Below, piece by piece: positions 1 through 64,000 of a stretch of 64,000 nt of DNA; the first letter of the stretch is position 1, and every line of letters starts with the position of its first letter. The position numbers and the translations under genes were made by a program. This stretch comes from Xestospongia muta (lineage: Eukaryota > Porifera > Demospongiae > Haplosclerida > Petrosiidae), in assembly GCA_963693285.1 (NCBI GenBank), contig OY848920.1, positions 7,019,135 through 7,083,134 on the forward strand, written 5' to 3'. Under the pieces are notes generated by a model. That model was not told the DNA's origin and made no database searches. It saw only the letters and a list, made by a program, of their open reading frames with translations.

Positions 1-2380
1 GTCTGGTAACTGACCTGCTAGGACAGCTGTATAATCAGGTGAATACATTATTATATCATATTGTATTATTAACTCATTGGACTAATAGGGCTGTAGTAGA
101 GCCCTAATAATCCAATGAGTTAATGAGGTGATTGATAAACATTGGTACAGCTGCTGTACCCCTGTTTATCAATCACCTCTCATCTCCTCAAAGTAATGTC
201 CGAGACCAAGCTGTATGGGCATGTAGAAACATTGCAGGTACTAGATATCACCATAATAACCACCTGTGTTACCGCGGCAACTATCACCATAGCTACATAG
301 ACTACTTAGCAACTGCTGTCATGTATTTTCTTTTTTAGGCGATGGTTCTGAGGTGTGGTATAATACAGTCATTACTAGCTTGTATTACTCCGACTGTTAT
401 TGTGAGTAAATATGATATAGCCCCTTAATTAAATAGTATTAAAATCATAATTACTTAATGTACCACTCTCTCTTGTTTTGGTTGAAAATCTTCGTGTCGC
501 AATAAAAACCCACGTCCTGCTATATATACCATACAACAGGTAATATACTGAGTTAATATCCTGAGTTTTACTAGGTTTGTGTCCTTGTTATTGCCAATTT
601 TAGCACAGTTGATCAATCATATTGATAAAGAGGTAAGTAATGGATGGATGTACAAATGGACAGATACACTGAATTATGGATAAATAAGAGTGAAATGGAC
701 ATATAATTTTTTAGGTTAACAGTGATGCTTGTTGGGCATTATCTTATGTAACTGATGGTAGTATTGAATGTATACAACATGTTATAACTAGTGGGGTAAT
801 CCCTAGATTAGTACAACTAAGGTACTGATGATACAAGCCTTGTGGTAAGTGTAACACATAACAATTATTGATCATAAATTTATTCAAAAAATCATATAAC
901 ATTACAATTGTAATAAATCTATAATATATACATTTCCTATAAAATACATGGCACAAAATGAGTGGATAATCTTGGAGTATTTAACACAATATTTGACGAA
1001 CACTTCTTTTTATTATAGTTGCTATAATAATATAAGTGTATACTAAAATATGTTGCTATAATAGTTAATGTAGTATATGTCATTATTAATAAACTCAATG
1101 TATTTATAATATGTGTTCATTTCTTTCTCTATAGTCACCTTCTCTTCATGCTATTGGTAATATAGTTACTGGTAATGATGAACAGACTCAGTTAGTATTA
1201 AATTGTGGTGCTCTATAATATTTTGAACCACTATTACGACATCATCGTACTAATATACAAAAAGTACATCTACTATATGTCCATTTTATCTCTTTATATA
1301 TCCATTTACTTTGTATATTTATCCATTAATCCATACTATTTATCCATTCTTTTCCATTTGTCCACACATTTCTCCTTTTATGCATCCATTAATTTTAGTA
1401 TCATCCATTTTTCTAACTATTAATATAACATTTATCCATTGTCTTTCATGTATCCATTCATCTATATTATTTGTCCATTATATAGGAGGCAGCATGGACA
1501 ATATCTAATATAACAACTAGTCAACAAGGACAGACAGTTATTGATGCTAACTTGTTACCTCCTTTAATTAATATACTAATTAAGGTGAGTAGGTGGGGTT
1601 ATGTGAGTACTTTCATCATTGTTTATATATCCATTCCATGTAGCTATTCATCCATTTACATCTATTTATCTCATCTATTATACAGGGTGAGCTCAAAAGG
1701 AGGCAGTATGAGTTATCACTAAGACAATAATCTAACAGCTGATGATATAGTCCCTCAAATACTCTATGCCCTAGAAATGGGAGCCCTCAAACCACTCTGT
1801 GATATTCTAGTGGTAAATGATACAAAGACAATATTGGTTATCTTGGATGCCATCATGTTAAAGGTAAGCCACACTCACTGTGTGCACCCCTTTCTAATGG
1901 ACACAATTAAGTGTCCTGATTAGAGGGTCTGACTCAATATTGTTATGTATATCATATGCACTTAGGGGTGTGGTTTTAAATTTATATTGCTGTAGGTTGC
2001 ACAACAGACTGGACGGGTTGAACTGGTTTGTCTGTTAGTTGAGGAGTATGAGGGACATTACAACAACATGAGAATAAGGATATCTATCAACTGTCACTAA
2101 ATATTATTGATAAATACTTCTCTGATGAGGTAACAGTTATTAATATACATTGTTGTTCAATGAAAATTGAATGACACTTTAGTATGAATGTAAGCTTTTG
2201 AAACTGTCCTTAGTGTAGAGATGTCCTCAATATAGTGACATTATATTATTAGTTGTTAATGTTCTCTCTCTCTCTCTCTCAGAATGATGAGGTATCCACT
2301 CTGGCACCCTCTACTACATCAGGACAACTTCAATTTCCTCTTGCTACTTTAAGGTGTGCTTTCTGGAGGTTTTAATTTCT
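1..2380 (+). pseudogene. Importin-alpha (karyopherin alpha) pseudogene, copy 1
   Basis: Decayed importin-alpha, the armadillo-repeat adaptor that carries NLS cargo to importin-beta. Armadillo exons are recognisable in order: the SSPQSNVRDQAVWACRNIAG exon near 175-238, CGIIQSLLACITPT near 352, [11 protein letters not shown] near 728, SLHAIGNIVTGNDEQ near 1137, EAAWTISNIT near 1486 and GALKPLCDILVVNDTKTIL near 1780. It is not functional. The exon after GNDEQ contains a TAA (GAL*YFEPLL near 1213) that copy 2 shares, the VENLR exon near 485 has lost its middle, other exons have stops, and the first exon in view is disrupted by two hairpins. GT-AG signals at several exons are still readable. The IBB end lies upstream of the window. 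Confidence 0.8.
68..179. repeat. Two adjacent hairpins (inverted micro-duplication)
   Basis: Bases 68-92 and 100-124 are inverted copies with 2 mismatches in 25 and a 7 nt loop. Immediately next, 125-151 and 153-179 are inverted copies with 2 mismatches in 27 and a 1 nt loop. The paralogous stretch near 8370-8410 in unit 2 is a single plain copy, so the inverted copies were added in unit 1. Confidence 0.85.
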
Positions 2381-2547
2381 GATATGATGACCACACCCAT
2401 TGACTCCACCCACCATTTGTTACACCTTCAATAAACAATAAATGTACACAAGGAAAACTGCTTTGTTTGCACTTTATGAAAAGACATTGATACAAAAAAG
2501 ACATCAACAGAAACTTAAACTAAATTGAAAGTAAATGTATAGAAAAA

Positions 2548-5500
2548 CTACTTTAGGACTGGCACAAACTTAAGTCTGTCTTTAATAACTTGATAACTGT
2601 CTAACTTCTCACAGTACTCTTCATGTTGTTCAGATAAGTATAGTTTCTGTATTGTAGTATTTTCAACGAGTGCAATACAAATAGTCTTGATATCATCATT
2701 GTTCAATGAAGTATTGTCGAGCTGTAGTTTTGTTAATGATTTAGTTGTATTTATTAGTTCAGCTATTGTACTGGTACTGGCTGAAGTGATCTGAGGATTA
2801 TAACTGATGTCCAACAAAGTCAGTGTTTGGTTTTTAGTAACACCTTCGCAGATATATCGGACACCATTATCAGTGATGTTACAATTGGTGAGTTCTAGTT
2901 TATCCAATGTCTTATTAATACTTAACATGGTAGATAAGTTACTGGTATCTTCATCTGTGATAGTAACATTAGTCAACGATAACACTTCAAGAGTAGTATT
3001 GGTAAAGAGAGCATCACTGATTTGTTTGATACCACCAGTAAGTGAAGAGTAGCGAAGAACTAGTCCTATCATTGTTTTATTAGTAGTTTGTAGCTCTGCT
3101 GATAATGTTGATATACATATACTGTCCAATGGAGTGCTGTGTATATCAAGTCCCCTCACTGCACACTTACTGAGATTACTAATAATTACAAGAGCACTTT
3201 CAGGAGATGATGATCTGAGATTAATACGCCATCTACTTCCTTTGGTTTGTTGTTCTGTTATTAATCTGCTAACAACCTCTTCACATTGTTCAATAGTTGG
3301 TGAGATAAGCCGAACAGTCTCTATATCATCTCTCCACTCAACTCTTTCAGTATATCCTGTTATAAACAGAGTTAGTATGTAGATATAGTGTACACATATA
3401 ATATATAGTGTTACAAACTGTACTATGCAAAACATTATAAATTATGTTCTAATAAACAAATTACAGGGATTACCTCCTAATTTGGTATCATCATGAGATA
3501 AATCAGATTTAGCTAGTCGTAGTTCTGTAAAATTTATAGGAAATATCCCATAGACTCCATTCAGAGTCCCTTCACACCATCCTTTATCAATCTAGGAAAA
3601 TATATAATATAATTAGAGATGATCTTTAAATAATATGTTGACATAATGAATGGATAGACAAAAAAGGATGTCTCCATACCTTAATGACATCTTTGATAAC
3701 ATCTCCAACATTTAGAGTTAATTGCTGAGGAAGTACTTTGGTGTAAGAATGTTTGACAACAGCTTCTGTATAGAACACTACTACATCATGATAATGTAAC
3801 TTTATGAAACATCAAAACATAACATACCATAACCTGACTCTTTATCATCAGTTGAACCCTTTGCCTCATCTCTCAACTCATGTACTGAAGACTCTATAAT
3901 AAGTAATGACAATATAGTTTGTATAATATATGTAGTCAGGAGTGGATGAAGAAGAGAAGGAGTATGGAACATTTATACACTAACATGTACTATCTGTTAT
4001 GACAAGTCCTTATCTTATAATACCATATAAGGTATATGCTTTCATAGGCAAAATGGTGGCTAACCTTTGTGGTTGTACCATTTTATCATGTGGTATTAAA
4101 TGCTACAAGGAGATGATCAGGACTAGGCTAACAAAGAAAAGGTGAGTGAGACTAACTAAGAACCAAATCTGTAAAGTTGTTTAGAAGTCATTGACTTGTC
4201 TGTATCTGTCGCCAAAATAGTTTTTTTGTAATTAACAAAGTGTGATTACATGGTTTAAGCTCAATTATATAATATAGTGTATAAATGCTAAATTTAGTAA
4301 CAATGTCATATATAGAGAAGTAACAATTATCTACTAATATCAGTTACCTTTCAAGCTTTGCTTTAACTCCTCAATCTGTTTGTTTCTCTCTCTTAGCTGT
4401 AATGTCAATGTTGTTATTATTTCTTGTAGTGTCTCTATCTCTCCTTGTCTCTCAACAGACACTGACAATAACTCCTTCTCAAAGACTATGGAATATCTCA
4501 TTAATACAATAGTGTGTTTTGTACATTATTAACATATCACCTTCTTTTTCCTTGATGGTATTTGTTAACTGTTCTATCTGTAAAATCTTTGCTCTGTTCA
4601 TTTTAGTACTTGCTTCTAACAATTGTTTCAACTCAGACTCTATAAACAAGAGAGAACAAGTGTGTACATAGTACTTGTTGTTAAGAGCTTACCTTTAGTT
4701 TCTGTAACACTAGACATTTCTAGTATTTTGTTTTTAAGTGTGTCTAGTTCCTCTTCAAGAGCTATAAAAAGAGAAGCATTTATTGTTAATATAAAATGTT
4801 AAAAGTATCACAAAATTCATCATTGCATCAGATTTCTTACCTTCCTTCATTGCTAACAATGATGTCAAGTCATTAATCTCTCTGTCTTTCTGTTCTAACA
4901 TTTGTTTCACTAAATTTAATTCCTCTTCAGTAGCTACAGTATATGAGATCAATACAATGATACAAGCTGTGTTAGATGAATAAGACATTACTACCTTTCT
5001 TTCCTTGGTACATTTCTTCAATCTCCCTTTCTTTCATTAGTTTTTCATCTATACAAAATATTTGAGAGTAGTAAAAATAATTACACATAATATTTATGTA
5101 CAATTATTCAACAAAGAGCTAGCACAACAGTATTCAAATAGAGCTAATGAAATAATTTTCTACCTCTAGGACAAAAGAGATCTTATTATTATTGATACAC
5201 TAGTGTACTAAATGGTGTATATTCCTTTATAGACTCAATCTACTGATGGACGTATGAACTCTTAATAGTTTATTGTTCAATGTATGACTATATTAAATGC
5301 ACTGCTATACAGTGTTGGTCATATTGTACCACAAAGTTAATTTACATGATAGATGTGTTACATTTACATGATACAATGTAAAAATTGATTTGTTGATTTA
5401 ACCAATGTATTGTTGTACGGGTTGCAGGTAGCAAACTAATATGATGTGAAAACAGACATAACACTGTTTTTATTACTAATAAATATAATATTAATAATAT

Positions 5501-7392
5501 TAGTAATCAAAACAGTGTTATGGTTACTTTCACACCATATTAAGTTTGCTACATACAACCTGTATAACAATATATTAGTTAAATCAACAAATCAATTTTT
5601 ACAGTGTAGATGTGTTACATCAATTAAGTGTTTGTTGATTGTGTTACAAATTGATGAAGTCAGGTCTCTAAGAGTGTTAGGATATCAAATGTTGTACCAA
5701 AAATACAAGAATAAATTTGATAAAATGTGTATTGAAACATTCAAGACATAGTCTCTTGTGCTTTTTTTTCGTAATGTACTTGACTAACACCATATCTATT
5801 ACTTCAAGGTTGGACTGACCTTCACTGTTTCTAAGCTGTGATTTCAAATCATCCATTTCTGTTGTCATCTCTCTAATAATTATGTCCCTTGACTCCAGTT
5901 TGTTTTTGAGATCCTTAATCTCCTATATACAATACATGTAGTAACTGTTGTCTAATACTACTCATCTCTTACCTTATCTCTCTGATGTTTATCATAAATG
6001 ATGTGATAGCCAAATGTTAATTTTATCACTCCATTCTCTTTCAGTATGTTAAGATTCCTCTCTGCTGTTGTTAGTAAGAAGTCCATCAAACTTAGAGGAG
6101 CATAGCAGGTAACAATGATGGAGTTACCATCATTAACTACTCTAACTTGGACAGACTTAGCCATGTCTCCAAATGCTTTTGATAGCAAATGTTTGATATC
6201 TCTAAGTGTGTATTTGTCAGCCTCCCACTCCAGTACAAACTCAATAGTCTCACAAGTGAGATGATGAGAAAATGAAGCTATCTTGAAGTTCTGTTTAAGG
6301 CATATATCGGTTTTGATCTTCTCACAAAATGTATCAACAGTTGTCTTGAATTCTTCAATGTGTTGTTTAGCTGCTGTGATCTTGTAGTGATTGACAATAG
6401 CTTCCAAACAGCAGACATTAATAATGGTACATTTATCTTGTACAAGTTCCATAACATCATTAAATGATTCAGTTGTAGCCAGTTGGGATCTTAGGTCTCG
6501 AAAACATGTCCGAAGATACATTTTGAGATCTTCTAGTGAAGGAATACCAGCCTTAATAAGAGGTGACATTGTCATCATAAGATTTCCAAAGGTCACTTCC
6601 ATCTGATCAAAATCATACTGATAAGTGCACTGAAGATTGACTCGGGAAGGAAATGTTTTCTCTATGAAAGTGATAATGGAAGATTAATATTATATAAATT
6701 ATTTACCATATTCCTTGAGTATATCTTTAGCAATATGGACTGTTCCTTCAGATTTCAACAAGACACTTACGAAGACTTTTAAAATGTTTGGGTCTCTAGA
6801 CACTGTAGTACACAGTGCTCTCAATGGACCTTCTCCTAGTACACTTCCCAATCTATTCACTTCATCTAATGTTTCCTTAGAGATCACTTTCTCTTCATAT
6901 AACATCTGAACAATCTCCACAGGAAGAATGAGAGGTGAGAGTCTGTCAGTGTGTTGCTGTAGCATTTGACAGGCAGGAGTAAATGACTCTTCTGTTGTAA
7001 GAAGTAAATTATGTAAACCAATAGTGAATTTCTTACTAAATTCCATTATTTTTTCAGTAACAAAATTTTCTCCTATTTTGTGAAGGGCATCAGCTAATGA
7101 GTCCCATGTAGGACCTCCACACTCAGTCACCTTGTCAGCTTTACTCAACCACAGAGTTAAACATTCCTGAAGACAACTCTCCACATCATCTCTATGGTTT
7201 GCTTTAATGGTTGACAGAGTAGGTTGTAATAGACCCAGTTGTAGACCAAGAGGAGACCAGCGATGGCTTGGGAAAAGACCTTTCTTCAAAGCTTCAATAA
7301 TATCTTTCAAATTAGCAACATCTAAAATGAAAATGACATTTATAAATGAGAAAAGGAACTTAAGTTTTTAACTCACTCAGACTTGATGCCAT
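2548..7392 (-). CDS. Gene A: Death / CARD-like / coiled-coil / SH3 / LRR protein
   Basis: Multi-exon gene of about 970 residues, apparently intact. Exon 1 (7377-7392) encodes MASSL. Exon 2 (7037-7321, 285 nt) is a Death domain (HRWSPLGLQLGLLQPTL, then ECLTLWLSKADKVTE). Exon 3 (6707-6991, 285 nt) looks like a second Death-fold domain, most like CARD. Exon 4 (5973-6661, 689 nt) is a conserved 230-residue region I cannot name. Exon 5 (5820-5922) and five exons between about 5050 and 4340 encode coiled coil, followed by a Ser-rich linker near 3895. An SH3 domain is split over 3680-3765 (LTLNVGDVIKDVIK) and 3474-3591 (GWCEGTLNGVYGIFPINF), resembling CIN85/CD2AP SH3s. The last exon (2548-3356, 809 nt) holds ribonuclease-inhibitor-type LRRs (for example CNITDNGVRYICEG). 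All joins checked keep phase. No P-loop was seen, so this is not a standard NLR. I infer a cytosolic signalling scaffold or sensor recruiting Death-fold partners and proline-rich ligands. Relative to genes B and C one linker exon is lost, with a stub near 4285. Confidence 0.85.
5343..5620. mobile_element. Fold-back (inverted-repeat) element in gene A intron
   Basis: Bases about 5374-5481 are the imperfect inverted copy of about 5492-5605, sharing for example AAAATTGATTTGTTGATT against its complement, with an approximately 10 nt centre. The direct repeat AGATGTGTTACAT lies outside both arms (near 5351 and 5607) and may be a target duplication. It sits in the intron after coiled-coil exon 5. 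I saw no counterpart in gene B, which suggests a foldback/MITE insertion after the duplication. No coding capacity. Confidence 0.7.
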
Positions 7393-7726
7393 AGTCAATA
7401 TTTCTTGGGAGGTCAAAGAAGGGTGTGGCTGCATATAACTATAAATAGCATTACAAGTCTACTATAAATAGCATACTTCCTTATATGGTATATTGCGGTC
7501 AAATTCCATCTGTGTTAGTTAATGTAGTGATAATCATGTGGCAATACATTAGTAGCGTATTCAGTATGACACTCAGATATATAGCAAAGTATAGTGGATG
7601 TAAGCGGATATTCATGTCATATGATTGTCATGTGATTTTTCTATGAAATGAAATGTCACTGTTGAACTACAAAAGGTATGTTTATAGTGTGTCCATTTTG
7701 TGTTTATTCATTCTTTTCTTACAGAC

Positions 7727-8166
7727 ATGAAAAGATGAATAGATGCTCAAGAGAAGGAATGTTTCCATGGATACTGTTGATGATACCCTTTTAATGGAGA
7801 CTGGTAATGAGCAAGAAGTTGATATGGCTCTGCCATCCATTTTCATTGGTTGCTATAGTAACTATTACTATGGTGATTTTCAATCTTATCCTTAAGAAAA
7901 TAATCGGTGCTGATGTTGACATTTTGATGGGTGGAGTACAAGCTGCTAGGTAAAGCTCCACCTCTTAATTATTTTGTCATTTGACTCTGCTTGGTTTAGA
8001 CGTTTGCTTTCAAAGGCTTGAAGCCCTCCTCTTGATGATGTAATTAAGTGAGTGGGTGGACGGAAATGGGGGTGGTTATTTTTTAATTAATAGGACTTGT
8101 TTACAAAACTGGTTGAGTTTCTATATTGCTCAGATATGTAAGCTAGTCTCTTGTTATTGCTTAATT

Positions 8167-8246
<80 letters not shown>

Positions 8247-10510
8247 AGTCAACAGTTACAATTTGATGCAGCTTGGGCACTTACTAACATAGCATCTGGT
8301 AACTCTGAACAAACTAGAACCGTTGTACAATCAGGTGAACACATCACTACATCATATTGTATTATTAACTCATTGGATTATAGGGGTTGTACCGATGTTT
8401 ATTAATCTCCTCTCATCTCCACATGCTAATGTCCGAGACCAAGCCATATGGGCACTTGGAAACATTACAGGTACAAGATATCACCATAGTAACCACCTGT
8501 GTTACCATGGCAACTATCACCATAGTCATACAGACTACTTAACCATTGTCATGTATTTTCTTTAGGCGATGATTCTGAGCGTCGTGATTTTGTTGTGAGG
8601 TGTGGTATAATGCAGCCATTACTAGCTTGTATTACTCCAACTGTTACTATGAGTAAATATGACAATGCCCCTTAATTAAATAATAATTAAAATCATAATT
8701 ACTTAATGTATACTCTCTCATATTTTTAGGTTGAAAATCTTCGTAATATTACTTGGGCTATTTCTAACTTGTGTCGCAATAAGAACCCACCTCCTATTAT
8801 TGACACCATACAACAGGTAATATACTAAGATAATATCCTGAGTTTTAATAGATTTGTGTACTCCAGTTCTAGCATAATTGATCAATCATATTGATAAAGA
8901 AGTGAGTAATGGAGAAATGGATAGATAGACTCATGAAGAATGGATAAATGAATGCACAAATGGACAGATGCACTGAAGGATGGATAAATAAGAGAGTGAA
9001 ATGGACATATAATTTTTTAGGTTAACAGTGATGCTTGTTGGGGATTATCTTATGTAACTGATGGTAGTGTTGAATGTATACAACATGTTATAACTAGTGG
9101 GGTAGTCCCTATATTAGTACAACTAATTGGCACTGATGATACAAGTCTTGTGGTAAGTATATAACAGTATAACTCTGTATATGTCTGTATAACTCTGTAT
9201 ACTAAAATATATTGCTATAATAGTTAATGTAGTACATGTCATTATTAGTGAACTCAATGTATTTATAATATGTGTTCATTTCTTTCTCTATAGTCACCTT
9301 CTCTTCATGCTATTGGTAATATAGTTACTGGTAATGATGAACAGACTCAGTTAGTATTAAATTGTGGTGCTCTATAATATTTTGAACCACTATTACCACA
9401 TCATCGTACTAATATACAAAATGTACATCTACTATATGTCCATTATATCTCTTTATATATCCATTTACTTTGTATATTAATCTATTAATTGTTATTATGT
9501 ATCCATTCTTTATCTATGTGTCCATACATTTCTCCTTGTATGCATCCATTAATTTTTAGTATCACCCATTTTTCTAACCATTAATATATCATTCATCCAT
9601 TGTCTTTCCATGTATCCATTCATCTATTTTATTTATCCATTATATAGGAGGCAGCATGGACAATATCTAATATAACAGCTGGACAACAGGACAGATACAG
9701 TCATTGACGCTAACTTGTTACCTCCTTTAATTAATATACTAATTAAGGTGAGTGGGTGGGGTTATGTGACCATACTTTCATCATTGTTTATATATCCATT
9801 CCATGTAACTATTCATCCATTATACAGGGTGAGTTCCGAGCTCAAAAGGAGGCAGTATGGCTATCACTAATCCGACAATTGAATACTTATGCGCTAGAAA
9901 TAGGAGCCCTCAAACCACACTGTGATCTTCTAGTGGTTAATGATACAAAGACAATATTGGTTATCTTGGACGCTATCTCTAACATCTTAAATGTATGCCA
10001 TACCCACTTTGTGCACACATCCTCTCTAATGGACACAATTAAGTGTCCTGATTGAAGGGTCTGACTCAATATTACTATGTATATCGTATGCACTTTAGGG
10101 GTTGGGTTTGTGGGTGTGGTTTTATATTTATATTGTTGTAGGCTGCACAACAGTCTGGATGGGTTGAACAGGTTTGTCTGTTAGTTAAGGAGTATGTGGG
10201 ACTTGATAAAATTGAGATATTACAACATGAGAAATAAGAGATCTATCAACTATCACTAAATATTGATAAATCTGATGAGGTAACAGTTATTAGTATACAG
10301 TGTTGTTTAATGAAAATTAAATGACACTTTAGTATTAATGTTAGTTTTTGAAACTGTCCTTTGTGTAGAGATGTCCTCAATATAGGTACATTACATTATT
10401 AGTTGTTAATGTTATCTCTCTCAGAATGATGAAGTATTCACTCTGGTATCCTCTATTACATCAGAATAACTTCATGTTGCTCCTGCTACTCAAAGTGTGC
10501 CTTCTGGAAA
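7727..10510 (+). pseudogene. Importin-alpha pseudogene, copy 2
   Basis: More complete than copy 1. The first exon keeps the end of the importin-beta-binding region (MLKRRNVSMDTVDDTLL near 7740-7792), but with TGA and TAG codons upstream and further stops downstream. Armadillo exons follow: [20 protein letters not shown] (about 8247-8334), [19 protein letters not shown] (about 8390-8470), [20 protein letters not shown] (about 8729-8815), [18 protein letters not shown] (about 9025), SLHAIGNIVTGNDEQTQ with a TAA shared with copy 1 (about 9300-9380), AAWTISNITAG ending in a frameshift (about 9651), and FRAQKEAVWLSLIR to LEIGALKPHCDLLVV (about 9830-9990). Splice sites remain good while the frame is broken in several places. 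It is therefore a decayed gene duplicate, not a processed pseudogene. Confidence 0.85.
8169..8242 (+). repeat. (CT)n microsatellite
   Basis: About 37 uninterrupted CT units immediately upstream of the armadillo exon near 8247, extending its polypyrimidine tract. Any open frame across it, read as Leu-Ser repeats, is an artefact. Confidence 0.97.
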
Positions 10511-11095
10511 ATTTAATTTCTAATATAATGACTCACTAACTCCACCCACTATTTGTTACCACTTTTGATAATCCTCAATTTACAATGATCCTCAAAGTTG
10601 TCATTATGACATCATAGTTAATTTGTATTTCCTTTGTTTATTGTGTGTATTATTAGTACAGTTATTATATTATGATATTATTTACATGTATTAATTGTTA
10701 TTATTATAATAACATGTAGTATTGTTTGTTTGTACTAGTCTGAATCCCAGACTTCTGTACATGGGAATGAGTCTAATAAATTATAAGGTACTAGTATGGA
10801 CATTATAACAGTTCAATTACATTCATAAATTGACTTGTTTACATGTCAAAATTTACTCCTTGATAAAGAGATTGAATGAAGTATGAGACCAGAACAAGTC
10901 ACATGACTAGTTCAAATTAAGTGGTATTTCTCAGTAGTCAATTGACCACACACAGTCTAATTGGTAAACTACACTCTAATATCTCTACATGTACACAAAG
11001 AAAACTGCTTTGTTTGTACTTTATGAAAAGACATTGATGCCAAAAAGATATCAACAGAAACTTAAACTAAATTGAAAGTAAATGTATAGTACAAA
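10511..11095. other. Non-coding spacer between importin relic 2 and gene B
   Basis: AT-rich sequence with ATT/ATTATA runs near 10640-10730 and no supported exon. The corresponding unit 1 spacer is only about 150 bp. The last 100 bp before 11096 resemble 2440-2547, the region just beyond the stop codon of gene A. Confidence 0.6.
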
Positions 11096-14000
11096 CTACC
11101 TAAAGACAGGTTGAAACTTAAGTCTGTCTTTAATAACTTGATAACTGTTGAATTTCTTACAATCCTCTTCATGTTGCTTGGACAAATATAATATCTGTAT
11201 TGTAATATTTTCAACAAGTGCAGTACAAATAGTATTGATATCATTATCGTTCAGTGAAGTATCATCGAGACGTAGTTCTGTTAATGATTTAGTTGTATTG
11301 ATTAGTTCAGCTATTGCACTGGTACTGGCTGAAGTGATCTGAGGATTATAGCCGATGTTCAACTCAGTCAGTGTTTGGTTTTTAGCGAGGCCTTCACAGA
11401 TATATCGGACACCATTATCAGTGATGTTACAGTTGGATAGCTCTAATGTTTCCAATGTCTTATTAATACTTAACATGGTAGATAAGTTACTGGTATCTTC
11501 ATCTGTGGTAATAATATTAATTAACACCAACACCTTAAGAGTAGTATTGATAATGAGAGCATCACTGATTTGTTTGATACCACCAGTAAGTGAAGAGTAG
11601 CGAAGAATTAGGTTTATCATTGTTTTATTTGTAGTTTGTAGCTCTGCTGATAATGTTGACATACATATATTGTCCAATGGAGTGCTGTGTATATCAAGTG
11701 TCCTCACTGCACACTTACTGAGATTACTAATAATTACAAGAGCACTTTCAGGAGATGATGATCTGAGATTAATACGCCATCTACCTCTTTCGGTTTGTTG
11801 TTTTTTTATTAATTTGCTGACAACGTCTTCACATTGTTCAATAGTTGGTGAGATAAGCCAAACAGTCTCTATATCATCTCTCCACTCAACTCTTCCAGCA
11901 TGTCCTGTTATAAACAGAGTTAGTATGTAGATAAAGTGTATTCATATAATATATAGTGTTACAAACTGTACTATGCAAAACATTACAAGTTAAGTTCTAA
12001 TGAACAAATTACAGGGATTACCTCCTAATTTGGGGTCATCATGAGATAATTCTGATTTATCTAGTTGTAGTTCTGTAAAATTTGAAGGGAACTGCCCATA
12101 GACTCCATTCAAAGTCCCCTCACACCATCCTTCTTGAATCTATGAAAATACATAATATAATTAGAGATGATCTTTAAATAATAATTATGTTGACATAATG
12201 AATGGATGGACAAAAAGGATATGTCCATACCTTAATGACATCTTTGATAACATCTCCAACATTTATAGTTAAATCCTGAGGATCTACTTTGCTGAAAGAA
12301 TGTTTGACAATGGCTTCTGTATAGACCACTAATACATCATTATAATGTAACTTTATGAAACATCAAAACATAACATACCATAACCTGACTCTTTATCATC
12401 AGTTGAACCCTTTGTCTCATCTCTCAACTCATGTACTGAAGACTCTACAATAAGTAATGACAATATAGTTTGTATAATATATGTAGTCAGGAGTGGATGA
12501 AGAAGAGAAGGAGTGTTCAACATTTATACACTAACATGTATTATCTGTTATGACAAGCCTTATCTTATAATACCTTATTAGGTATATGCTTTCATAGGCA
12601 AAGTGGTAGCTAACTTTTGTGGTTGTACAATTTTATCATGTGGTATTAAATGCTACAAAGAGATGATCAGGACTAGGCTAACAAAGAAAAGGTGAGTGAG
12701 ACTTATTAAGAACCAAATCTGTAAAGTTGTTTAGAAGTCATTGACTTGTTTGTATCTGTCTCCAAAGTAGTTTATTTGTAAATAACAACATGTGATTACA
12801 TGGTTTAAGCTCAAGTACATGCTAAAATAACATTTCCATATATGGACAATGGACACATCCTAAGACATAGATATGGTACTATGACACTCACCATTGATAG
12901 ATAGTGTGGACCGTTCTTGGCTAGACTTATGAAGTCCTTCATCAGTTAATGGTTTCTGAGGCTTTTGTATAAATGCTACATTTTGGTAACAATGTCATAT
13001 AATGAGAAGTAACAATTATCTACTAATATCAGTTACCTCTTAAGCTTTGCTTTAACTCCTCAATTTGTTTGTCTCTCTCTCTTAGCTGTAATGTCAATGT
13101 TGTTATTATTTCTTGTAGTGTCTCTATCTCTCCTTGTCTCTCAACAGACACTGACAATAACTCCTTCTCAGTAGCTATATACAAAGGACATAAAACAAAT
13201 GATCATTATATCTTATATCTACCTTCTTTTGTCTTCATCAGATTTTGTATTTCCTTTTCTTTTATTTGTCTATTTTCTATAAATACAAAACTAGTAAAGA
13301 TACATTATCTATTAAATATAGTACTTATCATAGATTGGGAAAGTTTCATTGTTTAAAAAGTTCACACATAAATGATGTACAAAAATTAAACACACTAATA
13401 TTATTACTCATTGAAATATTTACGATATATAGTGTACAAGTTACATCATGGTTTTGAGAGACTAAAGTGTAGAATATAGATATGACTATGATGGTTCTTT
13501 CAAGATATCTTAAAGTTACAGATGATCAAAAGGTTCTATCATCCTTCATACAGCCACTGGCGATTGCTCTGGCAAATGAAGAAGTTAGGAATGCCACTAA
13601 ATGCTTGTCAGGAAAATGTGGACCTTATCAGCCGTACAGTTCAGACATATGAGCTAAAATTGGCAAATACGCTAATCCTTATAGTGTTACTGTAGCCTTG
13701 CATTTCTCTTTTTTAGAATTATATAGATGATAGCCTTGAACAAAATAATCTATGCCATACTCTCCCATAGTGCTCAATGTTGGAAAATTTAGGGGTTAAT
13801 AAATTTTTGTACATGCCTCTTGTGTCCGAATTTTGTTAACATATTAATTTTTACATGAAAATTTTGTAACATGAAAGTTTCTCAATCTACGTTATAAAAG
13901 TGACCATATAGTATAGCCTAAATGATATGTCCCTATTATAGTACATGTACAGTACATTAGTGTTACCTTTATGTTCTCTGATAATAGACTCATTTTCTAT

Positions 14001-15567
14001 TATCGTTCTTCTACTGATGGCTTGTTGTAGTTCCAGTTGACTTCTTAACTCTGTGTTCTCATCTACAACAGCTTTAATTTCCTATATACAATACATGACA
14101 ATGTAGTAACTGTTGTCTAATACTACTCATCTCTTACCTTATCTCTCTGACGTGTGTCAAAAATGGTGTGATAGCCCATGGTAAATTTGGTCACTCCCAT
14201 CTTTTTCAGCAGGTCAAGATTCTTTTTTGCTGCCATTAGTAGAGCATCCATCATGTATTCTGGAGCATAGCAGGTAACAATAATGGAGTTGCCTTCGTTT
14301 ATGGTTCTAACTTGGACAGAGTTTGCCATATCTTCAAATGCTTTTGATAACAAATCTTTTATGTGACTAAGTGTGTGTTCATCTGTTTTCCATTCTAAAA
14401 CAAACTCGATAGTGTCACAAGTGAGATGATGAGAAGACAAAGTAGTTTTAAAATTTTGTTTAAGGCATATATCAGCTCTGACATCTGCACAAAAGCTATC
14501 GACTGTTGTCTTGAATTTTGTGATGTGTGGTTTAGCCTCTGTAATATCATAGTGATCAACAATAGCTTCCAAACAGCAGACATTAATAATAGTACATTTA
14601 TCTTGTACAAGATCCATCACGTCATCAAATGATTCAGCTGTAGCCAGTTGGGGTCTTAGCTCTCTAAAACATCTCCGAAGATATACTTTGAGGTCTTCTA
14701 GTGAAGGAATACCAGCCTTAATAAGAGGTGACATTGTGATCATAAGATTTCCAAAGGTCACTTTCATTTGATCAAAATTGTATTGATATGTTCGATGAAT
14801 ACTGACTTTGGAAGGAAATTTTTGTTCTATAAATAGAATTATATATTTTTAGAATAAATCATATTAAAGTTCTGCTTACCATAATCCTTGAGTATGTCTT
14901 TAGCAATCACAACTGTTTGCTCAGATTTCAGTAAGACACTGGCAAAAACGTTTAATTTGTTAGGGTCCTCAGACACAGTAGTACACAGTGATCTTAATGG
15001 ACCTTCTCCTAGCACACCTCCCGATCTATTGACTTCATCTAATGTCTCCTTAGAGATCACTCTCTCTGTATATAACATGTTAACAATCTCCACAGGAAGA
15101 GTAAGTGGTGACAACCTGTCAGTGTGTTTCTGTAACATTTGACAAGCTGGAATAGATGAGTATTCTGTTGAAAAGATAACAAAAATGTACATCATGAAAT
15201 TGTAATTCCTCACTAAATTCAGTTATTTTTTCAGCAGCAAAGTTTTCTCCTATTTTGTGAAGGGCATCAGCTAATGAGCCCCATGTAGGACCTCCACTCT
15301 CAGTGACTTTGTCAGCTTTACTCAACCACAGAGTTAAACATTCCTGAAGACAGTTCTCTGGATCATCTCTATACTTGGCTCTAATGTCTGACAGAGTAGG
15401 TTGTAATAGACCCAGTTGTAGACCAAGAGGAGACCAGCGATGGCTTGGGAAAAGACCTTTTTTTAAAGCTTCAATTATATCTTTCAAATTTTCAACATCT
15501 AAAATGAAAAGACATTTATAAATGAGAAAAGGAACTTAAGTTTTAACTCACTCAGACTTGATGCCAT
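11096..15567 (-). CDS. Gene B: Death / CARD-like / coiled-coil / SH3 / LRR protein
   Basis: Tandem paralogue of gene A, apparently intact. Exon 1 (15552-15567) encodes MASSL. The Death exon is 15214-15498 (285 nt), the CARD-like exon 14880-15164 (285 nt) and the conserved unnamed exon 14138-14826 (689 nt). A coiled-coil exon at 13967-14081 begins EIKAVVDENTELRSQLELQQ. Further coiled-coil exons lie near 13275-13220 and 13170-13035. A linker exon near 12985-12890 encodes AFIQKPQKPLTDEG. The DDKESGY linker is near 12450. The SH3 pair is near 12325-12230 (LTINVGDVIKDVIK) and 12140-12025 (EGWCEGTLNGVYGQFPSNF). The last exon, 11096-11904 (809 nt), is LRR. Its coiled-coil exon 5 and linker match gene C better than adjacent gene A, so this gene mixes features of both. 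Its role is inferred as for gene A. The main uncertainty is small coiled-coil exons I may have missed. Confidence 0.83.
13430..13960 (+). other. Possible transposon debris in gene B intron
   Basis: The intron after the exon-5 coiled coil carries sequence I did not find in unit 1. Its plus strand has a short frame beginning MTMMVLSRYLKVTDDQK, then a stop, then AKIGKYANPYS. The last piece is loosely like the N-terminal helix-turn-helix region of transposase-like proteins. This is weak evidence. It is listed because the stretch otherwise lacks explanation. Confidence 0.25.
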
Positions 15568-15610
15568 AGTCAATATTTCTTGGGAGGTCAAAGAAGGGTG
15601 CGGCTTTATA

Positions 15611-17250
15611 TGCTATAAATAGTATTACTCCCATATATGGCAATAAATGTATACATAATTCATATTAGATATTAGGTATATACATGATATATTTCACCTG
15701 GTGCTTTAGTAGTATATTCAATATAACACTAAGATAGATAGCATCTCCTTGTAAATTATAAAATTATTTAAAGAGAGAAAAAAGTTAGAGTAAACTATTG
15801 ATGCTCAGACATCGCCTATATTTGGACGTCTTCCCGCTTTAGTAGAAAATAGAAATAGTGAAACTGGTGCATATTAATGCACAGTATAGATTGATAAAAC
15901 GCTAGACATGGAGAGATGGCTACTTCAACTTCACTCTTAGCCACAATAATATACACTACAAAACAGTTAACACACCATAAGACTAACAATCTCTTAAATG
16001 TGTCTTTGATATCTGCATAATAAAAACTGTATATTATTATTATTAGATTGGTTGGCAAAAATTGACCTTCATTCCTATATAATATCAAGACCTTGGCTCC
16101 AAGTACATGCAAAAGTTTTCACTTTTTGTGTGTCCTTTTTTAGTTTTCTTGTTGTTTGTATCCTGTGTAACACAGAAATTCGTATGTTTTGATAGAGTCC
16201 TAGTAAGTTTATACTAATGCATAGATGTATGGATGATAAATGGACATAAAAATAGAAGGAGATACAATTTAGAGTAAGAGCTGGTCATACAGGCTAGCGC
16301 TACATGTCATATACATATTGTCAGATCTAAAACAGATATAATGAGATTTTTAATGTAATAAAAATACTTTGAGTAATATTAATACTTATAGTAAATAAAA
16401 AGCATAATCAATAAGGAGAGCAAGGTCATTATTGCTCAGATCACATTTTTGATGGATGATTCTTAGCTTTTGTTTCAGTATTTTAATAGTTGCACATATA
16501 TGTACATGCTTCCTTTCATTACAGGTACTGTTGGCAGAAAATGCTCATTTGGATGGTGTATGCTACATTAAATGTTTCAAGTGCATTGTGTCTAAGTTTA
16601 TTATACAAGATATGATACTGCTCTTTGTCTTTGTTACTGCTGGTATATATTTTCAAATCAAACAACCAGAAGACTTTTCAACATTTGCACAGAAAATAAA
16701 TAGATGAACACTAACAAACTCACTGTAAAATTAGTTGCATTATGGTTATACAGATTGCATGTAGGAAATAGATTTGATGCTAAAGGAACCATAATAAGTC
16801 CTTTTGATTATTATTGACTATAGGATTAACTATATAATTATGTACCTAATGTTATAAATAATTAAATATATAATGATAAATATGAGTTTATTCTTAGGCA
16901 CAATGAAATACTGAGTCACTTAATTTATTGTAGTGTTTCATGTAACAAGCCATCATATTAATCATTAAAAATCTTAGAAACTAATTAAAAGGTCACTATT
17001 GTGCATGTTAGTTTGGATTTTATTACTTTTAAAATAAAGAGGATGTTTTAACTCATTCTCAAACATATATATATATGTGTGTGTGTGTATGAATCCATAC
17101 CTGAAATAGCTTCATCTTATTTTGTCTAAGAATAAACATATATTCACTATCATCATTGTCTACTTATTATTGCTTACATCTGAATGGTATAAAATCTTCA
17201 TAATAGATGATTCTTCTGACTTTTGGCTGACACCTCATTTTGCTCTAATC
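15611..17250. other. Intergenic region, nothing recognised
   Basis: AT-rich sequence after the start of gene B. A few open frames of 80-100 codons occur, but none has recognisable domains, splice context or a paralogue. A short (TA)n(TG)n tract lies near 17067-17090. I see no gene here. Confidence 0.5.
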
Positions 17251-17432
17251 CTTCTTATATGTCTCTTAGTGATAGAGTAACCATATTTTCCTGACAGTAT
17301 TTTTTCAATTGAATCAGTAGAAAGTCCACACATAGCAAATAGTGTATTAGCTCATCTCTTGAAAATTCAGAGGAATTCATAAGAGAAGACATAGGAATAC
17401 CACTAAAAATAGCAAGCTCTGTACTAGCCATT
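17215..17432 (-). pseudogene. Fragment resembling a transposon N-terminal helix-turn-helix
   Basis: The minus strand reads FSRDELIHYLLCVDF, then after a shift of frame SIEKILSGKYGYSITKRHIR and RRIRAKMRCQ. This recalls the N-terminal segment found before integrase cores in several animal DNA transposons. It is broken by a frameshift and no core domain follows. Assignment is tentative. Confidence 0.25.
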
Positions 17433-17639
17433 TTATAAGAATAAAAATGTATAAGCACATGTTAAAAATGGAAATTTGAAATAAGATAAGTCTAATAAAA
17501 ATTAGAAATGGCCCACGTGCCAAGAATGGAATAAGGAATAAGGAATTAGAACTCACCAACTTGGTAGTTAATTGGAATTGAAACCTATCAATTGGACCTT
17601 TGAAACCCATCAACTAAGTCTTTAATTGGAATTTTCAAA

Positions 17640-17950
17640 TACGCGAAGCTGCGCGGAAAATTTAGAAATAGGAATAAGAATTTGGAAATAGGAATTGGAA
17701 TGTCCGTCTTACGGAAGCCGAAGGCGGACATCCAATTCCAATTCTACTTTCCATCGATCAATGAAGTACAGAAGCCGAAGGCGGACATCTATTTCTACTT
17801 CGAATTTCATATACTCTGCTTTGAAGTTTTCCGAAATTATCCAATTCTACTTTGCAGTTTTCCAAAAATATTCCAATTCCAACTCTATTTTCTATCCTTC
17901 GATGGAATATTTAACTAAAATCCTATAGCCCCACCCTAACTGAAAACATA
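17640..17950. mobile_element. MITE of the GAAGCCGAAGGCGGACAT family (rearranged copy)
   Basis: Carries GAAGCCGAAGGCGGACAT twice in direct orientation (near 17716 and 17771), with AT-rich TTCCAATTCCAATTC-type filler. It ends with CCTATAGCCCCACCCTAAC, which also occurs inside the well-bounded element at 28811-29099. No coding capacity. It seems to be a nested or internally duplicated copy without a clear second terminus. Confidence 0.6.
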
Positions 17951-18312
17951 CAATTTAGGGAGCTACAGTTATGTTCGACCTGGTGGCAATGATATAGAGC
18001 ACATTGGACCATCTTTTACACAAAGACATTATATTATCTACATTTTAAAACAACAAAAGGTGGTACAAGATGGATGACTCCTTGGTAAGCTATACAAGTG
18101 ATGATAACAAAATACAATTGCTTCAAGTTATACCACATGGACTTATGTGAGTGTGCAAAAGCAGACCTATATACTGATATACTATAAGTAATATACAGTG
18201 AGGGCTATTCAGTATCATGGTGCCTAAGTAACAAAGTGGATCGAATAGTACTGATATATTAGTTTGAACATCTTAAAAACGCAGGAACAATAGCTCCAAA
18301 GTGGTTTATATC
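17951..18312. other. Non-coding spacer
   Basis: No domain-bearing frame or structured repeat recognised between the MITE-like element and the 18.3 kb repeat. Confidence 0.5.
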
Positions 18313-19085
18313 TCATAGGGAACATTTTCACTTTACAACGTTTGGAAATGGATGGTTTACATTAGTTGCAGTATTTCCATTAGTTAAAAATTACCAATTA
18401 ATGTAGTATTGTTGTTTCTTTGATGGTATTTTACCACTCTTTATTAGAATCAATGTAGAAAATAACTTGTTTTACAGACAATTGGTTTTTGTGTTTTTAT
18501 GTTGGTTATTAACTTACACTAATCCAATGATTGTAATAATAATGACAAAATGATGTACCATCAATGTAAATTATACATTGTTTTTCCTACAATTGTATTT
18601 GTAATGGTTACAAACCGGCCAAGCTATCTATCTATCTATCTATATATATATATTGGATGCATTGTTTGATAATATTCATGATTTGAATTAACTTAAAGCA
18701 TCCTTATTAGTGGATCAGGGTACATGTTGTATATATCATTATTACATTAAAAAATATTTATTATCTCTCCTTTAAAAACTGCACTCGAGGAACTAAAGGA
18801 GCTGTTATAAAGTTAGATAGAAGGAACAAAAGATAATGAAGAAGAATGTTTAGGTAGGATTTTAATTCTTTTAAGGCCCTATGATAAAATTATTATAATT
18901 AGTAGTATTGCTCTAGTTTGCTTAAAGCTGGACTAGTTTTATTCTTGGCCCTTAAAAGTATAGCTTTAGTTTTAATTATTTTACAGTCTTTTTAGTTCAT
19001 CGATGCTGGTAATGAGATTCATAGTTACCGTTGATGTGTTCATAGCGATACACAGTCGCGCCCCACAAGAGCATGAAGACAAAAT
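18313..19085. repeat. Dispersed 0.7 kb direct repeat, left copy
   Basis: Near-identical to 22486-23158. Shared blocks include TTTCACTTTACAACGTTTGG, a (TATC)n/(TA)n tract and the CACTCGAGGAACTAAAGGAG block. It ends in a stretch with CCCCACAAGAGCATGAAGAC. The two copies are direct repeats flanking the ChaC gene. No coding potential is obvious. It is probably a mobile-element fragment. Confidence 0.8.
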
Positions 19086-19253
19086 AAATTGATATCATGT
19101 ATAAATTCAACTGTTTGTAGTCATGGAGACAATAAAATATTAACAGAAATAAAAATGTCATTTTCTTTAATGCTACAATAAATAAGATGATAAAAACATT
19201 GAGTTGAGTCATCTTCAAACTTTGTTGATTGTTATGAATTGAGCGACTTGATT

Positions 19254-21104
19254 CTATTTCTTTTGCAAGAGTTCTTTTATTTTAGCTTCTAATTCATATA
19301 AATGGTGGTCCACAACATGAGGAGTTATCAAACGCATTGATTTTGCTAGTTCCATAACGTACTCAATATTATTTCCACTCTTTCCACGTGATGTGATAAT
19401 TTGATGAGCTATAGTTTCAAGTGGAGCAGGCCCCAGATGATTAGGGTTTGTTTCAGTTGCTATATATACAAGAACTGTCAATGTTTGTGAAGAAATGTCA
19501 CGAGGATAAAAGGTAAGTTCATGTCTTGTGTAACCAGTCTCTCGGTGATCTAGATATGCCATCACTTCAGGTACATCGTGGGGGTCCACTTGATAAGCTA
19601 AGCCCCACGTGCATTCCTGCATAGATAAATATTTACCAGTTATATTTAGTAAGTAAAATTGTCTGGAATAGGACTGAACTAATAATGGAGCAATGTCTAG
19701 TCTAAATTTGTTCATATACTTATTAAATTAACATTAGATACATAGCCAAGCAGGAAGGGTGTGTGTGTTACCTTTTTGTCTTCTATCAATGTTGCCACTC
19801 GTCCTGGCTGTGAATATGAAAGGGGTTTAAATAGTTGTCATAATAATACCATTGCATATAATTGTAAAGATCAAAGTGTACAAAATTATATTGACAGTAC
19901 AGGTTAGCAATATACTGCTAGACAGTAAACACTCACGGGAAATAGACTAACATAGGCTTAGACATGGGGGGGCAGGGGCACTTGAGCCCTCCCTAATTTA
20001 AGAGTGGGGGGGGGGAGAGCCCCCCTCATTTGAAGACTCATCAACCATTATCAAGAAATGCAAGTGTGAAAATTGAAGAGTTTGCACCTGACAGTGTAAA
20101 TGATGTAATGTATTTCAGTACAAACTATTTGCGATGTTATAAACAACAATGTTACATATGAAGGATGTTTCTAGCAGTACACAACTTCATTCATTTGTTT
20201 TTAACAGTACCTATCTCTTCATCCTCATCTGACAGGTCATTTTCTGCTCTAAAACAACTGTACACTTACTTGTGTTCTTCAATGACTAAAAGCCACTTAA
20301 ACAATTGTTTACTTTTGCATATACACAAGGATAACACCAATAATCTTGATTTACTTTTAGTAGCCAAGGAGTTTGTGAAGAGAAATGATGAAAAGGTGAA
20401 GCATTTTGGACAATTTTAAAACTGTTTACTGATTGTTATACTGTTATTGATTCAAGTTATTCACATGTAACATATTTAATTCATTGTAACTTTTCCGGCA
20501 ACTTTGTAAAGAAGGCAATTATATACGTAGGTGGGTGATAGTCAGCATAGTGTAAAAATGTTGCATTGTGTGAACTCTTTAGTAGTTGCAATTTTAATTT
20601 ACACTAAATAATATACAAAGTTATTGTTTTTCTTTAAAGAAATTAATATTGTTTAATTCTACGTATAATTTTTTTTGACTGAGCCCCCCATTTTTTGAGT
20701 GGTGTCTCTCTGCCTCTGATAGTGCCATGGCTTTTTGTTTCATTTGGCTTCCTATATTTTAATGTAATCAAGGCCTATTTTTCTGGCTAAGTTGCACCCA
20801 TAATAACGTTTTTTGTAGTAATATTGTTATAACTATTATTGTTTATAGCACAATTTCTACTGACATTTCTGTATACTATAAAACTCACAGCTTCTGGAGT
20901 GCCTCTGTGATTTGTGCTGGCCTGCCAGAACCGTCTAACGTATCCTCTCACGTAACCGACCACTTTCTGCCTGTAGGGAAAGTTCGTTTTCCATACCAGG
21001 GATCCGTATCCAAAGACCCAGACTGAGCTGGGCTCTTTAGCTGGTGGGGGAGACGGCTGGGGACTGGATGCAGTGTCCTGGTCTTTCTTTAATCCTCCTG
21101 TCAT
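19254..21104 (-). CDS. ChaC-type gamma-glutamylcyclotransferase
   Basis: Three exons: 20889-21104, 19772-19807 (36 nt) and 19254-19616. The encoded protein is about 204 residues, close to human CHAC2 (about 180) plus an N-terminal Pro/Ser-rich extension. The family cleaves glutathione to 5-oxoproline and Cys-Gly in the cytosol. Exon 1 gives [16 protein letters not shown], with the family GYGSL substrate-binding loop, then [16 protein letters not shown] containing the acidic residue expected near the catalytic position. Exon 2 gives [12 protein letters not shown]. Exon 3 gives [10 protein letters not shown], then [20 protein letters not shown] and [19 protein letters not shown], all typical of ChaC. 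Splice joins keep frame. The start is the first ATG of a frame with no upstream alternative. Intron 1 contains a hAT fragment on the opposite strand. Confidence 0.9.
19976..20722 (+). mobile_element. Internally deleted hAT element in ChaC intron
   Basis: At about 20165-20419 the frame reads [20 protein letters not shown] and later [12 protein letters not shown]. This is the C-terminal dimerisation region of hAT transposases, of the TTF/ZMYM-associated type. The rest of the transposase is absent. The ends are GC-rich: CAGGGGCACTTGAGCCC on the left and CTCTGCCTCTG on the right, consistent with hAT-like CAG...CTG termini. I could not confirm an 8 bp target duplication. It lies wholly within intron 1 of the ChaC gene. 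Confidence 0.7.
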
Positions 21105-22485
21105 CGTAACAAAGTACTAAAAAACAAAATAAAAACATCAAGAAGGTAAAGCTGAACGTCTTTTATACTACATAGTGGGTCCTGCCCACTGTGTAGCCAC
21201 ACCCACACATCATTTTTTAACGAGAGTAGAAACATGATAGAGCATGTTTGTATAGAATGTGGTTGCAGAAGTTCCTAGGCCTTGTATAGAGAATACAAAG
21301 GAGGTTCTATGCAATTGTCCCAATGTGTAGGTTGATGATAAGTCTCATTCCAGATTCAAATGCATGACATTGTGAGTCTGAGAATGAGACCTTATATATT
21401 TGTATAAGTACGGAAGATTTGTTAGTTATTGTTACTTGTTACCATTTGTTTTAGAGTAACTGTGAGAGATTTCTTGATAAGTATGTGGAATACAATGCAG
21501 TCATTTTAATGCTAGACGTTCTATTACTTCGGATTCAGTCATATTGTCACATGATATTTAACTATGACATGACTTCCTCTGTATGTCAACTACCTAATAA
21601 TCACACTTATTATAATATATAACAACATCTGTACGTTTCATATGGTTTTTGTTTTCCAGTTGCTATGGCGACTTAGTGTTGTACTAGTGCTATGTGAGGC
21701 ATATATTAAGATGAGACTACAGCAATTGGCTATCGAGGATTTCATATTATTACCATTACACTTTCATTTGGGTTTTGTACATGCTATTGCTGGTGAGAAA
21801 AAAACACCATCAATAATATTTTAGCTTGAAATTGATACAATAAATCTTTTATGACTTTAAAAACAGCTGAGAGAGAGAGAGAGAGCTTAGAATTAACACA
21901 GGTAAAAAGAGTGTTTGTATTCTAAGCCAGTAAATTTTTATGCTTACTTTTTCATTATGCATTGTACCTTTTCAACAAAATAACTATCATATGCATATTT
22001 TAAATAAACGTTGCTAACCACCATCTTGAGAGGCAACAAGCACTCACGTTGCAGATGGTCACTATAACAATTGTTATGATGGAGCAAGTATCAGAGTATT
22101 ATAGTTGTTTGTCTGCAGAATCCAAGAAAAGATCCACTGATAAGATAACTGAAGTTGGCCTCAGGAAGGATCCATATGCAATTCCAAGTAAGCTTGGCAG
22201 GCAGAGACTAACCAGGTTCTAAATGTGGCATGGAATGATATGTTTGTATATATGGTTGCTACTCCAAATGCTTATACCAAGGAAGAGATCAAGGTATAAG
22301 TAGCTCAGCATGAAACGTGAACAGCTAGTAGCTATAAATATTATTACTACTGGATTTGTAGAGCTGGAAGGGGATGCTGGCGGGTGATAGGCAATATTCC
22401 TTCAAATTTCTGCATGACCAAGGGCAGTTCAGGAATGACTAGCTATCTAGCTATTTTAGTATAATACATGCATGGCTTCACAAGG
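21105..22485. other. Intergenic region upstream of the ChaC gene
   Basis: Probably includes the ChaC promoter; no clear TATA box is seen. A short frame near 21642-21800 has a hydrophobic start (VFQLLWRLSVVLVLCEAYI) but no recognised domain. A (GA)n run lies near 21870. Otherwise nothing recognised. Confidence 0.45.
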
Positions 22486-23158
22486 AAAATTTTCACTTTA
22501 CAACGTTTGGAAATGGATGATTTACATTAGTTGCAGTATTTCCATTGGTTAAACATTACCAATTAATGTAGTATTGTTGTTTCTTTGATGGTACTTTACT
22601 ACTCTTTATTAGAATCAATGTAGAAAATAACTTGTTTTACGGACAATTGGTTTTTGTGTTTTTATTAACTTACACTAATCCAAGCTATCTATCTATCTAT
22701 CTATATATATATATATATATATATTGGATGAATTGTTTGATAATATTCATGATTTGAATTAACTTAAAGCATCCTTATTAGTGGATCAGGGTACATGTTG
22801 TATATATCATTATTACATTAAAAAATATTTATTATCTCTCCTTTAAAAACTGCACTCGAGGAACTAAAGGAGCTGTTATAAAATTAGATAGAAGGAACAA
22901 AAGATAAAGAATGTTTAGGTAGGATTTTAATTCTTTTAAGCCCCTATGATAAAATTATTATAATTAGTAGTGTTGTTCTAGTTTGCTCAAAGCTGGACTA
23001 GTTTTATTCTTGGCCCTTAAAAGTATAGCTTTAGTTTTAATTATTTTAACAGTCTTTTTAGTGCATCGATGCTGGTAATGAGATTCATAGTTACCTTTGA
23101 TGAGTTCATAGCGGTACACTGTCTCGCCCCACAAGAGCATGAAGACAAAATCGTAAGT
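22486..23158. repeat. Dispersed 0.7 kb direct repeat, right copy
   Basis: Counterpart of 18313-19085 in the same orientation. It differs by scattered substitutions, a longer (TA)n tract near 22702-22725 and small indels. Its right end diverges just after GCATGAAGACAAAAT. Confidence 0.8.
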
Positions 23159-23224
23159 ACGTATAAAATGAAGCTAAAACAAGCTTGGATAGGTTGTGTT
23201 ATGTGCCAGCGTCTGCGATGCATC

Positions 23225-23530
23225 TAAATTGACCTCTGAGATGGTTACCAGCATACTCGTAAGAGTATCCGAAAGGCGGACTAGGATACGTCTGGTAGCC
23301 GGAGCATTGTGGTCCCCTTAGTAATGACGATGATTTCCCCGAAGCTCGAAACTCAGTACGGCTGGTTTGAAGTTAGGGCGAAGTTCCAGCCAGGATTACC
23401 TCGTCTTCGGACGATGGTTACCAAGCCACGGTGGCGGTCCTAGCTAGCAATAGGCCAATAGCAGGGAATCTTGGAGCCTAAGTGGAAGCCTCAGTGGATG
23501 TGAGTCACGAAAGATTGTTTGGGCAATTGA
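23225..23530. other. GC-rich island of unknown nature
   Basis: About 300 bp visibly richer in G and C than its neighbours, with no long open frame. It contains complementary-looking short segments such as GATACGTCTGGTAGCCGG and GCGAAGTTCCAGCC. It follows the 0.7 kb repeat and precedes the MULE relic. It could be a transposon terminus, a structured RNA or a recent insertion. The sequence alone does not decide. Confidence 0.35.
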
Positions 23531-23602
23531 TCTGATGACTTTGATAGGTTCTATATATAATACATAATTGTCAGTGTTTAATAGACATCCACAAAACAAC
23601 CA

Positions 23603-24540
23603 ATGTTTGTGGCATGTAGATTGTACCTGGAGAGGTCCCTTGAATTAATCAGTGACAAAGAGCAGAAGTGTCAAATCTATCACACTCTCCACACACTTCT
23701 TGATGAAGACGACAACAATTTTGAACTACTTTTCAATGAGTTTAAGACACGTACTGTCAATAATGAGAGCACACAATGTTTGACTAAGTACTTCAAGCTA
23801 GAGTACAGTCAACACAAACATCAGTGTGCTACACGTCATGGAAAAATAAGTGGTATCGACACCAACATGTATGTTGAAGTGTTTCATCAACCACTAAACT
23901 ATTTGTGTATGAAAGAAAAAATATCAATCAATGATGTGTTGATAAATGTGTTCATCTACTCATGAAGATAGCAAAAGACAAAGCTTTTAAAAGATAAATA
24001 AAATTAGAGAAGGGAAAGACATCTTATTAAATAGGTATCATTAGCAAATAGCAACATATATGTACATAACATAAACCTTTCAAAAAAGCTGTAACAGAAA
24101 CTCAGTGTAATGAATGGCCAGTTACCTCTACATTAAAACCTGAAAACCACTACATCATCAAAAATTGACAGACAATTTGTCAAATTGCCACATACATTAC
24201 AAAGAATGCAGGGTTTTCATGCATAAGTATATATTAATATGTCCTGACTCTCTTTTCAATGTAACAAGGTGTAAACATATTCATCTTGTTAGTAAGTACA
24301 TAAACTCTCACCTGAATCATACTCCAGTAGAACTTTTAAATGTGCCTATGAGGTCACTTAGTGTTTGGAATAAGAAAATATTCCGTGAAGTGAAAGTCTT
24401 AGGTAAATACACTACAACAGTTGCCATGAAAAAAAGACATACAGAGATACGAATCATCTACCCTATTAGAACAATGTACACATGAAGATACCTTGCAACA
24501 AATAAGAAAGAATATAATAGCCACATTAAATCTTGTTTAA
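23603..24540 (+). pseudogene. MULE-type transposase relic with SWIM zinc finger
   Basis: The frame at 23603-23965 includes KYFKLEYSQHKHQCATRHGK and TNMYVEVFHQPLNYLCMK, which resembles the end of a MULE transposase core (typical pattern NTN-E-FH-LK-Y). The frame at 24165-24485 includes a SWIM-type finger, CPDSLFNVTRCKHIHLV, with the C-x-C and C-x-H spacing that follows MULE cores. The two pieces are separated by about 200 bp of stops and the N-terminal core is missing, so it is inactive. A domesticated fragment cannot be excluded. Confidence 0.6.
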
Positions 24541-24809
24541 GTCAATATAGAAATATCATTTAGATTTAACAGGATATCAAATGAACCACCAAACAGAGTA
24601 CTTTCTCCTCAAAAACCATACTTCTGAACTTGAAAAGATTGTAAAACTCCATCAACAAAACTCACTAAAACCATCAACAAACTAAAACACAATCTAAAAC
24701 AGTCGTTTCTACCAAATATCCAATCACTCAATTTATGTATGTCAGTTATATATATAGGTAAGTAGTAACTTACACAGTTTATTTTAAATAAACACTGTAT
24801 ACACATATA

Positions 24810-26100
24810 TTTCAGATGTCATAATGAGATTAGAAGTTAGATTTCTTTCTTTTTTAAATTTGATGATTGAGATGACATTGGTGATGATATTGGTGCTACA
24901 GATTTTGACTTTCCATTGCTGCATTGCTATTGGAGTTCAGTTGCTCATCAGTATCACACCTAATGGTATAAGAGTGTGATGTTAGGCAAATTATTACATC
25001 AGCTGTATTATATTTTATACTTTATACATAACTTACAATAACTTTGAGTTATATAGTTCATGTAAAATATAATATCAATAACAATAATAATTTTACATGA
25101 CAAAACTTACCATCATTGTACAATGAACCATTAGGTGTATAGGTACTACCCGGTAACAGTAGTCTTCAAACATTTGTAACTATGAGCATATGTATACTAA
25201 GTGTAACATGAAAGCAAGTCAACATATTGTACCTTTTTGTAATTGTTTCAAACAACGTGATCAATGCCATGTTGTAAAATTAGTTGAAAAAGTATGATGT
25301 CAGAGACAAAACATGACAAACCTACAATAGCATTTATGGTACCAGTGATGGAAATTTTTGTGTTTGGCTATTCTTCCAAAAGAATCTCTATATACTGTGA
25401 TCTGTCATATATTTATTGTCAGACAATGAGAAGAGTATACCTTCGTAATTGAAGTATCAAAATAAATGGCAACAAATGCAGATCTTGTTTTTACTGTTGT
25501 TTGAGTTTGTTTGTCACATCTATTGTTGGTAATGGAACTAATATATTGGACTAGTTAGTTGTTTGTTACAGTATTTTTTCTCATAATCATTCTACTAGTA
25601 TATATTTGTCAAACCTCAGTGGTAGTAAGAAATCTAGAGACAGTGATACGTATCATAGGAAACTGGATTACATCTACATTAGTACCTGTGAAGTTCAACT
25701 TGATACCTCCACTATATAACAGACAACGCATCACTAAGTCAAAGAATGTACTCTACTTATGCTGGAATAGTTATTTGAGGAGTCAGTGAACTAAATGGTG
25801 AGTGTAATTGGTTGGTAAACATCCATTGTGATGCTCCTTTGTCACTTTCAGGTGGGAAAACAAGATTGTCTCCAACAAAAACCTAATATTAAAACAAATA
25901 TTAACATTACTATGGAGAGCTTAAATATTTGTAGCAAGAAGCTTTTATTATGCTTATTTACCTTACTGACAACTGAAAATTGTAATTTGTTCATTAAAAT
26001 GAAATCAAGCTTAATTTTTTACTGGTGAAATATTTGCTCAGAATTGTAATACATTTACTACTTAATATTTAATGAAGTACTTGCTTTAACTGGCAATATT
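24810..26100. other. Intergenic region, nothing firmly recognised
   Basis: AT-rich. Short frames, for example 25559-25789 with a hydrophobic start, have no recognised domain. No structured repeat seen. Confidence 0.45.
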
Positions 26101-26104
26101 GTAG

Positions 26105-28335
26105 GTGTAGTTCTAGTAGGTGTGGGAGTAAAGTTAGCGAAGACAGGATTAGGACAGTCTCCACTCATTGTGACTATATTATTATTATAGTACACACGCT
26201 CCTCTCACTACACATATTACTATCACACCAACTACAGTCACATTCAGAATTATGATTCTGAGCTAAACATGAAGAACAACCATTAGCCAGAGTAGGACAA
26301 TTATATAGGACCACTACATATAAGACAGAATACTCATCAGTTTCATTTTACTTTATTAGACTTACCATTGATAGTGTCTCCGTAATACAATAATAGTCTC
26401 TATACCATAGGATTTGGTATTAGAGATTGTCTGAGAATGAAAGGATGTGTCTGAGTCTGATTAAGATATGACTCCACTAAATGACAACTGCATTAACATA
26501 ATAAAATATAAGAGAGAAAGAGAGATGAAAGCAATTAACCTGTAGGTTTTTTATAAAATTGTATATTCTTTCTAACATAACATGATGGATATCTTTAGTT
26601 TGTTTAGTGAGTGTCTTTATCGCCAATAACCTATCCATTATGTATAAAATGTTTAAATACATTTCAACAAAGTCATGTGACTTAAAAGTCTTTAAATCAA
26701 ACCACTCGCTGTATACTTCCTGAGTTTATCACAACATAAATATTTCTCCCACTAACCTATCAAATATGTGTATTTTGTGTACCCATTGCTTTCTCATCAT
26801 ACACATAATTACAATATACTTATTAAGAGTTATTAATTGTAGGTTCTTAGTCACACCAACTGGTTGACTATATATTTATTACCATAGAAGGGAGGTTGTA
26901 GGAGAGGACAGAGATCAGTAGAATTATTCTCATCACTTGCCTGTGATTAAGGGTACCAGTAATAATTATACTTTTATATTATAGGGTCTTACTCTTATCT
27001 GTTATGATATCCTCCAGTATAAGTAGAATTATCTCCTGTACATGTAAAATCTAACTGACACTGTCCACATTTACTGTCTGTTGACACTCAAGGACTACAT
27101 CTGAAATATAAAAATTACTTTATTTGACTTATCACTTGTCACTACAATAAACATTGATGTACTCATAAATGTCAACATGAAACAAGGAAACATAAACATC
27201 ATAGAGCAATTACATAATGGTCATCGTTTATGAACAATTGTAATCAATGAATAATATTATAAACCTTTCATTAGTTGTATTACTACATTAAATGTTAAGA
27301 CATAACATAATTATGTACTTATAATATGTCATTTTTTATTATCAAACTAAACATTTGAAATGAAATATTAGCAAGAAGCTCAGATAAGCTATTTAATCAA
27401 GTCATATTTGTTTTATCTATAAAATAAATTCATCTACAAAGCACTTGTTATATGTTTGGAATGTTATTATAAATATATAAGAACTATAGTCACCAGGTAT
27501 GTGTGACTACTAGTCAGTTATTACATGAAATAATAATATCCATTAGTCTAATTATTGCAAACCATAACTCATATATGTATGGCTAATGATTATTGTAAGT
27601 CATACCAATTTAGGGTAAATAGTGCATTAAATTCACACATGTATATACGAGGAACAAAACGTATGTATGTGTATAACAATCAAGAACTAATATTGTTTCT
27701 TGTTGTTCATTAAAGGAACACATTACAAATTTACTTAGTAGTAGCAGAACAGTTATAGAAGATGTAATGGTCAGTATGTACGAAGAACTTTACTCCAGTA
27801 TGATTACTGTAGATATTAAAGTTAGTAACTAAAAGACGAACATTAAAAGATAGTTAGTAATCAATGATACAGTTTACCTAGTTGTATATCTGACTTGAGA
27901 TATGACATTATTTACTTGACAAGTGACACTAGTACCATTTACTTGAAATGGACTAAATATCTCAATGTTTAGAGATGTGTTATTAAATACACAGAAATAC
28001 TCTTCTCCTGATAAGAAATACTACCTATAATAATACGTAGTGTCTATTCGTCCGGCAGGAAATGTATACTTTGTTGCATAAAGTTTAGGGGGTGGGGATC
28101 AGTTTAATACACAACAAAGTATACATTTCCTGCCGGACGAATAGACACTGCCATAATAATACCTGGTATGGCATTGATTCTAACTCCAGTACAAACTGAG
28201 GTGGATCAAAAGTGTCAGTACTATAATAATACAACTGTCATTGTTCCCTTGGCTCAAGAATTGCCTTGATACATCATTGTCCTAACAGAAGAGTCTATGC
28301 CTGGTGAGACTATAAGTATGGTATCCCTCACCCAC
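26105..28335 (-). pseudogene. Decayed plexin/PSI-like receptor fragment
   Basis: Pieces on the minus strand read like a plexin-type ectodomain. From upstream: DPPQFVLELESMPYQ near 28205-28160; EEYFCVFNNTSLNIEIF and NGTSVTCQVNNVISQ near 28005-27900; a Cys-rich KCGQCQLDFTCTG near 27065; NGCSSCLAQNHNSECDCSWC near 26285-26220, an excellent PSI pattern; then, after a frame slip at an (ATA)n run, GDCPNPVFANFTPTPTRT near 26165, like the start of an IPT/TIG domain. Frames do not join cleanly and one piece is interrupted by a hairpin transposon. I call it a pseudogene, but missed exons of a real gene remain possible. Confidence 0.45.
28040..28148. mobile_element. Perfect-hairpin MITE, 37 bp arms
   Basis: Bases 28040-28076 and 28112-28148 are exact inverted copies, 37 of 37, around a 35 nt loop. 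The arm begins GTGTCTATTCGTCCGGCAGG. ATAATAATAC lies just outside both ends, a probable 9-10 bp target duplication, the length typical of Mutator-like elements. The perfect arms imply a recent insertion, here into the plexin-like relic. Confidence 0.85.
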
Positions 28336-28340
28336 ATAAA

Positions 28341-28764
28341 GCTTTAATCTGTCACAATTTATGCAAAAAATACAAGATGCTAAATGTAATTAATGAATGA
28401 AACTTTGGAAAAATAATGGAACAAACATTTAAATTGTTAGAATAGTTTAGCTGAAGAAAGAGTCTGTAAATGAAAAGTAAACAAATTTAAATGAACTAAA
28501 GTAGTACCAATAAATGATATGCTTTAATACATAACTCACATATTAAAGCACTTCTACATATAGTCTATCAAAGCACATTAGTGTTGTAATTGTTTAACAA
28601 TAACTAAAACAATTTTTGTAAAAGGGAAATCATTATTGTTAACAATAACAAAACTATAACTAAAATTAGTTAGAAATCATTAACAAACAATAACTAAAAC
28701 AAAAATTGCAGCTCTATACTAGTAAAACAAGAAAAAATTATTAACACGTTGATGTGTAAACAAG
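28341..28764. other. AT-rich spacer
   Basis: Rich in AACAATAACTAAAAC-like runs, which recur at about 29490-29640 beyond the hAT fragment. They may be the terminal or subterminal repeats of that hAT element. No gene seen. Confidence 0.4.
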
Positions 28765-29445
28765 GTGCATAGAATGGTCAAAGAACTTTTACAATACCAC
28801 GAGTCATTACCTACGGAAGCCGAAGGCGGACATCCATTTCTATTTCGAATTTCATATACTCTGCTTTGAAGTTTGCCGACCATATGCAATTCTACTTTGC
28901 AGTTTTCCAAAAATATTCCAATTCCAATTCTATTTTCTATCCTTCGATGGAATATTTAACAGCTAAAATCCTATAGCCCCACCCTAACCGGAAACATGTC
29001 GCTTTGCTCCATTCTAAGAGACAGCTCGCGGTGCTCGCTTTACTTCAATTAGCGATGGAAAGTAGAATTGGAATTGGATGTCCGCCTTCGGCTTCCGTAA
29101 TTACCTGACTTATCAGAGATAGTTTCTAAACAACTATTAATGAAAAAAGAACCCTTGTCAAATTGCCCAGGAGAAAAAGAAGTTGACGCGTTTATTGAAC
29201 AAAGCAAAAGCAACTGTCCACACCCAACTGACGCTTTGGACTACTGGGTGAAATCTGAGCCATTGTTTCCAACTCTGTCGAACGTTGCTTGTGATGTCCT
29301 TGTTGTGCCAGCGTCTTCTGCACCTATTGAAAGAACATTTTCAATTGCAGGAGATGCTTGCATTGGAAAACGAAATCGATTAACAAATGCAAACCTTGAA
29401 AGAGAAGTTCTCATCAAGAGCAACAAGGCCTACTTAAACATTTGA
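28765..29445 (+). mobile_element. hAT transposase C-terminal fragment, split by a MITE
   Basis: From 29140 the frame gives CPHPTDALDYWVKSEPLFPT, then VPASSAPIERTFSIAGD and NRLTNANLEREVLIKSN. This is the hAT C-terminal dimerisation domain, with the hallmark S-x-P-x-E-R-x-F-S core. The frame is also visible before the MITE (VKELLQYHESLP) and resumes directly after it (LPDLSEIVSKQLL), so the MITE landed in an existing coding segment. Upstream transposase is absent. Confidence 0.75.
28811..29099. mobile_element. MITE with GAAGCCGAAGGCGGACAT terminal inverted repeats
   Basis: A 289 bp element whose left end TACGGAAGCCGAAGGCGGAC is mirrored exactly at the right end. The interior is AT-rich with CCTATAGCCCCACCCTAAC and no frame. 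Flanks repeat ATTACC (7 of 8 bases match if the termini are taken one base inwards), consistent with a hAT-like 8 bp target duplication. It interrupts the hAT fragment, so it inserted later. Confidence 0.85.
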
Positions 29446-29700
29446 CATTGTACATTGTACATTTGGCACCTAAATGTTATCCTTTAAAATAGACTTTCAT
29501 CAATAACAATAACAAAATTTGATTCACTAACAATAACTAAAGCAAATACTCACATCAATTTTGTGAACAATCAATAACAAAAACTAAATTTGAAACAAAT
29601 TTTGTACAATAACAATAACAGTAACTAAATACAAATTCAATACTTTTACAACAGTAAAACACATATATGAGTTTGTGAGCTATTCATGTACATGTATATG
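29446..29700. other. Spacer with AACAATAAC runs
   Basis: Short AT-rich runs (AATAACAATAAC and similar) matching those left of the hAT fragment. No gene seen. Confidence 0.4.
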
Positions 29701-30125
29701 TTTTTACAAAAAGGACCTCAAAAGGCTTATTATGTGTTTACTAAAATATCAAATCATGGCATAATCATACACCCCAATGTGCACTATGTGTATCTGTTTG
29801 TTAATACATCCATGTTGTGGTTCATTGAATATTCTATTGAAACAATGTGATTATTATAATAAACTTGAAGATACTGATGGTAATTGTAAGGAATAACATC
29901 TCAATGGAACCAGTGAATTTGTTCCAACATCAGTGTTTTCTAGACTGAAGTCTTCTTTGTGTTGATTAGGTTTTACTGTTGATATTAAATGATGTCTGAT
30001 CGGATGTGGTATTGATGTTACTGGGAGATTACCTAAGCTGTGCGCATGAAATAGTCCAGAGCCCAGGTAACAGGTTCTAAGAGCTTTTGAGTCAGAGATG
30101 TTGTAATGTCTGTTCTCTTCAACAT

Positions 30126-32499
30126 TTAAACTAGTTCTTCAAAGTTAATGTATGAAGACTCGTCAACTGTTTGATCTATAGTGAAATATTCACTATGCTG
30201 ATTGTTATTATCAGTACCATTGAATGCTATATCTTGCATAGTAGCGCTATGTCCTGTTGATATCATATCTGTTTGTAAATAATTTTGTACATTCCCTGTA
30301 CACACACCTTCTGGAATGTTTATGATGTTATTACAAGATGCCTCCTCCTGATCAGAGTAATAAAATGGTGAATATAGAGTTATCATTGATGGTGAACTTT
30401 CAAATGCTTTTACCTTCATCTGTGTGAATGAATTAAGGATAACTTACAAGGTATGTTAAGCTTTAAATGTGCATACCATACTCTACAATGTATTATACAA
30501 TGAAACTTCATAATAGCTGCTCACGTTACATAATTATAAACCACATGAATGTACAACTACTTGACTATGTCTTAAGTTATAATATGCTTATTAATATTAC
30601 CATGGTTACCTCATTAGTAAAGTCAGAAGCTATTGAAGGACGAACAAAATAACTTGATATGTAGTAGTCTTCTTTATTGGCCCTATATATATCAAGGTAC
30701 ATACTTCACGAGCATATTTTTAGTCTGTTTATTTATGATGCCATTTATGTATCCACCCATTTATGTGTTCATTCACTCTACCTTTTCATTTTTTTAGATA
30801 CAAATGTGTACACTGTAACTGCTCCAAAACATGTAGTAATGATGAATATAAAGGCCACAAGAATGCCAACAATTAAATAAATATTGACATTGGCAATATT
30901 TGGACTAGAGTTTCCTGTGTGTAAAAAGACAGAGAGGTCAATGTTGTTGTGATTTAAAAAGGCTTTTTGTCTGCATATGATCAGTACAATAATAGTATAC
31001 ATATACATATGCATCTATATATATATATATATATATATATATAGATGTGGTCAATGACAAAAATCCTGAAAGTAGTAGGTAACAAGTTTCCACTGATAGT
31101 ATGGCATGACACTTGTTACAAAAATATAACTTTCATGAGTGTATAGTATTGTGTATTAGCCCTATACGTATGGTTTAGGGAACAATATAATAACCGTCAC
31201 ATTATTAAGCATATGTTTATGTATGTGTGGATTTCTAACAAAATAGTATGTTTTCATTATGACATGAAAAATGAAAATTACAAAAATGGTCATTATTAAT
31301 ATTTAACCAAAGAAAGATTACCATTACTATCTCCAACTCGACTGGATGTAATCATTGACGTCTGTTCTTTTAGACTTGAAGATGATGATAACTCTATATT
31401 GAATAGAAACAATGAAATAACATCAATTATTAGGTAATTATTATAATGATAATATTGATATTACTTATTAAATTCATACAAATTTAATAACTTAGATAGC
31501 TACTATATATAAAATATTGATAATACATTAAGTACCTTTCACTAATCTTGTATTTACAGTTGTTACTAAATACAATTCAGTCTGTTCACTCAAAGAGTTA
31601 GTATATGTTACTGATAATGTATTAACTAGTGTTTGATTTGAGTAAGAATTCTCAGTTTTGATTTCAACACTGGAGGAGGGTCTGGTGGTATATGTAATTG
31701 TTGGTGTTGGCACTATTAAGGAGGAAGAATAGCAATGTAAAAGTTTTGTTTAAAATTTGTCATACTGACATGTCAAATACATTGTCTGTAAATGTTATGA
31801 AATAGTTTACTAAAGAACACATGCATCAACTATGAAGTAATTTATTTTGAAGTTAAGAATGACAGTTAAAGTTACCATTTCCGTCACAGCTGATGTTGTT
31901 TGTGGCCAGAAAATAATACCCGATAAAATCACCTTCAATACATCCACGTATGAGGCAAAAAGAATCTTTAGGTATTGTTATGTTGTACATTTCATTGTGT
32001 AGGAATTTCAAACTTTTATGATCAAGAATACAGGTATAAGTCTAAGGAAAGAAGTAAACAATTTGTATGAATGAGTAAAACTTTAGATGTGTTACCACTG
32101 TAATTTACTGTTGCATACTGACCTCATTTTGTGTAGTACATACATACTCTAATTGGAGAAGGTTGTTCATATTTGTATTTAGCTGGGTCACCTTAACAGT
32201 AGCGTAAGACATACCACAGTTAACTATCAATTTTGCATCTTCATTTCTTTCACCTTGACAAATGAGAGAGAGAGAGAAAACGTTGGAATCAATTATTATT
32301 AATTGTAATTGCCTGTCTATATAATTATTCTGTTCACTAGATGCTTACTTGTAGTTCTTGTTAGTTTCATACATGTATCTTCATCGCTGGAACAGTTGTG
32401 AGTACTAGTTCGCACAGGTTGAAAGTGATTCAACAGTAAGAAGATGCAGATAACAACTTGAAGATACTGTACAGCAGTTGTCATACTGCAATTGTCCAC
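30126..32499 (-). CDS. Receptor gene 1: type I membrane protein with tyrosine-motif tail
   Basis: Eight exons: 32349-32499, 32123-32253, 31876-32041, 31536-31712, 31322-31393, 30782-30914, 30610-30682 and 30126-30419. They total 1197 nt, exactly 399 codons, with GT-AG sites and phases agreeing throughout (398 residues). Exon 1 is a signal peptide (YLQVVICIFLLLNHFQPVRT). Exons 2-3 form a small ectodomain with several Cys and N-glycosylation sites. Exons 4-5 are a Ser/Thr-rich stalk. Exon 6 has one transmembrane helix (YLIVGILVAFIFIITTCFGA) followed by KKMKR. The tail has KEDYYISSYF, then SEYFTI, which fits the ITIM consensus S-x-Y-x-x-I, and 8 residues later YINF, which fits a Grb2-type YxN site. 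Together these are ITAM-like in spacing but end in Phe. I recognise no known family. Surface signalling receptor is inferred. Either Met 1 or Met 6 could start. Confidence 0.82.
31018..31042. repeat. (AT)n microsatellite in receptor gene 1 intron
   Basis: About 12 AT units. The homologous tract in copy 2 (39158-39195) is longer, a length difference between otherwise similar introns. Confidence 0.95.
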
Positions 32500-33660
32500 G
32501 TTATTCCAGAGAAATTAGTGAGAGAAGGAACTTCGCTTCGTTGAGCAAAGCAAGCCTCAGAAACCATACAAAGTACAATGACAATCTTTTGGAATTTGTG
32601 GGCGTGTGTCAATGTGCAAGTTAACTACATAAAGTAGAAGAAGATTATTGCAAGATTCGTAGTCATCATCGACTTGGTTTGAGCACTTCCCTTCTCAAAG
32701 AGACAAAGAATAAGAAGTCAGAGTAACATTTTTTTATCTACTAAGTGGTTCCAAGTCAGTGCTGGCACTGATTAAGTACGTCTTATTTATAACACGTGCT
32801 CATGTAATAAATGTACTTACAAAATATATCATACCAGATGTTTGGGAGATGGAATGATGGCAATACCAAACAAAGAGGGTGTGTGCAAGGGTATTTTGTC
32901 AGCCCTAGGCCTATACAAACAAATCCACTTGATGTTTTTGTATAATTGTGACACACTGGTACTGGTGTCCTCCTACCAGAACAATCCTGTGCATGCAAAT
33001 TTACTACTACATCAATGCTATCAGATGCTATAGTATTTTAATGAGACTTAATAAACGTGCACACCCAAAATAATATTGCATTTTGGGTTCGAAATACAGG
33101 CATATAATTATGTGCCTTAAGATTTTATACTTGATATCCAGACTGAGTCATAATTTATAGAAAATAACTTACAGGAACATCTTTCAAATAACTTTTAAAC
33201 AATCCTTCTGGAGAAGGACTGTCCCTGCAAAGTAAATTGTTTTCTAGCAATAACTCTACTAATCAATATTTAGAACTTGGATACTGATGCTCCATAGTAA
33301 TAATATGGATTAATTAATTGAAAGTATGTGGTTACATGGATTTCATGTACTAATCATTGAGGTAGTGTATTATTTTATGCCTAACCTCATAACAACCTTT
33401 TATATTATGAGGCTGAACAATATTATGTACATGTGTGTATTCTATTGTATGTTTTCTATATACTTTATAAGAACCTTATAGTGCACTATCTACTTGTTAT
33501 AAGTAAGAATATTATGGCATTTAAGTCTAGGTAGGTAAGTATATATACCTCATATGACATTGTTACGATGGTCACTAATATTTATTGTAAGTGTCTATTT
33601 GTGATATATCATCCACATTGTTATAATTGCTATAAGTGTTTGTCATGAAGTATAAGTTTT
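32500..33660. other. Upstream region of receptor gene 1
   Basis: Presumably holds the promoter. No TATA box is evident close to the start. A single exon-like block on the minus strand near 33185-33235 (TTTGCAG acceptor, CCT|GTAAGT donor) would encode DSPSPEGLFKSYLKDVP, but I cannot connect it to a gene. It is conserved in copy 2 near 41320-41375. Confidence 0.4.
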
Positions 33661-33879
33661 GTTTTGGTATATTGTTCATTTTAAGCAATATAGCCATGAC
33701 TATTTTGTGTATACCAATTTGTGTATATCTGAGTTCATAGTCTAGGTTACCATCACTGGTAACTATAATGTTTGTAGAAAGACACGTGTAGTAAGTGGGG
33801 GTCTATCATTGATTCTTCCATTGGTAATTCATATTGTGATGATATGATGATAGGAGTGGTAACAAATATTGCCAAAATG

Positions 33880-34080
33880 GAATTGTGAATTTGTTTAGTA
33901 ATCTCCACTGCTCTCTAGGCTGTTGTTTGTCAGGAGATATTGGTGATAGTTTAGATGTGAATGATGTCTAAATGGAAATGGTGGTGACAATATTGTTATA
34001 TTATCTAAATTGTGTGTATGAAGTAGTCCTATACTAATAATCTCTAAGTCTGAACTGATGGAGTGTTTTGTCTACTATAC
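33880..34080 (-). pseudogene. Relic similar to the sequence downstream of the receptor stop
   Basis: The minus strand reads SIGLLHTHNLDNITILSPP, then PFRHHSHLNYHQ, then a stop. It matches, in frame, a second open frame lying just beyond the receptor stop (GSGLFHAHSLGNLPVTSIPH, then IRHH, near 30070-29950). It appears to be a third, decayed member of the receptor family. No signal or membrane exon was found for it. Confidence 0.4.
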
Positions 34081-35500
34081 AGTGGTATGTTAATAGCAGG
34101 AAATACACACGATTGTTATGACAAGTTATAGTGTACACCTGTTATACACCTTACAGTCTTACACTACTCTTTGAATTTGTCATTTATTGGTTTAGTTCCC
34201 TAGACGTTGTGATTACTTACAATTATGTTCATATATTTTATAATATAATATAATAAAATGCTCTGTATCTCTCTTTTTTTGGGCCTTTGTCTGAGTATGT
34301 GCAAATTGATCCTTTAAAATTATGAAGTAATATATAGTATAGTTACTGTCAGACTCATTCATCATAAGAATCCACCGTGTATAAGGCATACTGTTTGATA
34401 TCCAAAAATTTTATGTACCACAAAATGTTATTATACCATGCAGTATAGTAATATAGAGTTAAAAGAATGTTTTAATAACTTTGCTACCCCTTGTTACATT
34501 TATATATAGAGTTCCTTTTATCATTAAAGAAATTTGCATGCGAGTAATAAAACTACTATCTCAATCTACTATTATACATGTACAATCTTTTACACATGTG
34601 TTTGTACATATATGCCTGCAATGAGTCTCACAAAGAAGTGCTCTGGAAAGAAGAAGCATATCTTACAAATAATTCTTTGAACACAGTATTTGTAACAAAC
34701 ACGTTGTTAGTCTTTTATGCTACACAGGATAAGCCTACCATCAAGTCAGTAATCCGATCGATAATACTTTAATACAGTTAAAAAGAGTGGCATGTCATGT
34801 GTAACCTAGGGTCTGTTCTAAACCAGAGTGTTGATTGCACTAAGGTTGTTATTTGTTAATTTTAGAGTGTACGTACCACAGAAATGATGTTAATAGCTAT
34901 TTGCCTACACAGTATTTATTGTCCTTCAGATACATATGCTCTCCTATAATGATGATGTAGTTATATCACAAACATAAAAAATTGCAGCATATTATTTGCT
35001 ATGATTTATGGTTTAGGAATGTTTATGGGTGGGGTTTCTTATAGTGTAAATCATGTGTTGATGTTACATGGCTTATTTGATCACTTTGCTCCTCATAATA
35101 TTAATACTTTGTTGGACATAAACATTTTTGTTTATGTTACATTGCATATGTGTACTTTTTGTGTATTCCCTAAGTACATACTTACATTATAATCTAATTA
35201 CATGTTATGATATGTGATATGTCTTCTCTTTTGTTATAGGAATTCAAGAAAGTTTTGAAAGATGTACCATACCAAGAAACTCATATGTATCAAACTAAAG
35301 ACATAAACAGATGCCATTCTAAACACTACCAATGTCATCATAGTACCTTGATGAAATATGTTACACATGATATACCAAGCATACCTTGGTTATAATTGCA
35401 CACTATACAGAGTGTGTGTGTAATAAGTATACACTTAATTAATAGATCAAGAAGTTTAGCCTGTCTACTGTAGTAGCCTAGTCTCATTTCCTAGTAGTAG
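34081..35500. other. Region with weak exon-like blocks, no recognised gene
   Basis: A plus-strand block near 35241-35395 has a TTATAG acceptor and reads EFKKVLKDVPYQETHMYQTK to a stop. A frame near 35001-35192 precedes it. The domains are unknown to me. The same sequence exists in copy 2, so conservation is uninformative. Confidence 0.3.
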
Positions 35501-35530
35501 TATTACTATATTAGATAATTTGAGCCAATT

Positions 35531-36190
35531 TCATCCAAATAAGTCTGGTCCTTCACCTTCCAGGACTAATATAAGTAGGGTAGCAGATTGAGATTTGTAC
35601 TTAATATTAACATCACCACAGCCGATTGGTGGAAGTTGCTCCCCTGAAAATGTCTTAAGTACTGTGTTAGTCCTTTTCAACTCTTGTCCAGGGAACAATT
35701 TATTCCAGGTTAATGATGAAAGAATGGAGACAGAAGCTCCAGTGTCTAATTCCATAAGCACAGGTTTCCCTTCAATATAAACAGTCAATTGGATAGTATT
35801 ATTGTTCTCACCTAAATGGTTTGACAAGAATTCAGCAGGCTCCTCCTCTTTCTCAGAGAGTTGCCTCATGGGCTGAGGCTTGTGTACGGAAGCCTCAGAC
35901 GGACATTCCTATTCTTGTTTCCAATTTCTTCCGCCCACCTTATATTCTAATTAAAGATACAATTGATGGTCTCTAGCTTTTCTTGGAGTGGTCTTGTCTA
36001 GTTTTTGGGCGGTTCTACAAACTCTTTGGATGTGGCCAACTTTACCACACCTGATACACTTACCCTGCTTGAACCTGCATTTGTCTGGTTGGTGTCCTAG
36101 CTCCTCTCCCGCAAAGGTGGCAGGCATGATTGTAATTCGATGTATGGCTTGTGGCATTGCAGTACCCTGTACTCCCTATTAATTAATTCA
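35531..36190 (-). pseudogene. Ty3/gypsy-type gag-protease fragment, copy 1
   Basis: The minus strand carries, in order, a frameshifted first zinc knuckle (HACHLCGRGA, then HQPDKCRFKQGK), an intact CCHC knuckle (CIRCGKVGHIQRVC, near 36070-36030) and a retropepsin-like domain (35531-35869) with VLMELDTGASVSILSSL, where the DTGA motif is the catalytic site. Between knuckle and protease lies a piece of the GAAGCCGAAGGCGGACAT family. No reverse transcriptase, integrase or LTR is seen. Old retrotransposon debris. Confidence 0.75.
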
Positions 36191-36224
36191 TGTATACATG
36201 ATGTATATACAACGTAACTTACTA

Positions 36225-36480
36225 TTGTCTCTTTGTATGTTCTTGCTACATCATTCTGTCTAATAATTCTTAAAATATCTAACAAACTTTTTTCGTTGCT
36301 TTATCAGCTTCCTCTCGAATCCATAACTGGTACATACTGGTTAAGCTATGACATTAAGCTAGATTGACACTGTCTATATAATTGTAATTGTGTACCCAAT
36401 TCATTCCACTTTTTAGTTCTAGCATAAGTAGTTACTTCTAGACTTGGAGGTTGTTGATACAAAAGCTCATCCAGTGACTT
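36225..36480 (-). pseudogene. Decayed Death-domain exon, copy 1
   Basis: Three frames in succession give TKKWNELGTQLQL, YQLWIREEADKATKK and LLDILRIIRQNDVARTYKE, which together follow the Death-domain pattern (W-x-x-L-G, LW, ADKA, LL-x-ALR-like). Two frameshifts and stops break it. A GTAAGT donor after ETIV is intact. It is distinct in sequence from the Death domains of genes A-C. Duplicates lie at 37650-37861 (partial) and 45800-46055. Confidence 0.55.
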
Positions 36481-36489
36481 ATTACTATA

Positions 36490-37412
36490 TCCTATGAATT
36501 AAAAGAAGAAATTACTGGAAATAATATAATTGTTATTGCAATAACGCAATCACACTATAATTGATGATCACATCTTGTACAAGTAAAATGGATAACTCTT
36601 GCTCCTTTCTGGGTAGGTGAAGTTTCTAGTACTCTGTTTGTCTCTGTGTCTCTGTTATTGACCAATGTACTTTGAACTGCTATAACTCAATCATAGAGTT
36701 TTAATTCACAAAACTTGTCAGGAAAATAGCAAAATTCAGCACAACAAATAATTTATCTAACTATATAGGCAGCAAATGACAACAAAACTTCAAAGTTGGA
36801 AAACTCCTACATGAGTATAGATAGAAGAGTTGACTGCTCCAATTATTTACTGTGTGTACAAATACAATTACTGTATCTACAAATTTGGTGGGAATTTTGT
36901 AAAAACACTTTGGTTTGAAGTTATGTCAAGTTTTACTCACCTTGACAGCATAATTAAATATATTCATTGTATGAATGAGATCAATTAATAAACATAAAAA
37001 TCTGACATTTATAGTAACATATAATAAATAAAGGTTTCTGGTTTGAGTAAATTTTATGTAAGTGAGTATTATGTTATACATACTAATGTAACAAGTTAAC
37101 ACTTGAACAATGTTGTATAATGTAATCTAATCATGTGTAGCCTTAATTCTTATATACAGCCCTGATTTTTATAATTATGTATCATCATATGTAACCTTTT
37201 TGGGGTGCTGTAAATAGTCCAAACTTAATTCCAAATACAGTTCTTTGACCTACACTGAGTGGGTGAACATAATTTACTTTACATTCATAACAACCTTCTC
37301 CATCAATGTTGGCTTTTTAGAAGTTTGAGAGGTAAAGAGCTCAGTCTACACAGACTATCTGTCCTCTCCATCTCCTTCATTAAATCAGCGAGACACTAAA
37401 GAGGTGCAATCT
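36490..37412. other. Non-coding sequence upstream of the LRR relic
   Basis: AT-rich. The same stretch precedes the longer LRR relic in copy 2 (about 46070-46997). No frame or structure recognised. Confidence 0.5.
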
Positions 37413-37517
37413 TTGTCACTGGAAGTGTTCGGTGGAGAGATGATGACAATATTGTTGAACTCACTAGACCAAGTGTAGAAGAAAGTGAAGATGATTAAAT
37501 TAATGAAAGAACAACAA
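37413..37517 (+). pseudogene. Truncated start of an LRR exon
   Basis: Matches the first approximately 105 nt of the gene C LRR exon (GSVRWRDDDNIVELT) and the longer relic at 46998. It is cut off at the segmental-duplication junction after GAACAACAA, and already carries the frame-breaking GATGATTAAA. Confidence 0.7.
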
Positions 37518-37861
37518 GGTGTCCTAGCTCCTCTCTCGCAAAGGTGGCAGGCATGATTGTAATTCGATGTACGGCTTGTGGCGTTGCAGTACCCTGTACT
37601 CTCTATTAATTATTTTATGTATACATGATGTATATACAACGTAACTTACTATTGTCTCTTTGTATGTTCTTGCTACATCATTCTGTCTAATAATTCTTAA
37701 AACATCTAACAAACTTTTTTCATTGCTTTATCAGCTTCCTCTTGAATCCATAACAGGTACATACTGGTTAAGCTATGACATTAAGCTAGATTGACACTGT
37801 CTATATAATTGTAATTGTGTACCCAATTCATTCCACTTTTCAGTTCTAGCATAAGTAATGT
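37518..37861. repeat. Third partial copy of the gag-knuckle/Death-relic junction
   Basis: Near-identical to 36094-36435 in the same orientation, inserted between the truncated LRR relic and the start of copy 2. It marks the breakpoint and shows the duplication was not one simple crossover. Confidence 0.85.
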
Positions 37862-38265
37862 TTAGGGTTTATTTTTTACAAAAAGGACCCCAAAAGGGTT
37901 ATAATCATACACCCCAATGTGCACTATGTGTATCTGTTTGTTAATGCATCTATGTTGTGGTTCATTGAATATTCCATTGAAACAATATGATTATTATAAT
38001 AAACTTGAAGATACTGATGGTAATTGTAAGGAATAACGTCTCAATGGGACCAGTAAATTTGTTCCAATATCAGTGTTTTCTAGACTGAAGTCTTCTTTGT
38101 GTTGATTAGGTTTTACTGTTGATATTAAATGATGTCTAATCGGATGTGGTATTGATGTTACTTGGAGATTACCTAAGCTGTGCGCATGAAATAGTCCAGA
38201 GCCCAGGTAACAGGTTCTAAGAGCTTTTGAGTCAGAGATGTTGTAATGTCTGTTCTCTTCAACAT

Positions 38266-39153
38266 TTAAACTAGTTCTTCAAAGTTAATGTATGAAGACT
38301 CGTCAACTGTTTGATCTATAGTGAAATATTCACTATGCTGATTGTTATTATCAGTACCATTGAATGCTATATCTTGCATAGTAGCACTATGTCCTGTTGA
38401 TATCATATCTGTTTGTAAATAATTTTGTACATTCCCTGTACACACACCTTCTGGAATGTTTATGATGTTATTACAAGATGCCTCCTCCTGATCAGAGTAA
38501 TAAAATGGTGAATATAGAGTTGTCATTGATGGTGAACTTTCAAATGCTTTTACCTTCAGCTGTGTGAATGAATTAAGGATAACTTACAAGGTATGTTAAG
38601 CTTTAAATGTGCATACCATACTCTACAATGTATTATACGATGTAACTTCATAATAGCTGCTCACGTTACATAATTATAAACCACATGAATGTACAACTAC
38701 TTGACTATGTCTTAAGTTATAATATGCTTACTAATATTGCCATGGTTACCTCATTAGTAAAGTCAGAAGCTATTGAAGGACGAACAAAATAACTTGATAT
38801 GTAGTAGTCTTCTTTATTGGCCCTATATATATCAAGGTACATACTTCATGAGCATATTTTTAGTCTGTTTATTTATGATGCCATTTATGTATCCACGCAT
38901 TTATGTGTTCATTCACTCTACCTTTTTATTCTTTTAGATACAAATGTGTACACTGTAACTGCTCCAAAACATGTAGTAATGGTGAATATAAAGGCCACAA
39001 GAATGCCAACAATTAAATAAATATTAACATTGGCAATATTTGGACTAGAGTTTTCTGTGTGTAAAAAGACAGAGAGGTCAATGTTGTTGTGATTTAAAAA
39101 GGCTTTTTGTCTGCATATGATCAGTACAATAATAGTATACATATACATATGCA

Positions 39154-39197
<44 letters not shown>

Positions 39198-40656
39198 TGT
39201 GGTCAATGACAAAAATCCTGAAAGTAGTAGGTAACAAGTTTCCACTGATAGTATGGCATGACACTTGTTACAAAAATATAACTTTCATGAGTGTATAGTA
39301 TTGTGTATTAGCCCTATACGTATGGTTTAGGGAACAGTATAATAACTCTGTCACATTATTAAGCATATGGGCATGTATGTGTGGATTTCTAACAAAATAG
39401 TATGTTTTTCATTATGACATGAAGAATGAAAATTACAAAAATGGTCATTATTAATATTTAACCAAGAAAGATTACCATTACCATCTGCAACTCGACTGGA
39501 TGTAATCATTGACGTCTGTTCTTTTAGACTTGAAGATGATGATAACTCTATATTGAATAGAAACAATGAAATAACATCAATTATTAGGTAATTATTATAA
39601 TGATAATATTGATATTACTTATTAAATTCATACAAATTTAATAACTTAGATAGCTACTATATATAAAACATTGATAATACATTAAGTACCTTTCACTAAT
39701 ATTGTATTTACAGTTGTTACTAAATACAATTCAGTCTGTTCACTCAAAGAGTTAGTATATGTTACTGATAATGTATTAACTAGTGTTTGATTTGAGTAAG
39801 AATTCTCAGTTTTGATTTCAACACTGGAGGAGGGTCTGGTGGTATATGTAATTGTTGGTGTTGGCACTATTAAGGAGGAAGAATAGCAATGAAAAAGTTT
39901 TGTTTAAAATTTGTCATACTGACATGTCAAATACATTGTCTGTAGATGTTATGAAATAGTTTACTAAAGAACACATGCATCAACTATAAAGTAATTTATT
40001 TTGAAGTTAAGAATGACAGTTAAAGTTACCATTTCCGTCACAGCTGATGTTGTTTGTGGCCAGAAAATAATACCCGAACAAATCACCTTCAATACATCCA
40101 TGTATGAGGCAAAAAGAACCTTTATGTATTGTTATGTTGTACGTTTTATTGTGCAGGAATTTCAAATGTTTATTATCAAGAATACAGGTATAAGTCTAAG
40201 GAAAAAAGTAAACAATTTGTATTAATGAGTAAAACTTTAGATGTGTTACCACTGTAATTTACTGTTGCATACTGACCTCATTTTGTGTAGTACATACATA
40301 CTCTAATTGGAGAAGGTTGTTCATATTTGTATTTAGCTGGGTCACCTTAACAGTAGCATAAGACATACCACAATTAACTATCAATTTTGCATCTTCATTT
40401 CTTTCACCTTGACAAATGAGAGAGAGAGAGAAAACGTTGGAATCAATTATTATTAATTGTAATTGCCTGTCTATATAATTATTCTGTTCACTAGATGCTT
40501 ACTTGTTGTTCTTGTTGTTAGTTTCATACATGTATCTTCACTGCTGTAACAGTTGTGAGTACTAGTTCGCACAGGTTGAAGGTGATTCAACAGTAAGAAG
40601 ATGCAGATAACAACTTGAAGATACTGTACAGCAGTTGTCATACCGCAATTGTCCAC
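38266..40656 (-). CDS. Receptor gene 2: type I membrane protein with tyrosine-motif tail
   Basis: Same eight-exon structure as receptor gene 1 with all splice sites kept. The signal peptide exon starts at 40656 and the last exon is 38266-38559. One residue longer, owing to an added Thr codon in exon 1 (KLTTRTTS). Tail and ITIM-like SEYFTI/YINF are unchanged, and the last exon differs by only two residues (M to L, I to T). By contrast exon 3 differs at 9 residues: DHKSLKFLHNEMYNIT becomes DNKHLKFLHNKTYNIT, PKDSFCLIRG becomes HKGSFCLIHG, and EGDFIGY becomes EGDLFGY. Only one silent change was seen in that exon. Inferred role is as for gene 1. It may be a true paralogue or an allele placed in tandem by assembly. 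Confidence 0.82.
39158..39195. repeat. (AT)n microsatellite in receptor gene 2 intron
   Basis: About 19 AT units, expanded relative to the 12 or so in copy 1. Confidence 0.95.
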
Positions 40657-41788
40657 GTTATTCCAGAGAAATTAGTGAGAGAAGGAACTTCGCTTCGTTG
40701 AGCAAAGCAAGCCTCAGAAACCATACAAAGTACAATGACAATCTTTTGGAATTTGTGGGCGTGTGTCAATGTGCAAGTTAACTACATAAAGTAGAAGAAG
40801 ATTATTGCAAGATTCGTAGTCATCATCGACTTGGTTTGAGCACTTCCCTTCTCAAAGAGACAAAGAATAAGAAGTCAGAGTAACATTTTTTATCTACTAA
40901 GTGGTTCCAAGTCAGTGCTGGCACTGATTAAGTACGTCTTATTTATAACACGTGCTCATGTAATAAATGTACTTACAAAATATATCATACCAGATGTTTG
41001 GGAGATGGAATGATGGCAATACCAAACAAAGAGGGTATGTGCAAGGGTATTTTGTCAGCCCTAGGCCTATACAAACAAATCCACTTGATGTTTTTGTATA
41101 ATTGTGACACACTGGTACTGGTGTCCTCCTCCTACCAGAACAATCCTGTGCATGCAAATTTACTACTACATCAATGCTATCAGATGCTATAGTATTTTAA
41201 TGAGACTTAATAAACGTGCACATCCAAAATAATATTGCATTTTGGGTTCGAAATACAGGCATATAATTATGTGCCTTAAGATTTTATACTTGATATCCAG
41301 ACTGAGTCAAAATAACTTACAGGAACATCTTTCAAATAACGTTTAAACAATCCTTCTGGAGAAGGACTGTCCTTGCAAAGTAAATTGTTTTCTAGCAATA
41401 ACTCTACTAATTAATATTTAGAACTTTGATACTGATGCTCCATTGTAATAATATGCATTCATTAATTGAAAGTGTGTGGTTACATGGATTTCATGTACTA
41501 ATCATTGAGCTAGTGTATTATTTTATGCCTAACCTCATAACAACATTTTATATTATGAGGCTGAACAATATTATGTACATGTGTGTATTCTATTGTATGT
41601 TTTCTATATACTTTATAAGAACCTTATAGTGCACTATCTACTTGTTATAGACCTTTTCAGCTCCAAGGTGTGAAGGAATGTTAATGATATTCACGACGTG
41701 GGTGCGGTCAAGTTACACCCACTGGGGGGAAGAAACCACGTGGACCATAGTGTTTAGTGTAGAGAAAAGCAGTTGTAGAGTTCTAATA

Positions 41789-42600
41789 TGCCAAAGAATT
41801 GCTGTATGGTACACTGCACCAACTGGTTGGGAAAGAAGGAAGGACTGAGGTTTTTCAGATTCCCTCTTAATGACCAGGATAGCAGCAGTTAGAAGGGAAA
41901 ACTAGCAACCAGTGAATAGCACCAGGATGTGTTTACTTGATGTTTAGCGATGCAATAAACTTTATGAAAAAAGCAAACATATTTTAAACAATTAAAAGAT
42001 ATATATAAGACGTCAGACACTCTATTTGCTGATGACTCATGCAGTATCATTTCCTCTCTAACTTACCATTTTGTCACTTTAGGGGAGCCTAACTCTAGTC
42101 CAAGTCATCCTGACTATGTACCAAGTGTTTTTCCTTCAGTTTACAAGCAAAAACGTTTGAGCAGCAGTTCTGCTAAGCTACAACGCTGCAATTGAAGAAT
42201 GTCTCAAGGTAATGCTCCTATGACAAGTTCAAGCAATGATGGTATGAACTCTGTGACTAGCTCAGCAGATCATGGCATGGATACAAGTGATATCCCCCTG
42301 ACTAGTTCAGCAAATGAGACTCAGACTGCAATAGCAGAGCAAGCAAGTTTACCAGAAAGTTCTCAAGTTGAAAACAGGGCTTATATACCTGATTCAGATA
42401 TTGCCAGGATGGATGTTGCACATGCATCACTTGAACTGTCACAAACTAATGTTAGTCATGTTGATCAGTGTACTCAAACTGAGGAACTCACTGTTGATAA
42501 AGATGAGAAAGAAACTACAAACTCCTGACTTCAATGTGGATGCATTAAGAAAGGAAAATGCCTCTCTAAGAAGAAAAGTAAACTATTATACTATACCATG
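41789..42600 (+). pseudogene. THAP-domain protein of the transposon (broken)
   Basis: The frame begins MPKNCCMVHCTNWLGKKEG, then LRFFRFPLNDQD, the C2CH THAP start, but meets a TAG after DSSS. A downstream exon-like part (about 42083-42190) reads SHPDYVPSVFPSVYKQKR. A Ser/Thr-rich frame follows at 42199-42528, with QCTQTEEL before a coiled-coil-like LRKENASLRRKV. No catalytic core remains. Confidence 0.65.
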
Positions 42601-42700
42601 TTTGTATTTCAAAGTGAAGTCTGTAAAACAATGTTATTAAGAAATTATGGCATGCAGGCTGAGGTACATGCATACAACATAAAATTAACTCCTGCAATGG

Positions 42701-42952
42701 TCACAGTACCAGTAGGCTTTTCCATTCTAGTAGCTCCTGTTGACTATAAACATGAGGTCTTCTAATGAAATATCCACATATGTGTCTATGCTTGATCTGG
42801 GGCCATGCAGACATACTGTCTGAAAACCGCTTTAACTGATTCTCTTCCAGGTAAGGATCATCTTTTTCCATAAGCCCCAATACCTCAAGGCGTTTGAGGT
42901 ACCTTTTCTTCGATACAGGATCGATAGATAGTAAGTAGTCGCTCATATGCAT
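42701..42952 (-). pseudogene. Second THAP-element ORF fragment
   Basis: The minus-strand frame includes LEVLGLMEKDDPYLEENQ, then WPQIKHRHICGYFIRRPHVY and EELLEWKSL. This segment is reminiscent of the N-terminal part of the YqaJ-like nuclease ORF in some eukaryotic transposons. Only the start is present. Moderate-to-low confidence in identity. Confidence 0.4.
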
Positions 42953-43454
42953 TACATTCTTTCACATTAGCTACTGTAGTTTCTTCCCCCCAGTGGGTGT
43001 AACCTGACCGCACCCACGTCGTGAATCTTATTAACATTCCTTCACACGTTGAAGCTGAAAAGGTCTATAAGTAAGAATATTATGGCATTTAAGTCTAGGT
43101 AGGTAGATATATATACCTCATATGACATTGTTACAATGGTCACTAATATTTATTGTCAGTGTCTATTTGTGATATATCATCCACATTGTTATAATTGCTA
43201 TAAGTGTTTGTCATGAAGTATAAGTTTTGTTTTGGTATATTGTTCATTTTAAGCAATATAGCCATGACTATTTCGTGTATACCAATTTTGTGTATATCTG
43301 AGTTCATAGTCTAGGTTACCATCACTGGTAACTATCGTATAATGTTTGTAGGAAGACACATGTAGTAAGTGGGGGTCTATCATTGATTCTTCCATTGGTA
43401 ATTCATATTGTGATGATATGATGATAGGAGTGGTAACAAATATTGCCAAAATGG

Positions 43455-43655
43455 AATAGTGAATTTGTTTAGTAATCTCCACTGCTCTCTAGGCTGTTGT
43501 TTGTCAGGAGATATTGGTGATAGTTTAGATGTGAATGATGTCTAAATGGAAATGGTGGTGACAATATTGTTATATTATCTAAATTGTGTGTATGAAGTAG
43601 TCCTATACTAATAATCTCTAAGTCTGAACTGATGGAGTGTTTTGTTTACTATACA
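43455..43655 (-). pseudogene. Copy 2 of the tail-like relic
   Basis: Same sequence as 33880-34080 (LLHTHNLDNITILSPP, then FRHHSHLNYH), shifted by the duplication and the THAP insertion. Confidence 0.4.
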
Positions 43656-45105
43656 GTGGTATGTTAATAGCAGGAAATACACACGATTGTTATGACAAGT
43701 TATAGTGTACACCTGTTATACACCTTACAGTCTTACATTACTCTTTCAATTTGTCATTTATTGGTTTAGTTCCCTAGACATTGTGATTACTTACAATTAT
43801 GTTCATATATTTTATAATATAATATAATAAAATGCTCTGTATCTCTCTTTTTTTGGGCCTTTGTCTGAGTATGTGCAAATTGATCCTTTAAAATTATGAA
43901 GTAATATATAGTATAGTTACTGTCAGACTCATTCATCATAAGAATCCACCGTGTATAAGGCATACTGTTTGATATCCAAAAATTTTATGTACCACAAAAT
44001 GTTATTATACCACGCAGTATAGTAATATAGAGTTAAAAGAATGTTTTAATAACTTTGCTACCCCTTGTTACATTTATATATAGAGTTCCTTTTATCATTA
44101 AAGAAATTTGCATGCGAGTAATAAAACTACTATCTCAATCTACTATTATACATGTATAAGTCTATTACACATGTGTTTGTACATATATGCCTGCAATGAG
44201 TCTCACAAAGAAGTGTTCTGGAAAGAAGAAGCATATCTTACAAATAATTCTTTGAACACAGTATTTGTAACAAACACGTTGTTAGTCTTTTATGCTACAC
44301 AGGATAAGCCTACCATCAAGTCAGTAATCCGATCGATAATACTTTAATACAGTTAAAAAGAGTGGCATGTCATGTGTAACCTAGGGTCTGTTCTAAACCA
44401 GAGTGTTGATTGCACTAAGGTTGTTATTTGTTAATTTTAGAGTGTAAGTACCACAGAAATGATGTTAATAGCTATTTGCCTACACAGTATTTATTGTCCT
44501 TCAGATACATATGCTCTCCTATAATGATGATGTAGTTATATCACAAACATAAAAAATTGCAGCATATTTGCTATGATTTATGGTTTAGGAATGTTTATGG
44601 GCGGGGTTTCTTATAGTGTAAATCATGTGTTGATGTTACATGGCTTATTTGCTCACTTTGCTCCTCATAATACTAATACTTTGTTGGACATAAACATTTT
44701 TGTTTATGTTACATTGCATATGTGTACTTTTTGTGTATTCCCTAAGTACATACTTACATTATAATCTAATTACATGTTATGATATGTGATATGTCTTCTC
44801 TTTTGTTATAGGAATTCAAGAAAGTTTTGAAAGATGTACCATACCAAGAAACTCATATGTATCAAACTAAAGACATAAACAGATGCCATTCTAAACACTA
44901 CCAATGTCATCATAGTACCTTGATGAAATATGTTACACATGATATACCAAGCATACCTTGGTTATAATTGCACACTATACAGAGTGTGTGTGTAATAAGT
45001 ATACACTTAATTAATAGATCAAGAAGTTTAGCCTGTCTACTGTAGTAGCCTAGTCTCATTTCCTAGTAGTAGTAGTAGTACTATATTAGATAATTTGAGC
45101 CAATT

Positions 45106-45765
45106 TCATCCAAATAAGTCTGGTCCTTCACCTTCCAGGACTAATATAAGTAGGGTAGCAGATTGAGATTTGTACTGAATATTAACATCAGCACAGCCGA
45201 TTGGTTGAAGTTGCTCCCCTGAAAATGTCTTAAGTACTGTGTTAGTCCTTTTCAACTCTTGTTCAGTGAACAATTTATTCCAGGTTAATGATGAGAGAAT
45301 GGAGACAAAAGCTCCAGTGTCTAATTCCATAAGCACAGGTTTCCCTTCAATATAAACAGTCAATTGGATAGTATTATTGTTCTCACCTAAATGGTTTGAC
45401 AAGAATTCAGCAGGCTCCTTCTCTTTCTCAGAGAGTTGCCTCATGGGCTGAGGCTTGTGTACGGAAGCCTCAGACGGACATTCCTATTCTTGTTTCCAAT
45501 TTCTTCCGCCCACCTTATATTCTAATTAAAGATACAATTGATGGTCTCTAGCTTTTCTTGGAGTGGTCTTGTCTAGTTTTTGGGCGGTTCTACAAACTCT
45601 TTGGATGTGGCCAACTTTACCACACCTGATACACTTACCCTGCTTGAACCTGCATTTGTCCGGTTGGTGTCCTAGCTCCTCTCCCGCAAAGGTGGCAGGC
45701 ATGATTGTAATTCGATGTATGGCTTGTGGCATTGCAGTACCCTGTACTCCCTATTAATTAATTCA
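45106..45765 (-). pseudogene. Ty3/gypsy-type gag-protease fragment, copy 2
   Basis: Duplicate of 35531-36190. The CCHC knuckle is unchanged. The protease segment differs at several residues, including DTGAF in place of DTGAS just after the catalytic Asp. Confidence 0.75.
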
Positions 45766-45799
45766 TGTATACATGATGTATATACAACGTAACTTACTA

Positions 45800-46055
45800 T
45801 TGTCTCTTTGTATGTTCTTGCTACATCATTCTGTCTAATAATTCTTAAAACATCTAACAAACTTTTTTCGTTGCTTTATCAGCTTCCTCTTGAATCCATA
45901 ACTGGTACATACTGGTTAAGCTATGACATTAAGCTAGATTGACACTGTCTGTATAATTGTAATTGTGTACCCAATTCATTCCACTTTTCAGTTCTAGCAT
46001 AAGTAGTTACTTCTAGACTTGGAGGTTGTTAATACAAAAGCTGATCCAGTGACTT
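45800..46055 (-). pseudogene. Decayed Death-domain exon, copy 2
   Basis: Duplicate of 36225-36480 with the same frameshifts, reading LLDVLRIIRQNDVARTYKE. Confidence 0.55.
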
Positions 46056-46997
46056 ATTACTATATCCTATGAATTAAAAGAAGAAATTACTGCAAATAAT
46101 ATAATTGTTATTGCAATAACACAATCACACTATAATTGATGATCACATCTTGTACAAGTAAAATGGATAACTCTTGCTCCTTTCTGGGTAGGTGAAGTTT
46201 CTAGTACTCTGTTTGTCTCTGTGTCTCTGTTATTGAGCAATGCACTTTGAACTGCTATAACTTAATCATAGAGTTTTAATTCACAAAACTTGTCAGGAAA
46301 ATAGCAAAATTCAGCACAACAAATAATTTATCTAACTATATAGGCAACAAATGACAACAAAACTTCAAAGTTGAAAAACTCTTACATGAGTATAGATAGA
46401 AGAGTTGACTGCTCCAATTATTTACTGTGTGTACAAATACAATTACTGTATCTACAAATTTGGTGGGAATTTTGTAAAAACACTTTGGTTTGAAGTTATG
46501 TCAAGTTTTACTCACCTTGACAGCTTAATTAAATATATTCATTGTATGAATGAGATCAATTAATAAACATAAAAATCTGACATTTATAGTAACATATAAT
46601 AAATAAAGGTTTCTGGTTTGAGTAAATTTTATGTAAGTGAGTATTATGTTATACATACTAATGTAACAAGTTAACACTTGAACAATGTTGTATAATGTAA
46701 TCTAATCATGTGTAGCCTTAATTCTTATATACAGCCCTGATTTTTATAATTATGTATCATCATATGTAACCTTTTTGGGGTGCTGTAAATAGTCCAAACT
46801 TAATTCCAAATACAGTTCTTTGACCTACACTGAGTGGGTGAACATAATTTACTTTGCGTTCATAACAACCTTCTCCAGCAATGTTGGCTTTTTAGAAGTT
46901 TGAGAGGTAAAGAGCTCAGTCTACACAGACTATCTGTCCTCTCCATTTCTTTCATTAAATCAGTGAGACACTAAAGAGGTGCAATCTTTGTCACTGG

Positions 46998-47782
46998 AAG
47001 TGTTCGGTGGAGAGATGATGACAATATTGTTGAACTCACTAGACCAAGTGTAGTAGAAAGTGAAGATGATTAAATTAATGAAAGAACAACAAACAGGAAA
47101 ACAATGGAATATTGATCTCTCTCCATCATCTCCTGAAAGTATTGCAGTTATTATAAACAATCTTAATAAGTGTACAGTGAGGAGACTTAATATATTGAAC
47201 ACTTCATTGGACAGTAAGTGTATATCGATATTATCGGAGATACTAAAAACTAATAAAACAATAAAGTCACTAATGCTGTCTGTACTCTTCTTCACTTACT
47301 GGCGGTATCAAACAAATAAGTGATAGTCTCTTTAATAATAAAACACTTTAACAGTTATTGTTGTATAATGTTACTGGTATCACAGATGAAGATATGCTTC
47401 ACTTATCTACTATGTAAGCAACTAATACAACTTTAAAAGAACTATGTCTCTCCAACTGTAACATCATTGATAATGGAGTCTCTGATATATCAGTCAAGGA
47501 CTTACTAAAAACCAAACATTGACTAAATTGAACATTGAAGATAATTATCAGATCACATTAGTTAGTACAAGTACAATAGCAGATCTAATACAAACTACTA
47601 CATCACTGACAAGAGTATATCTCTACAATACTTCACTGAACAATGATGATATCAAGACAATATGTACATCACTTACTAAAAATACTACAATAAGGGAACT
47701 ACACTTATCAAGAGAACATTACAAGTATTATAAGAAGTTAGACAGTTATCAAGTTATTAAAAACAGACTTAAGTTCTGGTAG
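46998..47782 (+). pseudogene. LRR-exon pseudogene related to gene C
   Basis: Aligns with the gene C LRR exon almost end to end (WNIDLSPSSPESIAVIINNL, NKTIKSLMLS, STSTIADLIQTTTSL, KLDSYQVIKNRLKFW, stop). It is broken by GATGATTAAA near 47070, a shift near 47285 (SVLFFTYWRYQ) and stops near 47410 and 47510. The splice acceptor seen before the gene C exon (ACAG|GAAACACTGG) has become CTTTGTCACTGG. Sequence after the stop, up to about 47960, also matches that after gene C. Confidence 0.85.
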
Positions 47783-47989
47783 TAGTGAGTAGTTTGTTGT
47801 TTATTTTTAATCTGTCTTCTCGTTCAGTTTTATTTTCTCTTAAAATTTCTCTTGAATTTATCTTCTCTTCTTTTATTAACAATTTCTTTCTTTAACAAAA
47901 CTAGTGGACAATAAAAATAGAGCAGTTTTGCTTGACACTTACTTCTCTAACGTCGCACTTTTTTGTACTGTTAACTTTTTACATTGCAG

Positions 47990-49626
47990 TTAGGTGATAC
48001 TGATAAACCATTGAAACTAATAGGGAAATGGCAGCAATTAATGAAGCGTTTTTTTGGAGGTAATCAATCAGAGACACCAAGTCTCTTTATAAGAAGAAAT
48101 GTATTTTTTGCTGGTATCAGAGAAAACATAGTCAGTTTTATAATATAAGATTAGCTAGTACATATTGTTATTGTAGGTATCTAACTCCACAGTACTGAAT
48201 TATTTGTACTATGATGTAAGTGGTATCTCACTCTTTAACAATGCATTCATTTATTCATATAATTCATTGTCCATTTATCCATTCATTATATAGGCCCAGA
48301 ACCATGTATTAAGTGGTTACTATCCTACATCAGAAGAGGAGGGACTTGAACTAGCCTCCATTACAATGCAGGTATATAGTAATAGTCCTATATCTGTTAG
48401 TTATCTTATGGTGACTATAATGAGATATTCATAATGATCGGTTTATTAAAGATCATCTTCCCACTTTGTTGCCATCTACAATGTAAGGAGCAAAAACGAT
48501 CACAATATGAGAAAAGATTACTAGTTAAACATGAGCTCCTCTCTCAAAGACAGCCCAATACAATAATGGTAAATACTATATCATATAGACATAATATTGT
48601 TATAATAACTGTATAGCTTTATGATAAGTACTTGGAGTTATGTAGAAGGTGGCCATTTTATGGAACTACCTTTTATGAAGGGAACTTGACCACTAAAATT
48701 TATCGACAAACAACTACCACTGTAAGTATATAAAAGAAGGAAAGTTCAAAATTAATGATATTGTTGCCTTTATTTGTTGTTTTATTTTATAGTCCTTTAT
48801 CAAGTCAGTTCGTAAACTTATAAGGATAAGAGGAATTAATACATTAGGATTTTCACATTGTTAACAAAGAGAACAATGTAAATATATAATTGTGATACTA
48901 GCTACTGTAATATAGTGTACTATATTATATTATATGGTATTATATTATATTATTATATTATATTATGTGATGAAGATAGTCGCTCTGACTATTGAAAATT
49001 TTGGCGTTATCATATATTTTTGTTTGGTGAATAAAAAATGAATATTAGCAACACTAACTTACCCAAACACCCAGGTCTCTTTCTCATTATGTTATATTAG
49101 GTTTTAATACAAAGTCATACACTTGATGGAATGGAATGGGACATGTCAGAGGAGAAACATATATTTGGTCTTAAAACATTGAATGGTGATCTGCCAATGA
49201 CCAAACACACTAAACAGGTAACATATATTATAACATTGTGTGTGTGTCTAATGAGTCTGTGTAATGTATTATGAGAGAACGAAGAAAGTATGTATTATGT
49301 CATTGAATGAGGGAGAATGACAACTCCAGTATATTATACCATTTCTTTAAAGTCTAACTTTAAAGTCTTACTTTTAACATGATTGATATACTACAATAAT
49401 GTCCACTATAACATTGTCATTTTAGATCTTATTTCATTTAACTAATCTATTCTTATGTACATGATCTATAAAGTCATTTCATATAATTGTATTTGTAATT
49501 ATCTGCTTTTCTCTCTTTTTTTTTTCAAAGGTTCCATTACTACATAGTTTAGTAACTCAAATGAAGAAAGAATCAGACACTGTAAAAATTAGTTTTACTA
49601 AACAACAGTTAGAGAACAAAACATGA
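47990..49626 (+). pseudogene. FERM-domain gene remnant (KRIT1/FRMD8-like)
   Basis: Exon-like blocks with good GT-AG sites spell FERM lobes F2-F3: FIRRNVFFAGIRENI (about 48080-48130), NSTVLNYLYYD (48180-48215), HVLSGYYPTSEEEGLELAS (about 48300-48371), LYDKYLELCRRWPFYGTTFY (48617-48720), IRIRGINTLGF (about 48793-48850), TLDGMEWDMSEEKHIFGLKT (about 49103-49219) and VPLLHSLVTQMKKES to a stop at 49624. The FYG plus EW-x-x-SEEK pattern recalls KRIT1/FRMD8-type FERM domains. The block ending near 48876 has one T too many in TTTT, making a stop. One base fewer would keep the frame into the donor. F1 and upstream exons are not found. It is a pseudogene or carries a sequence error. Confidence 0.6.
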
Positions 49627-50345
49627 CATTATATAAACTATTTATATTGTTAATTATATGAGGTATTTTTAATATTCTATTATGTTATTGTAATTATTAC
49701 ATATTGTTTATGTCATATCAGTATTAAATGATAGCCTACAATATAAGTGTGACTACCAATTTCCTTGACAACCACCAGACCCCTCTTTATGACATAATCA
49801 TGAGATACATGTTGGTTTAACTGGTTTTCACTACTTGATTGATAAGTTATATCAGTTGTTTTTATAAGTGTATCTACTTCAACGATATCGTTTTGCGATG
49901 ACTACAAAATATATCATATCATTTCATTATATGATCTATCTATGTTATCTCCATCAATCAATCTATATTCAAACTTCATATGATCATATAAACTGGTAGT
50001 GTACTTTTCCAAGCATGTGTTTGATAATGTGACATTAATACATAATATTTATTCATACATCCATTCACTATGTTGTATTAAGAGACAATCTAAGTTATTA
50101 ATAAGTTATTAAATAGAGCACAAATGTAATTGAAGCTTAAACTTTATAGACAACATGAACATGACTACTAAAAAGTATGTACAATATATAATATTAGTTT
50201 ATTTTACCAAATAAGGAATATGTTATTTATAGCACTAATGACTCATGAAATGCTATTTATAGTATTAGTATTTAATAGTTACAGTAATCATACATATTTC
50301 TGGTATGAAGCCTTATCCTTAACTTGACTCCCTAAGTCCTTAGTT
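49627..50345. other. Intergenic region upstream of gene C
   Basis: AT-rich with no frame of note. It must contain the gene C promoter. The 60 bp before the ATG resemble sequence upstream of genes A and B (GGTCAA/ATAG stretches) only weakly. Confidence 0.45.
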
Positions 50346-53300
50346 ATGGCAGCAAATCAAAGTGAACTGAGTGAGTTAAAGTAATATAAACTTTTATTGT
50401 ATTCATTTTAAGTTGCTTCTCTTCTTTACATTGTTATTATAGATGTTAGTAATTTGAAAGATATTATTAATGCTTTGAAACAAGGCTATTTCCCAAGTCA
50501 TCGCTGGTCTTCTCTTGGTCTACAACTGGGTCTATTACAACCTACTCTGTTAAGTATTAGAAGCAAGTACCGAGATGACCCAGAGAGCTGTCTTCAGGAG
50601 TGTTTAACTCAGTGGTTGAGTAAAGCTGACAAGGTGACTGAGAGTGGAGGTCCTACATGGGACACATTAGCTGATGCTCTCAAGATAATGGAAGAAGTTT
50701 TCGCTGCTGAACAAATAAAAGAATTTAGTGAGAACTTGTAATCTTCATTATAGAATGCATTGTTTTTTTACCTTTTAACAGATGAGCTATCTACTCCAGT
50801 TTGTCAAATGCTACAGAAACACTCTGATAGGATCTCACCACTTATTCTTCCTGTGGAGATTGTTCAGATGTTATATACAGAGAGAGTGATCTCTAATGAG
50901 ACATTAGATGAAGTCAATAGATTGGGAGGTGTACTAGGAGATGGTCCATTGAGAGCATTATGTACTACAGTGTATGAAGATCCAAGCAAACTAAAACTGT
51001 TCGCTAGTGTCTTATTAAAGTCTGAACAAACAATACCTATTGCTAAAGATATACTCAAGGAATATGGTAAATACTGCATATATATCTGCAAGTTATAATG
51101 CTTTATTTATAGATCAAACTTTTCCCTCCGAAGTCAATCTCCAACCTACTTTTCAACATGATTTTGATCAAATAAAAATGAAATTTGGTAAACTTTTTTA
51201 CAATATTGCTCCTCTTATTGCTAAGGGCATCCCTTCACTACAAGACCTTAAAACATATCTTCGTAGATGTTTCCGAGATCTGAGACCTCAGTTAGCAATA
51301 GCTGAATCACTTGATGATGTTATTGATCTTGTACAAGATAAATGTACTATTATTAATGTTTGCTGTTTGGAGGAAATTGTTGATCAATATGACATTACAG
51401 AAGCTAAAGTACATATCACAAACTACAACACTGCAGTTGATGAATTTTGTGAAAAGATCAAAGCTGATGTATGTTGTAATCAAAGCTTCATAATCTCTTC
51501 ATCATCTCATCAACTTACCTGTGAGACTATTGTGTTTGTTCTGGAGTGGAAGACAGATGAACATACTCTCTTTGACATTAGAGGGTTGTTGTCAAAAGCG
51601 TTCAAAGGTATGGCAAAGAAAGTACAAGTTAAAGCAGTAAATGAAGGCAACTCCATCATTGTTACCTGCTATGCTCCACAAAGTTTAATTGATCTTTTAT
51701 TGATGACAGCAAAGGAAAACCTTGAGTTGTTGAAGCAGTTGGGTGTTATCAAGTTAACAATAGGCTACCACACTATTTATGACAAACGTCAAAGAGACAA
51801 GGTAAGAGATGAGTAGTATTAGACAACAGTTACTACATGTGTTGTTTATTGATATATAGGAGGTTAGACCTATTGTAGAAGAGAATAGAAAGGAGTTGAG
51901 AAGTAGACTGGAACTACGACAAACCATCAGTAAAAAGATGGCTTTACAAATATCATCTGTTGTCCAACAAAGTGAAGGTATTAGTCCATGTAGTCAATAA
52001 TCACTGTTTATTTAATAGTTGTCTATTATATGGTATATCTGATTTAAAATTCAATGTTTCTATATAGAAAGAAAAGAAATGAAAGAAAAAACAATCAAAG
52101 ATTTGACATCACTTTTGAAATGGAAGGAAGGTATTATTAATACAATAGCTATCACTAACATAGTCTGTGTTACTGATTTGTCAATACTTAATTATAGTTA
52201 ATAATTATTTAGTTATTAAGGAAGAGTTACTGTCAGTGTCTGTAGAGAGACAAAAAGAGTTAGAGACACTGCAGGAAGTAATAACATCATTGATGTTACA
52301 ATTAAGAGAGAGAGACGAACAGTTTGAGATATTAAGGCAGAACTTAAAAGGTAACTGGTACTAGTCACTTCTCATTATATGACATTGTTACTAGATCTAG
52401 CATTCATACCAAAGGCTCATAAACCAGTAACTGATCAAGGACTTGAGAAGACCCAAACACTATCCAGTCAGGAAGAGACATCACTTATCACTGAAACTAC
52501 AGGTAGTAACAAAAGACATTGTCCATTGTATACCACAATTATATGTATGTATTGAGATACCGAAGATGATAATAAGGCTGAGCCATAATTTTGACCACAC
52601 CTATAATGAATTTCATATATTACACTGTATAGTATCACACTCATAAATGGGCAGAGTCAATTAAACATATTGATAAACTATACAAATGTAGTGATTAGAC
52701 AACATTATCACATTAGACTAACTAATTCAGATCTACTAATATAATAATACTAAACCACAAAATTGTATTAAATTTAATTTTCTAAACTACTAATATATTT
52801 ATTTTTATTAAGTTGCTCCACCCACTGAGGTAATAAACAGGTTGTAATATCCTATAACCAACTTCCTCTTTATCCTAAACTAGGGCGTGGCTATCCCAAT
52901 ATAGAGGAAATACATCATATAGAGTTTACTAAAGATCATGATATGTTTGGATTTTATATTCATCAAGAAACTGAGTCTACTATGCAAGTTTCAAGAATAA
53001 CAAAGGATGGAGCTGCAGACAGAGATGAACAACTTAGAGTAAGGGACATATATCTATAATTTGTAGAGTTTATAATATTATTATTATAGGTTGGCGATGT
53101 ACTATTAGAAATTAATGGTTTCTCAACTAAGGGTATGTTACTTACTGATGCTGTCACTCTCATTAAACAAGGAGGAAACAAAATTGCTCTAACTGTTAGA
53201 AGATCATCCGAAACCATTAGTAAGTTATATAAGTCATTGTTAGAATGCTGAACAAAAGTTATTAATATACCTCTTATAGAGTGGGAGGGGCTAAGACTAA

Positions 53301-55534
53301 ATTGTTTATTCAGGAGATCTATTTAAAATTATGCTAAGTTTAGCTTAGGTAGTAATAATAATGATATATCTCTTGGTAGTTACCAATAATAATGTTATTA
53401 GCAGTATTGGTAATAAGATAGTGTGTTAATAGTGAGCATAGGTGTTCAATAGAAGACAATGTTGACTGAACATTGAACATAAAGTGTTATACAGATAGAA
53501 GATAGAAGTAACATTGATATTAACAAGTATTAAAGTATTGTACAATGTTTTCACACTTAACCATGCACATGTGATGACATACTTGAAAAGGCTGGATCAC
53601 TTTTACCACATGAATAATTACTGGTTTGTTATATTTGTAGTGAACATCAGTGCTTAGTAACAGTACTATTTTAACAATAGAGTGATTATTTGAAGTATTT
53701 GGTATGATTTTACTCACCAATGTACTATTATTACCCATCCTGGTTATCACTGATATCAATTAATTATATTAATATAATCCAACCACAAAAATGAATAGTA
53801 ATTATGATTATTACTTTTTAAGATGTTATTATAGTATATATAAATTTGAATAGAGTCTCCAGTATCAGATGATGTATTAAAGGATTCTAATGATGATAAA
53901 GAGTCAAACAAAAGAGGTATGTACTAGTAACCAGTTATCATTAATAAATATAAACAAAATTATAATTAAGGAAATTATCTCAGTTATAATTAATGTTAAT
54001 GTCACAGACATACACTGAACTTTGTCAGAAACTATAAAACATGGGATCAAGCTAGCTAGAACCTTAAAAGAAGAAATATTCATGCCCATCATAGCAATGC
54101 TAGTGATAGTGGTTCATTGGTTGTCACATTGGTGGCTTAATTGTATTTGCTTTTCTCGTAATAGAGTAAAATGATGTAAGTAGATACATAATAACACATA
54201 ATTTAAAGCAATGATTAGATTACTAAGTATGTATTAGCAACAGAAACTATTTATGTTACAATGATAACACACTATTATAAAGAGTGGTTTTCCAAGCCAC
54301 ACCCAATTAAATGTCATTGATGCGTATAACATGTCAACTGTTGAAATTCAATTTGCTATGACCAGTACATGATACTGTATACACTTAATACTACACTTTA
54401 TAGTATCATCATAATATTTAATGAAGGAGTTATAAAGTAGTTATCTCAAGGTATAGTCAATGTCCCTAATACTAGTAGTAGTAGTAGCTTGGTCTTCCTT
54501 TAGACAATAATCAGTACTTTTAAATAGTTCTTTTATTGATTTAATTTAAAGGTTTCAAATTTAACGGTAAACCATGCCTCCTGTAAATTGTTGCCATAGT
54601 AACCATAGGCAGTAAATGGTAATGGCTTCTTTTCTTCTTCAGTGTGTTATCTGTGTATTGTAGTGTGTTATAGTATATATTACTATGTATATACTATACT
54701 ATATACTAACTCTGTTTTATAACAGGAAACACTGGAAGTGTTCAGTGGAGAGATGATGACAATTATGTTTTCAATAGTGTTAGACTCACTCGTCCAAGTG
54801 AAGTAGAAAGTGAAGATGTTATAAGTAAATTAATAAAGGAACAACAAACAGGAAAAGAATGGAGTATTCGTCTCGATTCATCATCACCTGAAAGTACTGC
54901 AGTTATTATAAACAATCTCAATAAGTGTACAGTGAGGAGTCTTGATATATGGTACACTTCAATGGACAGTAAGTGTGTATCGATACTATCTGAGACACTA
55001 AAAGCTAATAAAACAATAAAGAGACTAGAGCTGCAGTCCTCTTCACTTACTGGTGTTATCAAACAAGTCAGTGATAGTCTCTTAAATAATAAAATACTTG
55101 AAGAGTTATGGTTGTCCTATGTTACTGGTATCACAGATGAAGATATGACTCACTTATCTGCTACGTTAGCAACTAATACAACGTTAAAAGTACTACGTCT
55201 CTACAACAGTAACATCACTAATAATGGAATTCGATATATTTGTGAAGGACTTACTAAAAACCAAACATTGACTACGTTGGACATTGGACATAATCATCAG
55301 ATCACTTCAGTTAGTACCAGTACAATAGCAGATCTAATACAAACAACTACATCACTGGTAAGACTAGATCTCGACTATACTTCACTGAACAATGATGATA
55401 TCAAGACAATATGCACATCACTTACTAAAAATACTACAATAAGGGAACTACACTTATCAAGAGAACATGAAGAGTATTGCAAAAAGTTAGACAGTTATCA
55501 AGTTATTAAAGACAGACTTAAGTTCATGTATTAG
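50346..55534 (+). CDS. Gene C: Death / CARD-like / coiled-coil / PDZ / LRR protein
   Basis: Twelve exons: 50346-50370, 50443-50727, 50782-51066, 51113-51801, 51860-51977, 52068-52130, 52213-52350, 52395-52502, 52884-53038, 53090-53219, 53854-53916 and 54726-55534. They sum to 2868 nt, exactly 956 codons, with phases agreeing (955 residues). Approximate residues: Death 9-103 (HRWSSLGLQLGLLQPTL), CARD-like 104-198, conserved unnamed region 199-428, coiled coil 429-534 (ERQKELETLQEVI), linker to 570, PDZ 571-665 (carboxylate loop MFGFYI, then RVGDVLLEINGFSTKG), linker to 686, RI-type LRR 687-955. The Death, CARD-like, third and LRR exons have exactly the same lengths as in genes A and B. PDZ occupies two exons between phase-1 introns, and there is no SH3. 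No P-loop. A cytosolic adaptor or sensor role is inferred, with PDZ tethering to C-terminal tails. Confidence 0.88.
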
Positions 55535-57818
55535 TAGGTAGCTTGTTTATTCTTAATCTGTCTTCTCACTCACTTTTATTTTCTCTTTAAATTCCTCTTA
55601 TCTTCACTTCTTTTATTAACAATTTCTTTCTCTAACAAAACTGATAGACATTAAAAATAGAGCAGTTTTGCTTGACACTTACTTCTCTAACGTCGCAGTG
55701 GTCGAACTTTTTTGTCTCTCTCGCAGCTGCTCAGCCAAGCCCCTGGTGACTGTGCGATTACTTGTGGGTGCGGCCTTATTTTTAACCCTCTGATGAGCCC
55801 AAACTACTTTAAAGGATGACAAAGTCAACATGCCTTTTAGTAACTCAATAGTGGGCTTGTTATAGCAGTCAGTATTGTTACAGCCTTTCAGAGAAAGTAA
55901 CTGAGATTGTACTCTGGTCAGTTCAATTGCTCAATAAAAACTTATTTTATTCGTCGTGTTACAGTTCATTAGATATTCCTGAGACTAATGGTAGAATTAT
56001 GTTAAATTATTAAAGGACTTCAACATATTCTATATTTTATGAACAATGTACATATCACTATTATAAAGGAGACTCTATTGGAAGCAAGAGAGAAACAAAC
56101 TTTGATATAAACCTTTAATTGGATACAATACATTTTGAAGTGAGAGGATGAAAAATATATGAAGTAAATTGAAATGATCAAAGGTAGTTATTTTTATCTT
56201 CTTATGTCTTCTTTATTACCTATATTTATATACTGTATGTGTAAATATTTTGTGGTAAAAGAATTTTATATGAAGTCAATGGACAGAGCTCAATCTTGCA
56301 AAATATTTAGCAACATAATGTATTATTGCCAAAAAATTCACTCATACATTATTAGCTAGATTATGTGGTCACTGATATTGATTGTCTTACATGTTAATGA
56401 TAGAGGTTTTTTTTAATTTTAATCTCTCTCTCTTTCTCTTGCCCTCTTCAAATTCTAGTGTTCTCAAGGATATACATTATCCATGAAAAATGTTTGTGGT
56501 TTGCTAATGTAGATGGGTTTATAGTTGAGTGGTGGACAAAAGATAGTATAACTGTTGGGGGAATATTCCTGTATCAGTTGATTATTATTACCAGCAGCTG
56601 GTACTTTATTCTAATAATACCTCTCACTATACATGACATTATATTATAAATAGATCAAAGAGACAGATACATTGATAGATAAGAAACAGTAAAGTTTATA
56701 AGTTTGCTCCACTTACCTGGACAGATAGAGTTTATATGTATTCCTTTCTCAATATAATCAATAGTTATAATATTATAATTACTTGAACAATATGTTTCTG
56801 ACACATTTAGTTATGTCTTTGTCAAATACTATAGCCATGCACAATGTTAAAAGCAATCTATACTTTCTAGATCTCATAGAGACAAAGTACCTTAATTATT
56901 TGTTCTATCACATTAACTATAGTACATTGTCATTGTTATTATAGCACTTTTATCAGTTAATATTATTAATTTTGTTGTACATATAAAAGTCAGAGCTAGA
57001 ATTACATCATTTACAGCACTTCGTTAACAATCCAGGGAAGTAAGAGACTCAAGGAGATAGTAGTGTTTATATTGATATTCCATTTTGTTTGGTAATAAAT
57101 TATGAAAAAACACAAGAACACAAGTGATTATGTCATGTGTCACTGATTTACAATATGTAATAGCAATATCTAAAATGTCTTTCAGGTTCATCCTATCTAA
57201 TAAACTTATTGTGTTATACTTTGTTGTGGTGTATTCTGTATTAAGGTCATGTTAGAAATAACTCTTGACTTTTAAGATAACTGTTTCAAAACGTTTATGA
57301 CCATGGGCTTAACAAGACAATGTGCACTTGTGTAAGGTATGAATACAATCTTCTTTTACAACCATCCACAGCCACAGTCTGCATTCATGTATGAGACTAA
57401 ATAATGATGATAAGTTCTTTCTGTTTCTTATGATACATTGCAGCTTTGTTGACAATACCATTAGTAAGTACAATGTGGTTTTGTACCACAATCAAACAAT
57501 ATGAGTGATGATGACAAGGAAATGCTGGACTATATACATCATAGTCAGCAAGCTTTAGTGTTTAAATACTTTTTACATATAAATTCTAATACACTTTAAT
57601 TCACAACAATATAGTGGCCCTTGAAACAGTTTAACAGTTGCTACGAGTTCTATCTGTGCTGCCCATGTATTGGGAAAACCTAGCTTTGAAATGTATTCTC
57701 ACATGTTCATGTCAATTATTAATCTTTGTTACACAGTGATTTCAATATAGGAAGACTAGTAGACTCTGGGCATTTTTTGAGAAATCTGTGGGACAGACAG
57801 GTGGACACATACTCAGAG

Positions 57819-57876
<58 letters not shown>

Positions 57877-58120
57877 GCAGAGGAAAACCGATAAAGTAAC
57901 TGCTATAATCCTTTGACGCCTACGTGCAAAGATTAATAATAATCTGCCATCACTGCTCTATTGATAATATAAAACTTTTTAAAGATATCATTCCTAAAAC
58001 GTTACTTGTGTTTTATCATCAATCTTATTATGTTGCTATGGATCCCGGATCTCTTTCCGACGCATAACGGAAACCGTGTACTATAACCGTACTAGCTGAC
58101 TAAGAAAAGAGACAACTGAA
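55535..58120. other. Intergenic region, no gene recognised
   Basis: The first 200 bp match sequence after the LRR relic (TAGAGCAGTTTTGCTTGACA near 55658). Beyond that AT-rich sequence holds short frames without domains and a (GA)n tract near 57823. No exon supported. Confidence 0.5.
57823..57873 (+). repeat. (GA)n microsatellite
   Basis: About 25 GA units, followed by ACAGAGGCAGAGG. Confidence 0.97.
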
Positions 58121-58123
58121 AAG

Positions 58124-58199
58124 TATAAAAGCTTCGGTTTATAATCATTGCAGTTGTTTCGTTGTGCTAGTTGTACTTGGACTTGGAAGTAAGATAAAG
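58124..58199 (+). promoter_or_regulatory. TATA box and non-coding first exon of the beta-helix receptor gene
   Basis: TATAAAAG at 58124-58131 is followed about 25-30 bp later by a plausible transcription start and then a short exon ending AAGATAAAG|GTACGT at 58199/58200, a good donor. The matching acceptor is CTTTTATAG at 59717, three bases before the ATG at 59720. I infer a 1518 bp intron (58200-59717) within the 5' UTR. Confidence 0.55.
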
Positions 58200-59717
58200 G
58201 TACGTATCTATAAATAGTATACCCTGTGCGTATTGTCTATTAAGACTATCTATTACTTGCAAGGTCACGCCCATTTATTTGTAAGTGTAATCCTTTTTAT
58301 TGAGGACAATGAGGACCATGCCACATCCATTCTGAGGAGAGCGGTTTTTGGTGCATTAACAAGGAAGTTTGCACAGGCATAGTAATTACATGACTTCAGC
58401 TGGACAAACTTTAAATCAGCTAATTTGAATGTGTGTGAAACACTTAGATTGGCAAAGTTATAATTACTCTGTCCTTATTTATTCAAGTTAAGCTTTATAA
58501 ATACCTAGTGTATACTACTTATAGTGCGGTAAACTGGACTCTCATAACCCAATCTACAATGACTGTATTTTTCAAAATGAAAGATATTATTCATTATGTT
58601 TTAATGATGTAATATGATACATTAGTGTAATCACACTAGGAAGGCATCACTATTCTATTAGTATCATATTTTATATTATCAACAATGAATATAAGAAATA
58701 ATGAACCAGTTGTCATATATAATTGATTATGACTATAGTATATTATAAATATACCACTCCTTATTGTCTAGCTTTGTACCTAGACACTTCACAAAATAGA
58801 AGCCTTACTAAACCCTAATATCGTGGAGGCAGGGATAGTTTAACAGGACATTTTTCACTGCACCTGAGTTATTATAGCATATAGTAGTGTTATACACATA
58901 GTTTCCAAACATTGCTTCGTATCGTCACATAGAGAACTCGATCTTTCAACTGAGCATCCAGCACGAGCAATGTTTGACATGTTCAAAAGTCAGGTGACTG
59001 AAGATATCTTCTCTTTCTTAGAAAAAAAATACACTCAGAATGTCAACCATAAAACCACTAGGGGCCTGTTGAATTTTTAGTCTACATGACTATTTTAAAG
59101 ATCATGAGTCAATAATCAAGAATGGTTTAAAGCTTCTGGAATAGTGAATTCTCTTTCAACAGCCTAATAATTACTTGCTTTTAATTATAAATTAAATTAT
59201 ATGTTATGAAATATCTTTTAAGAAAATTTCCTTTATTATAAACAATAAAATTGTTTAAATGGTATTATAAACATCATTAAAATTATTTAATTGGCAAGGA
59301 ATAGAGAAAAATAAACATTTGTCAAACAATCAATAAAATGTAACCTTATTGAAGGCAGGATTATATGAAATTCATTGATACTACTTACAGGACAAGCAAA
59401 ATGCTATATTAACAGTGCAGAATTGTTTCTTGTCTATTACGTTGATTATTAGAAATCTATAATTCTTTTAAAAACAGGGTGTTTACAATTTTGCAGAGAC
59501 TACTATATGCTACCATTATAAATTATAAAATCACTACCTCCCTTGAGTATACATTTTTAATAGTGTAAATAGTCAGAGGTTAATTTTAGTAATTGTCTCT
59601 ATGCTGTCTCTCAGCAATGTTTGTACTCCCTCTAACAGTTAGTGTAAGATTGTCTTGAAATATTAATGGATAATATTCCAATTCTCATTTTTAATAATGT
59701 TTCTCATTCTTTTATAG
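58200..59717 (+). other. Inferred 5' UTR intron of the beta-helix receptor gene
   Basis: Bounded by GTACGT and TTTTATAG. No frame with a recognised domain inside; AT-rich. If the intron is real, the in-frame ATG at 59666 lies within it and is not used. Confidence 0.5.
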
Positions 59718-59719
59718 TT

Positions 59720-62700
59720 ATGAAGTTACTTGTGGTCCAAGTTGCTATAGTTTTGTGCCTACTTTGTTGTGGTATAAACTCCTCTACACTTTGTGTGGTA
59801 AGTAATAGCACCTCATTTCCAGATAGCTCTGGAATAGCTTGTGATATTACTACAAATAATATCACCTTTGCCTTCATTCTTTTTAACAATCATTCTGATA
59901 AATATTCTACTATTTTTGTGGAAGGTCAGCATTACTTGCTGTCATCATTGTCTAACACATTTCGTGGTGTTACAAATTTGCTAATTATCGGAGAAAATTC
60001 TGCTGAAATTGCTTGTAATTTAAGGGCAGGATTAGCTTTTATAGAGTCAGCAAACATTGTCATTAAAAACATCCAATTTTTTGGCTGTGGAGCTGTGCAA
60101 AATGGTACAAGTAAAGTCAATGATGTGTTTCATTTATTATCAGCCTCTCTTTATTTTCTCAAATGTGTCAATATTACTTTGGACTCAGTAACAATTTCAG
60201 ATAGTGATGGATTTGGTGTTCAAATTTACGCAACTGTTGGTTTTAATATTATTAAAAATAGTCATTTTACAAACAATGGAAATTCTCAACATTATGGTGG
60301 TGGTGTTCATATTGAATTCCCCTACTGTATTCCCACCAGTGAATATACCTGTGTATCCAACTATTCTGACTACTACAAAATGAATGCAGTTTATAATATC
60401 ATTGACTGCACATTCGAAGATAATAATGCCTTAACCCCAAATGCTAGCATCACCACTTACATTAAACCTTACAATGAGTCTCATATTTCCTTTGGTAGAG
60501 GAGGAGGGTTATCATTTGTCCTCAAGGGTGCAGCCAAAAATAACAAAATTGTCTTGGATAATTGTACATTTTCTAATAATAGTGCTCTTTTTGGAGGAGG
60601 TCTGTATATTGATTTGTTAGATGAAACACAACATAATGTAGTTACTGTGAACAATAGCTCATTCGATATGAACCAAGCAATACATGTTGGGGGTGGTGCA
60701 AAAGTTAACTTCCTCTCCTTTTCCAATTTAAGTTATCAATTCAATAATGTTTGTTTCAGTCACTGTAACTTTAACAACAACTCTGCAATAGAAATTGCTG
60801 GAGGACTATCATTGCTGGCTACTAAAGAACAACGCTTTGTTTTTCCAACAAATGCCTTTTCAATTGACTCAACACAATTTTCTGCTAACAAAGCACAGTA
60901 TGGTGCAGCATTAGATCTTTCAAGTTGGCCTTCATTGACTGGAATAACCTTGCACCTTGAACTATCTAACTGCATCTTCACAAGCAATATAATTACAACA
61001 AAATTAAATAGAGTTGTTGGATCTGGAACAGTTTACCTTAGTGATATCACTGTAAATATACTTGATTCTATTACTTTCAAGCATAACAATGGGTCTGCTG
61101 TTGTGGTAAGTGGAAGTGTTGTTTCTTTCAAAGACAACTGCTCAGCTAATTTTACCAAAAACAATGGTATATCCGGTGGTGCAATGTCACTGCTTGCTCA
61201 ATCATACATTGTTGTTGGTAAACATACTACATTTTTATTTATACACAATGCAGCAACTACATTTGGTGGAGCTATTTTTGCCTTTTTCGCAGGACGTACC
61301 TTTCTTTCATCACGAGATTGCTTTTTGAGATACTTTGATGTGAACGTTGGACCATATCAGTGGTTGACACATTTTTTTTTTCATAACAACACTGCAAACA
61401 ATCAACCCAACTCTATCTATGCTACATCTCTTCTTGCTTGTGCCTGGGGTATGGACAGTGGTGTTCCAGACATATTGGATATCCAGAAAAATGTATTTTG
61501 TTGGAATTCTACAGATCGTTGGATTTATGAAACTGATAACTTGACACTTGATGAATGTCACAATCAAATTGAAACTGCCCCAACAAATTTTAGTAGTGAA
61601 GTTATTAATGTGAGTGTGGTACCAGGTATGTCAACTCACTTCAGTCTAACAGCATTTGATGCTCAAAATGATACTATAAAGAATAATCTTTATTTTCTAT
61701 CTTCTCAATCTGATGACATTATAATAGAAGGCAGCAATAACTACATTTCAACAACTACCATAGAACTAAATAAAGCCAGCAAAGACGTTATGAATGGAAC
61801 AGTGATACTCCAAACCCTCTCACCTCATATTATTCAATCTATCTTGAATGTTACATTTAAAGACTGCTCTCCTGGTTTGGAATTTCAGGATAAAACATGC
61901 AAATGTCCTGATAACTCCAAAGCTTTTCATAGCTTTACTAAATGCTATAGAGACTCTAGAGTTGAGCTACAACGAGGATATTGGATTGGTAATTATAAGA
62001 CTGAAAATGACTCAGATATCATAGTTGTTGCTCAATGTTATTACTGCAAAACTACAGCTTCTACTACTGAGTTAAATGGTGGCTTTCTTCCAGTTGAATA
62101 CTTGTCATGTAATGATAACAGAGAAGGATTGCTTTGCAGTGACTGCAAAAATGGTACTGCTCCTGCTATTAATACAATTCTCTTTCAGTGTGTAGAATGT
62201 AAGGGTGTGGATGCTGGTGGGATTTTTTACATTATAAGTAGCTTTCTATTCACATTAATAATATTTGGTATCATAATCTACACTAATTTTGCATTGACAT
62301 CTGGTAAACTTGCTGCAGTTACACTATTTGCTCAGATGTTTTCCGTTATCCTTGGTGACATTGACCAATACACAGCTGATATTGTACAATCTTATAAAGT
62401 TGCTAACGGACTTCAGTTTTTTAGGTTTATATATGGTCTGTTTAATCTTGATTTCTTTCTTGTTTTTCCACCAAGATGTCTGGGACCAAACTTGAACTCA
62501 GCTCAAGTATTAGCTCTTCTGTACATTCCTGCTACATTTCCTCTGTTTCTTGTATTGGCTACTTACATTGTGTTCAAATTAGAAACTAAGTGGGCTTGTT
62601 GTACATTAATATCTGAGCGCACATTTCGACGTATTCTATTAATACGAAATTGCATTGACAGAGAGCAACATCAAGAAAATATGGACAAAAAAGTTTCATG

Positions 62701-63703
62701 TGCACAGAAGATTTGGAATACAACAGCCACTTTTACTCTACTGAGTTATACAAAAATTACAATTGTGACGTTTTATCTCTTGACACCAGTTCACATGTGG
62801 GACAAAGACAATAACGTTCGAGGTATTCGTATGTACTTTTATGCAAACGAGAAGGCGTTTACACCTGAATTTACAATTCCAGCTTTGATCATTGGTTTGT
62901 ATGTGTTAATCTTCCCATTTTTCTTGCTGCTATTTTTCTACGAGGAGGATCTTGCAAATCAAAGAATATGCAGTTTAGAAGAGAGTCTAACCAGTCAATG
63001 TGAAGATGAGATCAGAATAGAGAAAGCAAAACCAAGGTTTTTAAATCATCTCTTGTATGCATATCAAAGAGATTACAAACGTGTAAAATCACCAAACATT
63101 TTAGCTAAACAAAATGAAGATAGTAACAAATGTTTTACGTGCTTTAAGAAACACTGGCAAATACGAATGGGCAGGTTTTGGAAATGGCAGAGTCTCTGTA
63201 ATGATTTTCGTTGGGTTCCTGGAGCATACTTTATTGTTCGTGTTTTGCTCTTGTCAGCTCAACTTGGTGCCTTTAGTTTTGCAATTCAGTACATAATTCA
63301 GATAATTATATGTTCTGTAACAGCTATATTGGTGCTATATTTTCAACCATATCGAAAAAGTTGGATGAATAAACTTGACGCTTCTGTATTTCAAATTATG
63401 GTAATGATATTAAGTATCAGTTTATACCAATACTACCTTGTTGTAGCAGGATCTGGATTATCGGTGTGGGGATTCTGGTTTCAACATTTTTTAATTTTAC
63501 TTCCTCTACTTTATTTTATTTTCTTGGTTGGTAATAGCATCCGAAAATCTCATTTGTTCTATAAAAAGTGGGAAAGCCTGAAGGAGAAATTGAAAAAGTT
63601 GAAATTTCGTGGCCAGAAATGTGAGGAAGAATTCGAAGACAACTTTTTTCACGTGGAATATGAACTGGTGGTAAAGAACGATTCTCAAAGTGTGAATCTT
63701 TAA
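59720..63703 (+). CDS. Beta-helix ectodomain, multi-pass membrane protein
   Basis: 1327 residues from the ATG at 59720, encoded in one exon. This start is preferred to the in-frame ATG at 59666 because it follows an acceptor directly and begins a clean signal peptide (MKLLVVQVAIVLCLLCCGIN). Residues about 100-560 carry many parallel beta-helix turns of the kind also seen in bacterial polymorphic membrane proteins: CTFSNNSALFGGGLYI near 282, SSFDMNQAIHVGGGAKV near 313, CNFNNNSAIEIAGGLSL near 349, TQFSANKAQYGAALDL near 384, many N-glycosylation sites. Residues about 710-832 are a Cys-rich juxtamembrane block (DKTCKCPDN, then NREGLLCSDCKNGTAP). From about 833 there are seven or more hydrophobic segments, for example FYIISSFLFTLIIFGIIIY and FTIPALIIGLYVLIFPFFLL, then a charged cytoplasmic tail. 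The membrane part resembles TRP-like or GPCR-like multi-pass domains of large sponge/choanoflagellate families, from memory. Ligand and signalling are unknown. Confidence 0.88.
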   Translation: MKLLVVQVAIVLCLLCCGINSSTLCVVSNSTSFPDSSGIACDITTNNITFAFILFNNHSDKYSTIFVEGQHYLLSSLSNTFRGVTNLLIIGENSAEIACNLRAGLAFIESANIVIKNIQFFGCGAVQNGTSKVNDVFHLLSASLYFLKCVNITLDSVTISDSDGFGVQIYATVGFNIIKNSHFTNNGNSQHYGGGVHIEFPYCIPTSEYTCVSNYSDYYKMNAVYNIIDCTFEDNNALTPNASITTYIKPYNESHISFGRGGGLSFVLKGAAKNNKIVLDNCTFSNNSALFGGGLYIDLLDETQHNVVTVNNSSFDMNQAIHVGGGAKVNFLSFSNLSYQFNNVCFSHCNFNNNSAIEIAGGLSLLATKEQRFVFPTNAFSIDSTQFSANKAQYGAALDLSSWPSLTGITLHLELSNCIFTSNIITTKLNRVVGSGTVYLSDITVNILDSITFKHNNGSAVVVSGSVVSFKDNCSANFTKNNGISGGAMSLLAQSYIVVGKHTTFLFIHNAATTFGGAIFAFFAGRTFLSSRDCFLRYFDVNVGPYQWLTHFFFHNNTANNQPNSIYATSLLACAWGMDSGVPDILDIQKNVFCWNSTDRWIYETDNLTLDECHNQIETAPTNFSSEVINVSVVPGMSTHFSLTAFDAQNDTIKNNLYFLSSQSDDIIIEGSNNYISTTTIELNKASKDVMNGTVILQTLSPHIIQSILNVTFKDCSPGLEFQDKTCKCPDNSKAFHSFTKCYRDSRVELQRGYWIGNYKTENDSDIIVVAQCYYCKTTASTTELNGGFLPVEYLSCNDNREGLLCSDCKNGTAPAINTILFQCVECKGVDAGGIFYIISSFLFTLIIFGIIIYTNFALTSGKLAAVTLFAQMFSVILGDIDQYTADIVQSYKVANGLQFFRFIYGLFNLDFFLVFPPRCLGPNLNSAQVLALLYIPATFPLFLVLATYIVFKLETKWACCTLISERTFRRILLIRNCIDREQHQENMDKKVSCAQKIWNTTATFTLLSYTKITIVTFYLLTPVHMWDKDNNVRGIRMYFYANEKAFTPEFTIPALIIGLYVLIFPFFLLLFFYEEDLANQRICSLEESLTSQCEDEIRIEKAKPRFLNHLLYAYQRDYKRVKSPNILAKQNEDSNKCFTCFKKHWQIRMGRFWKWQSLCNDFRWVPGAYFIVRVLLLSAQLGAFSFAIQYIIQIIICSVTAILVLYFQPYRKSWMNKLDASVFQIMVMILSISLYQYYLVVAGSGLSVWGFWFQHFLILLPLLYFIFLVGNSIRKSHLFYKKWESLKEKLKKLKFRGQKCEEEFEDNFFHVEYELVVKNDSQSVNL

Positions 63704-64000
63704 CTGTGTAATTCTTTTTGTTGAATATAGTTTCAATATTATATAATAAGATAATCCTTTTCTTAGTTTGTGATTATTTTTTCTAAAAATAATTTGACAT
63801 AATGATACTATTTGGATTAATATAATAACATTAAAAATGAAAATTGAGCAGTTTGAGGGGAATACACAAAGACAGTAGAAGTGGTTATATTCTTCTAAAT
63901 ATAGATTATATCAGGTACTAAATATTACAGGCAAAAAACAAAATATGACACTTATTCATTTTAGGCAGAGTCAGAAACATTGCAATTTTACACACCCTAG
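63704..64000. other. Downstream flank of the beta-helix receptor gene
   Basis: AT-rich 3' UTR or intergenic sequence. No canonical AATAAA immediately after the stop; related A-rich hexamers occur. No new gene visible before the window ends. Confidence 0.45.

What the first reader, a model, noticed from the sequence alone, without database searches (positions are those of the whole stretch)
50346..55534. SH3-to-PDZ exchange in a paralogue through phase-1 exon cassettes
Gene C keeps Death, CARD-like, exon-4 and LRR exons of exactly 285, 285, 689 and 809 nt, as in genes A and B, but has a two-exon PDZ (155 + 130 nt) instead of a two-exon SH3 (86 + 118 nt). Both cassettes run from phase 1 to phase 1, so they can be gained or lost without breaking frame. 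They are not in the same slot: PDZ precedes the short DDKES linker exon and SH3 follows it. This suggests independent cassette gain or loss in one family, giving different partner specificities to a common Death/LRR chassis.
Basis: partly seen in the sequence, partly recalled or inferred. Interest (0 to 1): 0.85.

Follow-up and report, generated by a model that had tools for sequence, protein, structure and literature searches.

The report
Captured PDZ exons in immune-like genes
In a large family of Death-domain/leucine-rich-repeat genes, one lineage acquired a small two-exon piece copied from an unrelated scaffold gene of the MAGI type, and that piece has since been passed between family members, lost in at least one, and rapidly altered, which looks like the building of new recognition parts.

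Summary
Family architectures with SH3 or PDZ are already published for the sponge Amphimedon (PMC8195603). It is not a swap in one slot. Of 150 exon-4 loci, 40 carry SH3, 13 PDZ, none both. SH3 genes form one lineage; PDZ is scattered on the exon-4 tree but nearly one group on the adjoining exon. The closest copy of gene C (exon 4 98% identical) lost PDZ by a deletion with TGAA microhomology. New here: the PDZ is a DNA-level, intron-bearing copy of the last PDZ of a MAGI-type gene, placed at a 5' splice site between 9-bp direct repeats, and recombined onto several exon-4 lineages. PDZ exon 1 (dN/dS 1.83) and the exposed LRR face (3.51) diversify, while exon 4 is conserved (0.25). Most likely an immune-type receptor family recruiting recognition modules; function is inferred.

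The parts
50346..50370 (+). gene C exon 1 (start codon)
   Evidence: phase 0 to 1
50443..50727 (+). gene C Death exon, 285 nt
   Evidence: Pfam PF00531 25.5 bits
50782..51066 (+). gene C CARD-like exon, 285 nt
   Evidence: no Pfam match
51113..51801 (+). gene C exon 4, 689 nt: helical bundle plus probable TRADD-N-like alpha/beta domain
   Evidence: TRADD-N only below the Pfam cut-off
51860..52350 (+). coiled-coil exons cc5-cc7 (51860-51977, 52068-52130, 52213-52350); block that is unusually uniform between paralogues
52401..52502 (+). coiled-coil exon cc8; its 5' splice site is the PDZ insertion point
52501..52509 (+). left 9-bp direct repeat AGGTAGTAA
52510..53346 (+). 837-bp segment carrying the PDZ cassette
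52795..53213 (+). MAGI-homologous stretch inside the segment (DNA ahead of an earlier MAGI PDZ, then the last MAGI PDZ with its intron)
   Evidence: against L086; end coordinates
52884..53038 (+). PDZ exon 1, 155 nt, phase 1 to 0
   Evidence: Pfam PF00595 51.7 bits for the joined pair
53090..53219 (+). PDZ exon 2, 130 nt, phase 0 to 1
53347..53355 (+). right 9-bp direct repeat AGGTAGTAA
53854..53916 (+). gene C linker exon (NDDKES), 63 nt, 1 to 1
54726..55534 (+). gene C LRR exon, 809 nt with stop
   Evidence: LRR_6
11096..15567 (-). gene B, SH3-type member (SH3 exons 12316-12231 and 12139-12022; linker 12444-12379; LRR 11904-11096)
2548..7392 (-). gene A, SH3-type member (SH3 exons 3765-3680 and 3591-3474; linker 3893-3828; LRR 3356-2548)

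Best explanation
Gene C belongs to a large family of Death-like / TRADD-N-like / coiled-coil / LRR proteins, probably immune-type receptors of a sponge (inferred). Its introns are phase 1 except the one after exon 4 and those inside the PDZ and SH3 pairs, so a 1-1 cassette can be added without a frame shift. SHOWN by sequence: (1) among the genes compared, SH3 is confined to one sub-lineage. (2) The PDZ cassette descends from a DNA-level copy of part of a MAGI-type gene: DNA ahead of an earlier PDZ joined to the last PDZ with its phase-0 intron and phase-1 donor. (3) The segment sits at the 5' splice site of cc8, and in several genes both its ends carry the 9 bp that empty relatives carry once. 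(4) PDZ-bearing cc8 regions of one kind stand behind several diverged exon-4 lineages; the divergence profile places the exchange between exon 4 and cc8, where introns are as uniform as exons. (5) The near-twin of gene C lost PDZ later by a microhomology deletion. INFERRED: insertion (not deletion in the empties) as the direction; a new phase-1 acceptor made from former MAGI coding DNA; Death and TRADD-N-like modules signal under purifying selection while LRR and PDZ bind variable ligands, so that cassette capture plus recombination supplies new recognition specificities.
For: Models and phases. Census: (40 SH3, 13 PDZ, 97 neither, 0 both, of 150). Trees on 38 of those 150 loci (LRR: 30): SH3 one clade on CARD-like 97/89 and LRR 100/100 (exon 4: 76/79); PDZ needs 7 changes on exon 4 (at least 6 forced by starred branches) and 5 on CARD-like (at least 4), but 2 on cc8 plus 100 bp. 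AU test: exon 4 rejects a PDZ clade p=5.6e-7, CARD-like p=1.4e-4, cc8 does not p=0.208. Mean distances within non-SH3 genes: CARD-like/exon-4 intron 0.347, exon 4 0.208, ex4-cc5 intron 0.086, cc5-cc6 intron 0.078, cc6-cc7 intron 0.072, cc8 0.217; the cc5-cc6 and cc6-cc7 introns differ by 0.48-0.52 from the few SH3 genes that have them. Donor: best PDZ outside the family among those examined (53% and 68% aa), same intron position and phase-1 donor; five PDZ domains in the donor stretch; MAGI1 and MAGI2 are the best PDB chains matched by a single PDZ; DNA match over 343 columns including the intron, E 3e-28; upstream 100 bp maps to the same place in 8 of 9 PDZ genes (gene C score 67, best of 200 shuffles 41). 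Insertion site. Loss. Selection.
Against: Direction of insertion rests on parsimony (empties are commoner and include the SH3 lineage). Only 5 of 9 PDZ genes keep the right 9-bp repeat; L053, L058, L059 and L087 do not, and L064 and L087 have altered left copies. Only 3 of 10 PDZ-free genes compared (L052, L056, L060) read from the site into the same intron as the PDZ genes; the near-twin is a secondary loss and the other 6 have other intron sequence there. No terminal inverted repeats were seen and no transposase was sought. The MAGI 5' exon boundary (phase 2) is not the cassette boundary. DLG4 chains with several PDZ domains rank above MAGI in whole-chain score (five, one), and no WW domain was found in the donor stretch. 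The upstream MAGI match was not significant in a first BLAST test, and L064 failed in the second (wrong anchor). The ex4-cc5 intron is also fairly similar to SH3 genes (0.154), so some constraint or wider exchange is possible there. The LRR tree is weak: PDZ needs 6 changes but starred branches force only 1, and 38 of 500 shuffles do as well; the cc5-cc7 tree has no resolution. TRADD-N is below the Pfam cut-off and the genome search with that model found nothing. dN/dS pairs are not independent and recombine. No expression or binding data.
Confidence: 0.7

Rival explanations
1. Simple gain and loss: PDZ was gained independently several times, or gained once and lost many times, on a chassis inherited as a unit, without recombination between paralogues.
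For: At least one clear loss exists (C4:7473k). Empty sites are common.
Against: Synonymous divergence differs five-fold or more between exons: exon 4 dS 0.665 against 0.087 and 0.131 for the PDZ exons of the same 11 genes. Exon-4 and cc8 trees disagree on the PDZ group. The 9 PDZ genes compared share the sequence that follows cc8 and, where the right side survives, one insertion point, which argues against repeated gains.
Confidence: 0.15
2. Alternative-splicing remnant: an ancestral gene had both SH3 and PDZ, and descendants each lost one.
For: Slots are compatible: PDZ upstream, SH3 downstream of the linker.
Against: 0 of 150 loci hold both; no convincing relic of SH3 in the gene C introns tested nor of PDZ in the A and B introns tested; L052, L056 and L060 have an uninterrupted site.
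Confidence: 0.05
3. Retroposition: cassettes entered through reverse-transcribed messages, as Kaur et al. 2021 propose in part for the DEDD2-clade relatives.
For: Published proposal for a sister clade (PMC8195603, passage seen).
Against: The PDZ cassette keeps an internal intron at the donor's place and phase (two separate exons in 13 of 13 genes), so a processed message is not the source of this cassette.
Confidence: 0.03
4. Pack-MULE-like transposon capture (a special case of the best explanation): a DNA transposon copied a MAGI fragment and delivered it with a 9-bp target duplication.
For: 9-bp direct repeats at the insertion point, intron-bearing gene fragment. That Mutator-type elements make 9-bp duplications is recalled, not tested. 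Kaur et al. mention fusions with Mutator-like elements.
Against: No terminal inverted repeats at gene C's segment ends; no transposase was searched for.
Confidence: 0.2

Closest known systems
Amphimedon queenslandica NCOA6-clade TRADD-N proteins (Kaur, Iyer, Burroughs and Aravind, eLife 2021, PMC8195603; abstract and passages seen)
   Same: Large sponge expansion (357 proteins): 1-3 Death-like domains, TRADD-N, then a variable C-terminus, commonly ankyrin repeats or SH3 plus LRR, also PDZ.
   Different: The passages seen do not describe exon phases, the donor of a cassette, insertion footprints, recombination between paralogues, or dN/dS by module; they propose retroposition in part for a sister clade. 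Membership of this window's genes rests on architecture, as the TRADD-N match is below threshold here.
MAGI scaffold proteins (last PDZ)
   Same: Closest PDZ examined in the genome; same internal intron, phase-1 donor, upstream DNA recognisable.
   Different: The cassette has one PDZ only; its acceptor lies in what reads as open MAGI coding sequence; the position taken as alpha-B1 (by recalled comparison) is His in 5 and Leu in 6 of 11 PDZ genes, His in the MAGI-type gene.
Plant NLR integrated domains (integrated decoys; Ellis 2016, PMC4759852, abstract seen)
   Same: An LRR immune-type receptor family with a foreign host domain fused between signalling and LRR parts.
   Different: No NB-ARC or NACHT match; animal (inferred); no effector known.
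Class 1-1 exon shuffling of metazoan modules (recalled)
   Same: Symmetrical phase-1 modules inserted in phase-1 introns.
   Different: The classic cases are mostly extracellular (recalled); here a PDZ with a split exon pair and a traceable donor.

Membership tests
Sponge NCOA6-clade TRADD-N family | N-terminal Death-like domain | tested here: met
   Pfam Death 25.5 bits, cut-off 22.6
Sponge NCOA6-clade TRADD-N family | second Death-like domain (CARD-like exon) | tested here: inconclusive
   no Pfam match; fold not predicted
Sponge NCOA6-clade TRADD-N family | TRADD-N domain by profile | tested here: inconclusive
   PF13820 in 5 of 22 members, best E 0.007 (E<=1) and 6 of 58, best E 0.0012 (E<=0.1); gene C 12.8 bits against a cut-off of 22.5; genome search with the model 0 hits, and none in its 14 control genomes
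Sponge NCOA6-clade TRADD-N family | RRM/ferredoxin-like fold with conserved small-Ser turn between strands 2 and 3 | tested here: inconclusive
   three-row model (pLDDT 47.5) shows b-a-b-b-a-b at 136-221 with Ser180 at the turn and ferredoxin-fold matches of probability 1.00 but E about 4e-3, none at E<=0.001; the 58-row model (pLDDT 71) is confident only for a helical bundle at 12-122, no match at E<=0.001; Ser180 invariant in A3
Sponge NCOA6-clade TRADD-N family | large lineage-specific expansion with variable C-terminus | tested here: met
   152 exon-4 matches, 150 listed, 150 of 655 candidates scored; SH3, PDZ or neither
Sponge NCOA6-clade TRADD-N family | organism is Amphimedon | not tested
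   genome unnamed; 158 Mb, window GC 32.5%; sponge origin inferred from architecture
MAGI-derived PDZ cassette | closest relative is a MAGI PDZ | tested here: met
   DLG4 multi-PDZ chains rank higher by whole-chain score; a 36-residue piece at C4:7358776 was not examined
MAGI-derived PDZ cassette | donor gene has MAGI architecture (guanylate kinase, WW, PDZ array) | tested here: inconclusive
   five PDZ domains in L086 by Pfam, some halves just below cut-off, no WW match; the guanylate kinase region lies outside the fetched stretch
MAGI-derived PDZ cassette | shared intron position and phase | tested here: met
   ..RLR|VGD.. phase 0 and phase-1 donor in both; 5' boundary differs
Class 1-1 shuffled module | both borders phase 1 | tested here: met
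   gene models; PDZ1 acceptor and PDZ2 donor at the predicted place in 13 of 13 genes; SH3a acceptor 5 of 5; SH3b donor 3 of 5, the other 2 cut by the end of the stretch
NLR receptors | NACHT or NB-ARC domain | tested here: not met
   no such Pfam match in the five gene C modules scanned; the coiled-coil exons were not scanned
Pack-MULE insertion | terminal inverted repeats | tested here: not met
   none seen at gene C's segment ends; ends may have decayed
Retrocopy | introns absent from the copied part | tested here: not met
   PDZ in two exons with splice sites in 13 of 13 PDZ genes

The most novel reading that the evidence does not exclude
The PDZ cassette is an animal integrated decoy: an immune-type Death/LRR receptor family copied the last PDZ of a junction scaffold of a kind that pathogens target, keeps changing its peptide groove under positive selection, and shuffles it among signalling backbones, so that effectors with PDZ-binding tails trip the receptor.
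Probability: 0.15. Interest if true: 0.88.

Novelty: new variant of a known kind. Interest (0 to 1): 0.62.

Why it matters
The published survey of this sponge expansion reports that up to half of its 357 proteins have unique architectures and offers retroposition as a partial source for a sister clade. Here one cassette can be followed step by step: donor gene, insertion site, new splice acceptor, spread by recombination, and loss. That makes the question of how an invertebrate immune-type repertoire builds new receptors testable in one genome. The contrast between conserved signalling exons and diversifying LRR and PDZ faces gives concrete residues to test, and the choice of a MAGI PDZ raises an integrated-decoy model for animals.

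Tried and rejected
Searched introns of A, B and C for relics of the missing cassette: none convincing (best cross hits E 1 or worse). Tried to prove TRADD-N by Pfam on 22 and 58 members, by a genome search with PF13820, and by PDB profile and fold search: only sub-threshold or fold-class support. Looked for terminal inverted repeats: none at gene C's ends (for L054 the script wrongly took an internal AGGTAGTAA as the right end, so only gene C was properly tested). First BLAST shuffle test of the upstream MAGI match was not significant; its query had lost the last 17 nt. Repeated by local alignment with 200 shuffles per gene; shuffles reaching the score: 0 in five genes, 1 in two, 4 in L087, 197 in L064 (false anchor, counted as a miss). 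The nine genes are related, so these are not independent tests. An SH3 donor was not found: PDB nearest are CD2AP and SH3KBP1 SH3 domains; weaker genome hits (33-44%) run on without the cassette's intron. SH3a-like exons at 60-65% on C3, C1 and C7 were not followed, so SH3 may recur outside the set studied. Cc8 type alone does not predict PDZ: L088 has cc8 88% like gene C but no PDZ. In one search the table used 33 of 34 listed PDZ pieces (one 36% hit dropped) and 44 of 106 listed SH3 pieces (second-exon pieces of 70% or more); pieces were given to the nearest upstream exon 4 within 9 kb, one SH3 lying 7.7 kb away; 5 PDZ and 4 SH3 pieces had no listed exon 4 upstream. Trees used 38 of 150 loci. 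The SH3-type LRR motifs were picked by a loose pattern, so that figure is rough.
Full report
WHAT IS THERE. Gene C runs from 50346 to 55534 on the + strand; genes B (15567-11096) and A (7392-2548) lie on the - strand. All three have Death and CARD-like exons of 285 nt, an exon 4 of 689 nt (phase 1 to 0) and a last LRR exon of 809 nt with its stop. C has PDZ exons of 155 and 130 nt, A and B SH3 exons of 86 and 118 nt; each pair is phase 1 to 0 and 0 to 1. Pfam supports Death, PDZ and LRR; the CARD-like exon has no match and exon 4 only a weak TRADD-N match.

WHAT FAMILY. The window lies in an unnamed 158-Mb genome of 28 contigs. Exon 4 has 152 matches there, with only 150 of 655 candidates scored, so the family is larger. 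A published analysis describes 357 Amphimedon proteins with Death-like domains, a TRADD-N domain of the NCOA6 clade and a variable C-terminus, often ankyrin repeats or SH3 plus LRR, sometimes PDZ (PMC8195603, abstract and passages seen). The architecture agrees. That exon 4 holds TRADD-N is likely but not proven: PF13820 matches 5 of 22 and 6 of 58 members, best E 0.007 and 0.0012, gene C itself below the cut-off, and a genome search with that model found nothing. A low-confidence model (pLDDT 47.5) shows a helical half and then b-a-b-b-a-b with an invariant Ser at the strand 2-3 turn and resembles ferredoxin-like folds, none at E<=0.001; a better model (pLDDT 71) is confident only for the helical half. 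Sponge origin is inferred.

CENSUS. By coordinates, of 150 exon-4 loci 40 have SH3 downstream, 13 PDZ, 97 neither of these, and none both. A fourteenth PDZ gene (L087, with its LRR frame broken) was found later. In 13 PDZ genes splice sites stand at the predicted places for the PDZ1 acceptor (13 of 13), PDZ1 donor (8, the other 5 one codon earlier) and both PDZ2 borders (13 of 13); the scan moved by whole codons. Where the A/B-type linker can be seen, PDZ lies before it (6 genes: L053, L054, L055, L058, L059, L064; not detected in the other 3 in hand, including C) and SH3 after it (5 of 5). So the two cassettes use different slots and there was no one-for-one exchange.

EXONS WITH DIFFERENT HISTORIES. 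Trees were built on 38 of the 150 loci (11 PDZ, 12 SH3, 15 neither; LRR on 30). SH3 genes are one clade on the CARD-like exon (97/89) and LRR (100/100) and one side of a weaker branch on exon 4 (76/79). The PDZ label needs 7 changes on exon 4, at least 6 forced by starred branches, and 5 on the CARD-like exon, at least 4 forced; on the LRR it needs 6 but only 1 is forced and 38 of 500 shuffles do as well, so the LRR says little. On cc8 with 100 bp of intron it needs only 2, and 0 of 500 shuffles do as well; on cc5-cc7 it needs 7 with almost no resolved branches. Holding PDZ genes together is rejected by exon 4 (p 5.6e-7) and the CARD-like exon (p 1.4e-4), not by cc8 (p 0.208). Mean distances within non-SH3 genes fall from 0.347 (intron before exon 4) and 0.208 (exon 4) to 0.07-0.11 for exons and introns from the ex4-cc5 intron to the cc7-cc8 intron, then rise to 0.217 at cc8. 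The introns there are as similar as the exons, yet the cc5-cc6 and cc6-cc7 introns differ by 0.48-0.52 from the 3 or 4 SH3 genes that have them, so they are not held by function; the ex4-cc5 intron, at 0.154 to SH3 genes, is less clear. Synonymous divergence is 0.665 in exon 4 against 0.087 and 0.131 in the PDZ exons of the same 11 genes. The simplest reading is repeated recombination or gene conversion between paralogues through the short block between exon 4 and cc8. Gene C4:10053k (L088) shows the extreme: exon 4 46%, cc8 88%, LRR 83% identical to gene C.

WHERE THE PDZ CAME FROM. Of the matches to the cassette in this genome the best that proved to lie outside the family is on C15 (a 36-residue piece at C4:7358776 was not examined). 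The fetched stretch L086 encodes five PDZ domains by Pfam, some halves just under the cut-off, and no WW match. The last PDZ matches the cassette at 53% and 68%. MAGI1 and MAGI2 chains are the best PDB chains matched by one PDZ, for it and for the cassette; DLG4 chains with several PDZ domains rank above them. Both split at ..RLR|VGD.. in phase 0 and end in a phase-1 donor. At the DNA level the cassette matches over 343 columns including the intron (E 3e-28). The 100 bp before the homology also map, in order, to one place ahead of an earlier PDZ, open in the PDZ frame, in 8 of 9 PDZ genes; gene C scores 67 against a maximum of 41 in 200 shuffles, L087 is weaker (4 of 200 as high), L064 failed because of a wrong anchor. 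An earlier BLAST-based control was not significant. So the cassette descends from a genomic fragment of a MAGI-type gene with an internal deletion, and its phase-1 acceptor lies in what is probably former coding DNA. A processed message cannot have been the source, because the intron is kept.

HOW IT ENTERED AND LEFT. Three empty relatives (L052, L056, L060) read cc8|GTAGTAA straight into the linker intron. PDZ genes read cc8|GTAGTAA, then about 0.85 to 1 kb with the PDZ exons, then AGGTAGTAA again and, in L054, L064 and in part gene C, L055 and L049's upstream gene, the same intron. Both copies of the repeat are exact in L054, L055, L049's upstream gene and gene C; L064 has an exact right copy and a one-base-different left copy, making 5 of 9 with the right copy; L053, L058, L059 and L087 lack it. 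In gene C the repeats are at 52501-52509 and 53347-53355. Of the other PDZ-free genes compared, six (L050, L051, L057, L061, L062, L088) have different intron sequence at the site. This is what an insertion with target duplication leaves, though deletion between repeats in the empties is not excluded. No terminal inverted repeats were seen. The near-twin of gene C at C4:7473k (exon 4 98%) has no PDZ but keeps the first part of the segment, joined at TGAA to sequence beyond it: a secondary loss.

SELECTION. Among 11 PDZ genes PDZ exon 1 has dN 0.158, dS 0.087 (dN greater in 295 of 300 codon bootstraps), PDZ exon 2 a ratio of 0.81 (80 of 300), exon 4 0.25 (0 of 300); the CARD-like exon in 26 non-SH3 genes has 0.34; the whole LRR exon in 20 has 0.88 (42 of 300). 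In those 20 LRR exons, 28 codons at exposed positions of the beta-strand motifs, chosen from the motif after the per-codon profile had been seen and not from a structure, have dN/dS 3.51 (300 of 300), the rest 0.61; in 10 SH3-type genes 1.34 (219 of 300) and 0.66, with motifs picked by a loose pattern. The alpha-B1 position of the PDZ, which sets ligand class (recalled), is His in 5 and Leu in 6 of 11 genes. This is how recognition surfaces of immune receptors behave; pairs are not independent and recombination is present, so the figures are indicative.

HOW IT PROBABLY WORKS. Death-like and exon-4 modules are the conserved signalling part; the LRR, and PDZ where present, are variable binding parts; the coiled coil joins them. 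The PDZ could bind host or foreign C-terminal tails. Since human MAGI proteins are targets of several viral proteins (PMC4810129, passages seen), and plant receptors carry integrated domains (PMC4759852, abstract seen), a decoy role is possible but untested.

NOVELTY. The family and its SH3 and PDZ architectures are published. The donor, insertion site, recombination bridge and selection contrast were not found in searches of the open-licence library, seen as listings apart from PMC8195603; subscription papers were not searched.

Noticed in passing
window 46993-47776 (+) and 37418-37492 (+): LRR exon copies like gene C's without the other family exons found nearby; the first has two in-frame stops and frame changes, so probably decayed copies.
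   Followed up: partly
window 59648-63703 (+): An open frame of 1351 codons with hydrophobic stretches in its second half (by eye) and no Pfam match at E<=0.01.
   Followed up: partly
window 45106-45483 (-): Retroelement-like aspartic protease fragment (gag-asp_proteas 22.6 bits, cut-off 28.2), between the family members. Described only.
   Followed up: no
L053 (C4:9774200-9780600): A PDZ gene with an internal duplication of about 1 kb; the repeated region holds a copy of the empty-site intron, so one gene holds both a PDZ segment and copies of the empty site.
   Followed up: partly
C4:9.15-10.42 Mb: Many LRR exons 75-85% identical to gene C's with no exon 4 upstream among the 150 listed; one (L088) has an exon 4 only 46% identical.
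   Followed up: partly
L051, L055, L058, L059, upstream of the CARD-like exon: The first Death exon was not found or is very different from gene C's in the fetched stretch (L055: 29% identity) although the CARD-like exon is 87-89% identical, so the N-terminal Death exon may be exchanged too.
   Followed up: no
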